Below are positions 1 to 64,000 of a DNA stretch of 64,000 nt, piece by piece. Made by a program: the position numbers and the translations under genes. The notes below the pieces were generated by a model. It had not been told where the DNA came from. It made no database searches and saw only the letters and a list, made by a program, of their open reading frames with translations. This DNA is from Eutreptiella sp. 'Long Island Sound 2002' (taxonomy: Eukaryota; Euglenozoa; Euglenophyceae; Eutreptiales; Eutreptiaceae): contig OZ038383.1 in the NCBI GenBank assembly GCA_964036045.1, positions 39,310,294 through 39,374,293 on the forward strand, read 5' to 3'. Within the stretch, counting starts at the first letter, position 1; each line of letters opens with the position of its first letter.

Positions 1-331
1 CAAGTAGGAGCACCACCGTACCACCCAGTGATAGGGCCCTCCAACCCCGCGCGGCAACCGACGCAACCTCTCCACCACCCATTTCAAGGCATGCTGCTTG
101 ATGAAGTGGGAGGTTGGTCCCTTAATGCCGCGATAGGGCCTCTTGGGCCCTTTGCAGTTGCGCCCCAATGATGGATGCGTCAATAACATGCATTGCAAAG
201 CTGGAGGGAGATGTGTGTACCAGGAAAGTTCTTGCCCCAATAATCTCTCCCTCACGAACCGTGCCATGGATGGCATCCGTCCACGTGAGACTACCGTGGC
301 CCGCCACTGCCATATTAGTGATCCTGTCCTC

Positions 332-1015
332 CTAGGGAGAGGCATGCGGCGAGCTGTCCCTCGCCGCCACAGGCACCCAGCAGTACCTCTGGGGCCCTAG
401 CCATGCCACGTCCGAATGTGGACTAGCCACTACTCTTTCCAGTAACGTTGCACTGGATGCCGTCAACTCTGGGGACCGAAGGTCGTTCGGCCGATGCACC
501 CCTTGCGGCCACCAATGTACTTCGCATCCGCATTTGGAGTTGATGGCCCCCAGTGCTGTAGCGAACTGCGCTTCCCACGCCGTCATCAATCCATGCGGCT
601 TGTATACCACCACCGTTCCCTGCTCCACCGCTCCACGTTCCCGCATCGACGTGACGGCAACGTGTAGGTCATGTGGCACATTAACTAACCTAACCACTTC
701 CGGGACGAGGATGTCATCTGCATCAAGGGCCGGACCTGCTGGTACAAGCAAGAAGATGGCCCACTCCGCACGTCCGCACAGCGCCGCAAACGCCCTGTGG
801 AACGCCGATACCCCAATTACCATCCGCAGGGGCGGGGGGTCAATGTCACCCCATGCATATGGGATAAGAAACGGGACCGACGCCGGATCATCTTGTTGTC
901 GATGCCCGTCGAAGACATCCCCTGGCAAGAACATTGGAGAGGCCGGAGGGGTGAACGGTATGGACAGCCCTGGGCAGTCTTGATTCCAGTCCTTGTCCTT
1001 GTAGCCGCCTACCAC
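332..1015 (-). pseudogene. Unrecognised C-terminal LINE segment
   Basis: This is a 227-residue open frame on the same strand and downstream of the LINE RT. The composition looks coding, with segments such as HRAFAALCGRAEWAIFLLVP and a Cys/His pair in KCGCEVHWW. The RT context makes it likely to be the C-terminal part of the LINE polyprotein, where some LINEs carry RNase H, a protease or a second endonuclease. I cannot identify any of these. A short minus-strand frame at 122-313 may continue it. Confidence 0.35.
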
Positions 1016-1382
1016 ATACGCATCGCTCGCGGCGGATTACGTCGTGCGTTTGGTGGCCTTCATGTGCCGCACCGGATGAAGAAGTCGATGGGTCAGCGGA
1101 CTAGGCAGCCGGGACAGGAACACCGCTTGGAGGCGCGTTAACCATATGCGGCCTAGCATGGTGGGCCCGACCCCCGTAACTGGGAGGTGCAGATGTTCTT
1201 CGTGACAGTCTGCAAGTTTCGCGGCCAATGCCCAGTCACATGGCACGGAAGACTCGTGTGTAGGAGGTCATTGCCCGGATCCGTCAAGGATAGCACCGCC
1301 TCTTTAGTGCGTAGCACAGACAGCACACAGACGTCCCTACGCTTGGCATGTAGGATCGGTTTGTCCACCGCCATCCGGCCCA

Positions 1383-1856
1383 CTACACTTGTGGTAAATG
1401 GGTGTGCGCGCATGAGTACACTGAGGATAGTAGGAGGACACCGACCCGCAGCGTTCCCATTGCCCTCAACACACGGTCAAGCCACGTGTCTCCCGCGTGT
1501 GATGCAAACGCCGTCGACGGAACCATAAACTGCGTGCACACCCCATACTGTGCGTGCAATAGGTACAACAAGGCTTGCAGCTCACCATTGATCACGGCCG
1601 AGCGATGGTGCGTTAGCTGGGCCACAATCGCTACCACGGAGTCGCGCCACAGGACCGGGATATCCGCCAACCTAAGCCCTTTGCTAGATTGGACCACTAC
1701 TTTGGACAACTCTTTGGGCAGGTTTTCAAGCTGCCTTGCCGCAGCTTTGATGGCAGCATTTAACCGCACACTCTCTGCCAGAATGTCCGACAGGTACGGC
1801 GCCGCGTACCGCACTATGCCACCAACCACCGCTGCCATCACCTTACGGGGCACCAA
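1383..1856 (-). pseudogene. LINE segment downstream of the RT palm (thumb-like)
   Basis: This 157-residue open frame directly follows the RT palm on the minus strand. The stretch VMAAVVGGIVRYAAPYLSDI resembles the helical region after the RT core of APE LINEs. The position fits the thumb or connection region, but the family match is weak and I rely mainly on context. A further open frame at 1,153-1,413 (minus) probably continues the same polyprotein after another frameshift. Confidence 0.45.
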
Positions 1857-1886
1857 TGCTGGCCCCAGTGTGTTCTTGCACCAGGC

Positions 1887-2752
1887 CTAGAGAGCTTCGC
1901 AGCGGAGCACGTGTTTCTCTTTCATGAATGCCATCCCCGTAGGGTGAAGCCTGAGGCCCAGGTGCGGTACGTTACTCTTGGCCATTAGACAGACCCACGG
2001 AGCAACCACATTGTTAGATCTAGGTGCACCGTAATTGAGAAGATACGCGCCATGGTGGCGTACACACATTTCTGAACATTGCGGGACATGCCCATGTTCG
2101 CTGAGTAACGCGCAATCACCACTGCTGCGTACTACAAAAATTGCGGTGGCATGTGTGCCATCAGCAGGAGGTCGTTGCAATACGCCTGTATCAGGAGCGG
2201 CACTGCGTGGCGGGCATCTCCTTGGGCCTTGCTGGCAAAGCTCCGCAGGAGGGGTTCTAGGAGGAGGAGATAGAGCACTGCCCTTTCCAGGTTGCCCTGC
2301 CGCGTGCCGCGATGAAGGCGCTTGCTCAGGGTCGGGCCGTGTGCAGTGACAATGCGCACTGTAGAGCCACACTTGAGGGTGTGGAAGAGCTTGATGAGCT
2401 CCTCCGGGACCTCCATGTAGCGCAGGAGGAGAGCCTTCGCGCCATTTGGCGCGTTGTCAAAGGCCTTGTAGACATCAAAGGCCAGGACGTGATTCGCTTG
2501 TTGACCTCGCTGAAGCCTATGCTACGCCAGGAATACCGGGCCGGCTACCGTACAGCCCGGCATGGCCTCGATTTGGGAGTCTGCGGCCATCCCCTTGCCA
2601 ACCACGACCGCCGTGAACCTCCGCATGAGGGGGGTCATGAGCATTCTCATGTCCTACTGCCCCAACGCTATGGGCCGGTATGCGTCCTAGTCCCACGTGG
2701 CCGTTACCTTCCGCGTCAGCCAGATTATGGCCTCATACCACAATCCCGGGAC
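1887..2752 (-). pseudogene. LINE reverse transcriptase domain, frameshifted
   Basis: This is a reverse transcriptase palm and finger domain. Reading the minus strand down from 2,752, I see a finger motif VPGLWYEAIIW, then YRPIAL near 2,660. Motif A, AFDVYKAFDNAP, is at 2,456-2,480. HRGTRQG (motif B region) is near 2,310. The active-site box reads AYCNDLLL at 2,171-2,182, where family members have YADD, so one catalytic Asp is replaced by Asn. The segment HLGLRLHPTGM after it is the usual post-motif-C region in another frame, so at least one frameshift lies near 2,160. In-frame stops also occur near 2,672 and 2,645. The domain is recognisable but not functional. Confidence 0.8.
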
Positions 2753-2760
2753 TTCCGCGC
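2753..2760. other. Target-site duplication, left copy (TTCCGCGC)
   Basis: These 8 bp are repeated exactly at 20,149-20,156 on the same strand. On the minus strand both copies lie inside the LINE codons for Arg-Gly-Ala-Glu. The LINE frame runs on through Glu-Val-Pro-Gly when one copy and the intervening DNA are removed. Eight-base duplications are typical of hAT insertions. Confidence 0.85.
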
Positions 2761-2774
2761 CAGCTATGTGTATA
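2761..2774 (+). repeat. Left terminal inverted repeat of the giant hAT-like element
   Basis: The sequence is CAGCTATGTGTATA. Its inverted partner at 20,135-20,148 reads CATCTATGTGTATA from the outside in, so 13 of 14 positions match. Both ends start with CA, as hAT termini usually do. Beyond position 14 the two ends diverge. Confidence 0.82.
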
Positions 2775-4759
2775 GCGACCTAGTCGGCTATCAGACATCA
2801 GACATCATGAAACCCCCGATTGCTATTTGACACCCAGCCACATATTGCCACCCCGTCCCGATTTGTTGTTAGTAGTTGTGGGTTGTGCAGTTTCCAACCA
2901 TTTTCAGCCCCTTCGATGATGGCGACGTTGTGTGTGCACGGGCCTGCTCCGTGGAACTTGGGTCTGGGCTGCAGCAGGGGCCCATGCGCAGACCCCTGCA
3001 GGGACCTTTTTCTTAGGCCCCGTTTTGTGTTCCACGGATTTTTTTGAAATGCCACTGCCAGTGCCCAAATCCAGCCAATACCGCACCTGAGATGGGTCCC
3101 GAAGCAAACAGTCGACGCGCTTAGCATGTAGCACTGTGGTATAACGCTGTGGTACACCGCACCCCAAAAAACCATGAATCCAATGCAAGGTCCTTTGTGC
3201 ACATGCAGTGGGATAGCTGAGAAGGGGCTCTTCTCTGATGTTGTGTTGCCAAGTGTGTGTTATGGGTGTTACGCATCCCCTTCAATGATTTTTCGTTTCC
3301 AAGGGCGCAAACGAAGGGGGATGATTTGTTGACGTCGGGTCTGTGCTTCCCCTACAGCAGAGGCACAGACCCCCGCAGGGACATTTTTTCTTAGGCCCTG
3401 TTTGGGTTGGCAGAGCTGTTGAGAAAGTGGGGCGTGAAAGAGCATTTGCCTAAGCATGGGAAAATCAGTACCATCCAACTCTACATTCCACCGGGAAGGG
3501 ATCCAGGGATCGCAGCAGCAGCATCCCTAAAGAGCCCCCGAGCCGCAGCCCCCGTCCCGGCCATGGCGCCGGTGGACTCGTTCGCGCGACAGTTCGCCCA
3601 ACCCTCTGCCCCGCAAATGCGTGCCCCAAAGCCGCAGCAGCCATATTTCAAACATCCCCACAGTCGTATGGCGCCCGGAGGCTGACGCTTCCACCAAAAA
3701 CAATGTAATGAGAAGGGGATCTGCTTTGGCTGTTTCGGTTACCATTCTCAGAGGTGTGCGTTGCTAATACTTTTGTGTTTTGGTTCTGTTTGATTCTATG
3801 GATTTGATGGATTTTATTTTATTAGATGGATCATGCAAAGTCACTAATGCCCCCTTCGACCCCTTCGATGATGAACATGCTGCCAGCTCCTGAGAAGGGG
3901 TCCCGATTCGTTGGTATTTGCATGCATATGCGTACCCCAGTTGTGCCTTGTATGTATGCATCGCCTTCGATGATGTGTCAGCCATCTGGGAACAATCTCT
4001 CCAGGGCCTACTGTTCTAGGCCCTATTTTGTTGGATGGAGCCAGGCATCTCCCCATACTCCAACGGATCTGCATGTTTGCCAAACTTGCCGAAGACCAGT
4101 GCACTCAGCCCTCCTGCACCCTAGTGCTGCACGACATATGCCAGCCCCTACCTTGACAGCTTGTCTGGGTCATTGCGCAAATTCCGGCCCCAAGGTTTCT
4201 TTTTCATTGTGCCTTGCTGGGCGCAGTACTGTGCAATGTGGCGGACTGCATTTGAGTTGGGTGATGCAGAATTCCCACTGTCAGCCCAAAAAAAAAACTC
4301 AGAAGGGGCTCTGCTATGTGTGTACTGGTGGTCGACAACTTGGAGGTATTTCGTTTTGATTTAAGGTGGTCCTAATTTCCTGGTATGTTTTGCTTCTATT
4401 GGATTTGATTTTATTTTATTTGGCGGATCATGCAAAACACCCTTGAGGTGTTTAGTGCGTACGTGGTCTAGGTCATGGCGCCTATGACCATAGACCCCTT
4501 CAATGACGAACATGCTGCCAACTACTGAGATGGGGTCCGATGTCACATTCTCCTGGTACCTATGTCCCTTCAACGCTTATCTGTTCCTTGTTGTGCATGT
4601 CTCTCTCGACACAAAGGGAAATGCGTGTATTGCATAGGAGACAAGTGTGCGCTGAGCCTCTTCTACACATAGGGCAATCTTTTGTTATCAACCTCCCCCT
4701 TGAGGCGAGGAAGCGCGTCTTGGGTCTAGACCGTTGCGTCTCTGACCCAGACATTTGAG
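2775..4759. repeat. Left part of the giant element: diverged direct repeats, no convincing gene
   Basis: Several motifs recur in this stretch. A block around CCCTTCGATGATG appears near 2,911, 3,857 and 3,964, with a variant near 4,496. A ~55-bp block with GGGACnTTTTTCTTAGGCCC occurs at about 2,970-3,030 and 3,355-3,412. A ~150-bp block containing GGATCATGCAAA recurs at about 3,760-3,900 and 4,360-4,540. Only the short proline-rich frame at 3,407-3,685 looks coding. I see no start, promoter or other gene. Confidence 0.5.
3407..3685 (+). pseudogene. Proline-rich fragment with one copy of the 96-bp repeat
   Basis: This is a 92-residue open frame. It holds a short globular-looking start (LLRKWGVKEHLPKHGKIST) followed by a Pro/Ala/Gln-rich segment containing PVPAMAPVDS. 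That segment matches the repeats at 6.9-7.8 kb, so this is a diverged relative or displaced piece of the same ORF. I do not recognise a function. Confidence 0.35.
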
Positions 4760-4818
4760 TTGGGCCTGCCCCAGCACCCACGCGTTCATCCCCCACCCAC
4801 TGCGGGCTGCAATTTGCC

Positions 4819-5445
4819 ATGTCGTCTCGCCCCCTTAGCGTGGCCTCTTCCGCCCCCTCCAGCCCTTCGTTCCAGGAATGCGGTTGGGGGGATCTGCCGG
4901 AGGTCTTGCGGTTTGGAGACCAACCCCCATCGCCACCGTGGGATTCTGATGCTGAGAAGTGTCTCAGCGAACTGGCCTCGCCCCAGCCTCCATTGCTAAC
5001 ACTGCCTCCCTCTCCCCCTTCACCCTGCCGTGCACCAACAACCTCTCCAACGCCCGTAAGTCCTCCGCGCAGACCCCACGTTAACCCAACCCCATACCAT
5101 TTCTTAGTCCTTAAAGGGGCGCAGGGAGCGGCGGGCCGGTGGCAGGCGAGAGGTTGGGTGGGATCGGCGGGACCTGTGTCAAATATCCCTCTCTGGAAAG
5201 AGCTACTGCAGCTTTTGGATTCCACTTTTCAAGATATTCTGTGGGTGAAAGTTCCCTCCCACGTGAATGTGGAAGGTAACGAGCAGGCCGACACCCTGGC
5301 TAACAATGGTAGATTCAGCAACCCCCTGTACCTAGCTCGGAAGACCCCCAGGGTCCAAGCGGCAGGGCAACGCGCCAAACGGGCACGCCAGGTAGCGGCT
5401 CGGAGTCCCCCCGGGGTGTGTCCCCCCCGCACCCAATCGTACTGA
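4819..5445 (+). pseudogene. RNase H fragment behind a Ser/Pro-rich segment
   Basis: Residues 1-100 of this 208-residue frame are low-complexity Ser/Pro. Residues ~121-172 match the C-terminal half of RNase HI as found in retroelements: a helix (LWKELLQLL), the strand VKVPSHVN, and the turn EGNEQADTLAN, with the expected His and Asp. The N-terminal half with the first catalytic acidic residues is missing. It lies inside the giant hAT-like element and is opposite in strand to the flanking LINE, so it comes from another retroelement or was captured. No partner domain is adjacent. Confidence 0.6.
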
Positions 5446-6862
5446 ATTTTGAGCAGTGTATTGCTTCACCAGGACCAAGAGAGGAAACCCCGAATGTCCC
5501 TTCGGATCAGGGGCATGAGAGTGATGTGTGGCTGCAATTGGGTTTAGTTGAGATGCCAGACAGCCCGAGGAGCGAGGAGTCTACGCACAGCCACCTGTCG
5601 AGTGTTCCCACAGTCACCAATCACTCCGAAGGGCCGGGGACCCCCACAACCCCATTTTGTGACAGGATCACGCATACAAGGGGGGGGGGGGGCGCAGCCC
5701 TACAACGTCCTGCAGCGAGCACGGATCCACAGAGACCCAAACCCCCCCACCGGCGCCTGACACCGCATACAACGGGGACGGGAATCGGAGCCCCTCGACC
5801 TCATGCAGTGAACGGGGTTGTTCCTAGGGCACTTTGTTGTGACGCTTGGCACCATACTTGGTTTTGTTCATTGTGATGCCCTATTTGTTCTGACACGACA
5901 GGTGCCCTATGTGTTTGGCGCTGGCACACGAAGGTTATATGTTATGCTATCAGGCTTGGCAGCTGCCGCCTGCTCCCAGTGTGCACCCGCTTCCAGGAAG
6001 CGGCATGTCGGATGCTCGTGTACATATCAGGCTGTGTCTTAACGACTGGATGTAGCATAGCAGTTGATTGTGGACAACACCTGGAACATTGGCTGGAGTT
6101 GCCTGGGCGGGGGCATCCAGTATCTGTGACCGACCATGATTGAGCCCCAACCCCATACCAGGTAGCCCTGGAAGCCGTGGAGGAGGCCCTGATGTGCACT
6201 GCCGTGTAATCGCCATCCCCCCAACAACCCCCCAAGTACGTACCCAAGGACCCCCCCACCCCCCCCAAAACACACTGTACACGGGCCCTACAGTGCCAAA
6301 ACACTGCAGCTCATCCGGGAGAATCACGGGGACGAGGTTCAGTATTTCGTAGACGGGGTGCTGAACCGCCGAGCGATGTACCGGTTTGCTGTGCAGCAGC
6401 CCAAAAAAAACCCCCTGCGGGTGTGGCAGGGGGGCATGCGAATTGGCCGTTCGCATTTCCTCAGCAGGGACGAGGAGCATGCAGCAGTGGTGCTTGAAAT
6501 CGTGTGTGCCACCCCAAAACCCCCCCGTATCCCCAAGCCAGCCCCACCACCTGTGCCTGGTCGGCCGTTGCCCCCTCCACCAAGTGTTCAGGTGATGCTG
6601 ACCCAGTATAGCAGGCACCGCCGTACCTCACTCCTCCCACTGGCTCCCGCACCGAAGCGGCCAAGCCCCACCCCGTAGTGCGGTTCATTGCTCCAGCGGC
6701 GTGCGTCTCAGTCCGCCCCCCCACCGGTGAGGCCGCAATTTGGGTCATTGCTCCCTGCGCAAGCCCCCCTGCAGCGACCCCAGACTTCGGCGAGACGTTC
6801 GAATTTCCAGCTCTTCGGCCAGTGTGCACTGAGCGTCTCTTACTCATAGGGCACTCTTCCAA
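5446..6862. other. Low-complexity stretch with no confident gene
   Basis: The stretch is C-rich with many proline codons and a poly-G tract near 5,681. A frame at 6,358-6,678 (plus) contains a plausible start (MLNRRAMYRFAVQQPKKNPL) and ends in a Pro-rich tail, but matches nothing I know. Text near 6,820-6,860 echoes that at 4,650-4,685 (a GTGTGCnCTGAGC core followed by CATAGGGCA), which suggests an old duplication. Confidence 0.35.
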
Positions 6863-7855
6863 ATGGCTCCAAAATGGCCCGCCAAGACCAAGTATGGTGC
6901 AAAGCCGAAGCCAAAGGCAACGGCACCACCAACATCACCACCATCGCGCGCCCCAGAGGAGCCGCACGCGGCCCCTGTCCCGGCCATGGCGCCGGCGGAC
7001 AGGGGCGCGCCACCCTCTGCCCCCCCACAGGCAACGCCCCAGCCACCACCCGGGGGTGTGGATTTTGTCACGATCCCACCGCAACCCTCGGCACAACCAC
7101 CACCATTGCGCGCCCCAGAGCCGCAGCAATCCGCCCCAGTCCCGGCCATGGCGCCGGTGGACTGGGGCGCGCGACAGGGTGCTCCACCCTCTGCCCCGGG
7201 AATGCGTGCCGCCGAGCCGCAGCAATCCGCCCCTGTCCCGGCCATGGCGCCGGCTAACAGGGGTGAGCGACAGGGTGCTCAACCCTCTGCCCCCAGAATG
7301 CGTGCCCCCGAGCCGCAGCAATCCGCCCCAGTCCCAGCCATGGCGCCGGTGGACTCGGGCGCGCCACGGGGTGCCCCACCCTCTGCACCAGCAATGCGTG
7401 CCCCCGAGCCGCAGCAATCCGCCCCTGTCCCGGCCATGGCGCCGATGGACTCCGGCGCGCCACAGGGTGCCCACCCTCTGCCCCGCAAATGCGTGCCCCA
7501 GAGCCGCAGCAATCCGCCCCTGTCCCGGCTATGGCGCTGGTTGACTCGGGCGCGCGACAGGGTGCTCAACCCTCTGCACCACCAATGCGTGCCGCTCAGA
7601 CGCAGCAGTCCATCCCCATCAAGGCACTGCCGACTGCTGCCTCGGGTGCGCCACAAGGCGGTCAACCCTCAGCACAACCACTGTGTGCCGCTGAGCCACA
7701 GCACTCCACCCTGTCCCGGCCATGGCGCCGGTGGACTCGGGTGCACCACAAGGAGCTCAACCCTCTTCACAACCACCATGTGCCGCTCCGCCACAGCAGC
7801 CAACGCTGTTGCCCACTTCGGCCACATTGAACAACATGGACTACGGGCCCGATGA
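6863..7855 (+). CDS. Pro/Ala/Gln repeat protein ORF (96-bp, 32-residue units)
   Basis: This is a 330-residue open frame dominated by tandem 32-residue units with the core RAPEPQQSAPVPAMAP followed by VDSGA and PSAP. Unit starts fall at about 7,108, 7,204, 7,300, 7,396 and 7,492, an exact 96-bp period. The unit length is a multiple of three, so a frame stays open through expansion. The repeat text shifts frame near 7,470, where the frame beginning at 7,489 takes it over. It may be a disordered structural or gag-like segment of the element, or only an in-frame minisatellite. I do not recognise a function. Confidence 0.4.
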   Translation: MAPKWPAKTKYGAKPKPKATAPPTSPPSRAPEEPHAAPVPAMAPADRGAPPSAPPQATPQPPPGGVDFVTIPPQPSAQPPPLRAPEPQQSAPVPAMAPVDWGARQGAPPSAPGMRAAEPQQSAPVPAMAPANRGERQGAQPSAPRMRAPEPQQSAPVPAMAPVDSGAPRGAPPSAPAMRAPEPQQSAPVPAMAPMDSGAPQGAHPLPRKCVPQSRSNPPLSRLWRWLTRARDRVLNPLHHQCVPLRRSSPSPSRHCRLLPRVRHKAVNPQHNHCVPLSHSTPPCPGHGAGGLGCTTRSSTLFTTTMCRSATAANAVAHFGHIEQHGLRAR

Positions 7856-7904
7856 CAACCTTGTCGAAGGGTTTACGCAACAGTGGCTTGACCGCGACCC
7901 CCAA

Positions 7905-9167
7905 AGTATTTGACGGATGTACGTCCGTCAAATGTTTGGGGGCTGTAGACCCCCCAAATATTTGACGGATGTGCGTCCGTCAAATATTTGGGGGGCCTAC
8001 ACGCCCAAATATTTGAGGGATGTACGTCCGTCAAATGTTTGGGGGCTGTAGACCCCCCAAATATTTGACTGATGTGCGTCCGTCAAATATTTGGGGGCTG
8101 TAGACCCCAAAAATATTTGACGGATGTGGTTCCGTCAAATAGTTGGGGGCTGTAGACCCCCAAAATATTTGACGGGTGTGAATCCGTCAAATATTTGGGG
8201 GACCTACACCCCCAAAATATTTGACGGATGTGCGTCCGTCAAACATTTGGGGGCTGTCGACCCCCCAAATATTTGACGGATATGGTTCCGTCAAATATTT
8301 TGGGGGGCCTACACCCCCAAAATATTTGACGGATGTGCGTCCGTCAAATATTTGGGGGCTGTAGACCATCCAAATATTTGACGGATGTGGTTCCGTCAAA
8401 TCTTTGGGGGCTGTAGACCCCCAAAATATTTGACGGAACCACATACGTCAAGTATTTGGGGGGTCTACAGCCCCCAAATATTTGACGGACGTACATCCGT
8501 CAAATATTTGGGGGGCCTACGCCCCCGAAATATTTGACGGACGTACGTCCGTCAAATGTTCGGGGGCTGTAGACCCCCCAAATATTTGACGGATGGGGTT
8601 CCGTCAAATAATTTTGGGGGCCTACACCCCCAAAATATTTGACTGATGTGCGTCCGTCGAATATTTCGGGGCTATAGACCCCCCAAATATTTGACGGATG
8701 TGGTTCCGTCAAATATTTGGGGGCTGTAGACCCCCAAAATATTTGGCAAATTTGGTTCTGTCAAATATTTGGGGGAGCTACACCCCCAAAATATTTGACG
8801 GACGTACGTCTGTCAAATATTTGGGGGCTGTAGACCCCCAAAATATTTGACGGATGTACGTCCGTCAAATATTTGGGGGCTGTAGACCCCCCAAATATTT
8901 GTAGGATGTGGTTCCGTCAAATATTTGGGGGGCCTACACCCCCAAAATATTTGACGGATGTGCGTACGTCAAATGTTTGGGGGCTGTAGACCCCCCAAAT
9001 ATTTGACGGATGTGGTTCCGTCAAATATTGTGGGGGCCTACACCCCCCAAAATATTTGACGTACATCCGTCCGTCAAATATTTGGGGGCTGTAGACCCCC
9101 CAAATATTTGACTGATGTGGTTCCGTCAAATATTTGGGGGCTGTAGACCCCTAAAATAGTTGACGGA
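7905..9167. repeat. Palindromic satellite array, left block (~51-bp units)
   Basis: About 24 tandem units are present. Each is itself an inverted repeat: an arm CCCCCAAATATTTGACGGA, a 6-bp centre such as TGTGCG, TGTACG or TGTGGT, then the mirror arm, with short spacers (CTGTAGAC or CCTACAC). Every unit could form a hairpin or cruciform. The array is broken at 9,167 by a gypsy patch and resumes at 10,747. Translated frames through it are by-products of its periodicity. Confidence 0.93.
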
Positions 9168-10461
9168 GCAGGAACTGCTCGCGGGTATGCTGGTGCTATC
9201 CTCTCAGTCCCGACTGTTGGGGAGTAACCCAGTGGGTTGGCTGCGCGACGAAGAACCGGTCCGTACCTTCCAGAAGGGACCCCCACCTGAGAAAGCTAAG
9301 CTCCGACGCTGGTGCACCTACCTGAGCGAGCTACGGCTCTCAATACATCATATCCAGGGCGTCAAGAACGAGTGGGCGGACTACATCAGCCGCAACAACT
9401 TCGACGACATGATTGGTGCCAGGTCTGAGGAGCTAGCCAAGGAGGCGCTCAGCCGTATGGATGAACACCTGGACTTGAACATGACCATGATCAGACCTCC
9501 AGATGGACTCCGACAAGTGGAGTACCTGAAGGAGTTTGGGGATTTCTACAAATGCCTGGACAAGCGTCTGGAACCCGTCCTGGTCAACCAGGAGCAGTGC
9601 AAACTGGACAAGACCTACCTCTGGCATGAGGACCGGATAGTCGTGCCTAGCGAGAGAATCCCGGCGCTCCTCAAGTGGACCCATGAGTCCAGTGGTCATG
9701 TGGGGGCCAACCGTACCCTGAGGCTTTTCAAGCAGTGGTTCCACTCTACGTGGACGGATGACCAGCTGCAGAAAACCCTCCAGCTTATCGTGGACAAGTC
9801 CTCGTGTCGGTCCTGTAAACCTGGGGATATCAGGGATAGAGGTCTCTATTCGACTCTCCGTATCCCCCACTGTGCCAACAGTGTTCTCTATCTACACTAC
9901 ACAGAGATGCCTAGGTTCGGGGGCTATGACTTTGCCCTAGTGGTAACCTGTGGGCTGACCAGGTTTACCAGGGTGTTCCCATGTACCAAACACATCACCG
10001 GCGAGGGGATCATCGAGATACTCCTGGAGGAGTGGTTCTGTGTCTATGGGGCACCCAACGAGATCAACTCAGACGAGGACGTCCGAGTGCGCTCCGACAC
10101 TGGCTGGTACAAGAGAGTCCTGAGGTCCCTCAATGTCCAGGTGTCAAAGGGGATTCCCTATACTCATACGAGTAACCCCCTATGTGAGCAACGGATTCGT
10201 GTTCTCAAGGAGAACGTAAGGACCTGGTGCAAAACTGAGCGCACCAAAGACTGGGTGAGACTACTCCTCGTCATATCCTTGATGATGATCTCCCAAGAGA
10301 GTCCTAGGGGCGGAGAGACCCGGGGCGTACCCCGTGGCACCGGTGCGACATTCGCCGGGTTCAACAAGGGTGCAGACTTGGGCATAATTAGGACACCATT
10401 TCTGCCGATAGCTCATAGGTCCTTAGGATCAGCGCATCCACACACACATGGGCAGGTATAG
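9168..10461 (+). pseudogene. Ty3/gypsy RNase H tail and integrase
   Basis: Residue numbers count from 9,160. Residues ~3-85 are an RNase H tail (EQELLAG, then SIHHIQGVKNEWADYISR). An HHCC zinc-binding domain follows (H175, H180, C216, C219). The integrase core spans ~240-360. Its second catalytic Asp is D305 (INSDED) and its Glu is E343 (PLCEQRIRVLKE). At the first Asp position the sequence reads LYLHYTEMP, with His246 where the family has Asp, which should abolish strand transfer. The frame begins abruptly inside RNase H because the patch starts there. No reverse transcriptase lies upstream. Confidence 0.85.
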
Positions 10462-10502
10462 GAAGGGTTAAGTCCCTAGGTTTCTTCTAAGAGGCAAGCG
10501 TT

Positions 10503-10733
10503 TCAGCGAGCCTCGGCAACTCTCCTAGGTTGTTCTGGGACAAGTAGTCTACCAGAACAGAATCGAGGCGTGCGTCCCTCAGGAAGAACAAAGGCAGAGA
10601 AGGGTTCCCAGGTAGCTTCTTCAACTCCAAACCCTTCCCAGAGGGTGAGGAAACACCACACCCGGCGATAGCGGTGTCGGATGACCAACTTCACCAGGTA
10701 GAAGAGTTCCTTAGCCATCTCCTCGGCATTCAT
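10503..10733 (-). pseudogene. Chromodomain fragment, inverted relative to the integrase
   Basis: The minus-strand frame reads CFLTLWEGFGVEEATWEPFS, which matches the chromodomain core YLVKWkGy...eTWEP found at the C-terminus of chromovirus integrases. In an intact element it would follow the integrase on the same strand; here it faces it. This indicates an inversion, or the joining of two gypsy fragments head to head. Confidence 0.65.
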
Positions 10734-10746
10734 GTCGGGAAGTGGC

Positions 10747-11065
10747 CGGATGTGCGTCCGTCAAATATTTGGGTGGCCTACACCCCCAAACTATTCGACA
10801 GGCGTACGTCCGTCCAATGGTTGGGGGGCCTACACCCCCAAAACATTTGACGGACGTACGTCCGTCAAATGTTTGGGGGGTGCAGGCCCCCCAAATATTT
10901 GACGGATGTGCGTCTGTCAAATATTTGGGGGGCCTACACCCCCAAAATATTTGATTGATGTGCGTCCGTCAAACATTTGGGGGCCTAAACCCCCGAAATA
11001 TTTGACGGATGTACGTCCGTCAAATTTTTGGGGGGCCTACACCCACAAAATATTTGACGGCTATG
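10747..11065. repeat. Palindromic satellite array, right block
   Basis: About six more units of the satellite seen at 7.9-9.17 kb, with the same arms and spacers. The phase continues exactly from the left block once the gypsy patch is removed. The units nearest 10,780-10,870 are the most diverged. Confidence 0.9.
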
Positions 11066-11159
11066 GTGCGTCCTGGTTCTGTGGTTTCATCTGTACCTTT
11101 TCTCCTTGTAGTTTGTTTTTGCCTCATTACACCTTTTCCTGTGTGAGTTCGCGTTCTGC

Positions 11160-11465
11160 CAGTTCGCCTACTGCGCGCCTTTGAGCCACAGCTTTCGGTT
11201 TCGGTCTGTGCCATTGCGCTTCGCGACTGAACCCTGGTCGCCTACTGTGCGCCTTTGAGCCACAGCTTTCGGTTTCAGTTTGAGCCACCGCGCTTTGCGA
11301 CTGAACCCTGGTTGTCTACTGTGCGCCTTTGAGCCACAGCTTTCGGTTTCGGTCCGAGCCACTGCGCTTCGCGACTGAATCCTGGTCGCCTATTGTGCGC
11401 CTTTGAGCCACAGCTTTCGGTTTCGGTCCAAGTCATTGCGCTTCGCGATTAAGCCTTGACGTAAC
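11160..11465. repeat. ~75-bp tandem repeat, about four copies
   Basis: The unit contains GCGCCTTTGAGCCACAGCTT and later GCGCTTCGCGACTGAACC. Copies begin near 11,174, 11,248, 11,323 and 11,398. The array ends just before the long plus-strand coding region, so it could sit in a leader or promoter area. No TATA box or other signal is evident. Confidence 0.8.
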
Positions 11466-11471
11466 CACTGT

Positions 11472-13464
11472 GTGCCACTGAGCCGCAGCACTTCCTTTGT
11501 TGTCATAGCCCTAGCGCTCTCGACAACAAACCCACCCACAACGGCGTCTCCGGGACCAGCCGGTGAGCCTCAAGACAAGCCCGGCTGGCACTTTGAGTAC
11601 CAAGGACTTGCCCTTGATTGCCCCCCCGAGTTGTGGGAGCCCCATAGGGGTCACGGTTGTGGACCCTGCAAGCCACGAAGGTCACCCAAACCACTAACAG
11701 TCGTGGTGCACGAGCCAAGCAATGAACCAGCCTGCTGAGTGGCCACCACAGCACTTGCTGGAGCCAGCAAGAATGAAGTATGGCCTAATGCCGGCCACAG
11801 GACAATTGGGGTGGCAGGCCACGCCGGAGGTGGCCGGGCGCCTATGGAGACGGTTGAAGGACCACATGGCCTTGTGTGTCCTTGACGTGGTGAATCCGCA
11901 TGGTTGCAGGGCATTGTGCCGGTTCATGTACACCGAGCATGGGTTTGCCAAGCCCACCTTGCATGATGGGGGTAGCCTCGTGCACTACCGGGAGGTTGCC
12001 ACAGAACTGTGGGAACGACTTGCAAAACGAAACAGTGGCCGGCCAGGCTATCGTAAGGCCGGTGCTATTGCCGGGTGGCCGTCAAGTGTGAAGATAGCAG
12101 AGCAAAGGGAGGTTTGGTGTGAACTGGTGCGTGCCCTACCTCTGGTCGACGAGTGGCCGTTCTGGACTGGGGACGAGGCATATCCCAGCCCTACCATGGG
12201 TTACTTCTATGACAAGGCTATTCGCCACGTTACGCTTGGCCCATATCTGTGGCCCCAAGCGACAAGTGGGCCCAAACCACTAGTGAGCGACCTGTTGCCA
12301 GGCCCCAAGGCGCCTGCTGCCAGTCGGCGCAACTCGTTGTTGCCTCAGGCTGCGGTCCCACGTGCGTGTGTCACTGTCACCCAGACACGGCAAGAGCGCT
12401 TTGACCAAGTGTTGCTGCAAGCCGCCCAGGGGGCAGCCCGCTGCCTCACGATTGCATGCCAGGGGCTGCAAGAGCAGCGCCAGGAAACATTGACCGAGGA
12501 CAGCCTGGTGGCAGCATACACGCTGGGCCGCCACTTCGCGAACAGCATGCGGGTGCCTATGCAAGACTGCAACGAGCTGTTGCTGCGTTGCAGCCCCTTT
12601 AGCCCAGAGGTGCCAGACAGTCACCCCGGCCGTCTGCATGCGGCCGTACGGGTTGTGGACAACGCGTGGAGGAATGATCGAGCTCTTGAGATGTTGCAAC
12701 TGCTAGTGGAGGAGATGGAGGCGGCCGGTGTACAGCCTGCATACACCCAACGATTAAGTCCACAAGGGCACCCTCGAGGTGACCCAAGTGACTCCACGTC
12801 CTCTGCCGTAGCGCAGGGGGTTGGAGCGGCGGTGCTCATGGAGGAGATGGAGGCGGCCGCTGTACAGCCAGCATACACTCAACGATTAAGTCCAGAAGGG
12901 CACCCTCGAGGTGACCCAAGTGACTCCACGTCCTCTGCCGTAGCGCAGGGGGTTGGAGCGGCGGTGCTCATGGCAAGAGACCCCTCAGGCGATGAGTCTG
13001 TGACTCCCACTTCGTCCTCCCTGGCACAAGGGCGTGGTCCCCCGGCAGGTGCACAGAGTGTGGATAGCCGTGGTGAGGTGTTCAGTCCACCTGACCCCCC
13101 CCGCCCAGGTGGTGCGACCGAATCCCCGGCATGTGTTGGACATGCAACACCAGACCCTAGGTCCCAGGTCTGCCCCGCCAATGAGTCACCTTCCATTGCA
13201 CCCATAGTAGACCCTACAGGGGTTCTCACGGCACACTCCCCAGCCCCCCACCCTGCATATCTGACACCGGCGGTTAGTGATGGAGGGGTGGCGAGTTGCT
13301 TGGAGGAGTCTCCTATACCACTTGCACAGAAACCCAAGGAGCCAGCTGCTCTGGACTGTAGTCCTTCTAGCACAGGCACTGTGGCGACAGTGAAGGCTTT
13401 CGATCAGGCCAGTGCGGATTCAGGGTCGACCCCGCTTGAACACCCCAGTTCATTGGCACAGTGA
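11472..13464 (+). pseudogene. N-terminal region of the hAT-linked protease gene, function unknown
   Basis: A 580-residue open frame runs from 11,722 to 13,464, with a likely upstream extension at 11,472-11,738 in another frame (GWHFEYQGLALDCPPELW). The first ~330 residues look globular and Trp-rich (WQATPEVAGRLWRRLKDHM, EVWCELVRALPLVDEWPFW) but match no family I know. The rest is a disordered Ser/Pro-rich linker with two 44-residue repeats. It ends at a TGA caused by a 1-bp deletion inside a 75-bp repeat (near 13,458). The adjacent copy also has a CAG-to-TAG change. The text then continues in the next frame into the OTU domain, so both are probably one gene. Confidence 0.55.
12709..12972. repeat. 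132-bp direct tandem duplication in the linker
   Basis: Two adjacent, nearly identical in-frame units of 132 bp encode 44 residues each, including EEMEAAGVQPAYTQRLSP and DSTSSAVAQGVGAAVLM. The high identity shows a recent duplication. The period is a multiple of three. Confidence 0.85.
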
Positions 13465-13605
13465 AGGCTTGCAGTTAGTCTAGTGCGGATTCAGGGTTGA
13501 CCCCGGTTGAATACCCCAGCTCATTGGCGACCGTGAAGGCTTGCAGTCAGTCCAGTGCGGATTCAGGGTCCACCCCGGTTGAACACCCCAGTTCATTGGA
13601 ACAGA
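13380..13605. repeat. ~75-bp coding repeat, three copies
   Basis: Each copy encodes SSADSGSTPVEHPSSLA or a variant. The middle copy carries both a 1-bp deletion and a TAG, which split the reading frame. Comparison with the outer copies shows directly that these are mutations and not an intron. Confidence 0.8.
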
Positions 13606-15140
13606 GCCCACGGAGCAAGAAGCGCCGAGGGGTTACACCCCCAAGTAATGGGGCTGCCGCGAAACGTGGCAAGAAAGAGCAAGGCACAAAGACAGCTCCG
13701 ATAGATCCAGATGCTATGGCATTGGACGATGTGGACCGACAGCCCAACAAGGCCGAGGGTGGCAGAGTCCTACCAACCGCGAGGTCCTTGAAGCTTCGCA
13801 TTCTTCCGGACCAGTACGTTGCAGGGGCATGTTTCTACTATGCTGTGGCCCAAAGCCTGCATGCTATCAGCAGCAACGCCCCGTTGGACAGCGCATCGCT
13901 AAGGGCAAAAGCCATTGCCGTGTTTCGCGACATGTGTGGCCTTTCAATTCAAGAGTCTGCACTATCTGTGAACCGGGATCTTGAGAAGCACACATGGCGT
14001 GGCCGGCCCCAAGGGGGAATGCCTGAGCACTTTGCTGCCTTGCCGAAGCATGTGGATGGTAGTGTGGTGTTGCTGCGATCAAACAGGTTCAGCACTGTGA
14101 CGTCAGGGTTTGGGATGGACAACGCGTTGACATCCGCTGCTGTTTGGGTGCCTGGACAGGAGAATCCGCTGCACTTCCATGACTGTGGGGATATGGAGGA
14201 GCACTGCCACCGGGCGACGGTGGTGGTTATTGCCGAGGCGGAACGAGATGGTGTCAAAGGAGGTGGCCATTTCCGGGGTGCAGTCTTTGACCATTCGCCG
14301 CACGTAGCCCCCTTTTGCACGTTGCACGGGATGATGGGCATCTTGCCATACAAGCGTGGGCCAGTTGGGGGGTTTCGAGCGTGGCATTTGCAGCTAGGGG
14401 TTGGCGGTATGAAGGGCCACACCAATGCAAGAGACTGCCGCCGCACTCGTCTAGTGCAACATACGCGCCACTACAAGCTACTTGTGACCCTGGTGAACAA
14501 GATGGCAAGGCAGATGTTGCCTCATTGGTTTACAAGGACCACCATGCAATTGTCTTGCAATGTCCTCACAAAACCGCATCAGCATGTGCATGACGCGTCC
14601 CCTTGGTCGGCAGTGTTTTCCACCGGCCAGCACACGCGGGGACACTTATGGGTGGAGGCGGGTGGTGTATCTAATGGTCTGGGTGGACGGAGATGTAGTA
14701 TGCAGTGCTTGGATGGTGTTACACGGGATGGCGCCACGTACGATGTATGCCAGCAACCGTTTCTCGTACGTACGGGTGCATGGCATGGCACTTTTTAATG
14801 GCACGGGGAGAGGAGGTTGGTGGTGTTGTACTCCCGCGGTGACTGGCAAACACTCCCGCCGTGGGACCGTGCATTCCTCAATGAGACCGCATTCCGCTTA
14901 CATGCAGGTGCATAGTGGGCCACTTGGTGGAGCACCGCGGCGACCATGGGGAATGCAGAATCCATATGGGTACAACTAGTGGTGGTTGGGTACCACGCTG
15001 CAGTGCCTGTTGGTGGCGTTGGGTGGACATGGAGGACAGCACGCAGGATGCCTGGACGAGGAGGGTGTCTGGGGACCATTGTGGCAGGGTGTTGTGGGAC
15101 ATGGAGGAGGTGGTGCATACAATCCACAGGACATTGCTGA
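13497..15140 (+). pseudogene. OTU-like cysteine protease domain of the giant hAT element
   Basis: OTU proteases cleave ubiquitin or related chains. In the 433-residue frame ending at 14,798, residues 1-95 are a disordered, partly basic linker (SKKRRGV). At 101-121 the text ILPDQYVAGACFYYAVAQSL fits the OTU active-site block, with D105 and nucleophile C112, followed by the helix SLRAKAIAVF. A late His box, GGGHFRGAVFD (H258), supplies the third element. The frame continues past an in-frame TAA at 14,796 and a TAG near 14,912 with coding-like text (WDRAFLNETAFRLHAGA). It follows the N-terminal linker and precedes the USP domain, all on one strand. The family call is inferred from motifs only. 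Confidence 0.65.
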
Positions 15141-15826
15141 GAGGCTAGCCATGGAGGATGCCATGTGTGAGACGGTGTGCCGATGCAGCGGGCGATGCAG
15201 GTGCAAAGCCCCTGCACCAAAATTCCAATGGATGCGGCAGGCAGAGATGGCCGAATGTTGGAAGTACATGGTGCCCAAGCTCACGGCCGCTGGGGTGGTT
15301 GCTTTGTCATGTTGTTTGTCGTACGAGCAAGTCTGGCAATACTGTGGTGCCTGTGGGGTGAAGGTTTTGCGGGAGGGGGGGGAGACAGGCATGCCAGCGC
15401 AGGTATTGCATGTGACGAATCAGGGGCAGAGTGTGCGACAGCGCGTCAAGGAGGGAATGAAGGGGCGACCGGTTGGGTTACCTGATAACCCCCCCCCTTG
15501 TCCGTGTGGGAGTGACCTGAGGGAGGCACCAATGTATACATCTTTGGTGTTCAATGAGGTCGTGGGGTTACATGTCCACAACCAACAGGAGTACAAGTTG
15601 GTTGTGGACCATGAGTTTCTCGATTGCTTGGGATGGCAATGGTCCTTGCATGCCATGGTGTTGCACATTGGATCGACGAGGGAGGAGGGCCACTTTGTGG
15701 TGTATGTCCTTTTCAACAACAAGTGGTGGCTCTGTAATGACACCACGGTGAAGGGCATGACCCCCCCCCCCCCCGACCCGCGAAAAGCAACGTTTATGCT
15801 ATACAAGCGCAAACAAACGGATTTGG
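14986..15826 (+). pseudogene. USP/UCH (C19) ubiquitin protease, C-terminal half
   Basis: USP enzymes remove ubiquitin from proteins. Residues ~219-276 of this frame fit the C-terminal USP signature: LHAMVLHIGSTREEGHF with catalytic His236, then NNKWWLCNDTTV with the Asn/Asp pair (251-252), and ATFMLYKRK at the end. Upstream are a Cys cluster (CETVCRCSGRCRC, 61-73) and CPCG (172-175), as in the zinc-binding insertions of USPs. The N-terminal Cys box is not convincing: the best candidate is Cys400 of the preceding frame (GVSNGLGGRRCSMQ), which lacks the usual Asn-Thr. Frame changes separate it from both neighbours. The frame stays open to 16,158 through a proline-rich repeat. Confidence 0.72.
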
Positions 15827-18800
15827 TTGTACCAGACATGTCGCAGTCTGCCTCCCAACGAACAGGACCTCCAGCCCTTCCTCAGACACGGGATGCCCAG
15901 AGCACACCTATTGGAACCTCGGTGCCAGCCGTGGCGCTGGCACCAGGTGCGCCCCCCCCCCCTTCCTTCAACACAGGGTGCATCAAGGGTTGGGGACACG
16001 AAGAACAGGCCTATGCATGCCCAGAGCGTGCCTATGGACGCCTCCGTGCCAGCCACGGCGCTGGCACGAGGTGCACCCCCCCCTTCCCCAACTGCAACAC
16101 AGAGTGCATCAAGGGTAGGGGACCGGAACTTGAGTATGCATGCCGAGAGCATGGCTGATGAGATGTGTGTGGCTGCCTCGGCGCCGCTACAGACGTCCTC
16201 AAAATTTGTTGAGGCAGTGGCACAGTTGCTGCAGAAGCGCAAGGTGCGAGTGGCCAGGCATTTGAGAGTGCGTGTTGAAGCACACCAGATGCAACTTAGA
16301 GCACGGCATGCGAAAGGTCGGGATGTGCGGCATGCAGAGCATGGCATGTCGCAATCGTTAGTGGCACAGTCAGTGGAGCAGGACAGGTTGAGGTCTGTTG
16401 CATTGGCCGCATTAGGGAAGGATGCATTGTGCGTGTTGATGCACGCCACTCCCATGCAACTAGACAGTGGTCCAAAGACACTACAAATGTTTGTAGCCGC
16501 TCATTGGCAGTATCAGTTCATGACAAGTGGGGGTGTTGAGTGTGTGTGTTGTGCGTGGGCTAATGTGTGTGGCATTCCTGGGGTGCCTCCCCCCCCCTAA
16601 AGAACAGTGAAGCCTTGGCATTGGGAACATATGCTATAGGGATGCGCATGAAGACCTCTGGCCCAAAAACGTGGCGGAAGGAGGTGTTGGAAAGCCACTT
16701 GGGGTTATCACGTGGCACAACATCAACGCAAAAGAATCTGCATAAGCCAGGGCACCACCACCGACTGGCCGAGGACAATTTCAAGCTGCATTGTGCAGAG
16801 CGATATCGCGCATTGTGCCCCACTGCTAGTGCCACAGCTGACGTGGTGGGAGGGAACGTTGTGTTCATCAGGGGGGAAGCCATGGACATAGGTGTGGCAG
16901 TGTCGGATGCTGAGGCAGCCATTCTGTCACGGTTGGTTGAGGTGTATATTGGGTTACGCATGTGCACTTCCATCCGTGCTATAAGTGAGCGCATCCTTCT
17001 GCACTGCTCTCTGACATCTGCCCCTGGGCACCATGCATCACGGCGGTGGATAATTGAGAAGGCTATTGCAGCAATGCATGATGCCCTGCAGGATGAGGTA
17101 ACGCACACCCTATTCCTGGCAACGTTCATTGCAGTGTTGCTTGACGGCTCGGATAGGCAGAGGCATCGCATCAATGAGTACGCCATTCTGCTTATTTTCC
17201 CGGGGACTGGCCACGGGGGCATGTGTGAGGTGTTCCTTGGTGGATGTGGCCTGTGGTGATGCACTTGAGGTTGCAACGCAGCTGGAATGCGTCCTGCTGT
17301 CCTGGATTCCTGACCGTGATTGGTGGGCAAAGAGGGTAGTGACCTTTGCAGTGGACGGGGCTTCTAACCTTGGTGTGCGAGGTGCCAGTGCGCGGCAGGT
17401 TGTTGATGTCTCTATCATTGAGAGCAATGTGTTTGCCTTGATTGGGAAGTGGTTGGTGTTGATGACACCCTTGGGGGAGCCGTGCCATGTGTTGCAGCGC
17501 AAGTTGGGTCTTGCATTGGAGGCTGCTGGCCCAACCCATGTTGATTACTTGGCGGCCGTCAATCGGCAACGAGGCTTGTACAATGGGGCACGGCAGTGGA
17601 AGCAGTTGCAAAAGTGTGTGCAAAAGCATGTGCAGGATAAACGTAGTGGCTTGTAGCTCATCCCCCCAAGTCATCGCATCAGGTGGTCACAGGCGCATGC
17701 ACGGCGCACCACTGCTTTTTTGGCCAATGTCCCTTGGGTGGCACGACACTTGGATTCCAAGGTGCAGCATTCTACCAAGGAGGAGGATGTGTGGGAGGAC
17801 TGCCATGATGCCAGTTTGCTTGCATGGGGGGTGGTTTATGGGGACATCCTGCATGGCACGCGGTGTTTTAACAGTGTGGCACAACGACGTGCGCCCACTG
17901 GTGCACACTTAGCCACTGCAGCAGGTATGCTACAAGCCCGGTTGCAGAGGGTGGCTCGCGAGGAGGGTCCAGGGTGGTTGCAATTCAAGGAGCAGACTGT
18001 GACCGGTGCGTGGTGTGGTGTGCAGTTGCTCCAGTTTGATTCAGGTGGGCAGAAGTGTGCAACAACCCCTCCTTTTCCAGGCGTTCAAGCGCGTGCAGTG
18101 ACTGATGTGTTGCTTGCAGGCATCAAGGAGGGACAGGCAACCATTGACCCCAGGGGGTTGTTGGAGTACGCAGTATTGTTGGACCATGGCCGTTTCGTTG
18201 CCCTCCCGGTCAATGAGCGTGCTGCATATGGGGTGGAGCAGTTGCGCCAATTCATGGCTTCACACCAAGAAGAGTTGTGCGCAACACATGTGAACTGTGA
18301 CCGTGTCTTGGTAGAGTGGGAAGGCCTTAAGGAGCACATGGTGCAGCACTTTGCAACTGTGCAAATGTCCAAGATGTGGGAGGCATTGGCACCTGAAAGG
18401 GCACATGCACAGTGGGTCAATGTGTGGCGCGTTCTCGCATTATTGCGAACATATTGCCCTGCTGAGGCTGCAGTAGAGCGTCCCATCTCTTTGCGTGGGA
18501 GGTTCTGCAGTAGTATGCATGACACTGTGGAGACACATGTCCTCAGCATGTGCACGGCATTGCATTCCAACTTGCCCCCTTTACAACAATGGGCAAAGGG
18601 ACAAGGCGTTGCAGTGGCACACCACCCGGCTGCCCGTGCACGCTTCGATCTGGGCCCAAGACAGAGGGTTTCAAGGAAGGTAGGGAACAGAGAATTTGTG
18701 GAGGCTGCAATGCTTCAATGTTTGCAAGGTAATGAAGCAGTGGGTGATGATGGTGACATGCTGCCCTTCTTTGGAGGGCCAGGTACACCACTGACCTCAA

Positions 18801-19135
18801 CGGCACCCTCAGGAAAGGGTACAGAACGGCACCAGGCACATGTGGTCAGCTGTGTTGCACCCGATGGGACCCCTGACTCGCATGCTGGCAACCATGACTT
18901 CATCTCTTTTCGCAGAGGTATGGAGTGTGCCACATGCAAGAAGGAGGTTCGCATCTGGTGCAATACATGTCTGGTGTGCCATGCATGCTTTTGCGCAAGC
19001 CCGCGTCCTTGTGGGAACGTGGTGGTGAATGTTGTAGATGATGTGTGTGATGAGGGGGAGAACAATAGTGCAGACGAATTGGCCACACCACGCAAGCCAA
19101 ATAGGCGTGGTGTGGCCAGGATGCAGGCGAAATAG
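15827..19135 (+). pseudogene. hAT-like transposase (ZNF862/ZMYM-like type)
   Basis: This is the enzyme expected to cut and move the element. Parts in order: a coiled or basic stretch (16.2-16.5 kb); a possible zinc finger (VECVCCAW and a His cluster GHHH, 16.5-16.8 kb); the first catalytic region LATFIAVLLDGSD near 17,130-17,160; the second, FAVDGASNLG, near 17,350; CHVLQRKLGLAL near 17,490, equal to the C.aHrL.La block; RIRWSQ near 17,680; and the hAT dimerisation region AEAAVERPISLRGRF near 18,460. The C-terminus has a Cys-rich knuckle (CATCKKEVRIWC, then CLVCHACFC). Lesions: a poly-C frameshift near 16,590, a frameshift near 17,200, and a TAG at 17,654-17,656. Apart from that TAG, the frame is open from 17,129 to 19,135. 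Confidence 0.72.
15890..16145. repeat. ~125-bp Pro/Ala coding repeat, two copies
   Basis: Both copies encode SVPAxALAxGAPPPP followed by text around CATCAAGGGT. The first copy reads in the USP frame and the second in the transposase frame. A poly-C run (about 15,950-15,962) separates them, so a homopolymer slip between the copies would fuse USP and transposase into one frame. Confidence 0.65.
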
Positions 19136-19405
19136 GTGATGGCAGCGCAGAATGGCAGGCTGCGTGATTGGTCAAAGGGGGCGTTGTTGAATTGTTTGGA
19201 TGTGCTTGGTGTGAAGGTGGCAGGTAACAGCAATCGACGGGAACTGCGGGACATTGCTACGCAGCAAGCGTTGCCATTATTGCACGAATGGGATGCCTTT
19301 GTGCCGGACACGGACCGTGTCGCCCGTTCTGCGGCACCACCAAGCAGCTCCCAGCCCAGTTGCTCGCAGCCAGTGGATCACATGCATGGACTCATCAATG
19401 AATGA
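19136..19405 (+). CDS. SAP-like DNA-binding segment
   Basis: This 89-residue frame begins directly after the transposase stop. Residues ~8-47 read LRDWSKGALLNCLDVLGVKV then AGNSNRRELRDIA, which has the helix-turn-helix spacing and Leu/Gly pattern of a SAP motif (two helices around LGL-x-G-xK-xxL). The tail is Ser/Pro-rich. It may be a small separate protein or a C-terminal extension of the transposase after the TAG at 19,133. Fold assignment is inference. Confidence 0.4.
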   Translation: MMAAQNGRLRDWSKGALLNCLDVLGVKVAGNSNRRELRDIATQQALPLLHEWDAFVPDTDRVARSAAPPSSSQPSCSQPVDHMHGLINE

Positions 19406-20134
19406 GAGGATGCCCACGTATTTGCATGTGCCCTTTTGTTGTTGTGTGCTGTCTTCGAAGATTTTTCCCATTTTCCGTGTTGGCACATTTGATGTTCTGT
19501 GGCGTTACCATGACCATTTTATTTGTGGATCTGAATTTAACTGATTCCGATTGCAATGGTCATGATGCTATCCCTTGAGATTTTTCCCGTTTTCCCTGTT
19601 TGGCACATTTCCCCCACGTTTTTCATTTGGTTTTCAGTGCTACATATGGCTTGTTTGTGTGGTGGTCGTTCCATTTTCCCCTTTCCCCTTTCCCCTTTCC
19701 CCTTTCCCCTTTCCCCTTTCCCCTTTCCCCTTTCCCCTTTCCCCTTTCCCCTTTCCCAAAGTACACAAACAAATTGTCGGCTCAAACAACCAAAATCAGA
19801 ATCAAATTGAAGTTGTCACATACACTGCTGTCAACGACAGGTGTGCAATTGTTTTCCAAACGGGGGGGTCTGTGTTTTCTTTGGCGCCTTTTCTCCTTTG
19901 GGGGGGGGGGGGGGCTGGAAAGCACCCGATAGTGGGGGGGGGGGGATGGGTGGGGTTTCCTGCGAAGAATTCGGTGTGGACAACGGCGGGGGGGGGTTGA
20001 TTTAGGCATAGTTTCTCCCAATTTCCTCTAGGCATTGGACCCCTAGACCCACCTCCAGTACATAAGAATATCAGACATCTTCTTGGACAGACCGCACACA
20101 CAACATCCCTTATTAGACATCAGACAGCAGACTA
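19406..20134. other. Right untranslated end of the giant element
   Basis: I see no gene here. It contains two similar ~30-bp blocks (TTTTTCCCATTTTCCGTGTT near 19,463 and a variant near 19,581), a (CCCCTTT)n array at 19,677-19,757, poly-G tracts near 19,901, 19,937 and 19,988, and AGACATC motifs near 20,073 and 20,116 that are also present at the left end. It ends at the right inverted repeat. Confidence 0.6.
19677..19757. repeat. (CCCCTTT)n microsatellite, about 11 units
   Basis: A perfect heptanucleotide array of CCCCTTT on the plus strand. It resembles a telomere-type repeat only loosely (AAAGGGG on the other strand) and lies inside a transposon, so I treat it as a simple microsatellite. 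Confidence 0.93.
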
Positions 20135-20148
20135 TATACACATAGATG
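20135..20148 (-). repeat. Right terminal inverted repeat of the giant hAT-like element
   Basis: Reads CATCTATGTGTATA from the outside in and matches the left end at 13 of 14 positions. It lies directly against the second TTCCGCGC copy. Confidence 0.82.
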
Positions 20149-20156
20149 TTCCGCGC
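20149..20156. other. Target-site duplication, right copy (TTCCGCGC)
   Basis: Exact copy of 2,753-2,760. LINE sequence resumes immediately beyond it on the minus strand, in the same codon phase as at the left copy. Confidence 0.85.
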
Positions 20157-20157
20157 C

Positions 20158-20880
20158 ACGGAGAATGACCCGACAGGCAAGCACTAGGAGCCCTTGCACA
20201 GGTCAAGGCAGCTCTACAGTGACGGCTGCCATGACCCTATTGAATTCTGGCGCCTTACTCTACTAACGCCTGCTTAGCAGTGTCCTTGAGGTCTTGCAGG
20301 GTGTAATCCTGCACCGACCTCCATTCCTCGTGCACGCCCCGAGGGATCTGGCCGCGGACCAGCCCTTCAACGGCCGGAAGATTCACTGGCCGCTTGGCAT
20401 ACATCCTCTCGCAGTACCTCTGGACTTCCCCAATGCCGAGGCCTCCGTGAGCACTTTCTCCCACTCCTGGACTCGCACCGACCACAAGCCCCAGGGAGCA
20501 TACGTGACCACATTAATGGCCCCTCGGATTGCCGCCCACCGTGGCTGCGGATCCCGGACCCTGCCCGGCTCGTAGTCCTTGATAAACCTGCGCCGGTTGC
20601 GCCGAAGGAGTCCCCGGAGCTCTTCCACCCGCTGGTGGAGCTACTGAAGTTGTTGATTCAGTGCTTCCCGCAAAACCTGCATGATGGCGGGGGACAGGTC
20701 CGGGTGCATGCGCGTGTGGTGTTGCAGGAGGGAGGCAGTGTCCCTGGAGGCGAGCCCTGCCTCCTCCGCATCTCGTCTCCACAGCTCCCTGGCACGCCAT
20801 GAGGGTGCTTGTTGATTCGTGAGGACCTGCCCATAGGGTGACTGCGGGTCCATGCCTAAGGGCATGCGCACCCCCGTGAC
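20158..20880 (-). pseudogene. LINE connector between endonuclease and RT
   Basis: On the minus strand the frames read LWRRDAEEAGLASRDTASLL, then RNRRRFIKDYEPGRV, then EEWRSVQDYTLQDLKDTAKQ and, after a frameshift, KAPEFNRVMAAVTVELP. That last piece fits the K-A/S-P-G-x-DG region just before LINE RT fingers, with a deletion. The final codons (Arg-Gly-Ala-Glu) join in frame to Val-Pro-Gly-Leu-Trp at 2,752. Two stops and at least one frameshift are present. Confidence 0.6.
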
Positions 20881-20904
20881 ACCCGGCACTTTGTTAGGGA
20901 AGCT

Positions 20905-22930
20905 GCCCGGTGCGCTCGGCACACAAGGTGGAGGGCAGGTTCCCCTCCCCTGTGCGCTCTGGGCACAGGGCACAGGGCAGGTTCCCGGCCCGGTGCGCTC
21001 GGCACACAAGGCGGAGGGCAGGTTCCCCGCCCGGTGCGCTCTGAGCACAGGGCGGAGGGCAGGTGCCCCACCTCTGGGCCTCTGGGCACAGGGCGGAGGG
21101 CAGGTGCCCCGCTCTCGGGCGCTCTGGGCACAGGGCGGAGGGCAGGTCCCCCGCCCCTGTGCGGTCTGGGCACAGGGTGGAGGGCAGGTTCCCCTCCCCG
21201 GGGCGCTCTGGGCATAGGGCGAAGGGCGGAGGGCAGGTTCCCCGCCCATGTACGCTCTGGGCACAGGGCGGAGGGCAGGTGCCCCGCCCTTGTGCGCTCT
21301 GGGCACAGGGCGGAGGGCAGGTTCCCCGCCCCTGTGCGCTCTGGGCACAGGGCGGAGGGCAGGTTCCCCGCCCCTGTGCGCTCGGGGCACAGGGCGGAGG
21401 GCACGTTCCCCGTCCAGTGCGCTCTGGGCACAAGGCAGAGGGCAGGTTCCCTGCCTATGTGCGCTCTGGGCAGAGGGCGGAGGGCAGGTGCCCCGCCCCT
21501 GTGCGCTCGGGGCACAGGGCGGATGGCACGTTCCCTGTCCGATGCGCTCTGGGCGCAGGGCGGGAGGGTAGCCCCCCGCCCCTGCGCGCCCTAGGCACCG
21601 GGCGGAGGGCTGGTTCCCCACCCCTGTGCGCTCTGGGCACAGGGCGGAGGGCAGGCGCCCCGCCCCTGTGTGCTTGGCGCACCGCATGGAGGGTAGGTTC
21701 CCCGCCCGGTGCGCTCTGGGCATGGGGCAGAGGGCAGGTTCCCCGTCCGGTGCGCTCTGGACAGAGGGCGGAGGGCAGGTGCCCTGCCCCTGTGCGCTCG
21801 CGGCACCGCATGGAGGGTAGGCTCCCCGCCCGGTGCGCTATGGGCATGGGGCGGAGGGCAGGTTCCTCATCCGGTGCGCTCTGGACAGAGGGCGGAGGGC
21901 AGGTGCCCTGCCCCTGTGCGCTCGGGGCACAGGGTGGAGGGCAGGGTCCCCGCCTGGTGCGCTCTGGGCACAAGGCACAGGGCAGGTTCCCCGCCTGGTG
22001 CGCTCTGGGCACAGGGCGGAAGGCAGGTTCCCCGCCCGGTGCGCTGCGGGGACGAGGCAGAGGGTAAGTGCCCCGCCCCTGTGCGCTTGGCGCACCGATC
22101 GGGGGGTAGGTCCCCCGCCCCCGTGCACTCTGGGCTAAGGGCGGAGGGCAAGTTCCCCGTCCGGTACGCCCTGGGCATAGGGCGGAGGGCAGGTGCCCTG
22201 CCCCTGTGCGCTCTGGGCACAGGGCGGAGGGCAGGGTCCCCGCCCCTATGCGCTCTGGGCATAGGGCGGAGGGCAGGCTCCCCGTCCGGTGCGCTCTGGG
22301 CATCGGGCGGAGGGCAGGTGCTCCGCCCCTGTGCGCTCTGGGCACAGGGCACAGGGTAGGTTCCCTACCCGGTGCGCTCGGCACACAAGGCGGAGGGCAG
22401 GTTCCTCGCCCGGTGCGCTCCGGGGACGAAGCAGATGGTAGGTGCCCCGCCCCTGTGCGCTTGGCGCACCGCGCGGGGGGTAGGTTCCCCGCCCCCGTGC
22501 GCTCTGGGCCAAAGGCGGAGGGCAAGTTCCCCGTCTGGTACGCCCTAGGCATAGGGCGGAGGGCAGGTGGCCTGCCCCAGTGCGCTCTAGGCACAGGGTG
22601 GAGGGCAGGTTCCCTGCCCGGTGCGCTCGGCACACAAGGTGGAGGGCAGGTTCTCCGCCCCTGTGCGCTCTGGGCATAGGGCGGAGGGCAGGCTCCCCGT
22701 CCGGTGCGCTCTGGGCATAGGGCGGAGGGCAGGTGCTCTGCCCCTGTGCGCTCACGGCACAGGGCACTAGGCAGGTTCCCTGCCCGGTGCGCTCGGCACA
22801 CAGGGCGGAGGGCAGGTTCCCCGCCCCTTTGCGCTCTGGGCACAGGGCACAGGGCAGGTTCCCTGCCCGGTGCGCTCCGGGCACGAGGCGGAGGGCAGGT
22901 GCCCCGCCCCTGTGCGCTGGGCGCACCGCG
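20905..22930. repeat. 42-bp GC-rich minisatellite, about 48 copies
   Basis: The unit contains GCGCTCTGGGCACAGGGCGG and then AGGGCAGGTTCCCCGCCC. It is 14 codons long, so several frames stay open on both strands and give Pro/Arg/Gly-rich products, such as ALCPERTGAGNLPS on the minus strand. Copies differ by substitutions and higher-order patterns (variants with GCGCTCGGCACAC and GCTTGGCGCACCG). It lies exactly between the LINE endonuclease and its connector. Confidence 0.93.
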
Positions 22931-22979
22931 CGTAGAGCAAATTGAAGCCGGCCTGCACCACTGGCGTGCCCATGGTGGC

Positions 22980-23882
22980 CTAATCTCGGTCCGACGAGAG
23001 CCACTCCTGGAGTGTCGGGTCATCACAGGCCCGCTGCAGCACGGCTGCTGCCGCCCCCGGTACTCCTGGCGAGTGGGAACATATGGCGTGCAGCCTGCCT
23101 TGGGCATGGGAGTAGGCCAAGCGCGTGATCCTTTCCTTGGCAGCCACTACCAGTGGGATGCCCAGGACCACCAGGCCATGGTCTAACCGCAGCACCGCAG
23201 GAGGTCTCCCCGGCGCCCGGTACGGGCGTTCATGCATGGCCCACAGAACCAGCGGAGGGTTGAGCAAATAGAAGTCCACATTATGGCTCTCACGTGTGGG
23301 TGGACGGTCTTATTCCATCCCGTGCTTTGCCCTCAGAATTTCACAGTGCTCCCACACCGCCACGAACCTCTTCGTGGTGGGTTGCCCCGGGGACTCCACC
23401 CAATTGTTGAATTCTCCCCCAATGAGTACCGGCCTCGTGCATCGAGCGCTCTTTGCCGCCGCATACATGGTTGCGCCAGCCCAAAAAGATGCCTTAGACG
23501 CCCAGGACTCGCCGCCGCTCCCCGGACCTAGACATTGGCGAATGTGCATCCGACCGGCGGTCATGGCGTCGAGGGCCATGGCCTTGCCCGGGACAATGTC
23601 CACCACGACACCAAAATTCTCCACAGCGAACACGTCCGCCCGAAGAGCAATCAACAGACCACTGCGCCCAGCAGCTGCCGATGCCGCTTTGGGGTCTGCC
23701 CCAAGAAAGGCATGATAACCATGGTGGCGCCACAAATTTTCTATGCGTACTATGCTCTGGGGCTCTTGCAGGCCTGTTTCCTCAAAGAGACCAAGGATGG
23801 CACCTTCGGCCTTCAATATGCTCGCCCTAACCGCCTCACGATCAATCATACCCTTGGCAGTGGGCACGCCAACACCCCGCAT
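22980..23882 (-). pseudogene. LINE AP-endonuclease-like (EEP) domain
   Basis: This enzyme nicks target DNA for LINE insertion. On the minus strand from 23,882: an early strand and helix, AILGLFEETGL, supply the catalytic Glu; GADPKAASAAAGRSGLLIAL corresponds to the core GGv.il strand; VLIGGEFNNW stands where the family has GDFN, so Asp is replaced by Glu. The C-terminal part continues in another frame (22,980-23,279) with RLDHGLVVLGIP, similar to the closing SDH motif. The frameshift near 23,300 and the Asp change indicate inactivity. It is followed by the minisatellite and then the RT connector, the usual LINE order apart from the array. Confidence 0.75.
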
Positions 23883-24514
23883 GGAGCCTTGGACGTTCCC
23901 AAGACGCTACGGTCCGAACGGCTGTGGCGGGATCCCTTCACGGCATCGCTGCCAGGTTAGGATCATCGGCTGGGTCCTATCCACCAAAGGGAGGGGGGCT
24001 ACCGTCGCTGGCATAGGGCGGCGGAAGCGAGTCCCCCGCGCTACGACCGGACGCCGAGCCCTAACGCGCTCCTCCTGACGAGGTTGCGGCCGGGCGCGCT
24101 CCGCTCGATTCTGAGGTCACCCGCACTAGATCAGGGCGGGCCGGGTCTCGTTCCCCGGAGGAATCCCCCACATCTGTGTCACAAGAACGCCGTCTCGAGA
24201 CCCCCGCACCTCGATCGCCGCCTTTCCCTTTAGTCAAGGACACCGCTGCCGACCTTGGGGCACCGCTCAACGCTGCCGATGAAGAGGCCGCCTCTCCTCC
24301 CGGTGGCTGTACTCCCGAAGGCTGCGCGAGCGTCCCCGGCCCGGCTCTGGCAGTCGCGAAGGGCCTTGCCCCGCCCGCGGGGCATGAGGCCCGTGACCAT
24401 GGCGTCAGCCTGCTCGTGCCGGGCTTGGTCCGACCCGTGGTCCTTGGCGACATGGTCAATGAGATTTTCGGGGTTGAGGTGGCTGGGCCTCAGGTGGCGG
24501 CCCGCCCACCTTTG

Positions 24515-25689
24515 TCATTGGCCTGCCTCCTCCACGTTGGAAAAGTGGCAGACGTAGATGTCGCCCATCCCCTGCCATCTTGTGGCCAGACACCCCCCGA
24601 AGTGCGTCACTACCGCACGGATGTTACGGTAACTATCATACGGTATGTTTAGGCCTTTCTTGGAGGGCAGCTTCGGCGCCGCTTTCGGGAGTGCCTGCGC
24701 CACTGCGACCAAAGGGGCAGGCGGCCAGACTGGTGGCACACTGGGTTGCGGCAGCAGGTGCATCATCCCCTCTGCGGGAAACTTCACCTCCACTGAACCT
24801 GCCACACATCGGTGAACTTCTCCCGGTGTGCCGTGATTGTCCACCTGAGTCTAGTGAACGCCCGGAGCCATGGCGCCATGTTCGCTACCATGACCAGATG
24901 GAAGGCGTTCCCGCTGTAGCTTCTGCGGTAATGGGGAGCCGCATGACCTACTACCGTCCCCCGGAGGTACAGTGCAGTGCTGTGATCACCGCTAAGAGTA
25001 CCCACGTGCAGGGCCTGCAGGTCAGCCAGGCGAAGCGTGAGCTTGCGCACCCCTCCGCGGTCATATGGACACAACATAGAGGAGTGTGGCTCCAACACCA
25101 CGATGACCCGGCACCATGCTCGCGACCCTAAGTGGAGAATCGCCAGGGACGCCCCGGGGCGGTTGCTGGATGCCTTCACTGCCGGCGCCCGGGGAGGGGC
25201 TGTCGCGTGCCCCCGCAACACCGCAAACATGGCGGTTGCCTGTTCAAGCCGCCACATTTTGTTAGGGACCACCGGCCACACATCCTGTTCCGGGATGTGG
25301 GGCTCCGTCGTAACCTCGACGAACATGATAGACGCTTGCGGGATGCCCCCGGGCGTGCACCTCTTTGCCCGGCACACGGGGCCCACATGTGCCGCATGTG
25401 ATCGCGGATGACCCCGAAGCAAGCTGTTCTCAGGGCACTCTGCCGCACAAGGCTTTTGCCGTGACCTCAACCCAATCCACACTCCCCTTTCCACACGCAC
25501 ACAGGCAATATCGGTGGGTGCCACGTCCTCCATCCGCAGCCACCGCCCGGCACTCTCCTCCCACAGCTGAGGGGTACGGCCTTTGCCTTTGCAACTCAGC
25601 TCCGATATGGTGCAGGGACAACGACATGACCGGCGACGGCACCCCGAGTGCTGCCGCCAGGCATAGCAGGGCGTGCTGCATCCGCACAT
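24515..25689 (-). pseudogene. LINE ORF1-like segment, unrecognised
   Basis: Open frames at 24,784-25,689 (301 residues) and 24,515-24,844 on the minus strand lie between the Ulp1-like motif and the endonuclease. Text such as PHIPEQDVWPVVPNKMWRLE and GLNIPYDSYRNIRAVVTHFG looks coding. No zinc knuckle, RRM or esterase signature is clear. The call rests on position and strand. The opposite strand also has long frames because of high GC. Confidence 0.4.
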
Positions 25690-25769
25690 CTGGCAGCCCC
25701 GCCACTGCCGAGGTACGCCACCACCAACGGCGCTTGGGGCACCGGCAGGGCGCCTAGCAGTGCCGCCGG

Positions 25770-26220
25770 CTACCCCCCAGTGAGAGCAGGCGCATGATCG
25801 GCCCCATATCCCTGTTGAGGACCATCACTGCCACCCACCTTTTTGTCCTCTGCCGACAGAAGGTTGCCCGGCCTCGGCACCCGAATGAGGGTACCAACAA
25901 TGAACAGCAGCGCACACACACCGCAGTCCGTGCTGTTGTCTGCCGGCTGCCGCACCTACGCTGCCCTGCTCACCGTCAGCAGGTCCTCCGCACCCGGCCA
26001 CGCCAGCCTCCGTCCCCCCTGGCGCCACGGGCAGTGTCATGACCGCCTTGTTCCATGTGTATGGCCCCCACGGCGAGCGGCCATCCCGCGCTAGCAGGTC
26101 CAAGGGGTCCACGGTTAGCCGCGTGTCCGGGGCTAGCAAGGGTGGGCGGTCCAGTGCCGCCTAACCCGCTCCACCGTGCCGTCAATGTACACAAACTCCG
26201 TCCCGCCCTGCTCAACATAC
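25770..26220 (-). pseudogene. Ulp1-like (C48) cysteine protease motif
   Basis: Ulp1-type proteases cleave SUMO-like conjugates or polyproteins. The minus strand encodes QPADNSTDCGVCALLF (within 25,770-25,955), the Gln...Asn...Asp-Cys-Gly block of the Ulp1 active site. About 90 codons upstream, TEFVYIDGTVERV has the strand and Asp expected of the middle motif, and a Trp-rich region (WGPYTWNKAVM) lies between. The catalytic His is not clear. At least one frameshift separates the parts. It lies in the presumed ORF1 of the LINE. Confidence 0.55.
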
Positions 26221-26279
26221 TGAGCTACGATGGGGGCGGCCGGAGTTTGCGCGTGCTGCTAGCCGTCCCACCCCTCTCT

Positions 26280-28400
26280 CGGCAGGATCATGGCCTAGGG
26301 GGCCAGCCATTGCGTCGCATCCCAGCATCCGCCACCAGCGCCACCGTCCGGTCGCACAGCTCGGCCTGGTGGTCGGTGGCCATGAGGAAGTGGTGCCTTG
26401 GCCCGTGCTCACCGGTGGTTGCCAGATACGGCCTCTCCAAGGGACTCTGCACCTCTTCTGGCGGTGGGGAGGCGTCCGTGCGACCCCCAGCCATGGAAGT
26501 GCCCCTAGGAGCTGCCTTGCCACCGCCACCCGCAGCCACTAGTCCGGGGGAGGAGAAACGGGGTCGTGAAGGCCCGCAACGGGCGGAGGATGTGGTGCCC
26601 ATGGATGACGAGGTCGAGTGCAGGGGCGGCCAAGAGGCGCCCAGTGTGAGGCCGAGGGCGACTGAGGGGGCGGAGAGGGCGCAGCCCAAAGCAGTTGGGG
26701 TGGACACCGGCCAGCAATGGGCAAAGGGGTGGCGCTTGAGGGCTGATGTGTGCCGCTTTGCCCACCCCCAACCCCCCGTGCCATCGCGAGTGCACCAAGA
26801 CTAGCTAATGGTCCTCGAGACAGTCGCCCGTGTGGGGTCCCTTCGCCTCAACCGCTCGGCCCGCCAGGAGGAGCTGCTTCGCTATGTGATGCAGGCAGCG
26901 CAGGGTGGAGGGCTGCCAACGGCGGGGTATGATGTCGCCCACGCGGGTGGGGTGGTGTGGGCAGTGGTGTTGCCTTGCAGGATGGAAGCCCTGCCCGATC
27001 CACGTGGTCCCATGAAGGGACATGGTGTCCCTTCAGGAGGCAACTTTGGAGTGGGTGTGCATGTGGCACATCCGAGTGGCAGGCATGGACCTGCAGCAAC
27101 GGCAAGCCCAAGTGGTGGTATCCTACCTGTTTTGGGCACTGCCCACAACAGGCGTAAACTGGGGACAATGTGGGGATAGGGCACTGAGTTGTGCCCGGGT
27201 ATGAGTTTCTGTGGCGGCTTGCCCACACCTGCCCCGTGGGCATGGGGCAGTCCAACCGTGGACCATGTCCCTGCATGTGCCCAGGGTTGCGGCTAGGCTG
27301 GCGGTAGTGGACCCGGAGCTCCGGTCGCCGGTGAAGGAGCCGAGGTTCTGGGTGGGTCCAGGGATGGAGGTCCGGTCTGTTCGCCTCCCCAGCCCTATGA
27401 TGCCCGGCCTCCTTGATGGGCTCTGCTTGACGCGCAGCGATGGGGCAGAGGTGTGGACGGTAGTCCACCGCCGGCTCTCGGGTTCGTGGGACGCGTCCGT
27501 GCGGCCCCCGGGCTGGGACCGGCTAGTGGGAGTCCATTGGAGGCTGTGGGCGGCGAATGTCCTGTGCCCACCCGTGGTGATGGGGCCGTGGCGGTCGGGC
27601 CCCGGCCCCCACTAGCAGACCATTGTGGTCCTGTGGGGTTGGATGACAATCCGCGGAATCGGAAGGAACGCCTTCACCGCCCCGCGTGGCACGGCCGTGG
27701 AATCGGATGGAAGCGTGGCTCCGGAGCCCATGACCACCCACGTCGTCTTGGTCGCGCTCCAGTGGGGTGCCGAGAGGCCGCAACCCTTACGGCACCTGAT
27801 TCCGAGGATCGTGTGAAGGGAATTGCCAGCTCTGCACGCCACTATCTGGGTGGCACGGGACGCAGCCATAACCCGCGCAAGAGCTGCCCCCACGTGGGCT
27901 TACACGTCTAGATGGTCTCCCCGTTGCCCCACTGACTCACCACGGTCTTGATTTGTTGCCTCCGACCGTTGCTCCTCAGGCTCCCCCTCAATGGGAACAC
28001 CTGCGCCTCCCGGCGCGTTGCCTCCTGGCACGTCCCCGGCCGTGTCCCCCTGCGTCAGGATGGCGCGCTCCTCGGGCACCTCCTCTCCGGAACATGCATC
28101 CCTTCGCATGCCCACCACAACCAGCAGCCAGGGGGCTCCACCGCGGGTTGCCATGTGATAGCTGCTGGAGGTCGGGGCCAAGACCGCAATGGTGGCTGCC
28201 AACTCCAAGCGCACCTCGTCGTCCGCGCCGGGGGCAAGGATAACCTCCATGCCCTCCGGGTGCAGCGCCACCAGAACAACATGGGACCCGAGCACCGGAG
28301 GCGAAAATGGCCGCATGCCATAACTAGGTTGCCAAGCCTCCCCGCTACTCCTCCACAGGGCCACATAGAGGCCTTCCTCTGCTACCTCGTCTAGTCATGC
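26280..28400 (-). other. GC-rich region, probably ORF1 of the LINE, coding strand uncertain
   Basis: Minus-strand frames at 26,288-26,707 (HHFLMATDHQAELCDRTVAL) and 27,900-28,364 (FSPPVLGSHVVLVALHPEGM) look coding and face the same way as the rest of the LINE. Plus-strand frames are equally long because stops are rare at this GC content. I see no recognisable domain. Confidence 0.3.
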
Positions 28401-28582
28401 CTCCTCTAGGAGGTGTTGTGTTGCCAGACGCACTGCCAGCGGGGGGCACTCCTCCTGCTGCGCGATCCGGATGTCCCCCGGACGGCGGTCCAAGACTAGT
28501 GTGTCCCTTCACAACAGACTTGGCCGCCCAGCACACACACTGCACGCACCGTCACTCCTAGGCCCCTCGGCGCCTCGCTCGC

Positions 28583-29860
28583 GTGCGCAACTCACTCCGC
28601 CACCGTGGGTCCACCTTCCCCTTGGTGGCCAGGCTCGCTTCCCACATTGGTACAAGCCGCGGGGTGCAGCGTCGCGCTCTCGCTAGCCACCCCACCGGCA
28701 GTGTCGGAGCCGGGCTCCGACAGCGCGTGTCGCTCACCCTCGGGCGTCCCCTCTTGGAGGGCAGCCAAGGCCTCCTCCAACAACGCACCGACGTACACAG
28801 CGGCGAGGCTGGCCACTGCCGGCTCACTCCGTCGGGCCCCCACCTTGGCAGCCACTCCGTCTGTCGCAGGTGGTGCTGGCACCCGCGCAGCGGCCCCTGG
28901 GGCTGGCGCCGTCGGACTGCCTTCACCTTTTGCCATCCGTGCTGGTGGCATGGGAACCACCGGCTCCATCGCACCCTTTCCCAACTACCCTCGTGGCACC
29001 AACGGCGCCGGGTAAGCTTGCCGCTGCGGGGCCTACCACGCCCGCTGGCCCTTCTCTCCGTAGCTCGCCTAGCCCCCGTAACCACAATGTCGCTGCCTCC
29101 AATCCCGACCAACCCCGTGGACCTTTCAACCCAACGGCGACGTGCCCGTCATATGGTGGACGCGGTGGTTGACCTCGTCAGACACGGGCAGCACCCGTAC
29201 GCTGCATTCCGGGCACGCGTGGACGCCGATCGTCCGGCACGGTACAACAGGGGGGACAACTTCGCCAACCTCTGCCTGCGGCGAGTGCTCCCCAACCCCC
29301 CCCCCCCGCTGCTTAGCGCACCTGACGTGCAGGTGCTGTTTGCGGCGGGCGCAGTGCCCTTTGGGGTTGCCATCCTCCATCGGCTGCTGCACCACCTACA
29401 AGTGGACTATGGGCCGTTGGACGACCCACAGCGTGGACGGCAACCGGCCGGACCGACGGCGGGATGGATCCCTTGTTTGTGCTCAAACAATTGTTTGCCT
29501 TTCACTTTCAGGCAGTTTTCTGTCCGCCCACCCACCCACCCACGGGGGGGGGGCTGTTGGAGGCTGACCGGGTACCGGGGAGGGGGCTGGAGTCGGCAGC
29601 ATGATGGGTGCCTGTGGCAGGTTGTGTTGCTCCATCGAGCAGAGTTGGGCGGGTCCCGGGGGTTCCGGAGATTGTGCATGTCGAGAAGCCACCCCCCAAT
29701 CCAGGTCACGTCCCGAACAGGGGTTGTGCCGATGCCTAACTGTGTTTGTCTGCCCGCCCGCCCGCCCACGGGGGGGTCGGGATTTGTCTTCTTGTCCGGT
29801 TTTGTCTCCCCCCGCCTTAGGGGGGAGATGTCGGTCACTATCGCCTCCGGGCCCTGGTGA
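28583..29860 (+). CDS. Unrecognised 425-residue ORF
   Basis: This long plus-strand frame lies at the edge of the LINE. The middle part (AFRARVDADRPARYNRGDNF, then APDVQVLFAAGAVPFGVAIL) reads like a folded protein, while the start and end are Pro/Arg-rich and pass through homopolymers (poly-C near 29,299; poly-G near 29,543). I cannot name it. It could be a small gene fragment of about 130 residues (29,090-29,440) inside a chance open frame. Confidence 0.3.
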   Translation: MRNSLRHRGSTFPLVARLASHIGTSRGVQRRALASHPTGSVGAGLRQRVSLTLGRPLLEGSQGLLQQRTDVHSGEAGHCRLTPSGPHLGSHSVCRRWCWHPRSGPWGWRRRTAFTFCHPCWWHGNHRLHRTLSQLPSWHQRRRVSLPLRGLPRPLALLSVARLAPVTTMSLPPIPTNPVDLSTQRRRARHMVDAVVDLVRHGQHPYAAFRARVDADRPARYNRGDNFANLCLRRVLPNPPPPLLSAPDVQVLFAAGAVPFGVAILHRLLHHLQVDYGPLDDPQRGRQPAGPTAGWIPCLCSNNCLPFTFRQFSVRPPTHPRGGGCWRLTGYRGGGWSRQHDGCLWQVVLLHRAELGGSRGFRRLCMSRSHPPIQVTSRTGVVPMPNCVCLPARPPTGGSGFVFLSGFVSPRLRGEMSVTIASGPW

Positions 29861-29949
29861 GTGCGACACTATGGGCAGCGCTGCCCCTTCTGGCACTGTT
29901 GGTGTCTGGCACACCCAGTCTCAGTTACATGAAATATCCTGATTTGGTG

Positions 29950-30830
29950 CAGTGTGTTCCTTCCCCCTTGGCAAACGCGTAGGCGCCTATGATACAAATA
30001 CACATGTTTCCCCCACCCCCACCCATGGGTCTCCCGCCTATGCCGGTCCCGCGCCACGTGGCCCCTCACCATCACCACCACCACCATTTTCCCCCTGGTG
30101 GGACCCGCCTCGGTACACCACCGCCGCCATTAGCACGTGGCTCATCCAGCCTTCCCTCACCACCTCCGGCACCTTCATCAGCGTCACGCGCACCGCCACG
30201 TCCATCGGCAGCACCTCCACCAAACCCAGTCTCCACCGCGCCACCACCACCCCGCCCATGGGGCTAGTGCCTATCTCCGCGCGGTGCCTGCAGCGCAACC
30301 GCCGCACGCGGCACCAACACCCCCTCCGGTGCCAGCAGGCGTGCCCCGAACACAAGCGGCGCCGGCGCCCCCGATAGTGCCGGTAGGGATGCCTCAGGTG
30401 CAGGTGGCGCCAACACCCCCAGTAGTGCCGACAGGAATGCCTTAGGCACAGGTAGCGCGAGCGCCCCCGACAATGTCGGTGGATGCCTCACGTGCCGATG
30501 GTGCCGGCGCCCCCAGGGGTGCCGGTGGGGATGCCGCACCAGCACTGCACGGTGCCGGCTCTGGGGACGGGCTAGGCGGAGGTGACGCCGGCACCTTTGG
30601 CAGTACCGGGGACGCCCCAGGCATCTGTGGCACCGACAAGGCTAGCAAGGTTGCCCGAGACGCAGCTGGCAGCGGCAGGGGCATATTAGGCACCGACACC
30701 TCTGGCAGTGCCCGCGGGACTGCCCCAGGCGCAAATGGCGCCGACGGCCCTGGCAGCATCCGCAGAGGGGGCCAAGGCGCAGATGGCCCTGGGCCCGCGG
30801 GCCCGGGGGGGGGGTTTGCACCTTAGGCCA
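29950..30830. repeat. Pro/Ala-rich 48-bp tandem repeat region
   Basis: From about 30,270 to 30,480 the plus strand encodes 16-residue units of the type AAPAPPIVPVGMPQVQ. Looser Ala/Gly-rich units follow to 30,820. One frame (30,473-30,826) is open but purely low-complexity (GDAAPALHGAGSGDGLGGGD). This is probably a minisatellite rather than a gene. Confidence 0.55.
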
Positions 30831-30839
30831 GCCCCAAGT

Positions 30840-31700
30840 GACCTAGAGCGCCAGTGCCCCGTGGAGAGCGTGTGGCATGGGCCGGGGAGCACGTGCACTG
30901 CGCATCACAAGTAGCACGACAGCTAGGTCCCTCCCGCTCCCTCTCACCACCGCCCTGTCTCTCTCGCCCTCCCCGTCCTCCCTTTCCTTCCGTGACATGT
31001 TCCTTTGTGCCCCACTTCTGCCTACCGTTGCCCTGCTCTCCAACGCATGACACATACCATGACACTGAGTGTGACAGGTGGGGGAAGGTGGGTGTTGGCG
31101 GGGCGGCGGCGGCGGGGGGGGGGGGGGGGCAGCATAGACCCCTATTTCCCGGACTGACCCCTTAGGGGGGGCGGTGTTTGCACTCCCCGTCAGGGTGTAA
31201 CGGTGTTGTACGGGTTGTCCATTTGTACCCGCCTCGTACAAATGGACGCGCGTCGTAACCAAGTACGACGGCCTTTCCCCACCCCGGGGTCTGGTACACT
31301 GTGGGTCGCTAGAGGAGCCCTTGCGGTGCCGGTGTGTATCTTGCCGGTCCCGATGGACGGTGTGCCCTACCTACAGCCCCTCAAGGGCAAGAACCACAGT
31401 TTGTGCCGTGGGGAGGGCTCCGTGTCAGGCCCATTGGCCACCCCCCCGGGCGGGTGCCACTGTGGGCCGCTAGCCTACGGTCCCAGGTGTATCCCGCCTT
31501 AATGCTGCTCCTCAGGCGGGGTTGATGCGGTCACTAGGGGGGCCCCCTTAACCCCGCAGGTCAGGTTCCGTGCTGGCGTCCCCCGGTGCGGGTCGGGGGC
31601 TTGTCCTTGGCCGGCGTGTTCCTCGCGCCTACGGTGCCTGTACCCGCCGCCCCCCCCCCCCCTTCCCGTGCTCCTGCATGTGGGGGGGGTCTGTCGTTCC
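30840..31700. other. No gene seen
   Basis: This is C/T-rich and G-rich low-complexity sequence with a poly-G run near 31,116-31,129 and a poly-C run near 31,642. Open frames on both strands have no coding character. Confidence 0.4.
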
Positions 31701-31704
31701 GCCC

Positions 31705-32340
31705 TACTTTCACACGACCGTCAAGTAGCGAGCAATTAGCCGGGTAGGTAGGGATTAGGGCAAGGTAGGGTGTGGTTTCAGGACACAGGTGTAGCGATGT
31801 AATGAGCACCACAAATCGCGGCTTTGTGTTGCCCCTCCCCTCCTTGGCAGCTTCCGGCCGCCTCCCGTACCCCTTGGTGGCCGGCACCTTTCGGTGTGCT
31901 TTTGTTCGGCTCACCGGCTTCTATTGCATTGCCAGTGGGCAATTTTTTTTTTGGGAGGGTGGTGCTGTGGGGGTGGTGTCATCGGGCATCTTGTGTCCTA
32001 CCTTCCCGCCCCCACGACCGTCTAGTAGCGAGCATTTAGCGAAGCAAGTAGGGATTAGGGCAGGGTAGAGCATGGAGTCGGGACATGCAGGGAGCGATGC
32101 AATGAGCAGGACAAATTCCGGCGTTGTGTCACCCCGGCCCTACTTGGCAGCTTCCGGCCGCCTCCCGTACCCCTTGCTGGCTGGCACCTTTTTGCGTGCT
32201 TTTGCCTGACACACGTTCTTGTCCGCCTTGTCGGGTGCCAGTGGGTTTTTTTTGGGGGGGGGCTTGGAGGGAGTAGGGGGTCCTCAGGTGTCTCATGTCC
32301 CAAGTTCCCGCCCACACGAAAATTAGCAAGCATGTAGCAA
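31705..32340. repeat. ~297-bp tandem repeat, two copies and a partial third
   Basis: Copies starting near 31,705 and 32,002 share GGCAGCTTCCGGCCGCCTCC, CCGTACCCCTTG and the flanking TAGGGATTAGGGCA text. A degenerate third start lies near 32,305. Both copies end in a homopolymer-rich stretch (poly-T then poly-G). Confidence 0.8.
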
Positions 32341-32839
32341 AGCAAGGGGGGATGGGGGTAACTTATGATGTATAGATCCCCGATACACCCTTGGCGGTAG
32401 TCGCCTCGTCTTGGCGTTAACGTCAGTGACCCTTGCGTGCTCCCTCCTGTGGCCATCTTTACTGGAGGAGGTACGTACCCGGGTGGAGACAAAAGATGAG
32501 GAGGTGCGGGTAGTGGGGAGGACTTACCGTACGCCTCGAAGGCTTTTGGTGCCATCCACCACCCTTGTTGAGGGGAGGGCCCCTGTTTTGGCACCGTACG
32601 GCCAAGGGGGGGGGCATCCCATCTTTTCCCTGGTGCCTGTGTCTCCACTTCCGAACAGTCCAATACCGGTGCCTCAATATCAGCCATTCGGAAGTGGTGG
32701 CTACAAAGCGGCCGTACACTCTCCCCCCCGGGCCACGGCCACCCCCGAGCGCGTTGGAGGCCCCTGAGGTTCAATGGAAATGACCCGGGGAGGCGGGCGG
32801 GGGATTTACGGCATCCCTTGGCCGGCTAGTTAGGCTGCA

Positions 32840-34430
32840 TAGTCATTGCTGCAGGTGGCCCATGGGATGGCGCCGCTGGTGCCCGTCCCCTCTGCACGCA
32901 TTCTCCGTCCGCCATCTAGTTGGGCTGCATAGTCATAGACGCAGGGGGCCCAACGGATGGCGCCGCTGGTGCCCGTCCCCTCTATGTTTCCTCACCCATC
33001 CAACACTACAACGGCACACACAGGGGACACACAAGATGGCGCCGCAGTCTGCATGTTGTACGGCACGCCGTAAGTCTGCGCGATAGCATATGTATGTCAC
33101 GGCACGCAATGAGCATGACACAGAGGCCCTGTTCCCCTGTCGCCGCCCCTCACCCCTTTGCTCTCCCCTCCGCCGGCTGTACCTCTCCCCGTCCTCACTA
33201 CCCTGCTGTCCATGTCGCCCTGTGCACAGCAATTAGCACGACAATTCCCTTTCAGCCTCCCCTACCTTTCGCTCTGCCCTCCTCTGCGGCCCTCTGGCCG
33301 TTCCCCACCTCGTCCTTGCCGCTGCATCTCTCCCCTTGTTGCTTTTGCCCTCCGTTCTCTCACCACCCATTTCTGCCTCACCCTCGCTGCTGCCCTCTAG
33401 CCGAGCCCCTTCCTCCTGGCTGCGCCCCTCCCCTACCATTCTCTGTCCCCTCTCTGCACGCACAGCCCCGTCTCAGGTCACCAGCATCCGGCGATCGCAG
33501 GGGGTCCAGTGGATGGCGCCACTGGCGCCCGCCCCCTCTGCGTGCCATATAGCACAGCCATAGTGCCACCATAGCGGCACGGGAGGCCCAGCGAAAGGCG
33601 CCGCCGGTGCCCGTCCTCCTCGTGCTCCCATCTCATCCTCCCGGCGGCGTCCGCCCAGGCCCCTGGTGTTGTCGCATATCATCTATTCTCAGCATAATGC
33701 GTTAGACCGGTTCTAGTATGTCTACAGTCCCGTATGTCCAGTATGCATAACATGCTCACATCATGGCACGCAGTTAGCACGACGCTGAGCGCCGCAAGCC
33801 TGTGCTCCCACCCCTTTCCCCCGCCTCTGCGTGTGGTCCCTCGCACCTCTGCTCTCCTCTTGGCCAGCTCCTCTCTCTCTCGGTCTAGTGCTTTTATGCC
33901 CGCACACCCACCCCTTCTCCCCGCCCCTTCCTGTGGTCCATAGCACCTCTGCTCTCCTCCGGGCCTCCTCCTCTCTCTTCCTGCATCTATGCCCTCTACC
34001 GCTCCCGCTTTCCCTTGGCTCTCTCACGCCTTGCCACTCTCCGGGCACCGTTCCCCTGCCCTCCCTCGTTGTCCTCCCTTGCCTATCTCTCGGCAGGCAC
34101 TTAGCGTGACACGTAGCGTAGCAATCAGCATGACATTCCCTGCCCTACCCTCTTCCCCTTTCTGCGCCTATTCTACAGGCTCTCCTTGTGCCTCGGCCCA
34201 ACCTCTCCCCCCGGCTGTCCTGCCCCGCCCCCCCCTGTTTGTGCACGCAGTTAGCAGAGCAATAAGCGAGGCAAACCCTACCCTACCCTACCCTACCCTC
34301 TCCTTTTCTGCGCATGTTCCAAGGGCTCCCCTTGCGCCCAGGCCCTGTCTCTCCCTCCGGCTGTCCTTCCCGTGCCCTCCCTGTCTGTACACGCACTTAG
34401 CAGAGCAATGAGCGAGGCCGGCAGCACGAC
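32840..34430. repeat. C/T-rich region with interspersed repeats, no gene
   Basis: A ~80-bp block with GATGGCGCCGCTGGTGCCCG occurs at 32,868 and 32,958, with relatives near 33,513 and 33,595. Another block, around ACGCAnTTAGCA(C/G)A, recurs near 33,230, 33,770, 34,095, 34,245 and 34,392, each followed by long C/T tracts. A short (CCCTA)n run lies near 34,275. No coding potential is convincing. Confidence 0.6.
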
Positions 34431-34733
34431 ACTCACCTCTTCCACCAGGCATATTCAACTTGGTCCGCTGCATGAGCCGCCGCCTCCTGAGGGTAGCATG
34501 CTGTGGCCGCCCACTGCTCAAGCCCCCGCAAGCCCCCACAAGCCCCCGCAGGCGCAGTTGTCGCTGGTGGCCGGTCCAAATGTCGCGGGTGGCGCGGCCC
34601 CGCAGGCCCCGGCAGCCCCCCGGCCAGGGTTTCACTGCACCCCCCGCGGCGCCTAGTCGCCGGTGGTGATCCATCAAAAGTTCCTGCAAGAAATCGAAAA
34701 AAAATAGACATACATATACACATATATTTCCAG

Positions 34734-35852
34734 TTATACTTGGGAGTTGCTACTGGCCCCATCTACAGGGGCGTTCCAAATTCCCCATAGGGAGTCCTTG
34801 GCGGCGCTTCGAGTTTGCCGCACATAACAAGGCTGCTCAGGCTCATCATCAGATTGCCACTCATCAACCACTGCATCCAAATCGGTTGCATCTGTGGCAA
34901 CATTTTGGCCGGCCTCATTTGTGCGGCGGTTTGGTGATGGTGTTGGTGCTGGTGCTTGTGCCGGTGCTGGTGCTACGGATGGTGGATTGTGTGGCCATGG
35001 TCCATATGGTTCATATCGCATACGCCTGTGTAAAGGAAAAGATATGAATCCTGTAAGGACTCGTAACCGGTGGCAGCGGTTCATGAATGCCGGTTCATCA
35101 CGTCCACCCCAACAGTGGCACACTAGACCAAATGGGGCAAACAATGAAAACAAATGCTCTGCTCGTGCCCTATAAAAGGAGTGCACTTCATTATAAGCTT
35201 GTGCCTGGCCACCCATTGAGCGCCCGTGTGGCTTCCAAAAGGGTGCCACAACACAGGGACGGCTAGAGTATGCACAATCAGCCAAGCAAACCTCCCAAAA
35301 CATCATGAATTGCCAAGGCACATCCTTGGACCAAATTTTGGAATCAGCCATTGCGCCATAATGAAGACCAACAAAGCAACAAATGTCTCCCAAATTAGTT
35401 GACATGAAGGTGAGCCGCCATATATGCGTCCCATATTTGGGGTTGTGGTTCAGTTCAGCCAACATGTTGGTGTCAATTGGCATCGAGTCAACTTGTGTTG
35501 TGACATACCACGAATGACGAGTCGTGTGGTTGTGCTCATTGAGACGGTCATCCCACCAAAACTCATTGTCCACAAGTCAAGAGAGACGACGCATGGCATC
35601 ATTTATAGTGTCCCAATAACATGCGGCACTAACGGCATTGTTCAACATGAAGGGCACAGCATCGTACGGCGGGTCAATCTTCAATGCCATCGAAACCCAC
35701 AGGAACTTCTCCTTGGTGAGGTCCAAGGCCTTACCGTACTTGTGGTACAGTTCCGCACGGATGGCCGCCGGGAACCCACAGACTGCTCTTTTTGAGATTC
35801 GGCCATGGAAATGGCGCTGGTGCACAGAAGGAAAGTGCTGGGGTGTGCTCAT
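34734..35852 (-). pseudogene. PIF/Harbinger DDE transposase, one internal stop
   Basis: This enzyme would mobilise a Harbinger-type DNA transposon. Upstream frame 35,577-35,852 (FLWVSMALKIDPPYDAVPFM) is the N-terminal part. A TGA at 35,577-35,579 separates it, in the same frame, from the 279-residue main part. In the latter, D29 (QVDSMPID), D99 (CLADCAYS) and E139 (RARAEHLFSLF) fit the DDE triad, and GLHYGAMADSKIW fits the conserved HDS block between them. The C-terminal tail is Pro-rich and acidic. Only one lesion is seen, so this is one of the least decayed elements here. Its terminal repeats and Myb-like partner were not found. Confidence 0.75.
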
Positions 35853-35894
35853 GCGTGTGTGCTGGTTTGTGGGTGCTGGGTTGTGTCACCCTCT

Positions 35895-35955
35895 GTGTGT
35901 GTCACGGTCATGTCACGGTCATGTCACGGTCACTCACGGTCATATCACGGTTATT
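35895..35955. repeat. Short ~11-bp tandem repeat (GTCACGGTCAT)
   Basis: About five imperfect units of TGTCACGGTCA. It lies just beyond the Harbinger coding region on the 5' side of the transposase and may be subterminal sequence. Confidence 0.7.
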
Positions 35956-35980
35956 GGGCACCCGCACATTACCCCAAGCT

Positions 35981-36520
35981 CTACTGAAGGTGTCTTTGAA
36001 GACAATTATCAAGGATCTCTCCAAGAAATTCTGTGAGCACGTTGCGGAAAAAAATGTCGGCAATTGAGATGTGAGCGACGAGTCCACCACCATTTTTCAG
36101 TACCATAGCCCAACTGTTTGGATATCTGGTGATTTTTGGGGGGTACCCTCTGACAATCAACTGACAGAGCCAAAGTCCAGGTGCAAAGTTGAATTGAAAA
36201 TCACTCCAGGCCCATCCTCCAAAGCACTTCTTTCCCATCCCAAGGCACGTCCTTCGGACAGGAAATTTTACGTTTACTGGGAGTTCTGAAGCCATGCCAG
36301 GCAAACTTAAGTAGTTCAAAGTATCACAAGCACAAGATGTTCGCAAAAAATGCTGCCATGTTGTTTCTTGTATGTTGTCCTGAGCTGTGGAGTCCTGGGG
36401 ACATTTGGGAGGGGAGTTCATTGAGGGCTTTATTGGGACGGATAGCCTCACAGGCTGTGGGCAATGCAAGGGTTTCCCGATTGAGTTGTGCATCTTGTGA
36501 ACTGAATGAGAGCTGCACAC
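35981..36520 (-). CDS. Unrecognised 179-residue ORF
   Basis: This minus-strand frame lies upstream of the Harbinger transposase. The text MASELPVNVKFPVRRTCLGM and AWSDFQFNFAPGLW reads like a folded protein. It could be the second Harbinger protein or a host fragment. No Myb/SANT pattern is evident, so I give it no name. Confidence 0.3.
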   Translation of the reverse strand: MCSSHSVHKMHNSIGKPLHCPQPVRLSVPIKPSMNSPPKCPQDSTAQDNIQETTWQHFLRTSCACDTLNYLSLPGMASELPVNVKFPVRRTCLGMGKKCFGGWAWSDFQFNFAPGLWLCQLIVRGYPPKITRYPNSWAMVLKNGGGLVAHISIADIFFRNVLTEFLGEILDNCLQRHLQ

Positions 36521-36559
36521 CCATGATCAGAAGCAGTTTGGACCCACTTCATTCCACAG

Positions 36560-37329
36560 AGGGAAACGAACGCGCGGTGCACGCGGTGCTATGCGCGGTG
36601 TGCGCGCGGTGCGCACGGTTTGGCGCGCGTTGTTTTATTAACCCACCATTTTTTCATTTCGTCACTGCGGGCTGTAAACACCACTCTCCCACAAGCATAA
36701 GTACAGCTTGTGGGAGGGCAGCGGGATCAAAAATTTGTGATCATCCACCTCCTTCGGCAAGGGCAGGCACACCCGGAGACCGTCGCCCCTTACGATGATG
36801 GGTGTGGAGTTGTGAGCCCAGCACCGCAGAAACCAAGGTGCTGAATCCTACTTTTCAGATTGGCTACCTTCACTCCTTTGGTTCTTTGCATTACAGCTCA
36901 CATCTCTTTTTTTGCTATTCTTGTGCAATGCCCCAACATTGTGAAACGAATGCTTCATAGGATTGGGCACCCTATGGGGCACCTCACAGGAATGAGCACC
37001 CCGTGGTTCGAAACGCGAAACGTGTCGAAACGAATGCTCCGCAGGTTTGGGCACCCATGCGGGGCACCCTCCTTGGTGGTGGGCCGTGCCGAGGAGGTCT
37101 CTTTGAGCTCAACGCCCCCCCCCGGCAGGGGGTGTGGGCAGCTACAACCACCATTGCAATGGTGAGGAGGATGGAGTGGAGGCCTCCGTTGTTGTATGTG
37201 AACCCCTGAAGCCACCGTGTTTCTGCCACACTGAAAATCAGCCAGAAGTGCATAAAACAGCAACCCAAAAACGAGCGCGCGGTGCGCGCGCGGTGCTATG
37301 CGCGGTGCGCGCGGTGCGTTTGTTTCCCT
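36560..37329. mobile_element. TIR element (MITE-like), copy 1, 770 bp
   Basis: It starts AGGGAAACGAACGCGCGG and ends in the inverse, with GTTTCCCT outermost. It is flanked by CACAG on both sides (36,555-36,559 and 37,330-37,334). It is nearly identical to copy 2 apart from small indels. It contains an internal hairpin (CTCCCACAAGC ... GCTTGTGGGAG near 36,686-36,716) and GCGCG-rich ends. No transposase is encoded, so it is non-autonomous. Superfamily unknown: 5-bp duplications with these ends do not match one I can name. Confidence 0.85.
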
Positions 37330-39227
37330 CACAGTGCAAAGGGTCTTTGTAGGACTTTGATCTCCAATCCTCTGTGCCAGATCTGTCATCTGGTGTGCAT
37401 TATGAAGTCGTGCCCTTCAAACCCAACACCCTCTACTATTAATTCGGGCTGTTTGGGCCAGAACCAGCGCAATTCAGGATTTTGGGCATCCAAAACCCTG
37501 TCCAAAATTCCCTTGGGTAGTCTCTTGCAGGAAGGAATGGCGGCATACCCCCACTGCATCTTTTCTTGCAGCCCACACAGTTCACCTCTTTGAGGCCCTG
37601 GGTGGTTGAGGCAACCAGGGCCTGCATGTACCTGGTGTAGAAAACAAACGGCCCTGACGGCAGCTGTAACCCATCAATCCCTTGGCCTAGCGAGCAAGAG
37701 AAGGGGACTTCCGCTCCCGGTGGGCCTCAGACCATCCAGCTGCAGATCAGGCCCCATTGCAGAAGATGGGACAAGGGGGCCATTCCCTGGCCCGTTTTGA
37801 GTCTTAGCTGGGCCTGTCCCTTTGGTGCAGGGAAGAAAGTTCCTGATCAGCCCAATTCACTGCCGCAGTGTGGATTGAGCCGTAGCTGTGATGTCACAGT
37901 GAACACAGAGAGGTTGGACGCAATGTCAGAGTCCCTGAGAATTCCTGCCTACGCAATATTTACAGGCTTCTCTTTTTTGGGAGGGGGGGTGCTGCGAAGG
38001 ACATGAAAAGCCTCAGTAATTGGGGCTATTCATCATCGTTACTTTTTGTTGGCAGAACCCATGGTGAGAAGCATGGCCTGGTCAGATGCAAGAACCTCTG
38101 TTGCAATCCTGTGGCTCTTCCGAATGATGTCTGCAGCTACAGTACCCAACTAGGAATGCAGTTATTTACGTCACCATGGACCATTACAAGCAAATGTCTG
38201 ATCTGTGTGTTATGTGACATGAAACGGTGGTCAGAGGTCAACAAACTTTTCATGAAAGGTGCGCCCAGCAACACGTGAAGCCAATGCTGACCCCTTTGCT
38301 GCTGCAAACAGCACATTTTTCCATAGTGATGGTGTGTCAACAAACAGTGAATAGAGATCTTTCCCATCACAACCAAAGAGCCTTCGTTGAATTGTCTTTC
38401 TAACTGCTGGTGCTAGAAGTCTACTGATTCGGACCAAGGATTTCAGCTGATTTGGGGAATCTGTGGGCCCCTGAAGGGTTTGGGGGGGGCTGCGCTAAGT
38501 GCGCCTCCTTGCACTACTTGCTGGCACACAACTACACCCTCAGCACACCAGCCCCCCCGAAACTGTCATCCCACCAACCGCCGGCAACGACACAAAACCC
38601 GAACCTAGAGCAGCCGCTATTCAACTTGCCATGAGTCCCAGCCGCAGCCCACGTGTGTCCCATCAGCGACAATGAGCAGGAGGTGGTAAGCGATGTTGGA
38701 CTCTCCCAGCCCGTGGCACCGGCGTACCAGACTTTTGCCAGAGCGAGCTTTGATATCCTGCAAGTATGAGCCCTTAGACAAATGCAAAATGGCTGCATAC
38801 CCCCTGCCATCCGTGCGCCGGCAGTGCAACTATTTGGGCGTGTGGCTGCACTAGAGACCGATACTTTGTGTTACTAGGGGCATCAGTGTTGCCTCTAGCA
38901 TAGGTTTTGATGCTTCTTCCACATTGGGGATATGGCATTTTTGGATTTTCACCTGCGTTCTCTCTGCCGTGGGGACCCGAGAAGGCAGGGGTGATGTACC
39001 CCTCCCCCCTTGTGCAAGCACGGCCTTGTCTAAGCACCAAGACCCCGTGTGACCGTTGTTTTGATGGGTTTTTCTGACCACGGTTTTTATGGTCAGATCT
39101 TCATTGTTTCGTGATTGTGCACTAATTGTATAGGGAAAGAAGGGCTGGGTCATGTTTGTGATGGTTCCTCTTGCTCACAACAACATTCTGATTGGTATTG
39201 CAACCCAATGGTAATTGTTTTGCTATG
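37330..39227. other. Sequence between the two TIR elements
   Basis: AT-richer than its surroundings. It holds minus-strand coding-like text at 38,137-38,829 and nothing else that I can support. A segment near 39,013-39,080 is repeated near 40,399-40,470. Confidence 0.4.
38137..38829 (-). pseudogene. Unrecognised minus-strand coding relic
   Basis: Overlapping frames at 38,617-38,829 (SYLQDIKARSGKSLVRRCHG), 38,231-38,437 (VRKTIQRRLFGCDGKDLYSL) and 38,137-38,376 (SLLTSDHRFMSHNTQIRHLL) look like consecutive pieces of one protein broken by frameshifts. The pieces have good amino-acid balance and conserved-looking hydrophobic spacing. I cannot identify a family. Confidence 0.35.
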
Positions 39228-39970
39228 AGGGAAACGAACGCGCGGTGCTATGCGCGGTGTGCGCGCGGTGCGCACGGTTTGGTGCGCGTTGTTTCATTTA
39301 GTCACTGCGGGCTGTAAACACCACTCTCCCACAAGCATAAGTAGAGCTTGTGGGAGGGCGGCGGGATCAAAAATTTGTGATCATCCACCTCCTTCGGCAA
39401 GGGCAGGCACACCCGGAGACCGTCGCCCCTGACAATGATGGGTGTGGAGTTGTGAGCCCAGTACCGCAGAAACCAAGGTGCTGAATCCTACTTTTCAGAT
39501 TGGCTACCTTCACTCCTTTGGTCCTTTGCATTACAGCTCATTTTTTTGCTATTCTTGTGCAATGCCCCAACATCGTGAAACAAATGCTTCATAGGATTGG
39601 GCACCCTATGGGGCACCTCACGGGAATGAGCACCCCGTGAGGTTCGAAACGCCAAACGTGGCGAAACGAATGCTCCGCAGGTTTGGGCACCCATGCGGGG
39701 CACCCTCCTTGGTGGTGGGCCGTGCCGAGGAGGTCTCTTTGAGCTCAACGCCCCCCCCCCCCCGGCAGGGGGTGTGGGCAGCTACAACCACCATTGCAAT
39801 GGTGAGGAGGATGGAGTGGAGGCCTCCGTTGTCGTATGTGAACCCCTGAAGCCACCGCGTCTTTGCCACACTGAAAATCAGCCAGAAGTGTGTAAAACAG
39901 CAACCCAAAAACGAGCGCGCGGTGCGCGCGCGGTGTTATGCGCGGTTGCGCGCGGTGCGTTTGTTTCCCT
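39228..39970. mobile_element. TIR element (MITE-like), copy 2, 743 bp
   Basis: Same ends as copy 1, with a different duplication, CTATG, at 39,223-39,227 and 39,971-39,975. The differing duplications show two independent insertions of one family. It has lost about 27 bp relative to copy 1 in small deletions. It lies 15 bp upstream of a small ORF at 39,986. Confidence 0.87.
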
Positions 39971-39985
39971 CTATGGTTTTTAGCC

Positions 39986-40267
39986 ATGAAAAATGTTGCT
40001 ATCGCTAGCTTGGGTGTTACATACATCCGATCCATTGGTGAGCATGCACCTGCCACCATCGTTGGTCCTTCTACGCGTGGAGATGACTTCACCAAAGATA
40101 TTGTTGATGACAGTTTTGTCCCCAAGAATAGGAAGCCTAAACCTATTTCCAAGCCTGAAGCCAAGCCTGCTCCAAAGCCTGCCCCGAAGGGGAAACATGT
40201 GCAACTATTTAAGATGAGGCGCAAGGTTGGAAAGGGTTTCTATTCCGTACCCGTTGATGGGCAGTAA
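39986..40267 (+). CDS. Small Lys/Pro-tailed protein ORF (93 residues)
   Basis: An ATG at 39,986 opens MKNVAIASLGVTYIRSIGEH, followed by DDFTKDIVDDSFVPKNRKPK and a Lys-Pro repeat (KPEAKPAPKPAPKGK). Codon use looks coding. TIR element copy 2 inserted just upstream and may have removed a promoter or earlier exon. Function unknown; an exon of a larger gene is possible. Confidence 0.4.
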   Translation: MKNVAIASLGVTYIRSIGEHAPATIVGPSTRGDDFTKDIVDDSFVPKNRKPKPISKPEAKPAPKPAPKGKHVQLFKMRRKVGKGFYSVPVDGQ

Positions 40268-40430
40268 GGACACGAGGACCATGCTGAATTTTGCCTACAC
40301 GTTGTGTTCTAGTGCCATGTTTGTGAGTGATGTGCTTGGCGTGGGGTACGGGCAGGTTTCCAGTGTGCAGTGTCTCTTTGTGTTGCGCGTCGCGCGCAAG
40401 CACAGGCTTGTCTAAGCACGGGGACCCCGT

Positions 40431-40820
40431 GTGACTGTTGTTTTTCCAGACCTTGGCCGTGCTTGCGCAAGGGGGGGGGGGGGTAGCCATTTTCATTTAT
40501 CCCCACTAGCGTGTTCAACCCATGAGGCAAGCATACACATAGTTGATAGCGACATTGAGCATCAACCGTGTCGCCCTACGAGTAGCAGTAGTAGCGGCAA
40601 CAGGAGCAACAACAGTAGCTTTAGCAGTAGTAGTGACAGTGGGAGGTGTAGCAGTGGGAGGTTTAGCAGTCCTGCTCGTGCTGGTTCACATGATGATGAT
40701 GATGAGTGCATGTCTGGTGGCTCTACAATAAGTGCCAGAAGCTCAGATTCCTCCTCATCTCATGACGGCCCGGAACCTCATTGTCCTGCCATGTTTTACC
40801 TTCTATGCTGTGTGTTCTAG
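40431..40820 (+). CDS. Ser-rich, acidic low-complexity ORF
   Basis: This 129-residue frame contains a poly-Ser region and an acidic stretch (SHDDDDECMSG), ending in a hydrophobic tail (MFYLLCCVF). The composition is similar to the tail of the ORF at 53.4-54.2 kb. It starts near a poly-G run (40,471-40,483). It may be part of a disordered protein; no domain is visible. Confidence 0.3.
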   Translation: MTVVFPDLGRACARGGGGSHFHLSPLACSTHEASIHIVDSDIEHQPCRPTSSSSSGNRSNNSSFSSSSDSGRCSSGRFSSPARAGSHDDDDECMSGGSTISARSSDSSSSHDGPEPHCPAMFYLLCCVF

Positions 40821-41213
40821 CTCTATGGGAGGGCGGTTTCGATGACCTAAATTTAGGGGCGTTTGGAAGGGGTGTGCCTGCGGCTCTTCGGGGGGAACCA
40901 AGTCTAAAAGTAGCGCGCAGTGTACGTGCAGTGCGCGAGCAGTGCAAGGACGCCCCCAAGGTGTCTGGTTCTCATGCAGACCCCCGTAGGCCCCGAAATA
41001 CCCTCCAACGGCCGCTAGCACGTCGGAAATTTTCAATTTTGCTGTTGCAGACCGCCTCTCCCTGTGGAGTCAGGCCCGCTGGTGGGTCAGAATTCCAAAT
41101 CGATATGGATCGATAGCAGTATCCCCCTGTCACTGGGCAACGCTTTCAGGTGATGGTCAACGGCCGTTGCATCACTGCCATCCCCCACCCCCACCCCATT
41201 CCTCAAGGATTTC

Positions 41214-41858
41214 ATGCCATCACCCCATTTGGACCAGCTGTACCAGATCGCGCCGTTGCCTGCAACGCCCAAGGGCACGTTCCGGGACACCTTCGAAGAC
41301 CTGCAGGACAACTTCAAGTTCACCGCCCGCTCCATATGTTTTGGCCCCACAGGGCTGCGGGCCCAGGTCGCATTCCACGTGGCCATGATATTTGCACTTC
41401 TGCCGTGCGCATTCCTGGTGCTGTTGGAGGAGCGGGAGGGCCACTCACAGTGGATCTCCCTTGGCGTCTGGATCACCCTCATCTTCACTTTGGCAGAGAT
41501 GTTCGTCTGCTTTGGGACATACGGCTTCCGCTGTGGTGAGTACATGTACCTGCCCACCAACATCTTCACGACGCTGCTGTGCGGGATCAACTTGGCCTTG
41601 TGCATTGCGTACCAGACCCAGCATCACTTTGTGGAGACCATCCTGATCCATCCGGGCCTTGCGGCACTGGGGCTGCGGGGGCTGCATGATCTCCTCTGCA
41701 TCGTCCAACTCATGTCACGCCCAATAAAGAAGCCCTGCTCTATCCGCTTTGTAAACCCTTCGGAAGTCATGGAGGAGGCAGAGGGCGAAGGCTTTCTGGT
41801 GGTGGGGGTGCGGGAGCCGAGCTACGGGACAGACCTGAAGGACTCAGGGACAGACTGA
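41214..41858 (+). CDS. Four-helix, voltage-sensor-like membrane protein
   Basis: This intact 214-residue frame has strong C/G third-position bias, unlike most of the window. Four membrane segments are at ~51-71, 81-103, 112-133 and 148-167. The second contains ITLIFTLAEMFVCFGTYGF, similar to S2 of ion-channel voltage sensors (Phe...Glu). The third starts YMYLPTNIF, similar to the Trp-Asn-Ile-Phe start of S3. The fourth (LRGLHDLLCIVQLM) holds only one Arg, so voltage sensing is doubtful. There is no pore region. The C-terminus is acidic and soluble. A start at 41,214 gives a short cytosolic N-terminus. It could be a terminal exon of a channel. This is the best host-gene candidate in the window. 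Confidence 0.6.
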   Translation: MPSPHLDQLYQIAPLPATPKGTFRDTFEDLQDNFKFTARSICFGPTGLRAQVAFHVAMIFALLPCAFLVLLEEREGHSQWISLGVWITLIFTLAEMFVCFGTYGFRCGEYMYLPTNIFTTLLCGINLALCIAYQTQHHFVETILIHPGLAALGLRGLHDLLCIVQLMSRPIKKPCSIRFVNPSEVMEEAEGEGFLVVGVREPSYGTDLKDSGTD

Positions 41859-42779
41859 GTGACCAATCCAGGCCCCAGCAGCTAGTGACGGACTGTATGT
41901 GCCGGCTGCCCCTCCTCGGGCCGCCCACACATGAGCCCTGATTTACCGCGTTGTTCTGCTTTGGGGCCTGGACTCCTCGTGGAGGCGGATTCCACAACCA
42001 ACTGCAAGTTCGCAGGGGAGGGGGAGAGATGGGGAATGGGTGCGAGGATGACAACAGGAGGCAGACGGAGGGTGGGGACCGCTTTCATCGCTGCACACAC
42101 AACTGCACAACTCCATCCTGTGGCTCAGTGCAACAGGCGCCAGAAGGACCAAGTCCCATGAGTCAAAGGACCGATGTTGTGTTCACGGCACAAGACACCC
42201 TTTGTGTGTGTGAAGAGTTCCACCCACAATCGGCTCGTAAGAACTAAACTCAGGCCTGGCATTCAAGTTACGTTTTCCTGGGAAGTTCAGCTCATGATCG
42301 CTCTGTTCACATTTCAATGTCCGACTTTTCATTGACATTTGTTCAGAAGATCAGAAGTTGTTGCAAACAGTTTGGATTGAACCTACAACTTGGATCTGGA
42401 GAATGCTGACCTATTGGGGTACGCGGGTCAGGGGGGCCGATCCAGAATCAGGGGCCAGCCTCTCTGACCACCCACATCATTTGTAGACTTCCTCTCGGCG
42501 AGCTCTTGTGATGACCCGTTGGTCTGCATGCAACAGCACATGCATCTCCACGTCCTGGGGGTAGGAGAGGGGAGGGTAGGGGAAAGCGGTGGTGGTGTCG
42601 CCGCGGGGTGGGGGGGGAGCAGGCCTGTGCGTTTTCCGTTAGGAGGAGAGGCCAGCCCACACCCCACCCAGGCCCCTGACCCGTACAGGTACGCCGTGGC
42701 CAGGGAAACCCAGGTCGGGGGGGAGGGGGGTGCCCACCCTAAAACATACAGAGATGGTGGAGCCCGTACGGGTCCGTGG
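41859..42779. other. No gene seen downstream of the membrane-protein ORF
   Basis: This stretch probably includes the 3' untranslated region of the 41.2-41.86 kb gene. Short frames on both strands lack coding character. A G-rich stretch lies at 42,555-42,620. Confidence 0.4.
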
Positions 42780-43030
42780 TGAAACTTAGTAAAATTTTTT
42801 AAAATTTTTTTTTACTAAGTTTCAAAACTTAGTAAAAAAGTATGCATTTACTAAGTTTTCCCTCTGCGGGTGGGTTTTTACTAAGTAATTTGCTTAGTAG
42901 AATTTCTTTTTCTACTCAGTAAATTACTTAGCAGAAAGAAAAAAATTTTACTCAGTCATTTACTTTGTACGAAAAAAATTTACAAAGTAAAAAAATAACA
43001 TTTTTTTCTTACCAAGTAAAAAACTTACTG
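42780..43030. repeat. AT-rich palindromic island
   Basis: Repeated ACTTAGTAAAA and its inverse TTTTACTAAGT occur at least six times, with T and A tracts between, and can pair in many ways. The base composition contrasts sharply with the GC-rich flanks. No coding content. Confidence 0.8.
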
Positions 43031-43034
43031 TCCA

Positions 43035-43235
43035 CTTCTGACTGCCATTGCTGATTTTGTCCGCCAGTCTGAAGCGTTGGGGACCCCCCCGGCGGCAGGG
43101 GTTCTGTGGCCACCTGGCCTACTTGTGGGCCACTTCTGATTCTGTCCCCCGCTCTGAAGCGTTAGGGACCCCCCAGGCGGCAGGGGTTATGTAGCCACCC
43201 TGCCCACTTGTGGGCCACTTCTGAATTTGTTGCCC
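43035..43235. repeat. ~97-bp tandem repeat, two and a half copies
   Basis: Units share GGGCCACTTCTGA, TCTGAAGCGTTrGGGACC, GGCGGCAGGGGTT and the text GCCCACTTGT. Copies begin near 43,035, 43,130 and 43,212. Confidence 0.8.
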
Positions 43236-43505
43236 GCTCACCGAACCTGTATACCCCCCCCCCCCTTTAAGGTTGGTCAAAGTAGTCTTTTGTGCACTGT
43301 ACAATTTTCCAGTTGTTTGACACATACTGGCCTAGTGTTGTGCAAATATCTGCCCCAAGACAGGCTACAGGATTTGCTCACTTGTATCCTGCTGTCATGC
43401 TCCATGCAGGCACACATGGAAGAGTCTTCGAAGCTTAAATACAATGTAACTCCCCCATCCCCAAGGACACACAAGCGCTTGTAGCAGGGATCTTCTTTTA
43501 CTGGT

Positions 43506-44415
43506 ATGACGATCACTATACCAGCAACTGTTTTCTCTGTGGCACAAAAGGCTGCGGCGTGTCTTTTGGCACTGCAGCCCACGTGGCAAAGCTGCGCCCT
43601 AATTCTTGAGGCTGCGTGCCAGACATGTGCTGCCATTGTGAGCCCGATGTTTGTTGCACAGCACCCACAGGGTTTTCCCAGGGGTGGTGAGGTGTGGCAT
43701 TTGGCTGCTGTTCAAGACAAGTTGCCGGACAAATGCTGGTGGCTGCAAGGTGAATGGCAGGAATTGGTAAGATTCTTCGCAAGGGATGGGTGATTTACAG
43801 TGCAGACTGCTGCCATCCCCTTGACTGAGCCTTAGACAACACACGGAGTTGCCCATAGTGTTGGCCATACAGAAGCATTTTTTGAAGGGGTGTGTAGTCT
43901 ACTCAACCGATCTACCAATCAGTCAACCAATCTAATGCACTTTTGAACACCAAAAATCCTACCGTTCAGAGGAGCTTGGAAGTCAAGCTATTGGTTGTAG
44001 CATGTGATTCTGCACGGTTTTATGAGTACAACCAACATCTTGTAATGGAAGAGTACAGAAAAAAAGACGGCGGACAAACCGTCCATCAGCAAACAAAGGG
44101 AAGCGGCGAAAGCGTGTTGAGGCCCCTTGATGTGAGTTTGTGAAAGAGGAGATGCAGTACTTTGACGTGGGTTGTGGCTGTTGGAAACCAGCCGCATCGA
44201 AGATGCAATCTTTGGATATGAAAATTCATGACTGCCCCCCAGCCCCCACTCCCCCTGACTCTATAAAAAAAAGAGTAACCCCTGGTGGTGGACCTCCAAA
44301 TAGGAAGAGTAGTTGCGGGAGTCGAAGAAAATCTTTTGCAGCCGCTGCCCTGCCTCGAGGGCGAGATATCCTCATCACTGGCAATGACGTAGGGGAGGGC
44401 GATGCATTGGATTAG
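43506..44415 (+). other. Short unrecognised ORFs
   Basis: Frames at 43,506-43,793 (FPRGGEVWHLAAVQDKLPDK), 43,943-44,143 and 44,140-44,415 (MQYFDVGCGCWKPAASKMQS) follow one another on the plus strand and have reasonable composition. They may be pieces of one decayed gene. No domain is recognisable. Confidence 0.3.
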
Positions 44416-44782
44416 TGGCAAGAGGTTATCCGTGCAGAGGTGGCATGGGGTAGGGTTCATTGCATTGTATACCCAGTGCAAAAAACATTGCTTTTGTATT
44501 ACATAATGTTGCCCTAAAGCTCATTTTTACAGGCAATCGTCTTCAAGAAAGGACTTTCTTCACAAGCCACAAACTGCAACCGACTACACAGTGATGTAGG
44601 CAAATGGTGTGCGTTTGGTTGTACCATGAACCTCATCACAGTGGTTTTGAAGCGGGAACCAAACATATAGATGCTGAGTTGGTGACCCCTTTTTTTGCGT
44701 AGCGCCAATATGGCGCCAATTTTCAAACTATGAAGACCAAGTTGGACATTGTAGCCACTGCTGCAATCCGTAAATCTAGTTG

Positions 44783-45302
44783 GGACCCGTCTTTTTTTCA
44801 AACCCTGAAGCTGTAGCTTCAAAAGTCCAAGACCCCCCCCCTCCGGCTGAAGCCGCCCGACGAAATCTGCAAATGGTTGCTTACCACCTTTGCCTATTCC
44901 TTTAATAACCAGTGTTGCACATAAATGCCGAAGCAAATGCACCCATTAGCGTGTACCAATCCCTTTTTACGGGGCCTGCCGGTGTGGGCAGAGGCACCAC
45001 ACTAGGGTTTGGCCAGATCAGAATTCCGGGCCTTGTGTCATCCACCGGAGTCACCCTTGTTCCCGAATCGTGTCCTAACTGGTAACTGGATAGAACTAAC
45101 ACTATTAGCATCGATGTTAAGGCCGTCAATGGGTTGGCCCGCTTTGAGCGCGCCCCCAGAAGCCAGGGAGCGCGCCGCCAGCACGGGCCCCAAATCAGGA
45201 CAGAAATTGGGATTGCAACAATTTCTCCAGCTTTGAAGCCGTCCCTAACCCCCCCCCCCCTTCTGAATCTACAGCTTCAGGATTTGAAAAAAAGACGGGT
45301 CC
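44783..45302. repeat. Inverted repeat with 39-bp arms around a ~440-bp loop
   Basis: The arms are at 44,783-44,821 and 45,264-45,302. Both contain GGACCCGTCTTTTTTTCAAA and CCTGAAGCTGTAG in opposite orientation, with only a couple of mismatches. C-rich tracts lie just inside each arm. The loop holds minus-strand frames (RPGILIWPNPSVVPLPTP) with no recognised family. It could be a small TIR element, but I find no clear target duplication. Confidence 0.7.
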
Positions 45303-45754
45303 TTGGCTGACTCGTTGTAAGGTTCCAAAGTGTGACCTCATTGCGTCACAGGAAATGTATGACACAGCACGTAAAATTGAGGACAACTTGGAATGTATTG
45401 GTTTTTGAGTAGGAATGACAAGAAGGTTACAGCTTTTCGACAGGAGATGCAGTGTGTTGAGGATGCTGGTCTTTATCTGCTGCTTGTGTCTTTTGCTACG
45501 GGGGTACACGGGTGTAGGAGGGAGTGTGGGGCCACCGACCTGTGTTGGAGGGAGGGAGGGAGGGAGGGGGGGGGTCCGGCCATTCCTATTCTCAACCTAA
45601 AATTCTCACATTGTCGCATATTATCTCCCTCCAAATTTGTCGGCAATCCGAAATGCGTACGAATTTCCAAAAACGCAAAATTGTAGCAAAACTCACCCGA
45701 ATTCGCGTCAATTCGTGCACGTCTGAATTTCGTAATTTCGTGTTGCGTTCACGG

Positions 45755-46790
45755 TAACTGAGCCGAATATTCGCAACCTACCAACCAGCTAAAACATCCA
45801 ATTTCAAGCCATTTCTAGCGACAAGTTTTGGCAAAGATACCACGAGAAACACACACGATGGCGCCAAGTTACGAGCAAAACACAACAAAAAGTTCTCAAA
45901 TTTGCGCGTCCGTGAATCTCCCATTCAAACTTCTGCTTCACGAAGGGTCCCTACATACAAGTACCGCCCAACCCTACCCCCTTGGCGACGCCCGCATGGG
46001 TGGATTAAAGTACATATGAAGCACCCCCCCCCCCCCCACGTCGCAAAGTTTGCGACGGATGCATACCTCATCAACTCACGTGATAATTTTCAGTTCCTAC
46101 TATTTGGATCAATGTACAATAACACCCTCCTCCCGCCTATTCTTCCTTTGTCAAGTGACTTAGCATGAGCAACGCATGCATTCCCACGTGTGGGTGATTT
46201 GTGATGGATACATACCACATATTCCTTTGGCTACGCGTACAGTGGTCGACCGGCCCCCGGTTTGTGCACTCCGAGTTAGTTTAGAGATGAGAATAGGGAT
46301 CGGGGTTTTTGAAGGTGCCCGACGTGATGGGATAGGTGGCATCGTCCAAACAAATGAAATCATGGAGTTTCACAACCGGCCGACTTGTTTGTGGTTGTCC
46401 GGTCGGAAACCCCGTTTCCCTCACTTTTGAACACTTTACCACACTTTGTTGTTGTGTCCGTTGAAGTGTGCCCATTCAGCCCTTCTACGGCCACATAACA
46501 ACAGTGTGGTTCGCGTTCCATGGAACACATTGTTTTTCACCATGCTGCACAGGAAATTGATAAGTTTTGTATGATTTTTTTTCCTTTTTGTGCCATGTAC
46601 CCTTCGTGAACCGGCCGTTTGAATGGGACATTCATGGTACCGTGAATTTGACAACTTTTTTGCTGTGTTTTGCGCGTAACTTGGTGCCATTGTGTGCGTT
46701 TTTCGTGCTATCTTTGCCCAAAGCGTGGTCCAACAAATGTGTGCAAATTAGAGGTTTTAAGTAGCCACATGGTTCAACATATTCGGTGAG
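45755..46790. mobile_element. Foldback-type element with ~200-bp diverged inverted arms
   Basis: The left arm (about 45,755-45,970) and right arm (about 46,575-46,790, inverted) share GGCAAAGATA, CACACACGATGGCGCCAAGT versus CGCACACAATGGCACCAAGT, CGCAAAACACA and TCCCATTCAAAC blocks in the same order, at roughly three-quarters identity by eye. The centre includes poly-C (46,024-46,037) and no transposase. Boundaries are approximate. Confidence 0.65.
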
Positions 46791-46859
46791 ATTCGGTCGA
46801 ATCTGAAATTCACGCACCCAAATTCACGCTAGGTTCACAGGTCCACAGACTTTCCTCAT

Positions 46860-48180
46860 ATGCAACGCGGTGTTCAAACGGCTCACCAAGAACACTCCAC
46901 TTGGATTACCATTGACCCCATTGCTCACGGCGATCCAGCGGCGATCCAGCGGCAGCTTTCTGTGTTGAATGCCCTCAAGGACAAGGGTTACCAGTTACAG
47001 CAGGAATGCAGGAACGCATGCTATGCCGCCAAATGCCTGAATACCGTAGATCCATCGCTCAAACCGTACATATGTTTCCATACCTCACTACCCGAAGTTA
47101 TAGCACAATGGCGGCCCATTCTGACCTGCTTTTGGCGATGTACCCAGAATTACAAGAACATTGCCTGATTATGCGAACAATGGCGCTGCCACATGACCTG
47201 TTGGTGTGGTCTGATGTGACGACGGCACACATCATGAGTTTTTTCCAAGATCTGCAAATCCTCTATGTGCATTGTGTGGGGGCGACTTCATGCTTGCTAC
47301 ATGTCTCCCTATCACTTGCAGACTCACTCACCAGAGTATTTAACTGCTCCGGGATATTGGGGGCCTGGCCTTGGTCTTTCCTACCACACGGGGGAGTGGT
47401 GCATACACAAGCCGGGTCTAAGTTTGGGCCGGCAAATCCTCACCTTTGGCCATGTGCACCGCCAACTGCCCCTGGTGTCCACGCAGTACTTCCATCGTTT
47501 GTATGAGGGAAAGACCCGGGAACGGCCCAGCATATGTGCTCCCCACTTATGACCTGGTGTACAGACACGCCGGCATTTGGGCTGTCCACGCAGCTCATCT
47601 ACAACATCCTGTTGGAGCCGGGGGACGGCACGTACGTGGTCCTACTGCCTACGTCCTCCTCGGCCATGCCACTCATGCAAAAACTGCACCTGTCCAATAG
47701 AGCCACGTGCATGGGCAGGCACATGTCTGTACAACGATTCCTCCCCGCCCACTGTACCAAATTTGCTCACCACCTGAAATCCGTGACATGCCAACATTGG
47801 ATGGTGTACCCACCCAAGCACCCTCCCCAACTGCGCCATGAATTCTTATTTATTGCATTCGCATCGGTTATCGTCAAATATGGAGGCGTCATGGGGGCAA
47901 TTTCGCCGAAAGTCCTGCCCTATAGACTGCAGTCAAAAGAGGGCGAATATTTCTCTTGGGTGTATCAAAAGGAGTCAGCTGTGCGGGCAGCTAAACTACA
48001 AGCCGCATGGTGCGCGAAGCGGCGCGTAATACGCGCGTCTTTTTCATGGGAAGGGGTAGGGCATTCCTATGATGTGGTCAACAAGCTGTTTCATGTGTGT
48101 ACGTCCTCCGTGGGTCGCAAGATCTCGTCATGGACACAGGTCGTTCCCACCATGTCTGTCCTAAAGAGGCATCTGGATCT
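46860..48180 (+). pseudogene. N-terminal region of the Penelope-like element
   Basis: Overlapping frames at 46,860-47,168 (KDKGYQLQQECRNACYAAKC), 47,006-47,506 (LLLAMYPELQEHCLIMRTMA), 47,265-47,552 and 47,534-48,421 (YFSWVYQKESAVRAAKLQAA) switch repeatedly and look like one broken polypeptide. Cys/His-containing stretches are present but I see no clean zinc finger. Assigned by position before the nuclease. Confidence 0.4.
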
Positions 48181-48182
48181 AT

Positions 48183-48500
48183 GTGATCTGGGCGCCCCAC
48201 GATACATTTGTATACGTGGGGCAATGCGGAGGGAAATTTTTGGAGCGACACACTTTTTGGCGCATGATGGAGCACATTTTGGGCGCCCAAGACTGGCAGC
48301 TCCTTCACAGAAACAAACGCAGCAAAAATCCTTTTTTCGAATGGATTTTGAAGCATGGGTTCCACGGGATCCAATTATCGCCTCTAGAAATGGTCCCGCA
48401 CTGGAAAGCAGACCTCCATGAGGTGTGGTGGATGCACCGTTTTGGACGGCCAGTGTTGCTCAACAAGTATGTACCACTCCTAAAAGTCCCCAAGTGGTAA
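48183..48500 (+). pseudogene. GIY-YIG endonuclease-like segment
   Basis: This nuclease type nicks DNA for Penelope-like insertion. The frame reads HDTFVYVGQCGGKFLERHTF, where FVYVGQ corresponds to the YIG strand, followed by RMMEHILGAQDW. The later KADLHEVWWMHRFGRPVLLN has the Glu...Trp...Asn spacing of the fold's last conserved block. The first GIY strand is imperfect (APHDTF). A preceding frame overlaps it, so a frameshift lies near 48,190. Confidence 0.6.
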
Positions 48501-48574
48501 CCTTCAAAAACAAATAGGCCAAAAAAGATAGAATACCTGCAAGGGCTGATGCGCAAGAGCGTGCCACGAAATTC

Positions 48575-49264
48575 GTGAATGCCATGCAGACAGATTTGTC
48601 GCATGCAGAACAACTTAGGCTGGTTATTGATGCCAGGGAACTGTTTACAGGGGCCGGGCCTCCCAGGTTTTTACGCAGGCGCAATGGAACATACAGCGGG
48701 ATAATGCCGCGAAAATTTGTATTGGGAATTCTGCTGCTTGACCCACAGGGAAAGGATACTTTACTTAAAGGAGTGGTGTCCACGTTCCAACTAAGCACCC
48801 AGGTCCCAGCCCTATATCAAGAGTTTCTGTGCAAGTCAGTGGTATGTGTGCGTAAGTCAACACCATTTGTCATCACAATTTGCCAATCCTACAAACTAGT
48901 CATAACAACGGATGAGTTTGAATACAGACTGACATCCAATAAGTGGCATTGCTGCTACAGCGAAGTACACTCACGTTTCGGGGTACCGCTAGTAAATGGT
49001 CATGTGTTCACCCGTTTTCAGTGGCTTCGGCATTTGTCCCCATCTGTGGACCCTGCGGTTTTCGAAGAAAACATGAAGAATAGGACGGTGCCACCATGGA
49101 GCTTGGCTCATGACGTGGAACAGGCGCAGAAGGAGTTGCATTTTCTGGCCACAGTGGCATGCGTTACCCTAACAGCCAATATCCTGAGCAAGGCCCATGC
49201 TGCCCAAAGGCGTGCAACAGCCCAGTGCCCAAGTAAACACCATGCGTCGGTCCAGCAGCATTGA
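48575..49264 (+). pseudogene. Linker region of the Penelope-like element
   Basis: This 229-residue frame, open throughout, lies between nuclease and RT. The text PRKFVLGILLLDPQGKDTLL and FRFQW-like segments look coding. Not recognised by itself; position suggests the region joining nuclease and RT. Another frame (49,261-49,689) continues with SKLWMACEGYFYPQFYANCY before short GTAACCGT repeats near 49,510-49,560. Confidence 0.4.
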
Positions 49265-50165
49265 ACCTATTACCCCCATCCCTTGTCCTTGGCCCTTTTG
49301 GTAAGGGCACCTCCAAGCTGTGGATGGCTTGTGAGGGGTATTTTTACCCCCAGTTCTATGCGAATTGTTATCAGACACCAAAAAGATTCACTGAGATAGT
49401 GAGATCTGGTTCCCACCAACATGCCTCTGAGGAACTGTTTGATTTTATGGTGTCCAGGGCGCGGGCATATTTGAATAATGAGACCGTGACCAAGCCTCCT
49501 GTCCCACCGTGTGACCAATTTCGTAACCGTTGCGTAACCGTGCGTAACCATTGTGTAACCGTGCGGAGGAACGCCTCAAGCACGTTGCAAACATCATTCA
49601 GTGCCACAACCAAGCGTGCACAGGCAGGTGTAGGTGTAGAGCCGTTGTACCATGCATTTGAGGTGAGAACCGCAGCGCGCTGTCAGTGACAGTCTACATT
49701 GAACTGATTTGTGCGGAGCCAGATCCTGTGAGCGGGGTACCCGGTTAGCCAAGTATCCGACTCTATGCCAGCCACAACCAAGCGTGTCAGAACGAAAACA
49801 AACCACAACAGATGATATCCAGCATGTCTAATGAATGCAAGTCGTTTTGGCAGCGATTCACGGACCAAGGTGTGTGCAGACTCAAGTCACGGGCCGTAAA
49901 AACTGGCGGGGATGGAACAGAATTGACTCGCACCACCTGCTCCCTTACACGGGGGCTGCGCACTCCGTCACTCAGCTACCCGGGAGTGGCACGTCGTGCT
50001 GCCTCGGTGGTGCCGGTCGCCACCAAGTGTGACTGCCGCAGTATGATCGGGCCCCCACCGGAGCCCCCACCTGACCCCGCGCTTGCACCACCGAAACCGG
50101 CAACGCGTCGCGGACGAGTGCGGTAACCTGTACAACCACATATTTTATCTCTACACCACGCGCCC

Positions 50166-51565
50166 ATGCGACTGATCTGCGCTTTTGCACCACCCACTGA
50201 TGCAATTTCACTCCTCCAATCAAGTAAATTGGTCCTGCTACAGTCTGTGATGTTCATCCGTTTGTCTGATTTCTATTGGACGGGCCTGCATGGGGTGTTT
50301 GTGTGGGCCTCGAAATCTTGTACGTTAATTACATGTCCGATATCTATGGCCTCCGGAACCAACCCTGCGGCTGCAGGATACAGTGTGTCGCAGATCTGCT
50401 CCCCCCTTGTATGTCCTGTCCCGCCTCCCAAAGCCAAAAATAGACTCCTCCCTGTCCCGAGCTCACAACTGCTGGTGAAATACAAGTCAAAGGAGCGCCA
50501 AGCCCTCATGAAAGCGCGGGAGGTACCGACCCAAGATAAACACCCTTATCGCAGGTTAGGGAAACTCATGGGTCGGTGCCTCTCGCTGCTGTGGAAAGAA
50601 GCTGTCACGGTCCTGGGGTCTCGGGAAATTGTTGCAATGAGCGATATATTACACCCTATCCGTGTTGTCACGGATGGACGACCCCCCGCCACACACGGAA
50701 TTCCGGTGGATAGAGTATCACATAAGGGAGATGTTCCCTGAAATTAAGTGCAGTGATCTGCTCCCAGCACTGTCCTGGATACATGAGCAGCTGGTGGCCT
50801 GGAAAACAACGCGAGGTACACTCCAATTTTTCGTTTCAAAGGACGGCAATAGAAAACTGGACAATTGCTCACGGGGCGCCCGTGATCTTTTTGTCCTTTG
50901 CGTTTGCTGATGTCGTACATTATTTGTTGTTTGACACATTTGTTGGGGACTGTTTTTTAAATTTGTCTTCGGTAATGAGCCAAAACACCGGAGTCCCCAT
51001 TGAGGGATCCTGTTCGGCGCAACTAGCCAGCCTGAGACTTATTTTCAGGGAAAAAACACAACCACTGCGGGGGAGACTGCTGAATGGTGACTGGGTGTGT
51101 TTCCGAGATAATTCTCTGTTTCTACAGGCCGTGCCCCTTGATCCCCAGGCCTGTGATGCGATCCTGGAACAAATCCGGGTGGATCTGAAGGGTCTCACTG
51201 GGATGGACATACATCCACCCAGCCAGGAGCCACCCACTGTCACTGCCAGATTTCCTGAATTGTGTCACTGACTCTACACCCCCGCAGGTGGACAAACCTA
51301 TGGATCCGACAGCCCCTGGGGCTGCAGCAATGCTTCAGTCACTGGTGCCAAGCTGGGTTAAACAGGCAGCGCACTACCGAATATCCAGGGATACAGCAAA
51401 CATGATTCTGGGTTTCCTGGAATGACTGTTTCAAGCCAAAGGGTACTCAGGGTCCTCATGGGAGCCTCTCCTGCGAAAAGGTGCACGTGTCTGGGGCCTA
51501 CAGACAGCCTGCGAACCAGATCCACGCGTGAGCAAAGCCGCCAGCACCAGTGGTGTATAACACTG
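50166..51565 (+). pseudogene. Penelope-type reverse transcriptase
   Basis: In order: a basic lead-in (LLVKYKSKERQALMKAREVP, 50,166-50,741); motif A region RWIEYHIREMFPEI (50.70-50.75 kb), with His where the catalytic Asp is expected; SRGARDLFV (near 50,880), then after a frameshift FADVVHYLLFDTF; motif B region GVPIEGSCSAQLASL (near 50.99-51.04 kb); and the active-site box WVCFRDNSLF (near 51,100) in place of YxDD. A further frame (51,283-51,412) encodes SWVKQAAHYRISRD and ends in a TGA, after which LFQAKGYSGSSWEPLL continues the usual Penelope C-terminus. Two catalytic changes plus frameshifts mean it is inactive. Confidence 0.65.
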
Positions 51566-51649
51566 TACGCCTATGAGGGAATGTATCTGCCACTGAAGTG
51601 CTTTGTCATATACCCGCTGCTCTACAGAAACCCCATGTGGTAGCCGTGC

Positions 51650-53300
51650 TTTCTGATTTGTTGGCTTTGTTGCACTGCTCTCTCTGTGCCTCTGAAGACT
51701 ACGGGTCACTTTGCACCACTACTTGCCTGACGACGTAGAGCAGCACCCTCATCTAGAACAATTAGAAGATTTAAGTTACACTTCCGTAGAACCCTAAAAA
51801 AGGGGGGGAGGTTTGGGCAAGGAAAAGGGTATCTGAAGTGCCTGTGACCGCTTGCGACCGCCTCCAACCGTGAGCACCCCCGTTGCTTTGGTTCTAGTAG
51901 TACCAATGGGTGTGTGTTTGTGTGCTGTTGTGCTTCATCAGTGCCCAGCATATGTAATTCAGAGCATCTGGCTAAATTGAATTGGTGCAGATTGTGGCAA
52001 ATAGAGAGGGTTGGTTGAATACAATACCGCAGTAGTTGGGACAACACCATGGTGTTGTGCATGCTAACCAGGGGTTAGTGTTCTTGCACGGTCTTCTTTA
52101 TCTTTCTGTAGTGCAATGCTGCAGTGCATGCAACATTCCAAGTCAACCCAATTTTGTGAGCTGACTGCCTGTTCCTCTTGAGAACCGCAATGCAGGACAG
52201 TGTGGAGAATATGGAGACAGGTGACACCCCTCATACATCTGCCGCTGTTTGTTTTGTGTGTGCATGCAGAAGCATTTCTGGAATGTGATTTACGAAAGCC
52301 TCAAGTGTTCGGATTTGTCTGGTTGGCTGATTGGAGAGCACGACAAGGGGGTGTTGTGCGTGGGAAAGTGACGCTTTGTCTCAGGTGTAAATGACGGTCA
52401 TGTGAGAAAGTTTGAATGTTTCTATGCTTTCAACTTAAACGCGTCGTCCCAAGCAGAGCAGTGTTACAACAAGGAATCTCAGCTGTACATGGCATTGCCA
52501 CTCACATATGCATGGCAAGGCAGTGCATAGAAAGTGACGAAATACTCTTTGTTTGGCTCCAGGTTATCAAGTAGAGCAGCTGGAAGTTGAAGAGCTTTTG
52601 CATGAGGTCTACATTGTACTCCACCCCGTTGTGCGTGCCATGCATTTGGCTGAACAGACCTGTTTTCAGGGAGGGGGGGGGGGGGGGGGGGCGGAAAAAA
52701 ATCTCTGGTTGGGGGTCCTTTTTCCACCCACTACCCGGGGGGGGGGGGGAGTGTATTGCAGGAAAAAATCCCTGTGTGCAGCTTTTCTTTAGGAAAAAAT
52801 GCCTGTGTAGTGAACTTCTGTTGTATGCACCCCCTTCTAATGTTACCACCCTCTTGCCCCATTCCCTTCCACGCTTCCCTTATTGCAAACATGATGTTGC
52901 TGGGGGGGGGGTGCACTCTTTGCTATGGGTCCCCCCATAGGGGCGACCTTGTCAGTCCAAAACAGGCGCACATACCCCTTAAACCCCCCCCCCCCGGCTC
53001 TCGACCCCTTCCCCGTAGCAACCAGCCCCTGACAAGGAAACAAACAAAAGTCAGTTAAACACAGGGGGCCACTGACAGCACCGCTTTGCAATTTTTTTTT
53101 TCATTTTTGGCGAACCATCCTTTTTGAGTTAAACAGGTGCTGTCTGATGGCTGGGTGCCTGCGCAGGCAAGTTTCACCTTCTTGCCCTATAGGGGGGAGG
53201 AGAGGACGCCCAGGCACTCAAGGGGTGCAAGAGAGCAGGGTGGGGTGTCAAAATAAAAACCTGTAAGTTCCTCTCCTCCCCTCCCGCCTAGGCCACCCCC
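51650..53300. other. Low-complexity spacer, no confident gene
   Basis: A 19-base poly-G tract lies at 52,673-52,691, another G run near 52,739-52,748, and C runs near 52,983. A ~35-bp block around GGAAAAAATCCCTGTGTGCAG and GGAAAAAATGCCTGTGTAG repeats at 52,761-52,813. A 64-residue frame at 52,200-52,394 has a hydrophobic stretch (PLIHLPLFVLCVHAEAF), but nothing supports it as a gene. Confidence 0.4.
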
Positions 53301-53358
53301 GCCTTCTTTGCCCCCTACCTTTAGGTTCCACACATTTCTGGACTTGAATCTATGTGCC

Positions 53359-54199
53359 ATGCCAACTGGTGGGGATGTTCAAACAAAGATCAAGGAGGCA
53401 TGGCTAAGGCGCAACACTGTTGCACAGCGTTGGCAGTGCCCCTGTGGCAAAGTTTTGCCAACAACTCAACATCCGATGACACACACTTTTACCACACAAC
53501 ACTGTGCGGGCCATAGACACCAGGATTTCGTCAACTTTGGTAAGGTTCTTCCAGAACATTTTGAAAAAGCATCCAATAGGTGCATCATGCTAGTTGCACC
53601 AACGGTATGTTCTGCAAGTTTAATATGCTGTCTGCAAGCAAGTAAGCGGTACATAACGAGGTTGTACGGTCTCCAGTGCGCCAATGTTCTGATCGTTGGC
53701 AGTGGCGCCTCAATATGAATCATCATATGCAATCAGATGAGCTGCACAAAAATTTTTCTGTGCAGCCAAGCGCTGTGGATGCTTGGACCCTGACCGACAT
53801 CGAACGAGCTGTGCTAGGGCGGGGGGGAAAGGAGTGGCAACGGAAAAAAAAAGGGTGATGCCAGTGGTAAGCCGAGAGCAAAGACCAGGGCCAAAGCATT
53901 GCGCGAGGACATGCACAGCCTGCAGCAATTGGCACGAGATGATCGAAGCAAAGGCACATGAGCAAAAGGGTGTTGAGGAGGCCGGGACTAAACAGGGGGA
54001 GCGAGATGTCGCACGTTGTGCCGCTAAGGATTCAGATTTCTCTGCACCCTCTTCCTCTGATTTGTCATCATCATCTGATAGTAGTTCTGAGTCATCCACT
54101 AATGACTCCTCACCACCGCCCCGCAAAGCCCCAAAGACGGCACCAAAAGGCTTGGGCAAGCGTGCAACTCACCCTAAGCCCGGTGGAAAGTCACGATGA
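53359..54199 (+). pseudogene. Cys/His-containing protein with Ser-acidic and Lys-rich tail, frameshifted
   Basis: An ATG at 53,359 starts MPTGGDVQTKIKEAWLRRNT, then RWQCPCGKVLPTTQHPMTHT and QHCAGHRHQDF, a plausible zinc-binding cluster. The text moves through a second frame (WTLTDIERAVLGRGGKEWQR) and, after poly-G and poly-A runs at 53,820-53,852, a third, ending in a Ser/Asp tract (SSSDLSSSSDSSSES) and a basic tail (KAPKTAPKGLGKR). This looks like one gene of about 280 residues with homopolymer slips, perhaps nuclear or DNA-binding. Not identified. Confidence 0.45.
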
Positions 54200-55890
54200 G
54201 TTTTGATGCCTTTGAGCTTTCCCTCTTGTACTCCCGTGCACGACGCAGTGCGTTGTCTTTCCCACAATCTATGCATCAAGAAAACCGTTGATTATGTGTT
54301 GAGCATTACACAAGTTTGAAGTCTATGTCACATAGTTTTCTCATTGCATGTGTCCTTTATGAGCATGGGTATGGAGTGGGTAAGGTTGGTATGGGACGAA
54401 AGACGAACGAACAACCATTTTGTGCAAACATCCAAGAATATCGTGCACAGTTATGGGAAAAATAATTTTTCCCCCCACTACAGGGGTGGGTAGTATGTTC
54501 TAGGGGAAAAAGCCACCACGGGGGTAGTGGAATTTTTTTATGCCCCCCCCCCCCCCTTGCCTGTTTTCACCAGATCTGGGATGATGATGACCTTTGGATC
54601 TTCATTGGCATGCAGCAACTGTGAAGTGAATTGGTGGTCAACTGAAAAATCCGAAAACTGCAAACTCCATCCAATCCACTATGTCATCGTCTTGTGAAGA
54701 TGCTTGCTCCACTACTCCCCAAAAGCGCATAGAAATGCAGCACACTCTACCGTTTGGTACCCTTTGGTGATTCTAGTATTGTTGATAGTGGAGAGCACCC
54801 TCCCCCCCAAACTTCACGGTCGGGGAATAACTCAATGTGAAGCCAGCCAGCGCTAATAGGGCAATGGACGCCACCGTGACAATATGCCGCAAAATGTTGA
54901 GGACAGCTATTCCGCTGTTGCCAAATTCAACGTCCCTTTTCGAACGCATCCCATCAAGAACGTGCGACGCCAAGCTGACCACTCACAATACACAATCAAG
55001 CCAATTGGCAGGGGTTGCCATGAAAGCTGGCCGGCTGCTGTGTAATACAATCGTCAAGTGCCATGTTTGTTGTGTATTTTGTTGCCTCCTTGTTGTCAGT
55101 TGTGGGAGCTCGGGTGGGTGGGGAGGTAGTAGGGGCAACGTGCTTTGGTTCCCGAGGATCCATAGTTAAAGCGGCCTAGGAATCTATGGTTTAGTCATTT
55201 GGGGCAGTGTCACCAAAATTTTGGTGTTGGATTTCCATGGAGCTTGAGGCCCCTCCCATATCCATGTACTTCCCGCCCTTGTACCACCATCCTGCCCCCA
55301 AGCCATGCATGGGATGTGGTTGGTAGCAACTACCTTTGTGACGGACCATGTGGCAGACCACACGCGAACACTACCACCAACAATGCCCAGCTAGAGAAAT
55401 CATGACAAACCGGTTGGGGTCTCGCTGCTTGGGCGATGACGGGGCTGTAGGTTGGTCGTTGGGCAGCATGCATAGCATCAAGTACATACAAGTATTGGAT
55501 GGATTACACTTTGTGCACGATGTTTTGACACGAGTACCACCACTGTTTCCAGAGTGGGTTCTTTTTGGAACCCAACATTCCCCCCACTTCCCAGACAAGC
55601 ACCCTTTTTGATTCCAATTATTTTTGATTTTTGTTTTTGAGGCCCTTGGATGGCTATATGGGGTCCAAGTGAAGCAAGTTTTATGTTTATGGAGTTTGTA
55701 TGTGGACAACGCTTGGCCAAGGGGTGCACAAGATGTGGCAGGGGTAGCCGTTGAAATAGTACCGTTGGTACACGCTAGAACACCTACTAATGCTATGGGC
55801 TAGAACTTCCAGCCCAGAACGTTCTAGCCTAGTTTAGAACAATACTAGAACGAGAAACGAGACTGTAAACTAGTCATTTCATTAATTGCA
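54200..55890. other. Intergenic, no gene seen
   Basis: AT-richer sequence with a poly-C run near 54,544-54,556. Short frames at 54,837-55,169 (plus) and 55,371-55,729 (minus) show no domain. A short cluster of TAGAAC-type motifs (GCTAGAAC, ACTAGAAC) lies at 55,775-55,855. Confidence 0.4.
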
Positions 55891-55986
55891 TTGTCGTGCA
55901 TGCTTGTTGTTGGTGTCTTTGGTGCCCGTGCTACATTGTTGCATGTGTACTCCATGACGCTTTGATTTCGGGTTGTGTTGCTCTCA

Positions 55987-56561
55987 TGAAACGTGCCGCC
56001 ACCACACCCTGTGCACCATCCTCAGCCGAGGAGGCCCCCTCCCCATTGTCCAAGATGCATCGGAAGTCGATTGGGGGTACTAGCCTCCAAGATGCTTCGG
56101 TTGGCCACTACTTGGCAGGGTGGGCTCTATCATGCCTGCTTGCATGGCGGCAATTCAACATCGCCGTTAAGGACCTAGATGTTGGCACCTTCTCCCCACA
56201 TACCGGGGAGGCAATGAAATGGGCGCTTGAGGCATACATCGCTTCAACACCCCCCCCCCCCCCAGCACTATGTGCGAGCTTGTGCTCAACGTGTGCAACC
56301 CCAAGTCTGCATGGAGGGCCCTCTAAGACCTCTACATGCTGCGCAAGTTGGAGTACCACGCCACTATCTCGGGTGGTCCGCACGCCCCTCCACGTTGCAG
56401 CAGCAACAGTAGCGGCGGGGGGGCCACCCTCCACCCAAATGCCCCCCTGGGAGCCCCAACAAAAACCCCAAGTCGATGCTACATGGAACCGACTCACAAC
56501 GCACCGGCTTATCCCATCACCCACAACACACACACCCCCCCGCCATCTCCCTCCCGGTTAG
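55987..56561 (+). pseudogene. Unrecognised ORF broken at a poly-C tract
   Basis: An ATG at 55,987 opens MKRAATTPCAPSSAEEAPSP, then LAWRQFNIAVKDLDVGTFSP and MKWALEAYIAST. After the C run at 56,249-56,262 the sense continues in another frame (MCELVLNVCNPKSAWRALYD, then LYMLRKLEYHATISGG) to a Gly/Ser/Pro-rich end. The helical composition before and after the run supports one protein. It resembles the layout of a gag-like N-terminal domain, but this is only an impression. Confidence 0.4.
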
Positions 56562-56860
56562 CCCGAATCACCTGGTTAGCCCCCCGTTCACGATGGTCAC
56601 TTGGAGGGTCACTTACAGGCCGGTTCCAGGTCACTTGGTGTGGGTTAGCCCGGTGAGCCCGATGAGCTCCCCATTCTGAGACATAGATCACCCCTCCTGC
56701 ATCGTGTGTGTGGGGGGGTTGTGTCTGCACTACTCCCCCCCCCCCCCCCTTGTAAGCACCCTGAGTGCCCCCCTCGTCGTCCAGCCCGTCCCCCTTGCGA
56801 TACCCCTCGTTGTCCCCGTGCTCCCCCTCGTCCTCCTCCTCCATCGCCTCCCGGGGGTAT

Positions 56861-57355
56861 CTATGGACCTACTCTTTCGTCGTGAAGATGAGGCATGCCG
56901 CCACCTGGTACGTGCCCGCCTCCTTCTCCCTTTTCCCTCTTCTCCGGCCTCTTCCCCTTCTTTCCCGTGTCCGGCTCCTCCGCTCCAAAACCCACCGACA
57001 TCACGTACCACTCGCCCGGCTCCAACTCCTCATCCCCCGCCCACTCCCCCGTCACGGTGCACCTGCTTACTGCGCCCCCCCCCCCCCGCCCTTCCCCCAT
57101 CAAGCCACGGCACATACTGGACCTCGCACAGGTCTGGCAACTCCCCATAGGGTTCCCACCCCTTTGCTCCCGTTGGAAGGTGGATGAAAGGGGTCTTGGC
57201 CGCTGGCTTGGCCTTCTTAGCCTCCCCGCTTCTCCTCTTCCTTGGCTCTCCTCCACCGTCGATCTTTCCCACTTGTGCACCCCCTGCTTCTCCTTCTCCT
57301 GCTGCTCCAGTTTCTCCTTCTTGTGGGGCTTGGCCTTGGAACTGTGTTTCGCCAC
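56861..57355 (-). pseudogene. Lys/Glu-rich N-terminal ORF, frameshifted
   Basis: On the minus strand MAKHSSKAKPHKKEKLEQQE begins a basic, coiled-coil-like N-terminus. The sense seems to pass into the 57,030-57,272 frame (FIHLPTGAKGWEPYGELPDL) and back (TGEWAGDEELEPGEWYVMSV), with slips at the poly-C tracts near 57,065-57,077. It may be a gene fragment of about 170 residues. Not identified. The plus strand is also open but C-rich and less protein-like. Confidence 0.35.
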
Positions 57356-57581
57356 GGCAGGCTATGGTAGCTGTGGAAGCTTATGTTTGAGGAGTGGCGG
57401 AGCCCTTTACATAGTTTGGTAGTTTCGTTCAGGGGAGACGAGCATAATCAAAAGAGTCCATTCTTTTGCAACAATTTTGTTGAAAAATTTGGCGACAAAA
57501 CAAAAATTTACAGCAGAATATACAAGGAGCTGGTCACTAGTCAAATGGCCTTACGCCACTCTTCATTTAAAGCTTGCGAGC

Positions 57582-57777
57582 ACGGGCACTTTGTTGCATA
57601 TGTTGCACCATTTCCGTGATTGCAGCAAACGATCCCCGCTTTGGGCCTTCGAAGGAATGGGTATGCGGAGGAAGCAAATTAGAAAAGCGAAGGAGTTCAA
57701 GGATAAGAGGAAGGGAATTAGGAGGAATCAATGAGAGGGCACATGATACACAACACCTACTACCGCGGGGTCCAAAA
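57582..57777. repeat. ~200-bp dispersed repeat, copy 1
   Basis: Shares TTGCACCATTTCCGTGA-type text, CGCTTTGGGC and GTATGCGGAGGAAGCAAATT with 58,431-58,630 in direct orientation, with scattered differences. No coding potential is conserved between the copies. Confidence 0.75.
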
Positions 57778-58430
57778 TATCAGTTTGGCGGTGTAACGAG
57801 GAGAGAGAGGGGGGTGGGGGGGGCAAGGGGAACCAAAGATACTCAATGGAGGCACACAAAACCTCATACAAATGAAGAAGGAAGGGTGATGAGGAAGGAC
57901 TACTACACCACACAAAAAAACGTAGTGTACAACACAGGTGTGACGAGAGGATTGGGCAAGTAGGAGAGAATCAAGAGAAGCACATAGGCCTCAAGAAGAT
58001 ATGCATTGTGCCAAGTACGTGCATTTTACAATGTCCATGCCCCCCCACTCACGGCATTCCAATTGCCAACTCAGCTGTAACAATCACACAGTAGTGCAGT
58101 GCCAAAAAATGGCGTGTTTCATGGGGGGTTGCGGGCCCTCCTCAAGCAATGCAAGAAAACAACAACCAACATGCAATTCAGAGTGAAAGTGCGTGGACAC
58201 CTTGGGCTCTACCCCTAGCACTTGCTTTCCCCGAAAGAACCTGGCAAGAATCAGTACCACACGGCTACATGACCGTCGCGTTGTCCCAAAAGCGGGCAGG
58301 ATTCCAAAAGGGCAACATAAGCCCTATTGTGTCCAGTATCGTGTCCCCAAGGTTTTTGGGTATCAGGTACACATACAATTAGGTATCACAGGGACTACGT
58401 CAAATGCACATGACAAGCCCATTGCATAGG

Positions 58431-58630
58431 GCAGCACGGACACATTGTTGCACACGTCGCACCATTTCCGTGACTGCTGCAAAGGATCCTCGCTTTGGGC
58501 TTTCGGAGGAAGGGGTATGCGGAGGAAGCAAATTAGAAAAGTGAAGGAGTTCAAGGATCAGAGGAACGGAATTAGGAGCACACAAAGGGAGGGCATTGCA
58601 TACACAACGCCTACTAGCATAGTGGGCAAA
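58431..58630. repeat. ~200-bp dispersed repeat, copy 2
   Basis: Direct-orientation partner of 57,582-57,777. Both end near CACAACnCCTACTA. The copies may be the ends of an 850-bp to 1-kb unit (LTR-like or MITE), but no duplication is clear at either outer edge. Confidence 0.75.
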
Positions 58631-58639
58631 ACATGAGCG

Positions 58640-61520
58640 GGTTGGTCTAGGGAGCAGAGGGCGGAATGCTGGAATGGGGGGTGGGGGGGCAGGGGCGAAG
58701 AGACCCCAACGGTGCAGCAGAGTTACACCCCCCACCCAAATAACAACCACTGTAGAGCCTCTGCAACGCTTTTAAGCTTCACTTTTGGGTCTCCAGCCGG
58801 GGGAACTCGGAAGGCATGATATTACATTATGTCAAGGTGCAATGATATCGAAGTTGAGATCTTCATGTTGAGGATCGCTTGAGGTAGACGATTTTGAGGT
58901 GCTATAGTATTGGTGTTTCGTAAGCAGAGCAGACCTGTGAGCAGGTACACAAAGGAACATTCCAGCCGTGATTAATGCACAATACGAGGAACTGATTGAA
59001 CTTTGCCTGGCAATGACCGGTCGCCTGTGACACGGGGGCGTTCGGTAGCCAAGTATCCGTTGCTTCATGGCCAAATAACAACCAGCAAAACAAAGCAAGA
59101 ATGACAATGTCCCGGTCGGTCACCGGCCTTGTCTTTCTACGAAATCGCTGTTGTTAAAAAGAGAAACACAACCACGTAGCCACCGTCACATAGCACTCCG
59201 CAGCAGTGACGAGCCAAACGCAGGGCACACCGCATCCACCAATCCATTTCCCGGCGCCAAGATACAAATTCGTCTTTTCTTGAAAGATTTCTACAAACCA
59301 TCATCCGTCGCCATAAATGGAGCGGTGTTGACCCTTCCCTCCCAACCCCCCCCCCCCCAAACCACCCAGCCTCCCAAATACCTAGAGGGAGCACGTGATG
59401 GGCGCGCGCAGCGTGGAGATTTAGCCGTCCGGCCTCATCAAGCAGCCGCAGCTTCTGCCCCGGGGGCCACTTGTCTAGGGGTTTTGAGCCCACTCCGTGA
59501 TACTCTTCTCTTTAGCTACTGCGCCAAGTTGTTCCATCAAATTATCCATGCTTTTAACGCCAAGTCGTGCAAGACTAGGCACTATACAAAAGTCGTTTGT
59601 TGCTCTTTGAAGTACACGCCCTCGAAGCTCAGCCCTGGCGTGCGGTACCCAATGGTTGTCTCTCCTTCGGGGGCATGTTGGGATGTGCGTGAAACCAGCC
59701 CCTTGCGGGTAAACACGTTGGAGAAGTAGTGCACGGCACACACGTGTCAGAGATACTCCCCCGCAACCCACCAAACGCTCACCATTCACAGTAGTGATTC
59801 GGGGCGTAGGCCCCATCATGACCACCCCAACAGTGGACTCGGTAAAGGATCTCAATCAATCATTGCACCTACATACGGGACCACCACCCCAAACATAAAT
59901 CATCATACATCTGGCAAAATGGTTGCCGATGACGCTCCCTTGTTGCACCTACCACTGTTCGCCAGCATGCGTGTTATACACCCCCTGCCCGGTGGCACGA
60001 CACGTCTGCTGCACGAACACGTGCAGCTATCCTTAGGCAATTAAACGAAAACATGAATGTGCGCACATGCAAGAATGCAGAAAAGGAAGGTGAGACGACA
60101 GGAGAGCCTGAACCGACAACACCGTGCATGAGTCAGTGAGAGTCGTGTCCTCACCGCCACATCTATGCCGGACTTGATTCACACCGTATACTATAGGGGA
60201 CCGCACAGAGGAAGGGAGAGAGAGGGTTTGCCGGAACCCTGCGAGCCAGAGCACCACATCCTCGCACAATAGTGAACCCAAAGTAGATGAGTGGTTGCCA
60301 CGACCTCGACACTTCACGTTGTGCAGTATGGCAAGGGTGCTCCGCCTCAGACCAACCCCCGTGCCGCTCAACAACGGCGTACCCAACACAGAGTTGTTGA
60401 TCCAATCCATGCCCTGTTGTACAAAGGTGCGGACTAGGGAGGTACGGCAGGGCTAACACCGCTGAAGGAATCCAATTGAGGCTCCGATTGGTCACGTGTG
60501 ACGAAGCTCGGTCGGGTGCCCCGATGACCCTCGTGATCAGTTGGCAAAAGACCTCATTATTGCCATATGCGTAAGTCCGCCATGGCTCTACAGTTTGTCG
60601 AGGTGTCACCATTTGTCTGTTTATGTTGATCAGTACTCGGAAAGGAGGGGGATCAGCCGAGGCTGCTCCCATTGTCGGTGCCTGGCAGTAGTACGACGGT
60701 GGTTTTGTTCCAGCGTGTCCCTCGAGAACAGCGTGTCCCTGGAGATCAACAACTTCTGTTGATAAGTGGGGTATGGGTGATTGTGTGCACAAAGCGTTGC
60801 CGTAGTGGGGGGGGGGGGTTCTTGCGGGCGATAATACCATGGAGGTGCGTGTCGTGGTGGGTGATGTGATTGTGGTTGGCTGTACGCCTCTCCGGGTGGG
60901 TGGGGTTATCCATGGGGTTGTCCGTGGGGTGTGGTTTGTGATGTATCCGGTTGTTAGTTGTGGGGCTGAGGCACTTACTTTTGCGGTTGCACCCTATATG
61001 TGCTCCTTCGCAGCTGACGTGCCCTGGACCCGGGCAGACGAAGCTGCTTCCGGCAACACGGCACCACGACCCCCGCAACCCGGCCATCACATAGAACAAT
61101 CACGGCACCAAAGCACGGTGTGCAAAAATGGCGGCCCAAACACAATGGGTCGAACAAGCGGATCACGACAATGCCATACCGGCATGGCCGCCGCGTTGAG
61201 CTTTCGCCGGATCTAATGGACACGTTGCCGGTATGCACCCCTCCCCCTCTTCCCGGACCCAAGAACACCATGGACGCACCAGCACATGCACACATACCCT
61301 TGCAACGGTACGGCCATAGTTCGACGGAGCCACACCTCGACGCACGACGCACGAAAAAACGTAGGCCACACCATTACCCCTCCCCAATACTTTTTTGTGC
61401 AGCGAACAACCGCGGAACCTAGAGTACAACGATTGGACCAAAAACAGGGATGGAAGAGGCAACCACACCCGTTCCCACAGTAAGCCTAAGGCGTATCGGC
61501 TTCTAGTGGCAATCAATCAT
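58640..61520. other. Long stretch with doubtful ORFs only
   Basis: Frames at 59,151-59,729 (plus; IRLFLKDFYKPSSVAINGAV) and 60,163-60,840 (minus; FRVLININRQMVTPRQTVEP) are the most protein-like but match nothing I know. Homopolymers at 59,348-59,359 and 60,805-60,815 interrupt them. Confidence 0.35.
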
Positions 61521-61530
61521 TACCCACAAT

Positions 61531-61983
61531 ATGCACCGTGCTAGGCAGGACCCACCAAGAGCACCCTTGAGTGCACTTATCATGGATTACAAACGACCTT
61601 TGCCCCCACTCGACACAACATGCATTCGGTTATCATGCATGTTCATACCAATAGCACCGGCATCCTCATTGCACACAGCACACACGGATAGCACAACGCG
61701 ACATGAACGGCCCCTTCCACTCATCACGGACACATACCAACAAGCTCACCATCAACCGACACAGCAGAATATACACGACATCGCGAGTCCCCTGTGCGAC
61801 TTTCAGCTGATCAAAAGCAACCGGGCCCCCCTCCGGCATGTACGGTTGCCATTGTGGCGGCAAGATATTCCCCCTGCACATCGTTTAGCCCTTTTCCTCA
61901 ACATGGAACGGACAACGGGCACACTTCACTATATAAGTCTGGTGCAAAACAATTCTCATCACGCTGCTCGTTTCGTCCAGTAA
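61531..61983 (+). CDS. Unrecognised 150-residue ORF
   Basis: The plus-strand frame contains LIMDYKRPLPPLDTTCIRLS and LCDFQLIKSNRAPLRHVRLP. It is His/Thr-rich, as are the following frames to 63.1 kb, which may belong to one decayed gene. No domain is visible. Confidence 0.25.
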   Translation: MHRARQDPPRAPLSALIMDYKRPLPPLDTTCIRLSCMFIPIAPASSLHTAHTDSTTRHERPLPLITDTYQQAHHQPTQQNIHDIASPLCDFQLIKSNRAPLRHVRLPLWRQDIPPAHRLALFLNMERTTGTLHYISLVQNNSHHAARFVQ

Positions 61984-62412
61984 AACAAAGACCGTCCGCC
62001 GGCGTTGTATATACGCAATCCAGGTCATGGCAAGGGCACCCACAGGGAAGCCGGAAGCGTTGAGGGCACCAAAACGTAGCCCACTGTTCGTGCAACTCTG
62101 GCGTCACCACTACGCGCCTTTCAAGGCACTCCATCAATTACATTTGTGGTGGCATGGAAAGATTCCGAGGAGAGCTATCCACCCCTCCCTTCCGTCTGAA
62201 CACCGCCAATCCTGTGGATGCACAAATTCTACATCAACCAACAAAAGGGCGCAAAGCCTCCCTCCCCACCAGGCGCCTGGCAACATGAAGCGACCGTAAA
62301 AGGAGATGCCGAGCTAAGCCCGGGACCATAAGACGAACAAACCGTTCATCTCCCCGCCCCCATACTTTGGCCATCTACATGCACGAACCCGTCCGCACAC
62401 GTCGGCACCATA

Positions 62413-63117
62413 ATGAGTGACACGCCACACGAACCACAGGCACTTCCCTACTTACGGAACTACCAACTATCGCACCTGGCGCCACAGCTATGTCTACGCC
62501 ACAACGATGCACATGTACATAGCGTATACACATTCACAGTCGCAAACAGTTCTAGAGCTGACCATAGCAAAACATCGGGGAACTCACAACATCGAGCCAC
62601 AGAATCCTCTCCGCCATGGGCATAGGTCCCCCCATCCAAGTTGAATACGTCGCAGGGAACAACGGAAACACCTACCCTCGCGTGGCAATCGGCGATGGAA
62701 AACACACATTCCCCACAATATGAAGCCGTGCAAACAAGTGCGCGTCAAACGCCACAACACTATGACCACCCTACCTGTTTTGGAAAACCCACCACTCCGA
62801 CGTGGGCACATGTGCACACGCCGCACCACCACATGACCACAACGGTGCATCTCCCGTGCCCCCGGTGTGGCATCGCCGACTTTGCGTTTTTCAAATGCAC
62901 CCCTTGCCACTACTTTGCCATAAACGAAACTAATTTCTCCAACATTGCACGGAGACTCTACAACGACTCCGACCCCGATCCCCTTTGCCCAAGGCGAGGC
63001 ATGTGGCAACAGGATGTCGCAGAAGAGGGAGCTACGGATCGAAACGTTGGGCCCAACGCCACAAGCGAGTTCCCAACGAACGCCATGCACACAACGAGGA
63101 ACATCCACCTCACATAA
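62413..63117 (+). pseudogene. Zinc-ribbon-like ORF with one in-frame TAG
   Basis: Two frames, 62,413-62,625 and 62,641-63,117, are the same reading frame separated by a TAG at 62,623-62,625. Counting from 62,641, C73-x2-C76-x9-C86-x2-C89 (CPRCGIADFAFFKCTPC) forms a compact zinc-ribbon pattern. The rest is Thr/His-rich and of unknown fold. Without homologs the function cannot be given. Confidence 0.4.
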
Positions 63118-63607
63118 CCCACACGAGCCACATCATAAATGACACAATGACATACAACACCCACCGAAGGCTGAAAACCCGCACACGGTGCCGGCTCACT
63201 TAATGCCTCCAACCCACAAACAACCGTCTCTGACGGGTTATGCCCCAAGCCCTGATCAAGCCCCCGACAAAGCGACCACGCACATTGCTACACTATCATG
63301 CACAATGTACGGGGGACTTTTGCACTAGTGCCAACCGGTCAAGACCGCACAACTGCCCGCAGATGTAACATCCACAATGCCGAATAATGACCCCACCCCC
63401 TCCATTCTGTGCTCCCTCCCCCCAAGCAAGGCACGAAGGCATTACGCGACGGACCTCGCGCATGTGCACCCGCCCCTACCCTAGAAGATTGCAGCAGGCC
63501 CATGACCCCACCGATAACAGTGACACAGAGTGCAACTCAACCCCCCAACCAGGATGCTAGTCAACCCCGGGGGGACAAACCACTGTCCGAGCTTTTTGGG
63601 GTAGTGA
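63118..63607. other. No convincing gene
   Basis: A 67-residue frame at 63,409-63,612 (plus) ends in LSELFGVVI just before the poly-C tract. It could be linked to the RING fragment by a homopolymer slip, but nothing proves it. Confidence 0.3.
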
Positions 63608-64000
63608 TATGATCCGATTTCGCCCGCGTGTTTACCCCCCCCCCCCCCCTCCCCTGCGCGTTACACGCCCCTGGACGTTACGACGCACGCTAGTAGCCAA
63701 TATAGACAAACACAGTACGAACCCTCCGAGGCAGCGGAACGGACGGCAGCTATAGAGACTCCCCCAGTGCACATGCACATGCAACGCCAAACACTCCCAA
63801 CATGGTCAGAGGATTGTCTCATATGCATGGGCCATTTTGCATTGCTGGTGTTACCTTGTCACCTACGTCCCACACCATGCCGTAACCGCACATATGACCC
63901 CCGCCTAATTGGATACCCCATGTGCAGGGCTCCCATGATAGAGGGGATTGACACTGTCCCGCCAACCGGGATAGTGTTGCTCCCGTTTGTCAGGGTAGCC
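63608..64000 (+). CDS. Degenerate RING-finger fragment, truncated by the window edge
   Basis: The frame is open from 63,608 to the end of the window. After a five-proline run (63,635-63,649) and a linker, it reads SEDCLICMGHFALLVLPCHL and later GYPMCRAPM. This matches a C3HC4 RING finger: Cys-x2-Cys, Cys-x-His, Cys, and the closing Pro-x-Cys-Arg-Ala-Pro. Two zinc ligands appear lost (Arg for Cys6, Tyr for Cys7). RING domains act as E3 ubiquitin ligases. The C-terminus lies outside the window. The first Met in the frame is near 63,769. Confidence 0.5.

Follow-up and report, generated by a model that had tools for sequence, protein, structure and literature searches.

A giant transposon with terminal inverted repeats splits a LINE in Eutreptiella and belongs to a family that may be distantly related to hAT elements

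In the 64,000-nucleotide stretch of Eutreptiella sp. DNA analysed here (the window), a LINE is divided by more than 17 kb of other sequence, which raises the question of what this sequence is and how it came to lie there. A spliced-leader 24-mer indicates a Euglena-type host, and a dinoflagellate, also weighed as host, was discarded. The insert is a decayed subfamily B copy of a giant DNA transposon family, and we put a probability of roughly 0.85 on the whole explanation, in which the family mobilises itself. The host LINE and the ends of the insert are arranged as follows:

1–2752, minus strand: host LINE, part 3′ of the insertion, with the reverse transcriptase region, from frame reading, genome matches and RVT_1
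2753–2760, unstranded: left 8-bp target-site duplication (TSD), TTCCGCGC, read directly; found once at the matching place in an empty LINE copy (L097)
2761–2774, plus strand: left terminal inverted repeat (TIR), CAGCTATGTGTATA, read directly; the 20-mer at this end, CAGCTATGKGTATAGYRACC, recurs genome-wide
2791–2803, plus strand: left subterminal TCAGAC repeats, at element positions 31 and 38, the same positions as in copy c11
20071–20125, plus strand: right subterminal TCAGAC repeats, in the orientation of the left-end repeats
20135–20148, minus strand: right TIR, CATCTATGTGTATA (plus-strand reading TATACACATAGATG), read directly
20149–20156, unstranded: right 8-bp TSD, TTCCGCGC, read directly
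20157–23882, minus strand: host LINE, part 5′ of the insertion, containing an internal minisatellite and also an endonuclease-like ORF recognised by eye

The insert spans 17,388 bp (2761–20148) and carries 14-bp TIRs that are identical at 13 of 14 positions when the left one is compared with the reverse complement of the right. Upon inspection of the window sequence, we found no N at either boundary, and both boundaries coincide with family-wide ends, so there is no sign of an assembly join. Without the insert and one of the two TSD copies, the minus-strand LINE reading frame runs unbroken across the junction. When the joined flanks were matched to the genome (230 candidates), 38 of the 40 scored matches crossed the junction uninterrupted, and the empty site L097, read base by base, contains the 8-bp sequence a single time; on these two observations we reject both a repeat native to the LINE and an assembly join. 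A giant TIR-bounded transposon that split a LINE is thereby supported, in line with an earlier note that had proposed a 17.4-kb insertion with definable ends, the duplication at 2753–2760 and 20149–20156, and a LINE codon phase that continues across the removed insert. RVT_1 matches the LINE piece next to the junction at E=7.4e-4, which does not reach the curated cut-off, and a Pfam search with the endonuclease-like ORF gave no match. The interrupted LINE copy itself carries internal stops.

The ends of the insert recur throughout the genome. The left-end 20-mer has 822 exact matches and its reversed control pattern has none; this pattern search recovered left ends that a nucleotide search using the first 220 bp had missed, the latter matching only a repeat whose start lies 59 bp into the element. 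In four copies, no left end was found where distance would have placed it. Twelve copies were read at both ends, namely the window copy, c11 and ten copies on contig C1 (an eleventh C1 copy, whose right end is absent from the stretch fetched, stands outside the twelve), and two of these (c11 and the window copy) were read from end to end. The TSD is a perfect 8 bp in 11 of the twelve and 7/8 in one, and lengths range from 15.8 to 44.3 kb with a mean near 26 kb. Because like ends with other 8-bp duplications (ten perfect, one 7/8) occur in 11 further copies, and because the 20-mer count is 822 against 0, the window insertion is not due to chance. The earlier note had suggested looking for such copies and for empty LINE sites, and both were found. 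In subfamily A, the right end is present in 19 of 20 copies besides c11 (one of the 19 with three mismatches), lies at a near constant 1.2–1.3 kb past the transposase match, and is followed in each copy by different sequence. Its copies share terminal inverted repeats and have TSDs that keep their length, and empty sites exist, which makes the family one of TIR DNA transposons; protein clusters of 231 and 215 member sequences belong to it.

Between its ends, the window copy contains the following:

4819–5445, plus strand: ORF with an RNase H fragment (PF00075, 2.2e-6), probably a nested retroelement piece
6863–7855, plus strand: proline-rich ORF with 96-bp repeats, from the ORF list, repeat reading and comparison with c11
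7900–9189, unstranded: 52-bp minisatellite, shared with another subfamily B element
9160–10461, plus strand: Gypsy-type integrase fragment (PF17921, 4e-4; PF00665, 5e-3; both below curated cut-offs), probably a nested insertion
11722–13464, plus strand: ORF without assigned function, of which 12109–12738 is 43% identical to a 322-codon ORF of c11
13497–14798, plus strand: UCH/USP-like half with a Cys-box-like motif seen by eye, 51% identical to a c11 ORF
14986–16158, plus strand: UCH/USP-like His-box half, the upstream part of the transposase frame (PF00443)
16202–19402, plus strand: putative transposase, a pseudogene in the window, from ORFs and alignment to relatives

The earlier note had described this content as hAT-like and as including a transposase. 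The element is real, but it also holds unrelated fragments (the Gypsy-type integrase, the RNase H piece and minisatellites), and its putative transposase corresponds to a large conserved ORF that in the window is broken and has no match to a Pfam transposase model. The frame changes near 16590 and 17220, and in-frame TAG codons stand at 17654–17656 and 19133–19135. Relatives that are up to 92% identical lack these stops, and intact relatives have a frame of roughly 1,530 codons in which the UCH/USP-like region is joined to the putative transposase. Stops are absent from the matched stretch in 46 of the 61 A copies scored and in 25 of the 42 B copies scored. The putative transposase is under purifying selection, with dN/dS of 0.13–0.14 between subfamilies (the window B copy against two A copies; dS about 1.6) and of 0.22–0.70 among six A copies at dS 0.01–0.06. 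In c11 and the window copy, some 0.7 kb separate the end of the large ORF from the right end of the element. None of 42 family proteins matched a Pfam transposase model at E<=10, in a search whose HMMER filters discard most weak matches; together they hit six Pfam families, with no significant match in the transposase part. A PDB sequence search with the transposase gave no match, an NCBIfam search yielded nothing useful, and two AlphaFold models are of low confidence over the transposase core (mean pLDDT 41.7 and 39.3).

Upstream of the transposase part, PF00443 scores above its cut-off in the window copy (3.3e-8) and in L002 (1.3e-5), in both covering the C-terminal part of the profile, His box included, whereas the Cys-box-like half gave no match in the Pfam search. 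In both copies examined (c11 and the window copy), the two halves lie in different frames, in overlapping ORFs. We regard this arrangement as a putative ubiquitin-protease-like (UCH/USP) region fused to the putative transposase. Subfamily A elements additionally encode an SF1 UPF1/DNA2-like helicase (AAA_11, 4.3e-13; AAA_12, 3.8e-8), which also finds an RNA helicase-like match in the PDB (3.6e-8). We compared 49 helicase loci, condensed from 62 matches by leaving out extra pieces of the same loci, with 101 known transposase loci (among them 40 of the 42 B loci, two on small contigs being left out): in 17 of the 49, a transposase locus follows within 45 kb downstream on the same strand, where 0.05 would be expected. 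We took no helicase copy number from the 110,233 first-look candidates, since the query behind them was compositionally biased. The window copy, including its proline-rich ORF, shows no helicase match, and none is present in the initial 7.5 kb of a second, partly read B element.

These features suggest how the element might move. It would travel as DNA, presumably by cut-and-paste, with the aid of a mobilising protein composed of the UCH/USP-like part, a zinc finger and, probably, an RNase H-type (DDE-like) transposase part. This protein would recognise its own element by the 14-bp inverted repeats and by the TCAGAC repeats in subterminal position, excise the element and insert it at staggered breaks, giving rise to the 8-bp duplications. 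The UCH/USP part would most likely guard the transposition complex against removal by way of ubiquitin; in subfamily A, the SF1 helicase probably aids the replication or repair of so long an element.

The earlier note saw in the insert a strong candidate for a giant hAT lineage. The giant size, the 8-bp TSD and the hAT-like motifs hold, but Pfam and profile comparison with four hATs of the same genome do not bear out hAT membership. Like the hAT superfamily (Ac, hobo, Tam3, Hermes), the family has 8-bp TSDs and short TIRs that start with CA, and on the C-terminal side of its protein the motifs, compared by eye with the own-genome hATs, follow an order resembling that of the known hAT motifs. 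The C-terminal local score against the best of the four was reached by 3 of 1000 shuffles; those against the other three were reached by 20, 130 and 137. Against hAT membership, PF05699, the hAT C-terminal dimerisation domain, was found in none of 42 members at E<=10, while the same library detects it in two canonical hATs of this genome. Comparison with hhalign gave the family and the four hATs a probability of 0.1%, like shuffled controls, in a test of low power, the two profiles being shallow (Neff about 1.4). Full-length alignments were no better than those of shuffles, and hmmsearch with an own-genome hAT profile, run on six family proteins together with 200 shuffles, gave shuffles in every one of the 12 best places listed. 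The four canonical hATs (L089, L091, L093, L094) share with the family their genome and a resembling C-terminal motif, but they are PF05699-positive, have frames of 571–846 codons and lack full-length similarity to it. The family further differs from hATs in its lengths, its UCH/USP-like fusion, the helicase of subfamily A and an extra C-terminal domain. At the protein level, the hAT reading is partly supported, the points for it being the motif order and a weak C-terminal similarity. We would give even odds to a true but very diverged hAT, enlarged by added genes and repeats, and distant kinship with hAT is about as probable as its absence.

The family is either such a diverged hAT or a member of an unrecognised superfamily. 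More broadly, it could represent a new superfamily or another one with 8-bp TSDs (KDZ/Zisupton-like or P-like), to which we assign somewhat less than an even chance. P elements likewise make 8-bp TSDs, and the Pfam library includes a KDZ transposase model. The transposase part, with no significant Pfam match, fits this alternative; the hAT-like motifs of the protein argue against it, as does the absence of KDZ and P-element models from the six Pfam families that the 42 members hit. Zisupton and a Dileera are described with 8-bp TSDs (PMC12730594) and KDZ elements (Kyakuja, Dileera, Zisupton) attain giant sizes in the brown alga Ectocarpus (PMC12477816); the KDZ group resembles the family in TSD length, size and the presence of extra genes. 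Helitrons and Helentrons exist with OTU or VTD deubiquitinase domains (PMC9741609, PMC6431247) and share with the family a deubiquitinase-like domain in the mobilising protein and an element-encoded helicase. Helitrons, however, are defined by a Rep/HUH protein and the absence of TIRs and TSDs, and the family has both of these end features, together with a UCH/USP-like region and a separate SF1 UPF1/DNA2-like helicase; an HUH Rep did not come to notice in it.

A passenger element mobilised by the other hATs of the genome, with the big protein as cargo, is improbable on the copies read, two of which (c11 and the window copy) were covered completely: canonical hATs are plentiful (of 1757 candidates 150 were scored, and every one of these exceeded the cut-off), but the big ORF is under purifying selection and stops at a like distance from the right end in c11 and the window copy, and in 19 of 20 other A copies the right end comes at a near constant distance past its match. 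An assembly artefact, or a LINE-native repeat that merely resembles an insertion, has next to no probability given the uninterrupted LINE matches and boundaries that equal ends occurring hundreds of times elsewhere in the genome.

A further possibility, on balance doubtful, is that the family represents a superfamily of giant TIR transposons not recognised before and so far seen in this genome only, with a deubiquitinase-transposase fusion as its mobilising protein and, in one lineage, an SF1 helicase of its own. If this were true, the elements would carry both a protection of their own against control through ubiquitin and a helper for replication or repair. Because a ubiquitin-protease-like region is joined to the putative transposase, disarming of host ubiquitin control by a transposon becomes directly testable. 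The family also illustrates that sizes of 15.8–44.3 kb are within reach of TIR elements that make 8-bp duplications and keep conserved ends. In the published Euglena gracilis genome, 32.7% is reported as unclassified repeat (PMC11252322), and the family may account for some of such repeat. We estimate that it makes up about 1% of the genome studied here, if most of the 822 left ends belong to full elements. The low divergence among A copies suggests recent movement of that subfamily, and the sequences suggest a family that is large and recently active, with a dead copy in the window.

The 17,388-bp insert in the LINE (2761-20148) is bounded by an 8-bp repeat, TTCCGCGC, which we read directly in the sequence at 2753-2760 and 20149-20156. 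It starts with CAGCTATGTGTATA and ends with TATACACATAGATG, which form a 14-bp terminal inverted repeat (TIR) with one mismatch, and TCAGAC repeats lie just inside both ends in identical orientation at the left and right. The 8-bp duplication that the earlier note described around a hAT-like insert is therefore borne out, as is its claim of continuous codon phase: with the insert and one copy of the target-site duplication (TSD) removed, the minus-strand LINE frame runs on over the junction, in a LINE copy that is interrupted by stops of its own. Within this LINE, a long GC-rich minisatellite (20900-22950; units roughly 40-50 bp by eye) separates the reverse transcriptase side from an endonuclease-like ORF.

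Empty LINE sites and further copies with the same ends, both of which the earlier note had proposed to seek, were found. When 214 bases of joined flanks were searched against the window's genome, 40 matches were scored of 230 candidates; two are the window's own halves, and the 38 others (76-85% identity) all cross the junction. Read base by base, the LINE copy at one empty site (L097) contains TTCCGCGC once. These matches speak strongly against the duplication being a repeat native to the LINE. Nor is an assembly join indicated at the boundaries, since the window sequence has no N at either one and both coincide with ends that recur across the genome.

Among the further copies, a relative on contig C11 (copy c11, joined from L039-L041) measures 24,913 bp and has a perfect TSD, TTCTGCAT, with ends CAGCTATGGGTATA and CAGCCATGGGTATA. 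The right end is present in 19 of 20 other copies (in one of them with three mismatches), and the sequence beyond it differs each time. Genome-wide, 822 sites match the left-end pattern CAGCTATGKGTATAGYRACC exactly, and none match the reversed control. On contig C1, where the left and right ends of 11 copies were paired by position, nine copies have a perfect 8-bp TSD and one matches at seven of eight bases; in one of the perfect cases the TSD is low-complexity (GGGGGGGT) and the right TIR has one mismatch, and in one of the 11 copies the right end was not found within the 801 bases examined. Guessing left ends by distance succeeded in none of four copies. Element length ranges from 15,773 to 44,326 bp in the 12 copies read at both ends.

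By their left ends, paired copies fall into two subfamilies, A (GGGTATA) and B (GTGTATA), and the window copy is a B member. P0091, a B protein, shares 72% identity with the A protein of locus L002; protein-database clusters comprise 231 sequences for A and 215 for B, and both P0091 and the A protein P0031 are matched at 100% in the window's genome. Scored copies number at least 61 for A (85-100% to P0031; of 1561 first-look candidates) and at least 42 for B (96-100% to P0091; of 1911). The matched stretch contains no stop in 46 of the 61 and 25 of the 42, with longest open frames of 1,564 codons (A) and 1,582 codons (B). Among six A copies, dS is low (0.009-0.057 over 15 pairs; dN/dS 0.22-0.70), suggesting that these copies are young. 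Comparing the window's B gene with two A copies gave dN of 0.217, dS of about 1.6 and a ratio of 0.13-0.14 (627 codons), so the protein has long been kept by selection.

The window copy itself is dead: its putative transposase gene shifts frame twice, near 16590 (within a run of C) and around 17220, and contains two in-frame TAG codons (17654-17656 and 19133-19135). Intact relatives of this broken gene exist. Of the hAT-like transposase reported earlier inside the insert, a putative transposase gene stands, but it is broken here and its hAT identity is not established. Sequence that sits further inside in other copies follows the first 59 bp, which we read as a probable internal deletion behind the left end. 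The copy also carries fragments of a Gypsy-type integrase and of an RNase H. In its 52-bp minisatellite (7900-9189 and 10630-11137), units match one another in direct and inverted orientation, which could let the array fold back on itself; another B element, L100, has the same minisatellite within its first 7.5 kb. In the right subterminal region, 19679-19757 is a telomere-like (TTTCCCC)n stretch of about 11 units by eye. Beyond the 14-bp TIR, 19761-19995 shows 87% inverted similarity to positions of about 124-361 in the L100 element, which lie in its left subterminal region.

The subfamily A relative c11 has the following content.

First from left: helicase frame, 1,012 codons, AAA_11 and AAA_12 (SF1 helicase)
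9800-19470 (L039-L041), between the helicase and transposase genes: tandem array, roughly 10 kb, 1.16-kb units
Right of the tandem array: ORF, 322 codons
After the 322-codon ORF: ORF with a Cys-box-like motif, 582 codons
Overlapping the 582-codon ORF: 1,534-codon frame with a UCH (ubiquitin-protease-like) His-box region, a zinc-finger-like stretch and the putative transposase

The helicase, which matches an RNA helicase-like protein in the PDB (3.6e-8), belongs to subfamily A. Of the 49 helicase loci scored, 17 are followed within 45 kb, on the same strand, by one of 101 known transposase loci (out of well over a thousand candidates), against 0.05 expected, and all 17 are type A; the other 32 have none of the 101 within that range. 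At seven of the ten helicase loci on C1, an element left end precedes the helicase on its own strand by 3.4-7.7 kb. A helicase match is absent from the window copy and from the first 7.5 kb of L100.

Matches to the UCH model PF00443 support the His-box region in the window copy and L002. The Cys-box-like and His-box halves (13497-15909) lie in different frames with the same shift in the window copy and c11, overlapping by about 130-145 bases; this offset may reflect an intron, a frameshift or two proteins. In the first structure model of P0091, residues 993-1057 form a helical domain (pLDDT about 92), confidence is middling around 21-90 and 691-770, and the core falls below 50.

Judging from this anatomy, the transposase would act on the short TIRs and subterminal repeats with an 8-bp stagger. 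Helitrons carry OTU and VTD deubiquitinase domains, for which shielding of transposition proteins from the proteasome has been proposed (PMC9741609; for OTU, also PMC6431247). By analogy, we propose that the UCH/USP-like region, found here instead of OTU or VTD, likewise protects transposition proteins from the proteasome. The window's genome contains 3,283 exact matches to a 24-base Euglena spliced-leader sequence and none to the reversed control, which makes a Euglena host very probable. Transposase or recombinase genes are abundant across the Euglena genome, in a report whose available part does not name the present family (PMC12455990). Among the titles and abstract openings listed for open-licence literature on Euglena transposons and on giant, helicase or ubiquitin-protease transposons, none describes such an element.

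The evidence on superfamily is mixed, and we hold membership in hAT at about 50%. The 8-bp TSD and ends starting with CA fit a hAT element, and the order of motifs resembles the hAT motif order used for comparison; yet none of 42 family proteins matches the hAT model at E<=10, whereas the genome's own hATs do. Profile-profile comparison gave a probability of 0.1%, and five shuffles and two unrelated proteins did at least as well; this is weak evidence because both alignments are shallow. Against four canonical hATs of this genome, the C-terminal local score was reached by 3, 20, 130 and 137 of 1000 shuffles, and full-length scores by 116, 127, 146 and 28 of 200. What survives of the proposed giant hAT lineage is a giant TIR element with an 8-bp TSD and CA ends, its hAT membership not being established by Pfam or profiles. 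One of the canonical hAT frames (L091:316-2853) carries a chromodomain-like stretch, by eye, near its N-terminal side. Elsewhere in the window, a minus-strand ORF at 34737-35573 matches DDE_Tnp_4 (PF13359) at 1.1e-5, just over the cut-off, and is probably a PIF/Harbinger-type transposase remnant.
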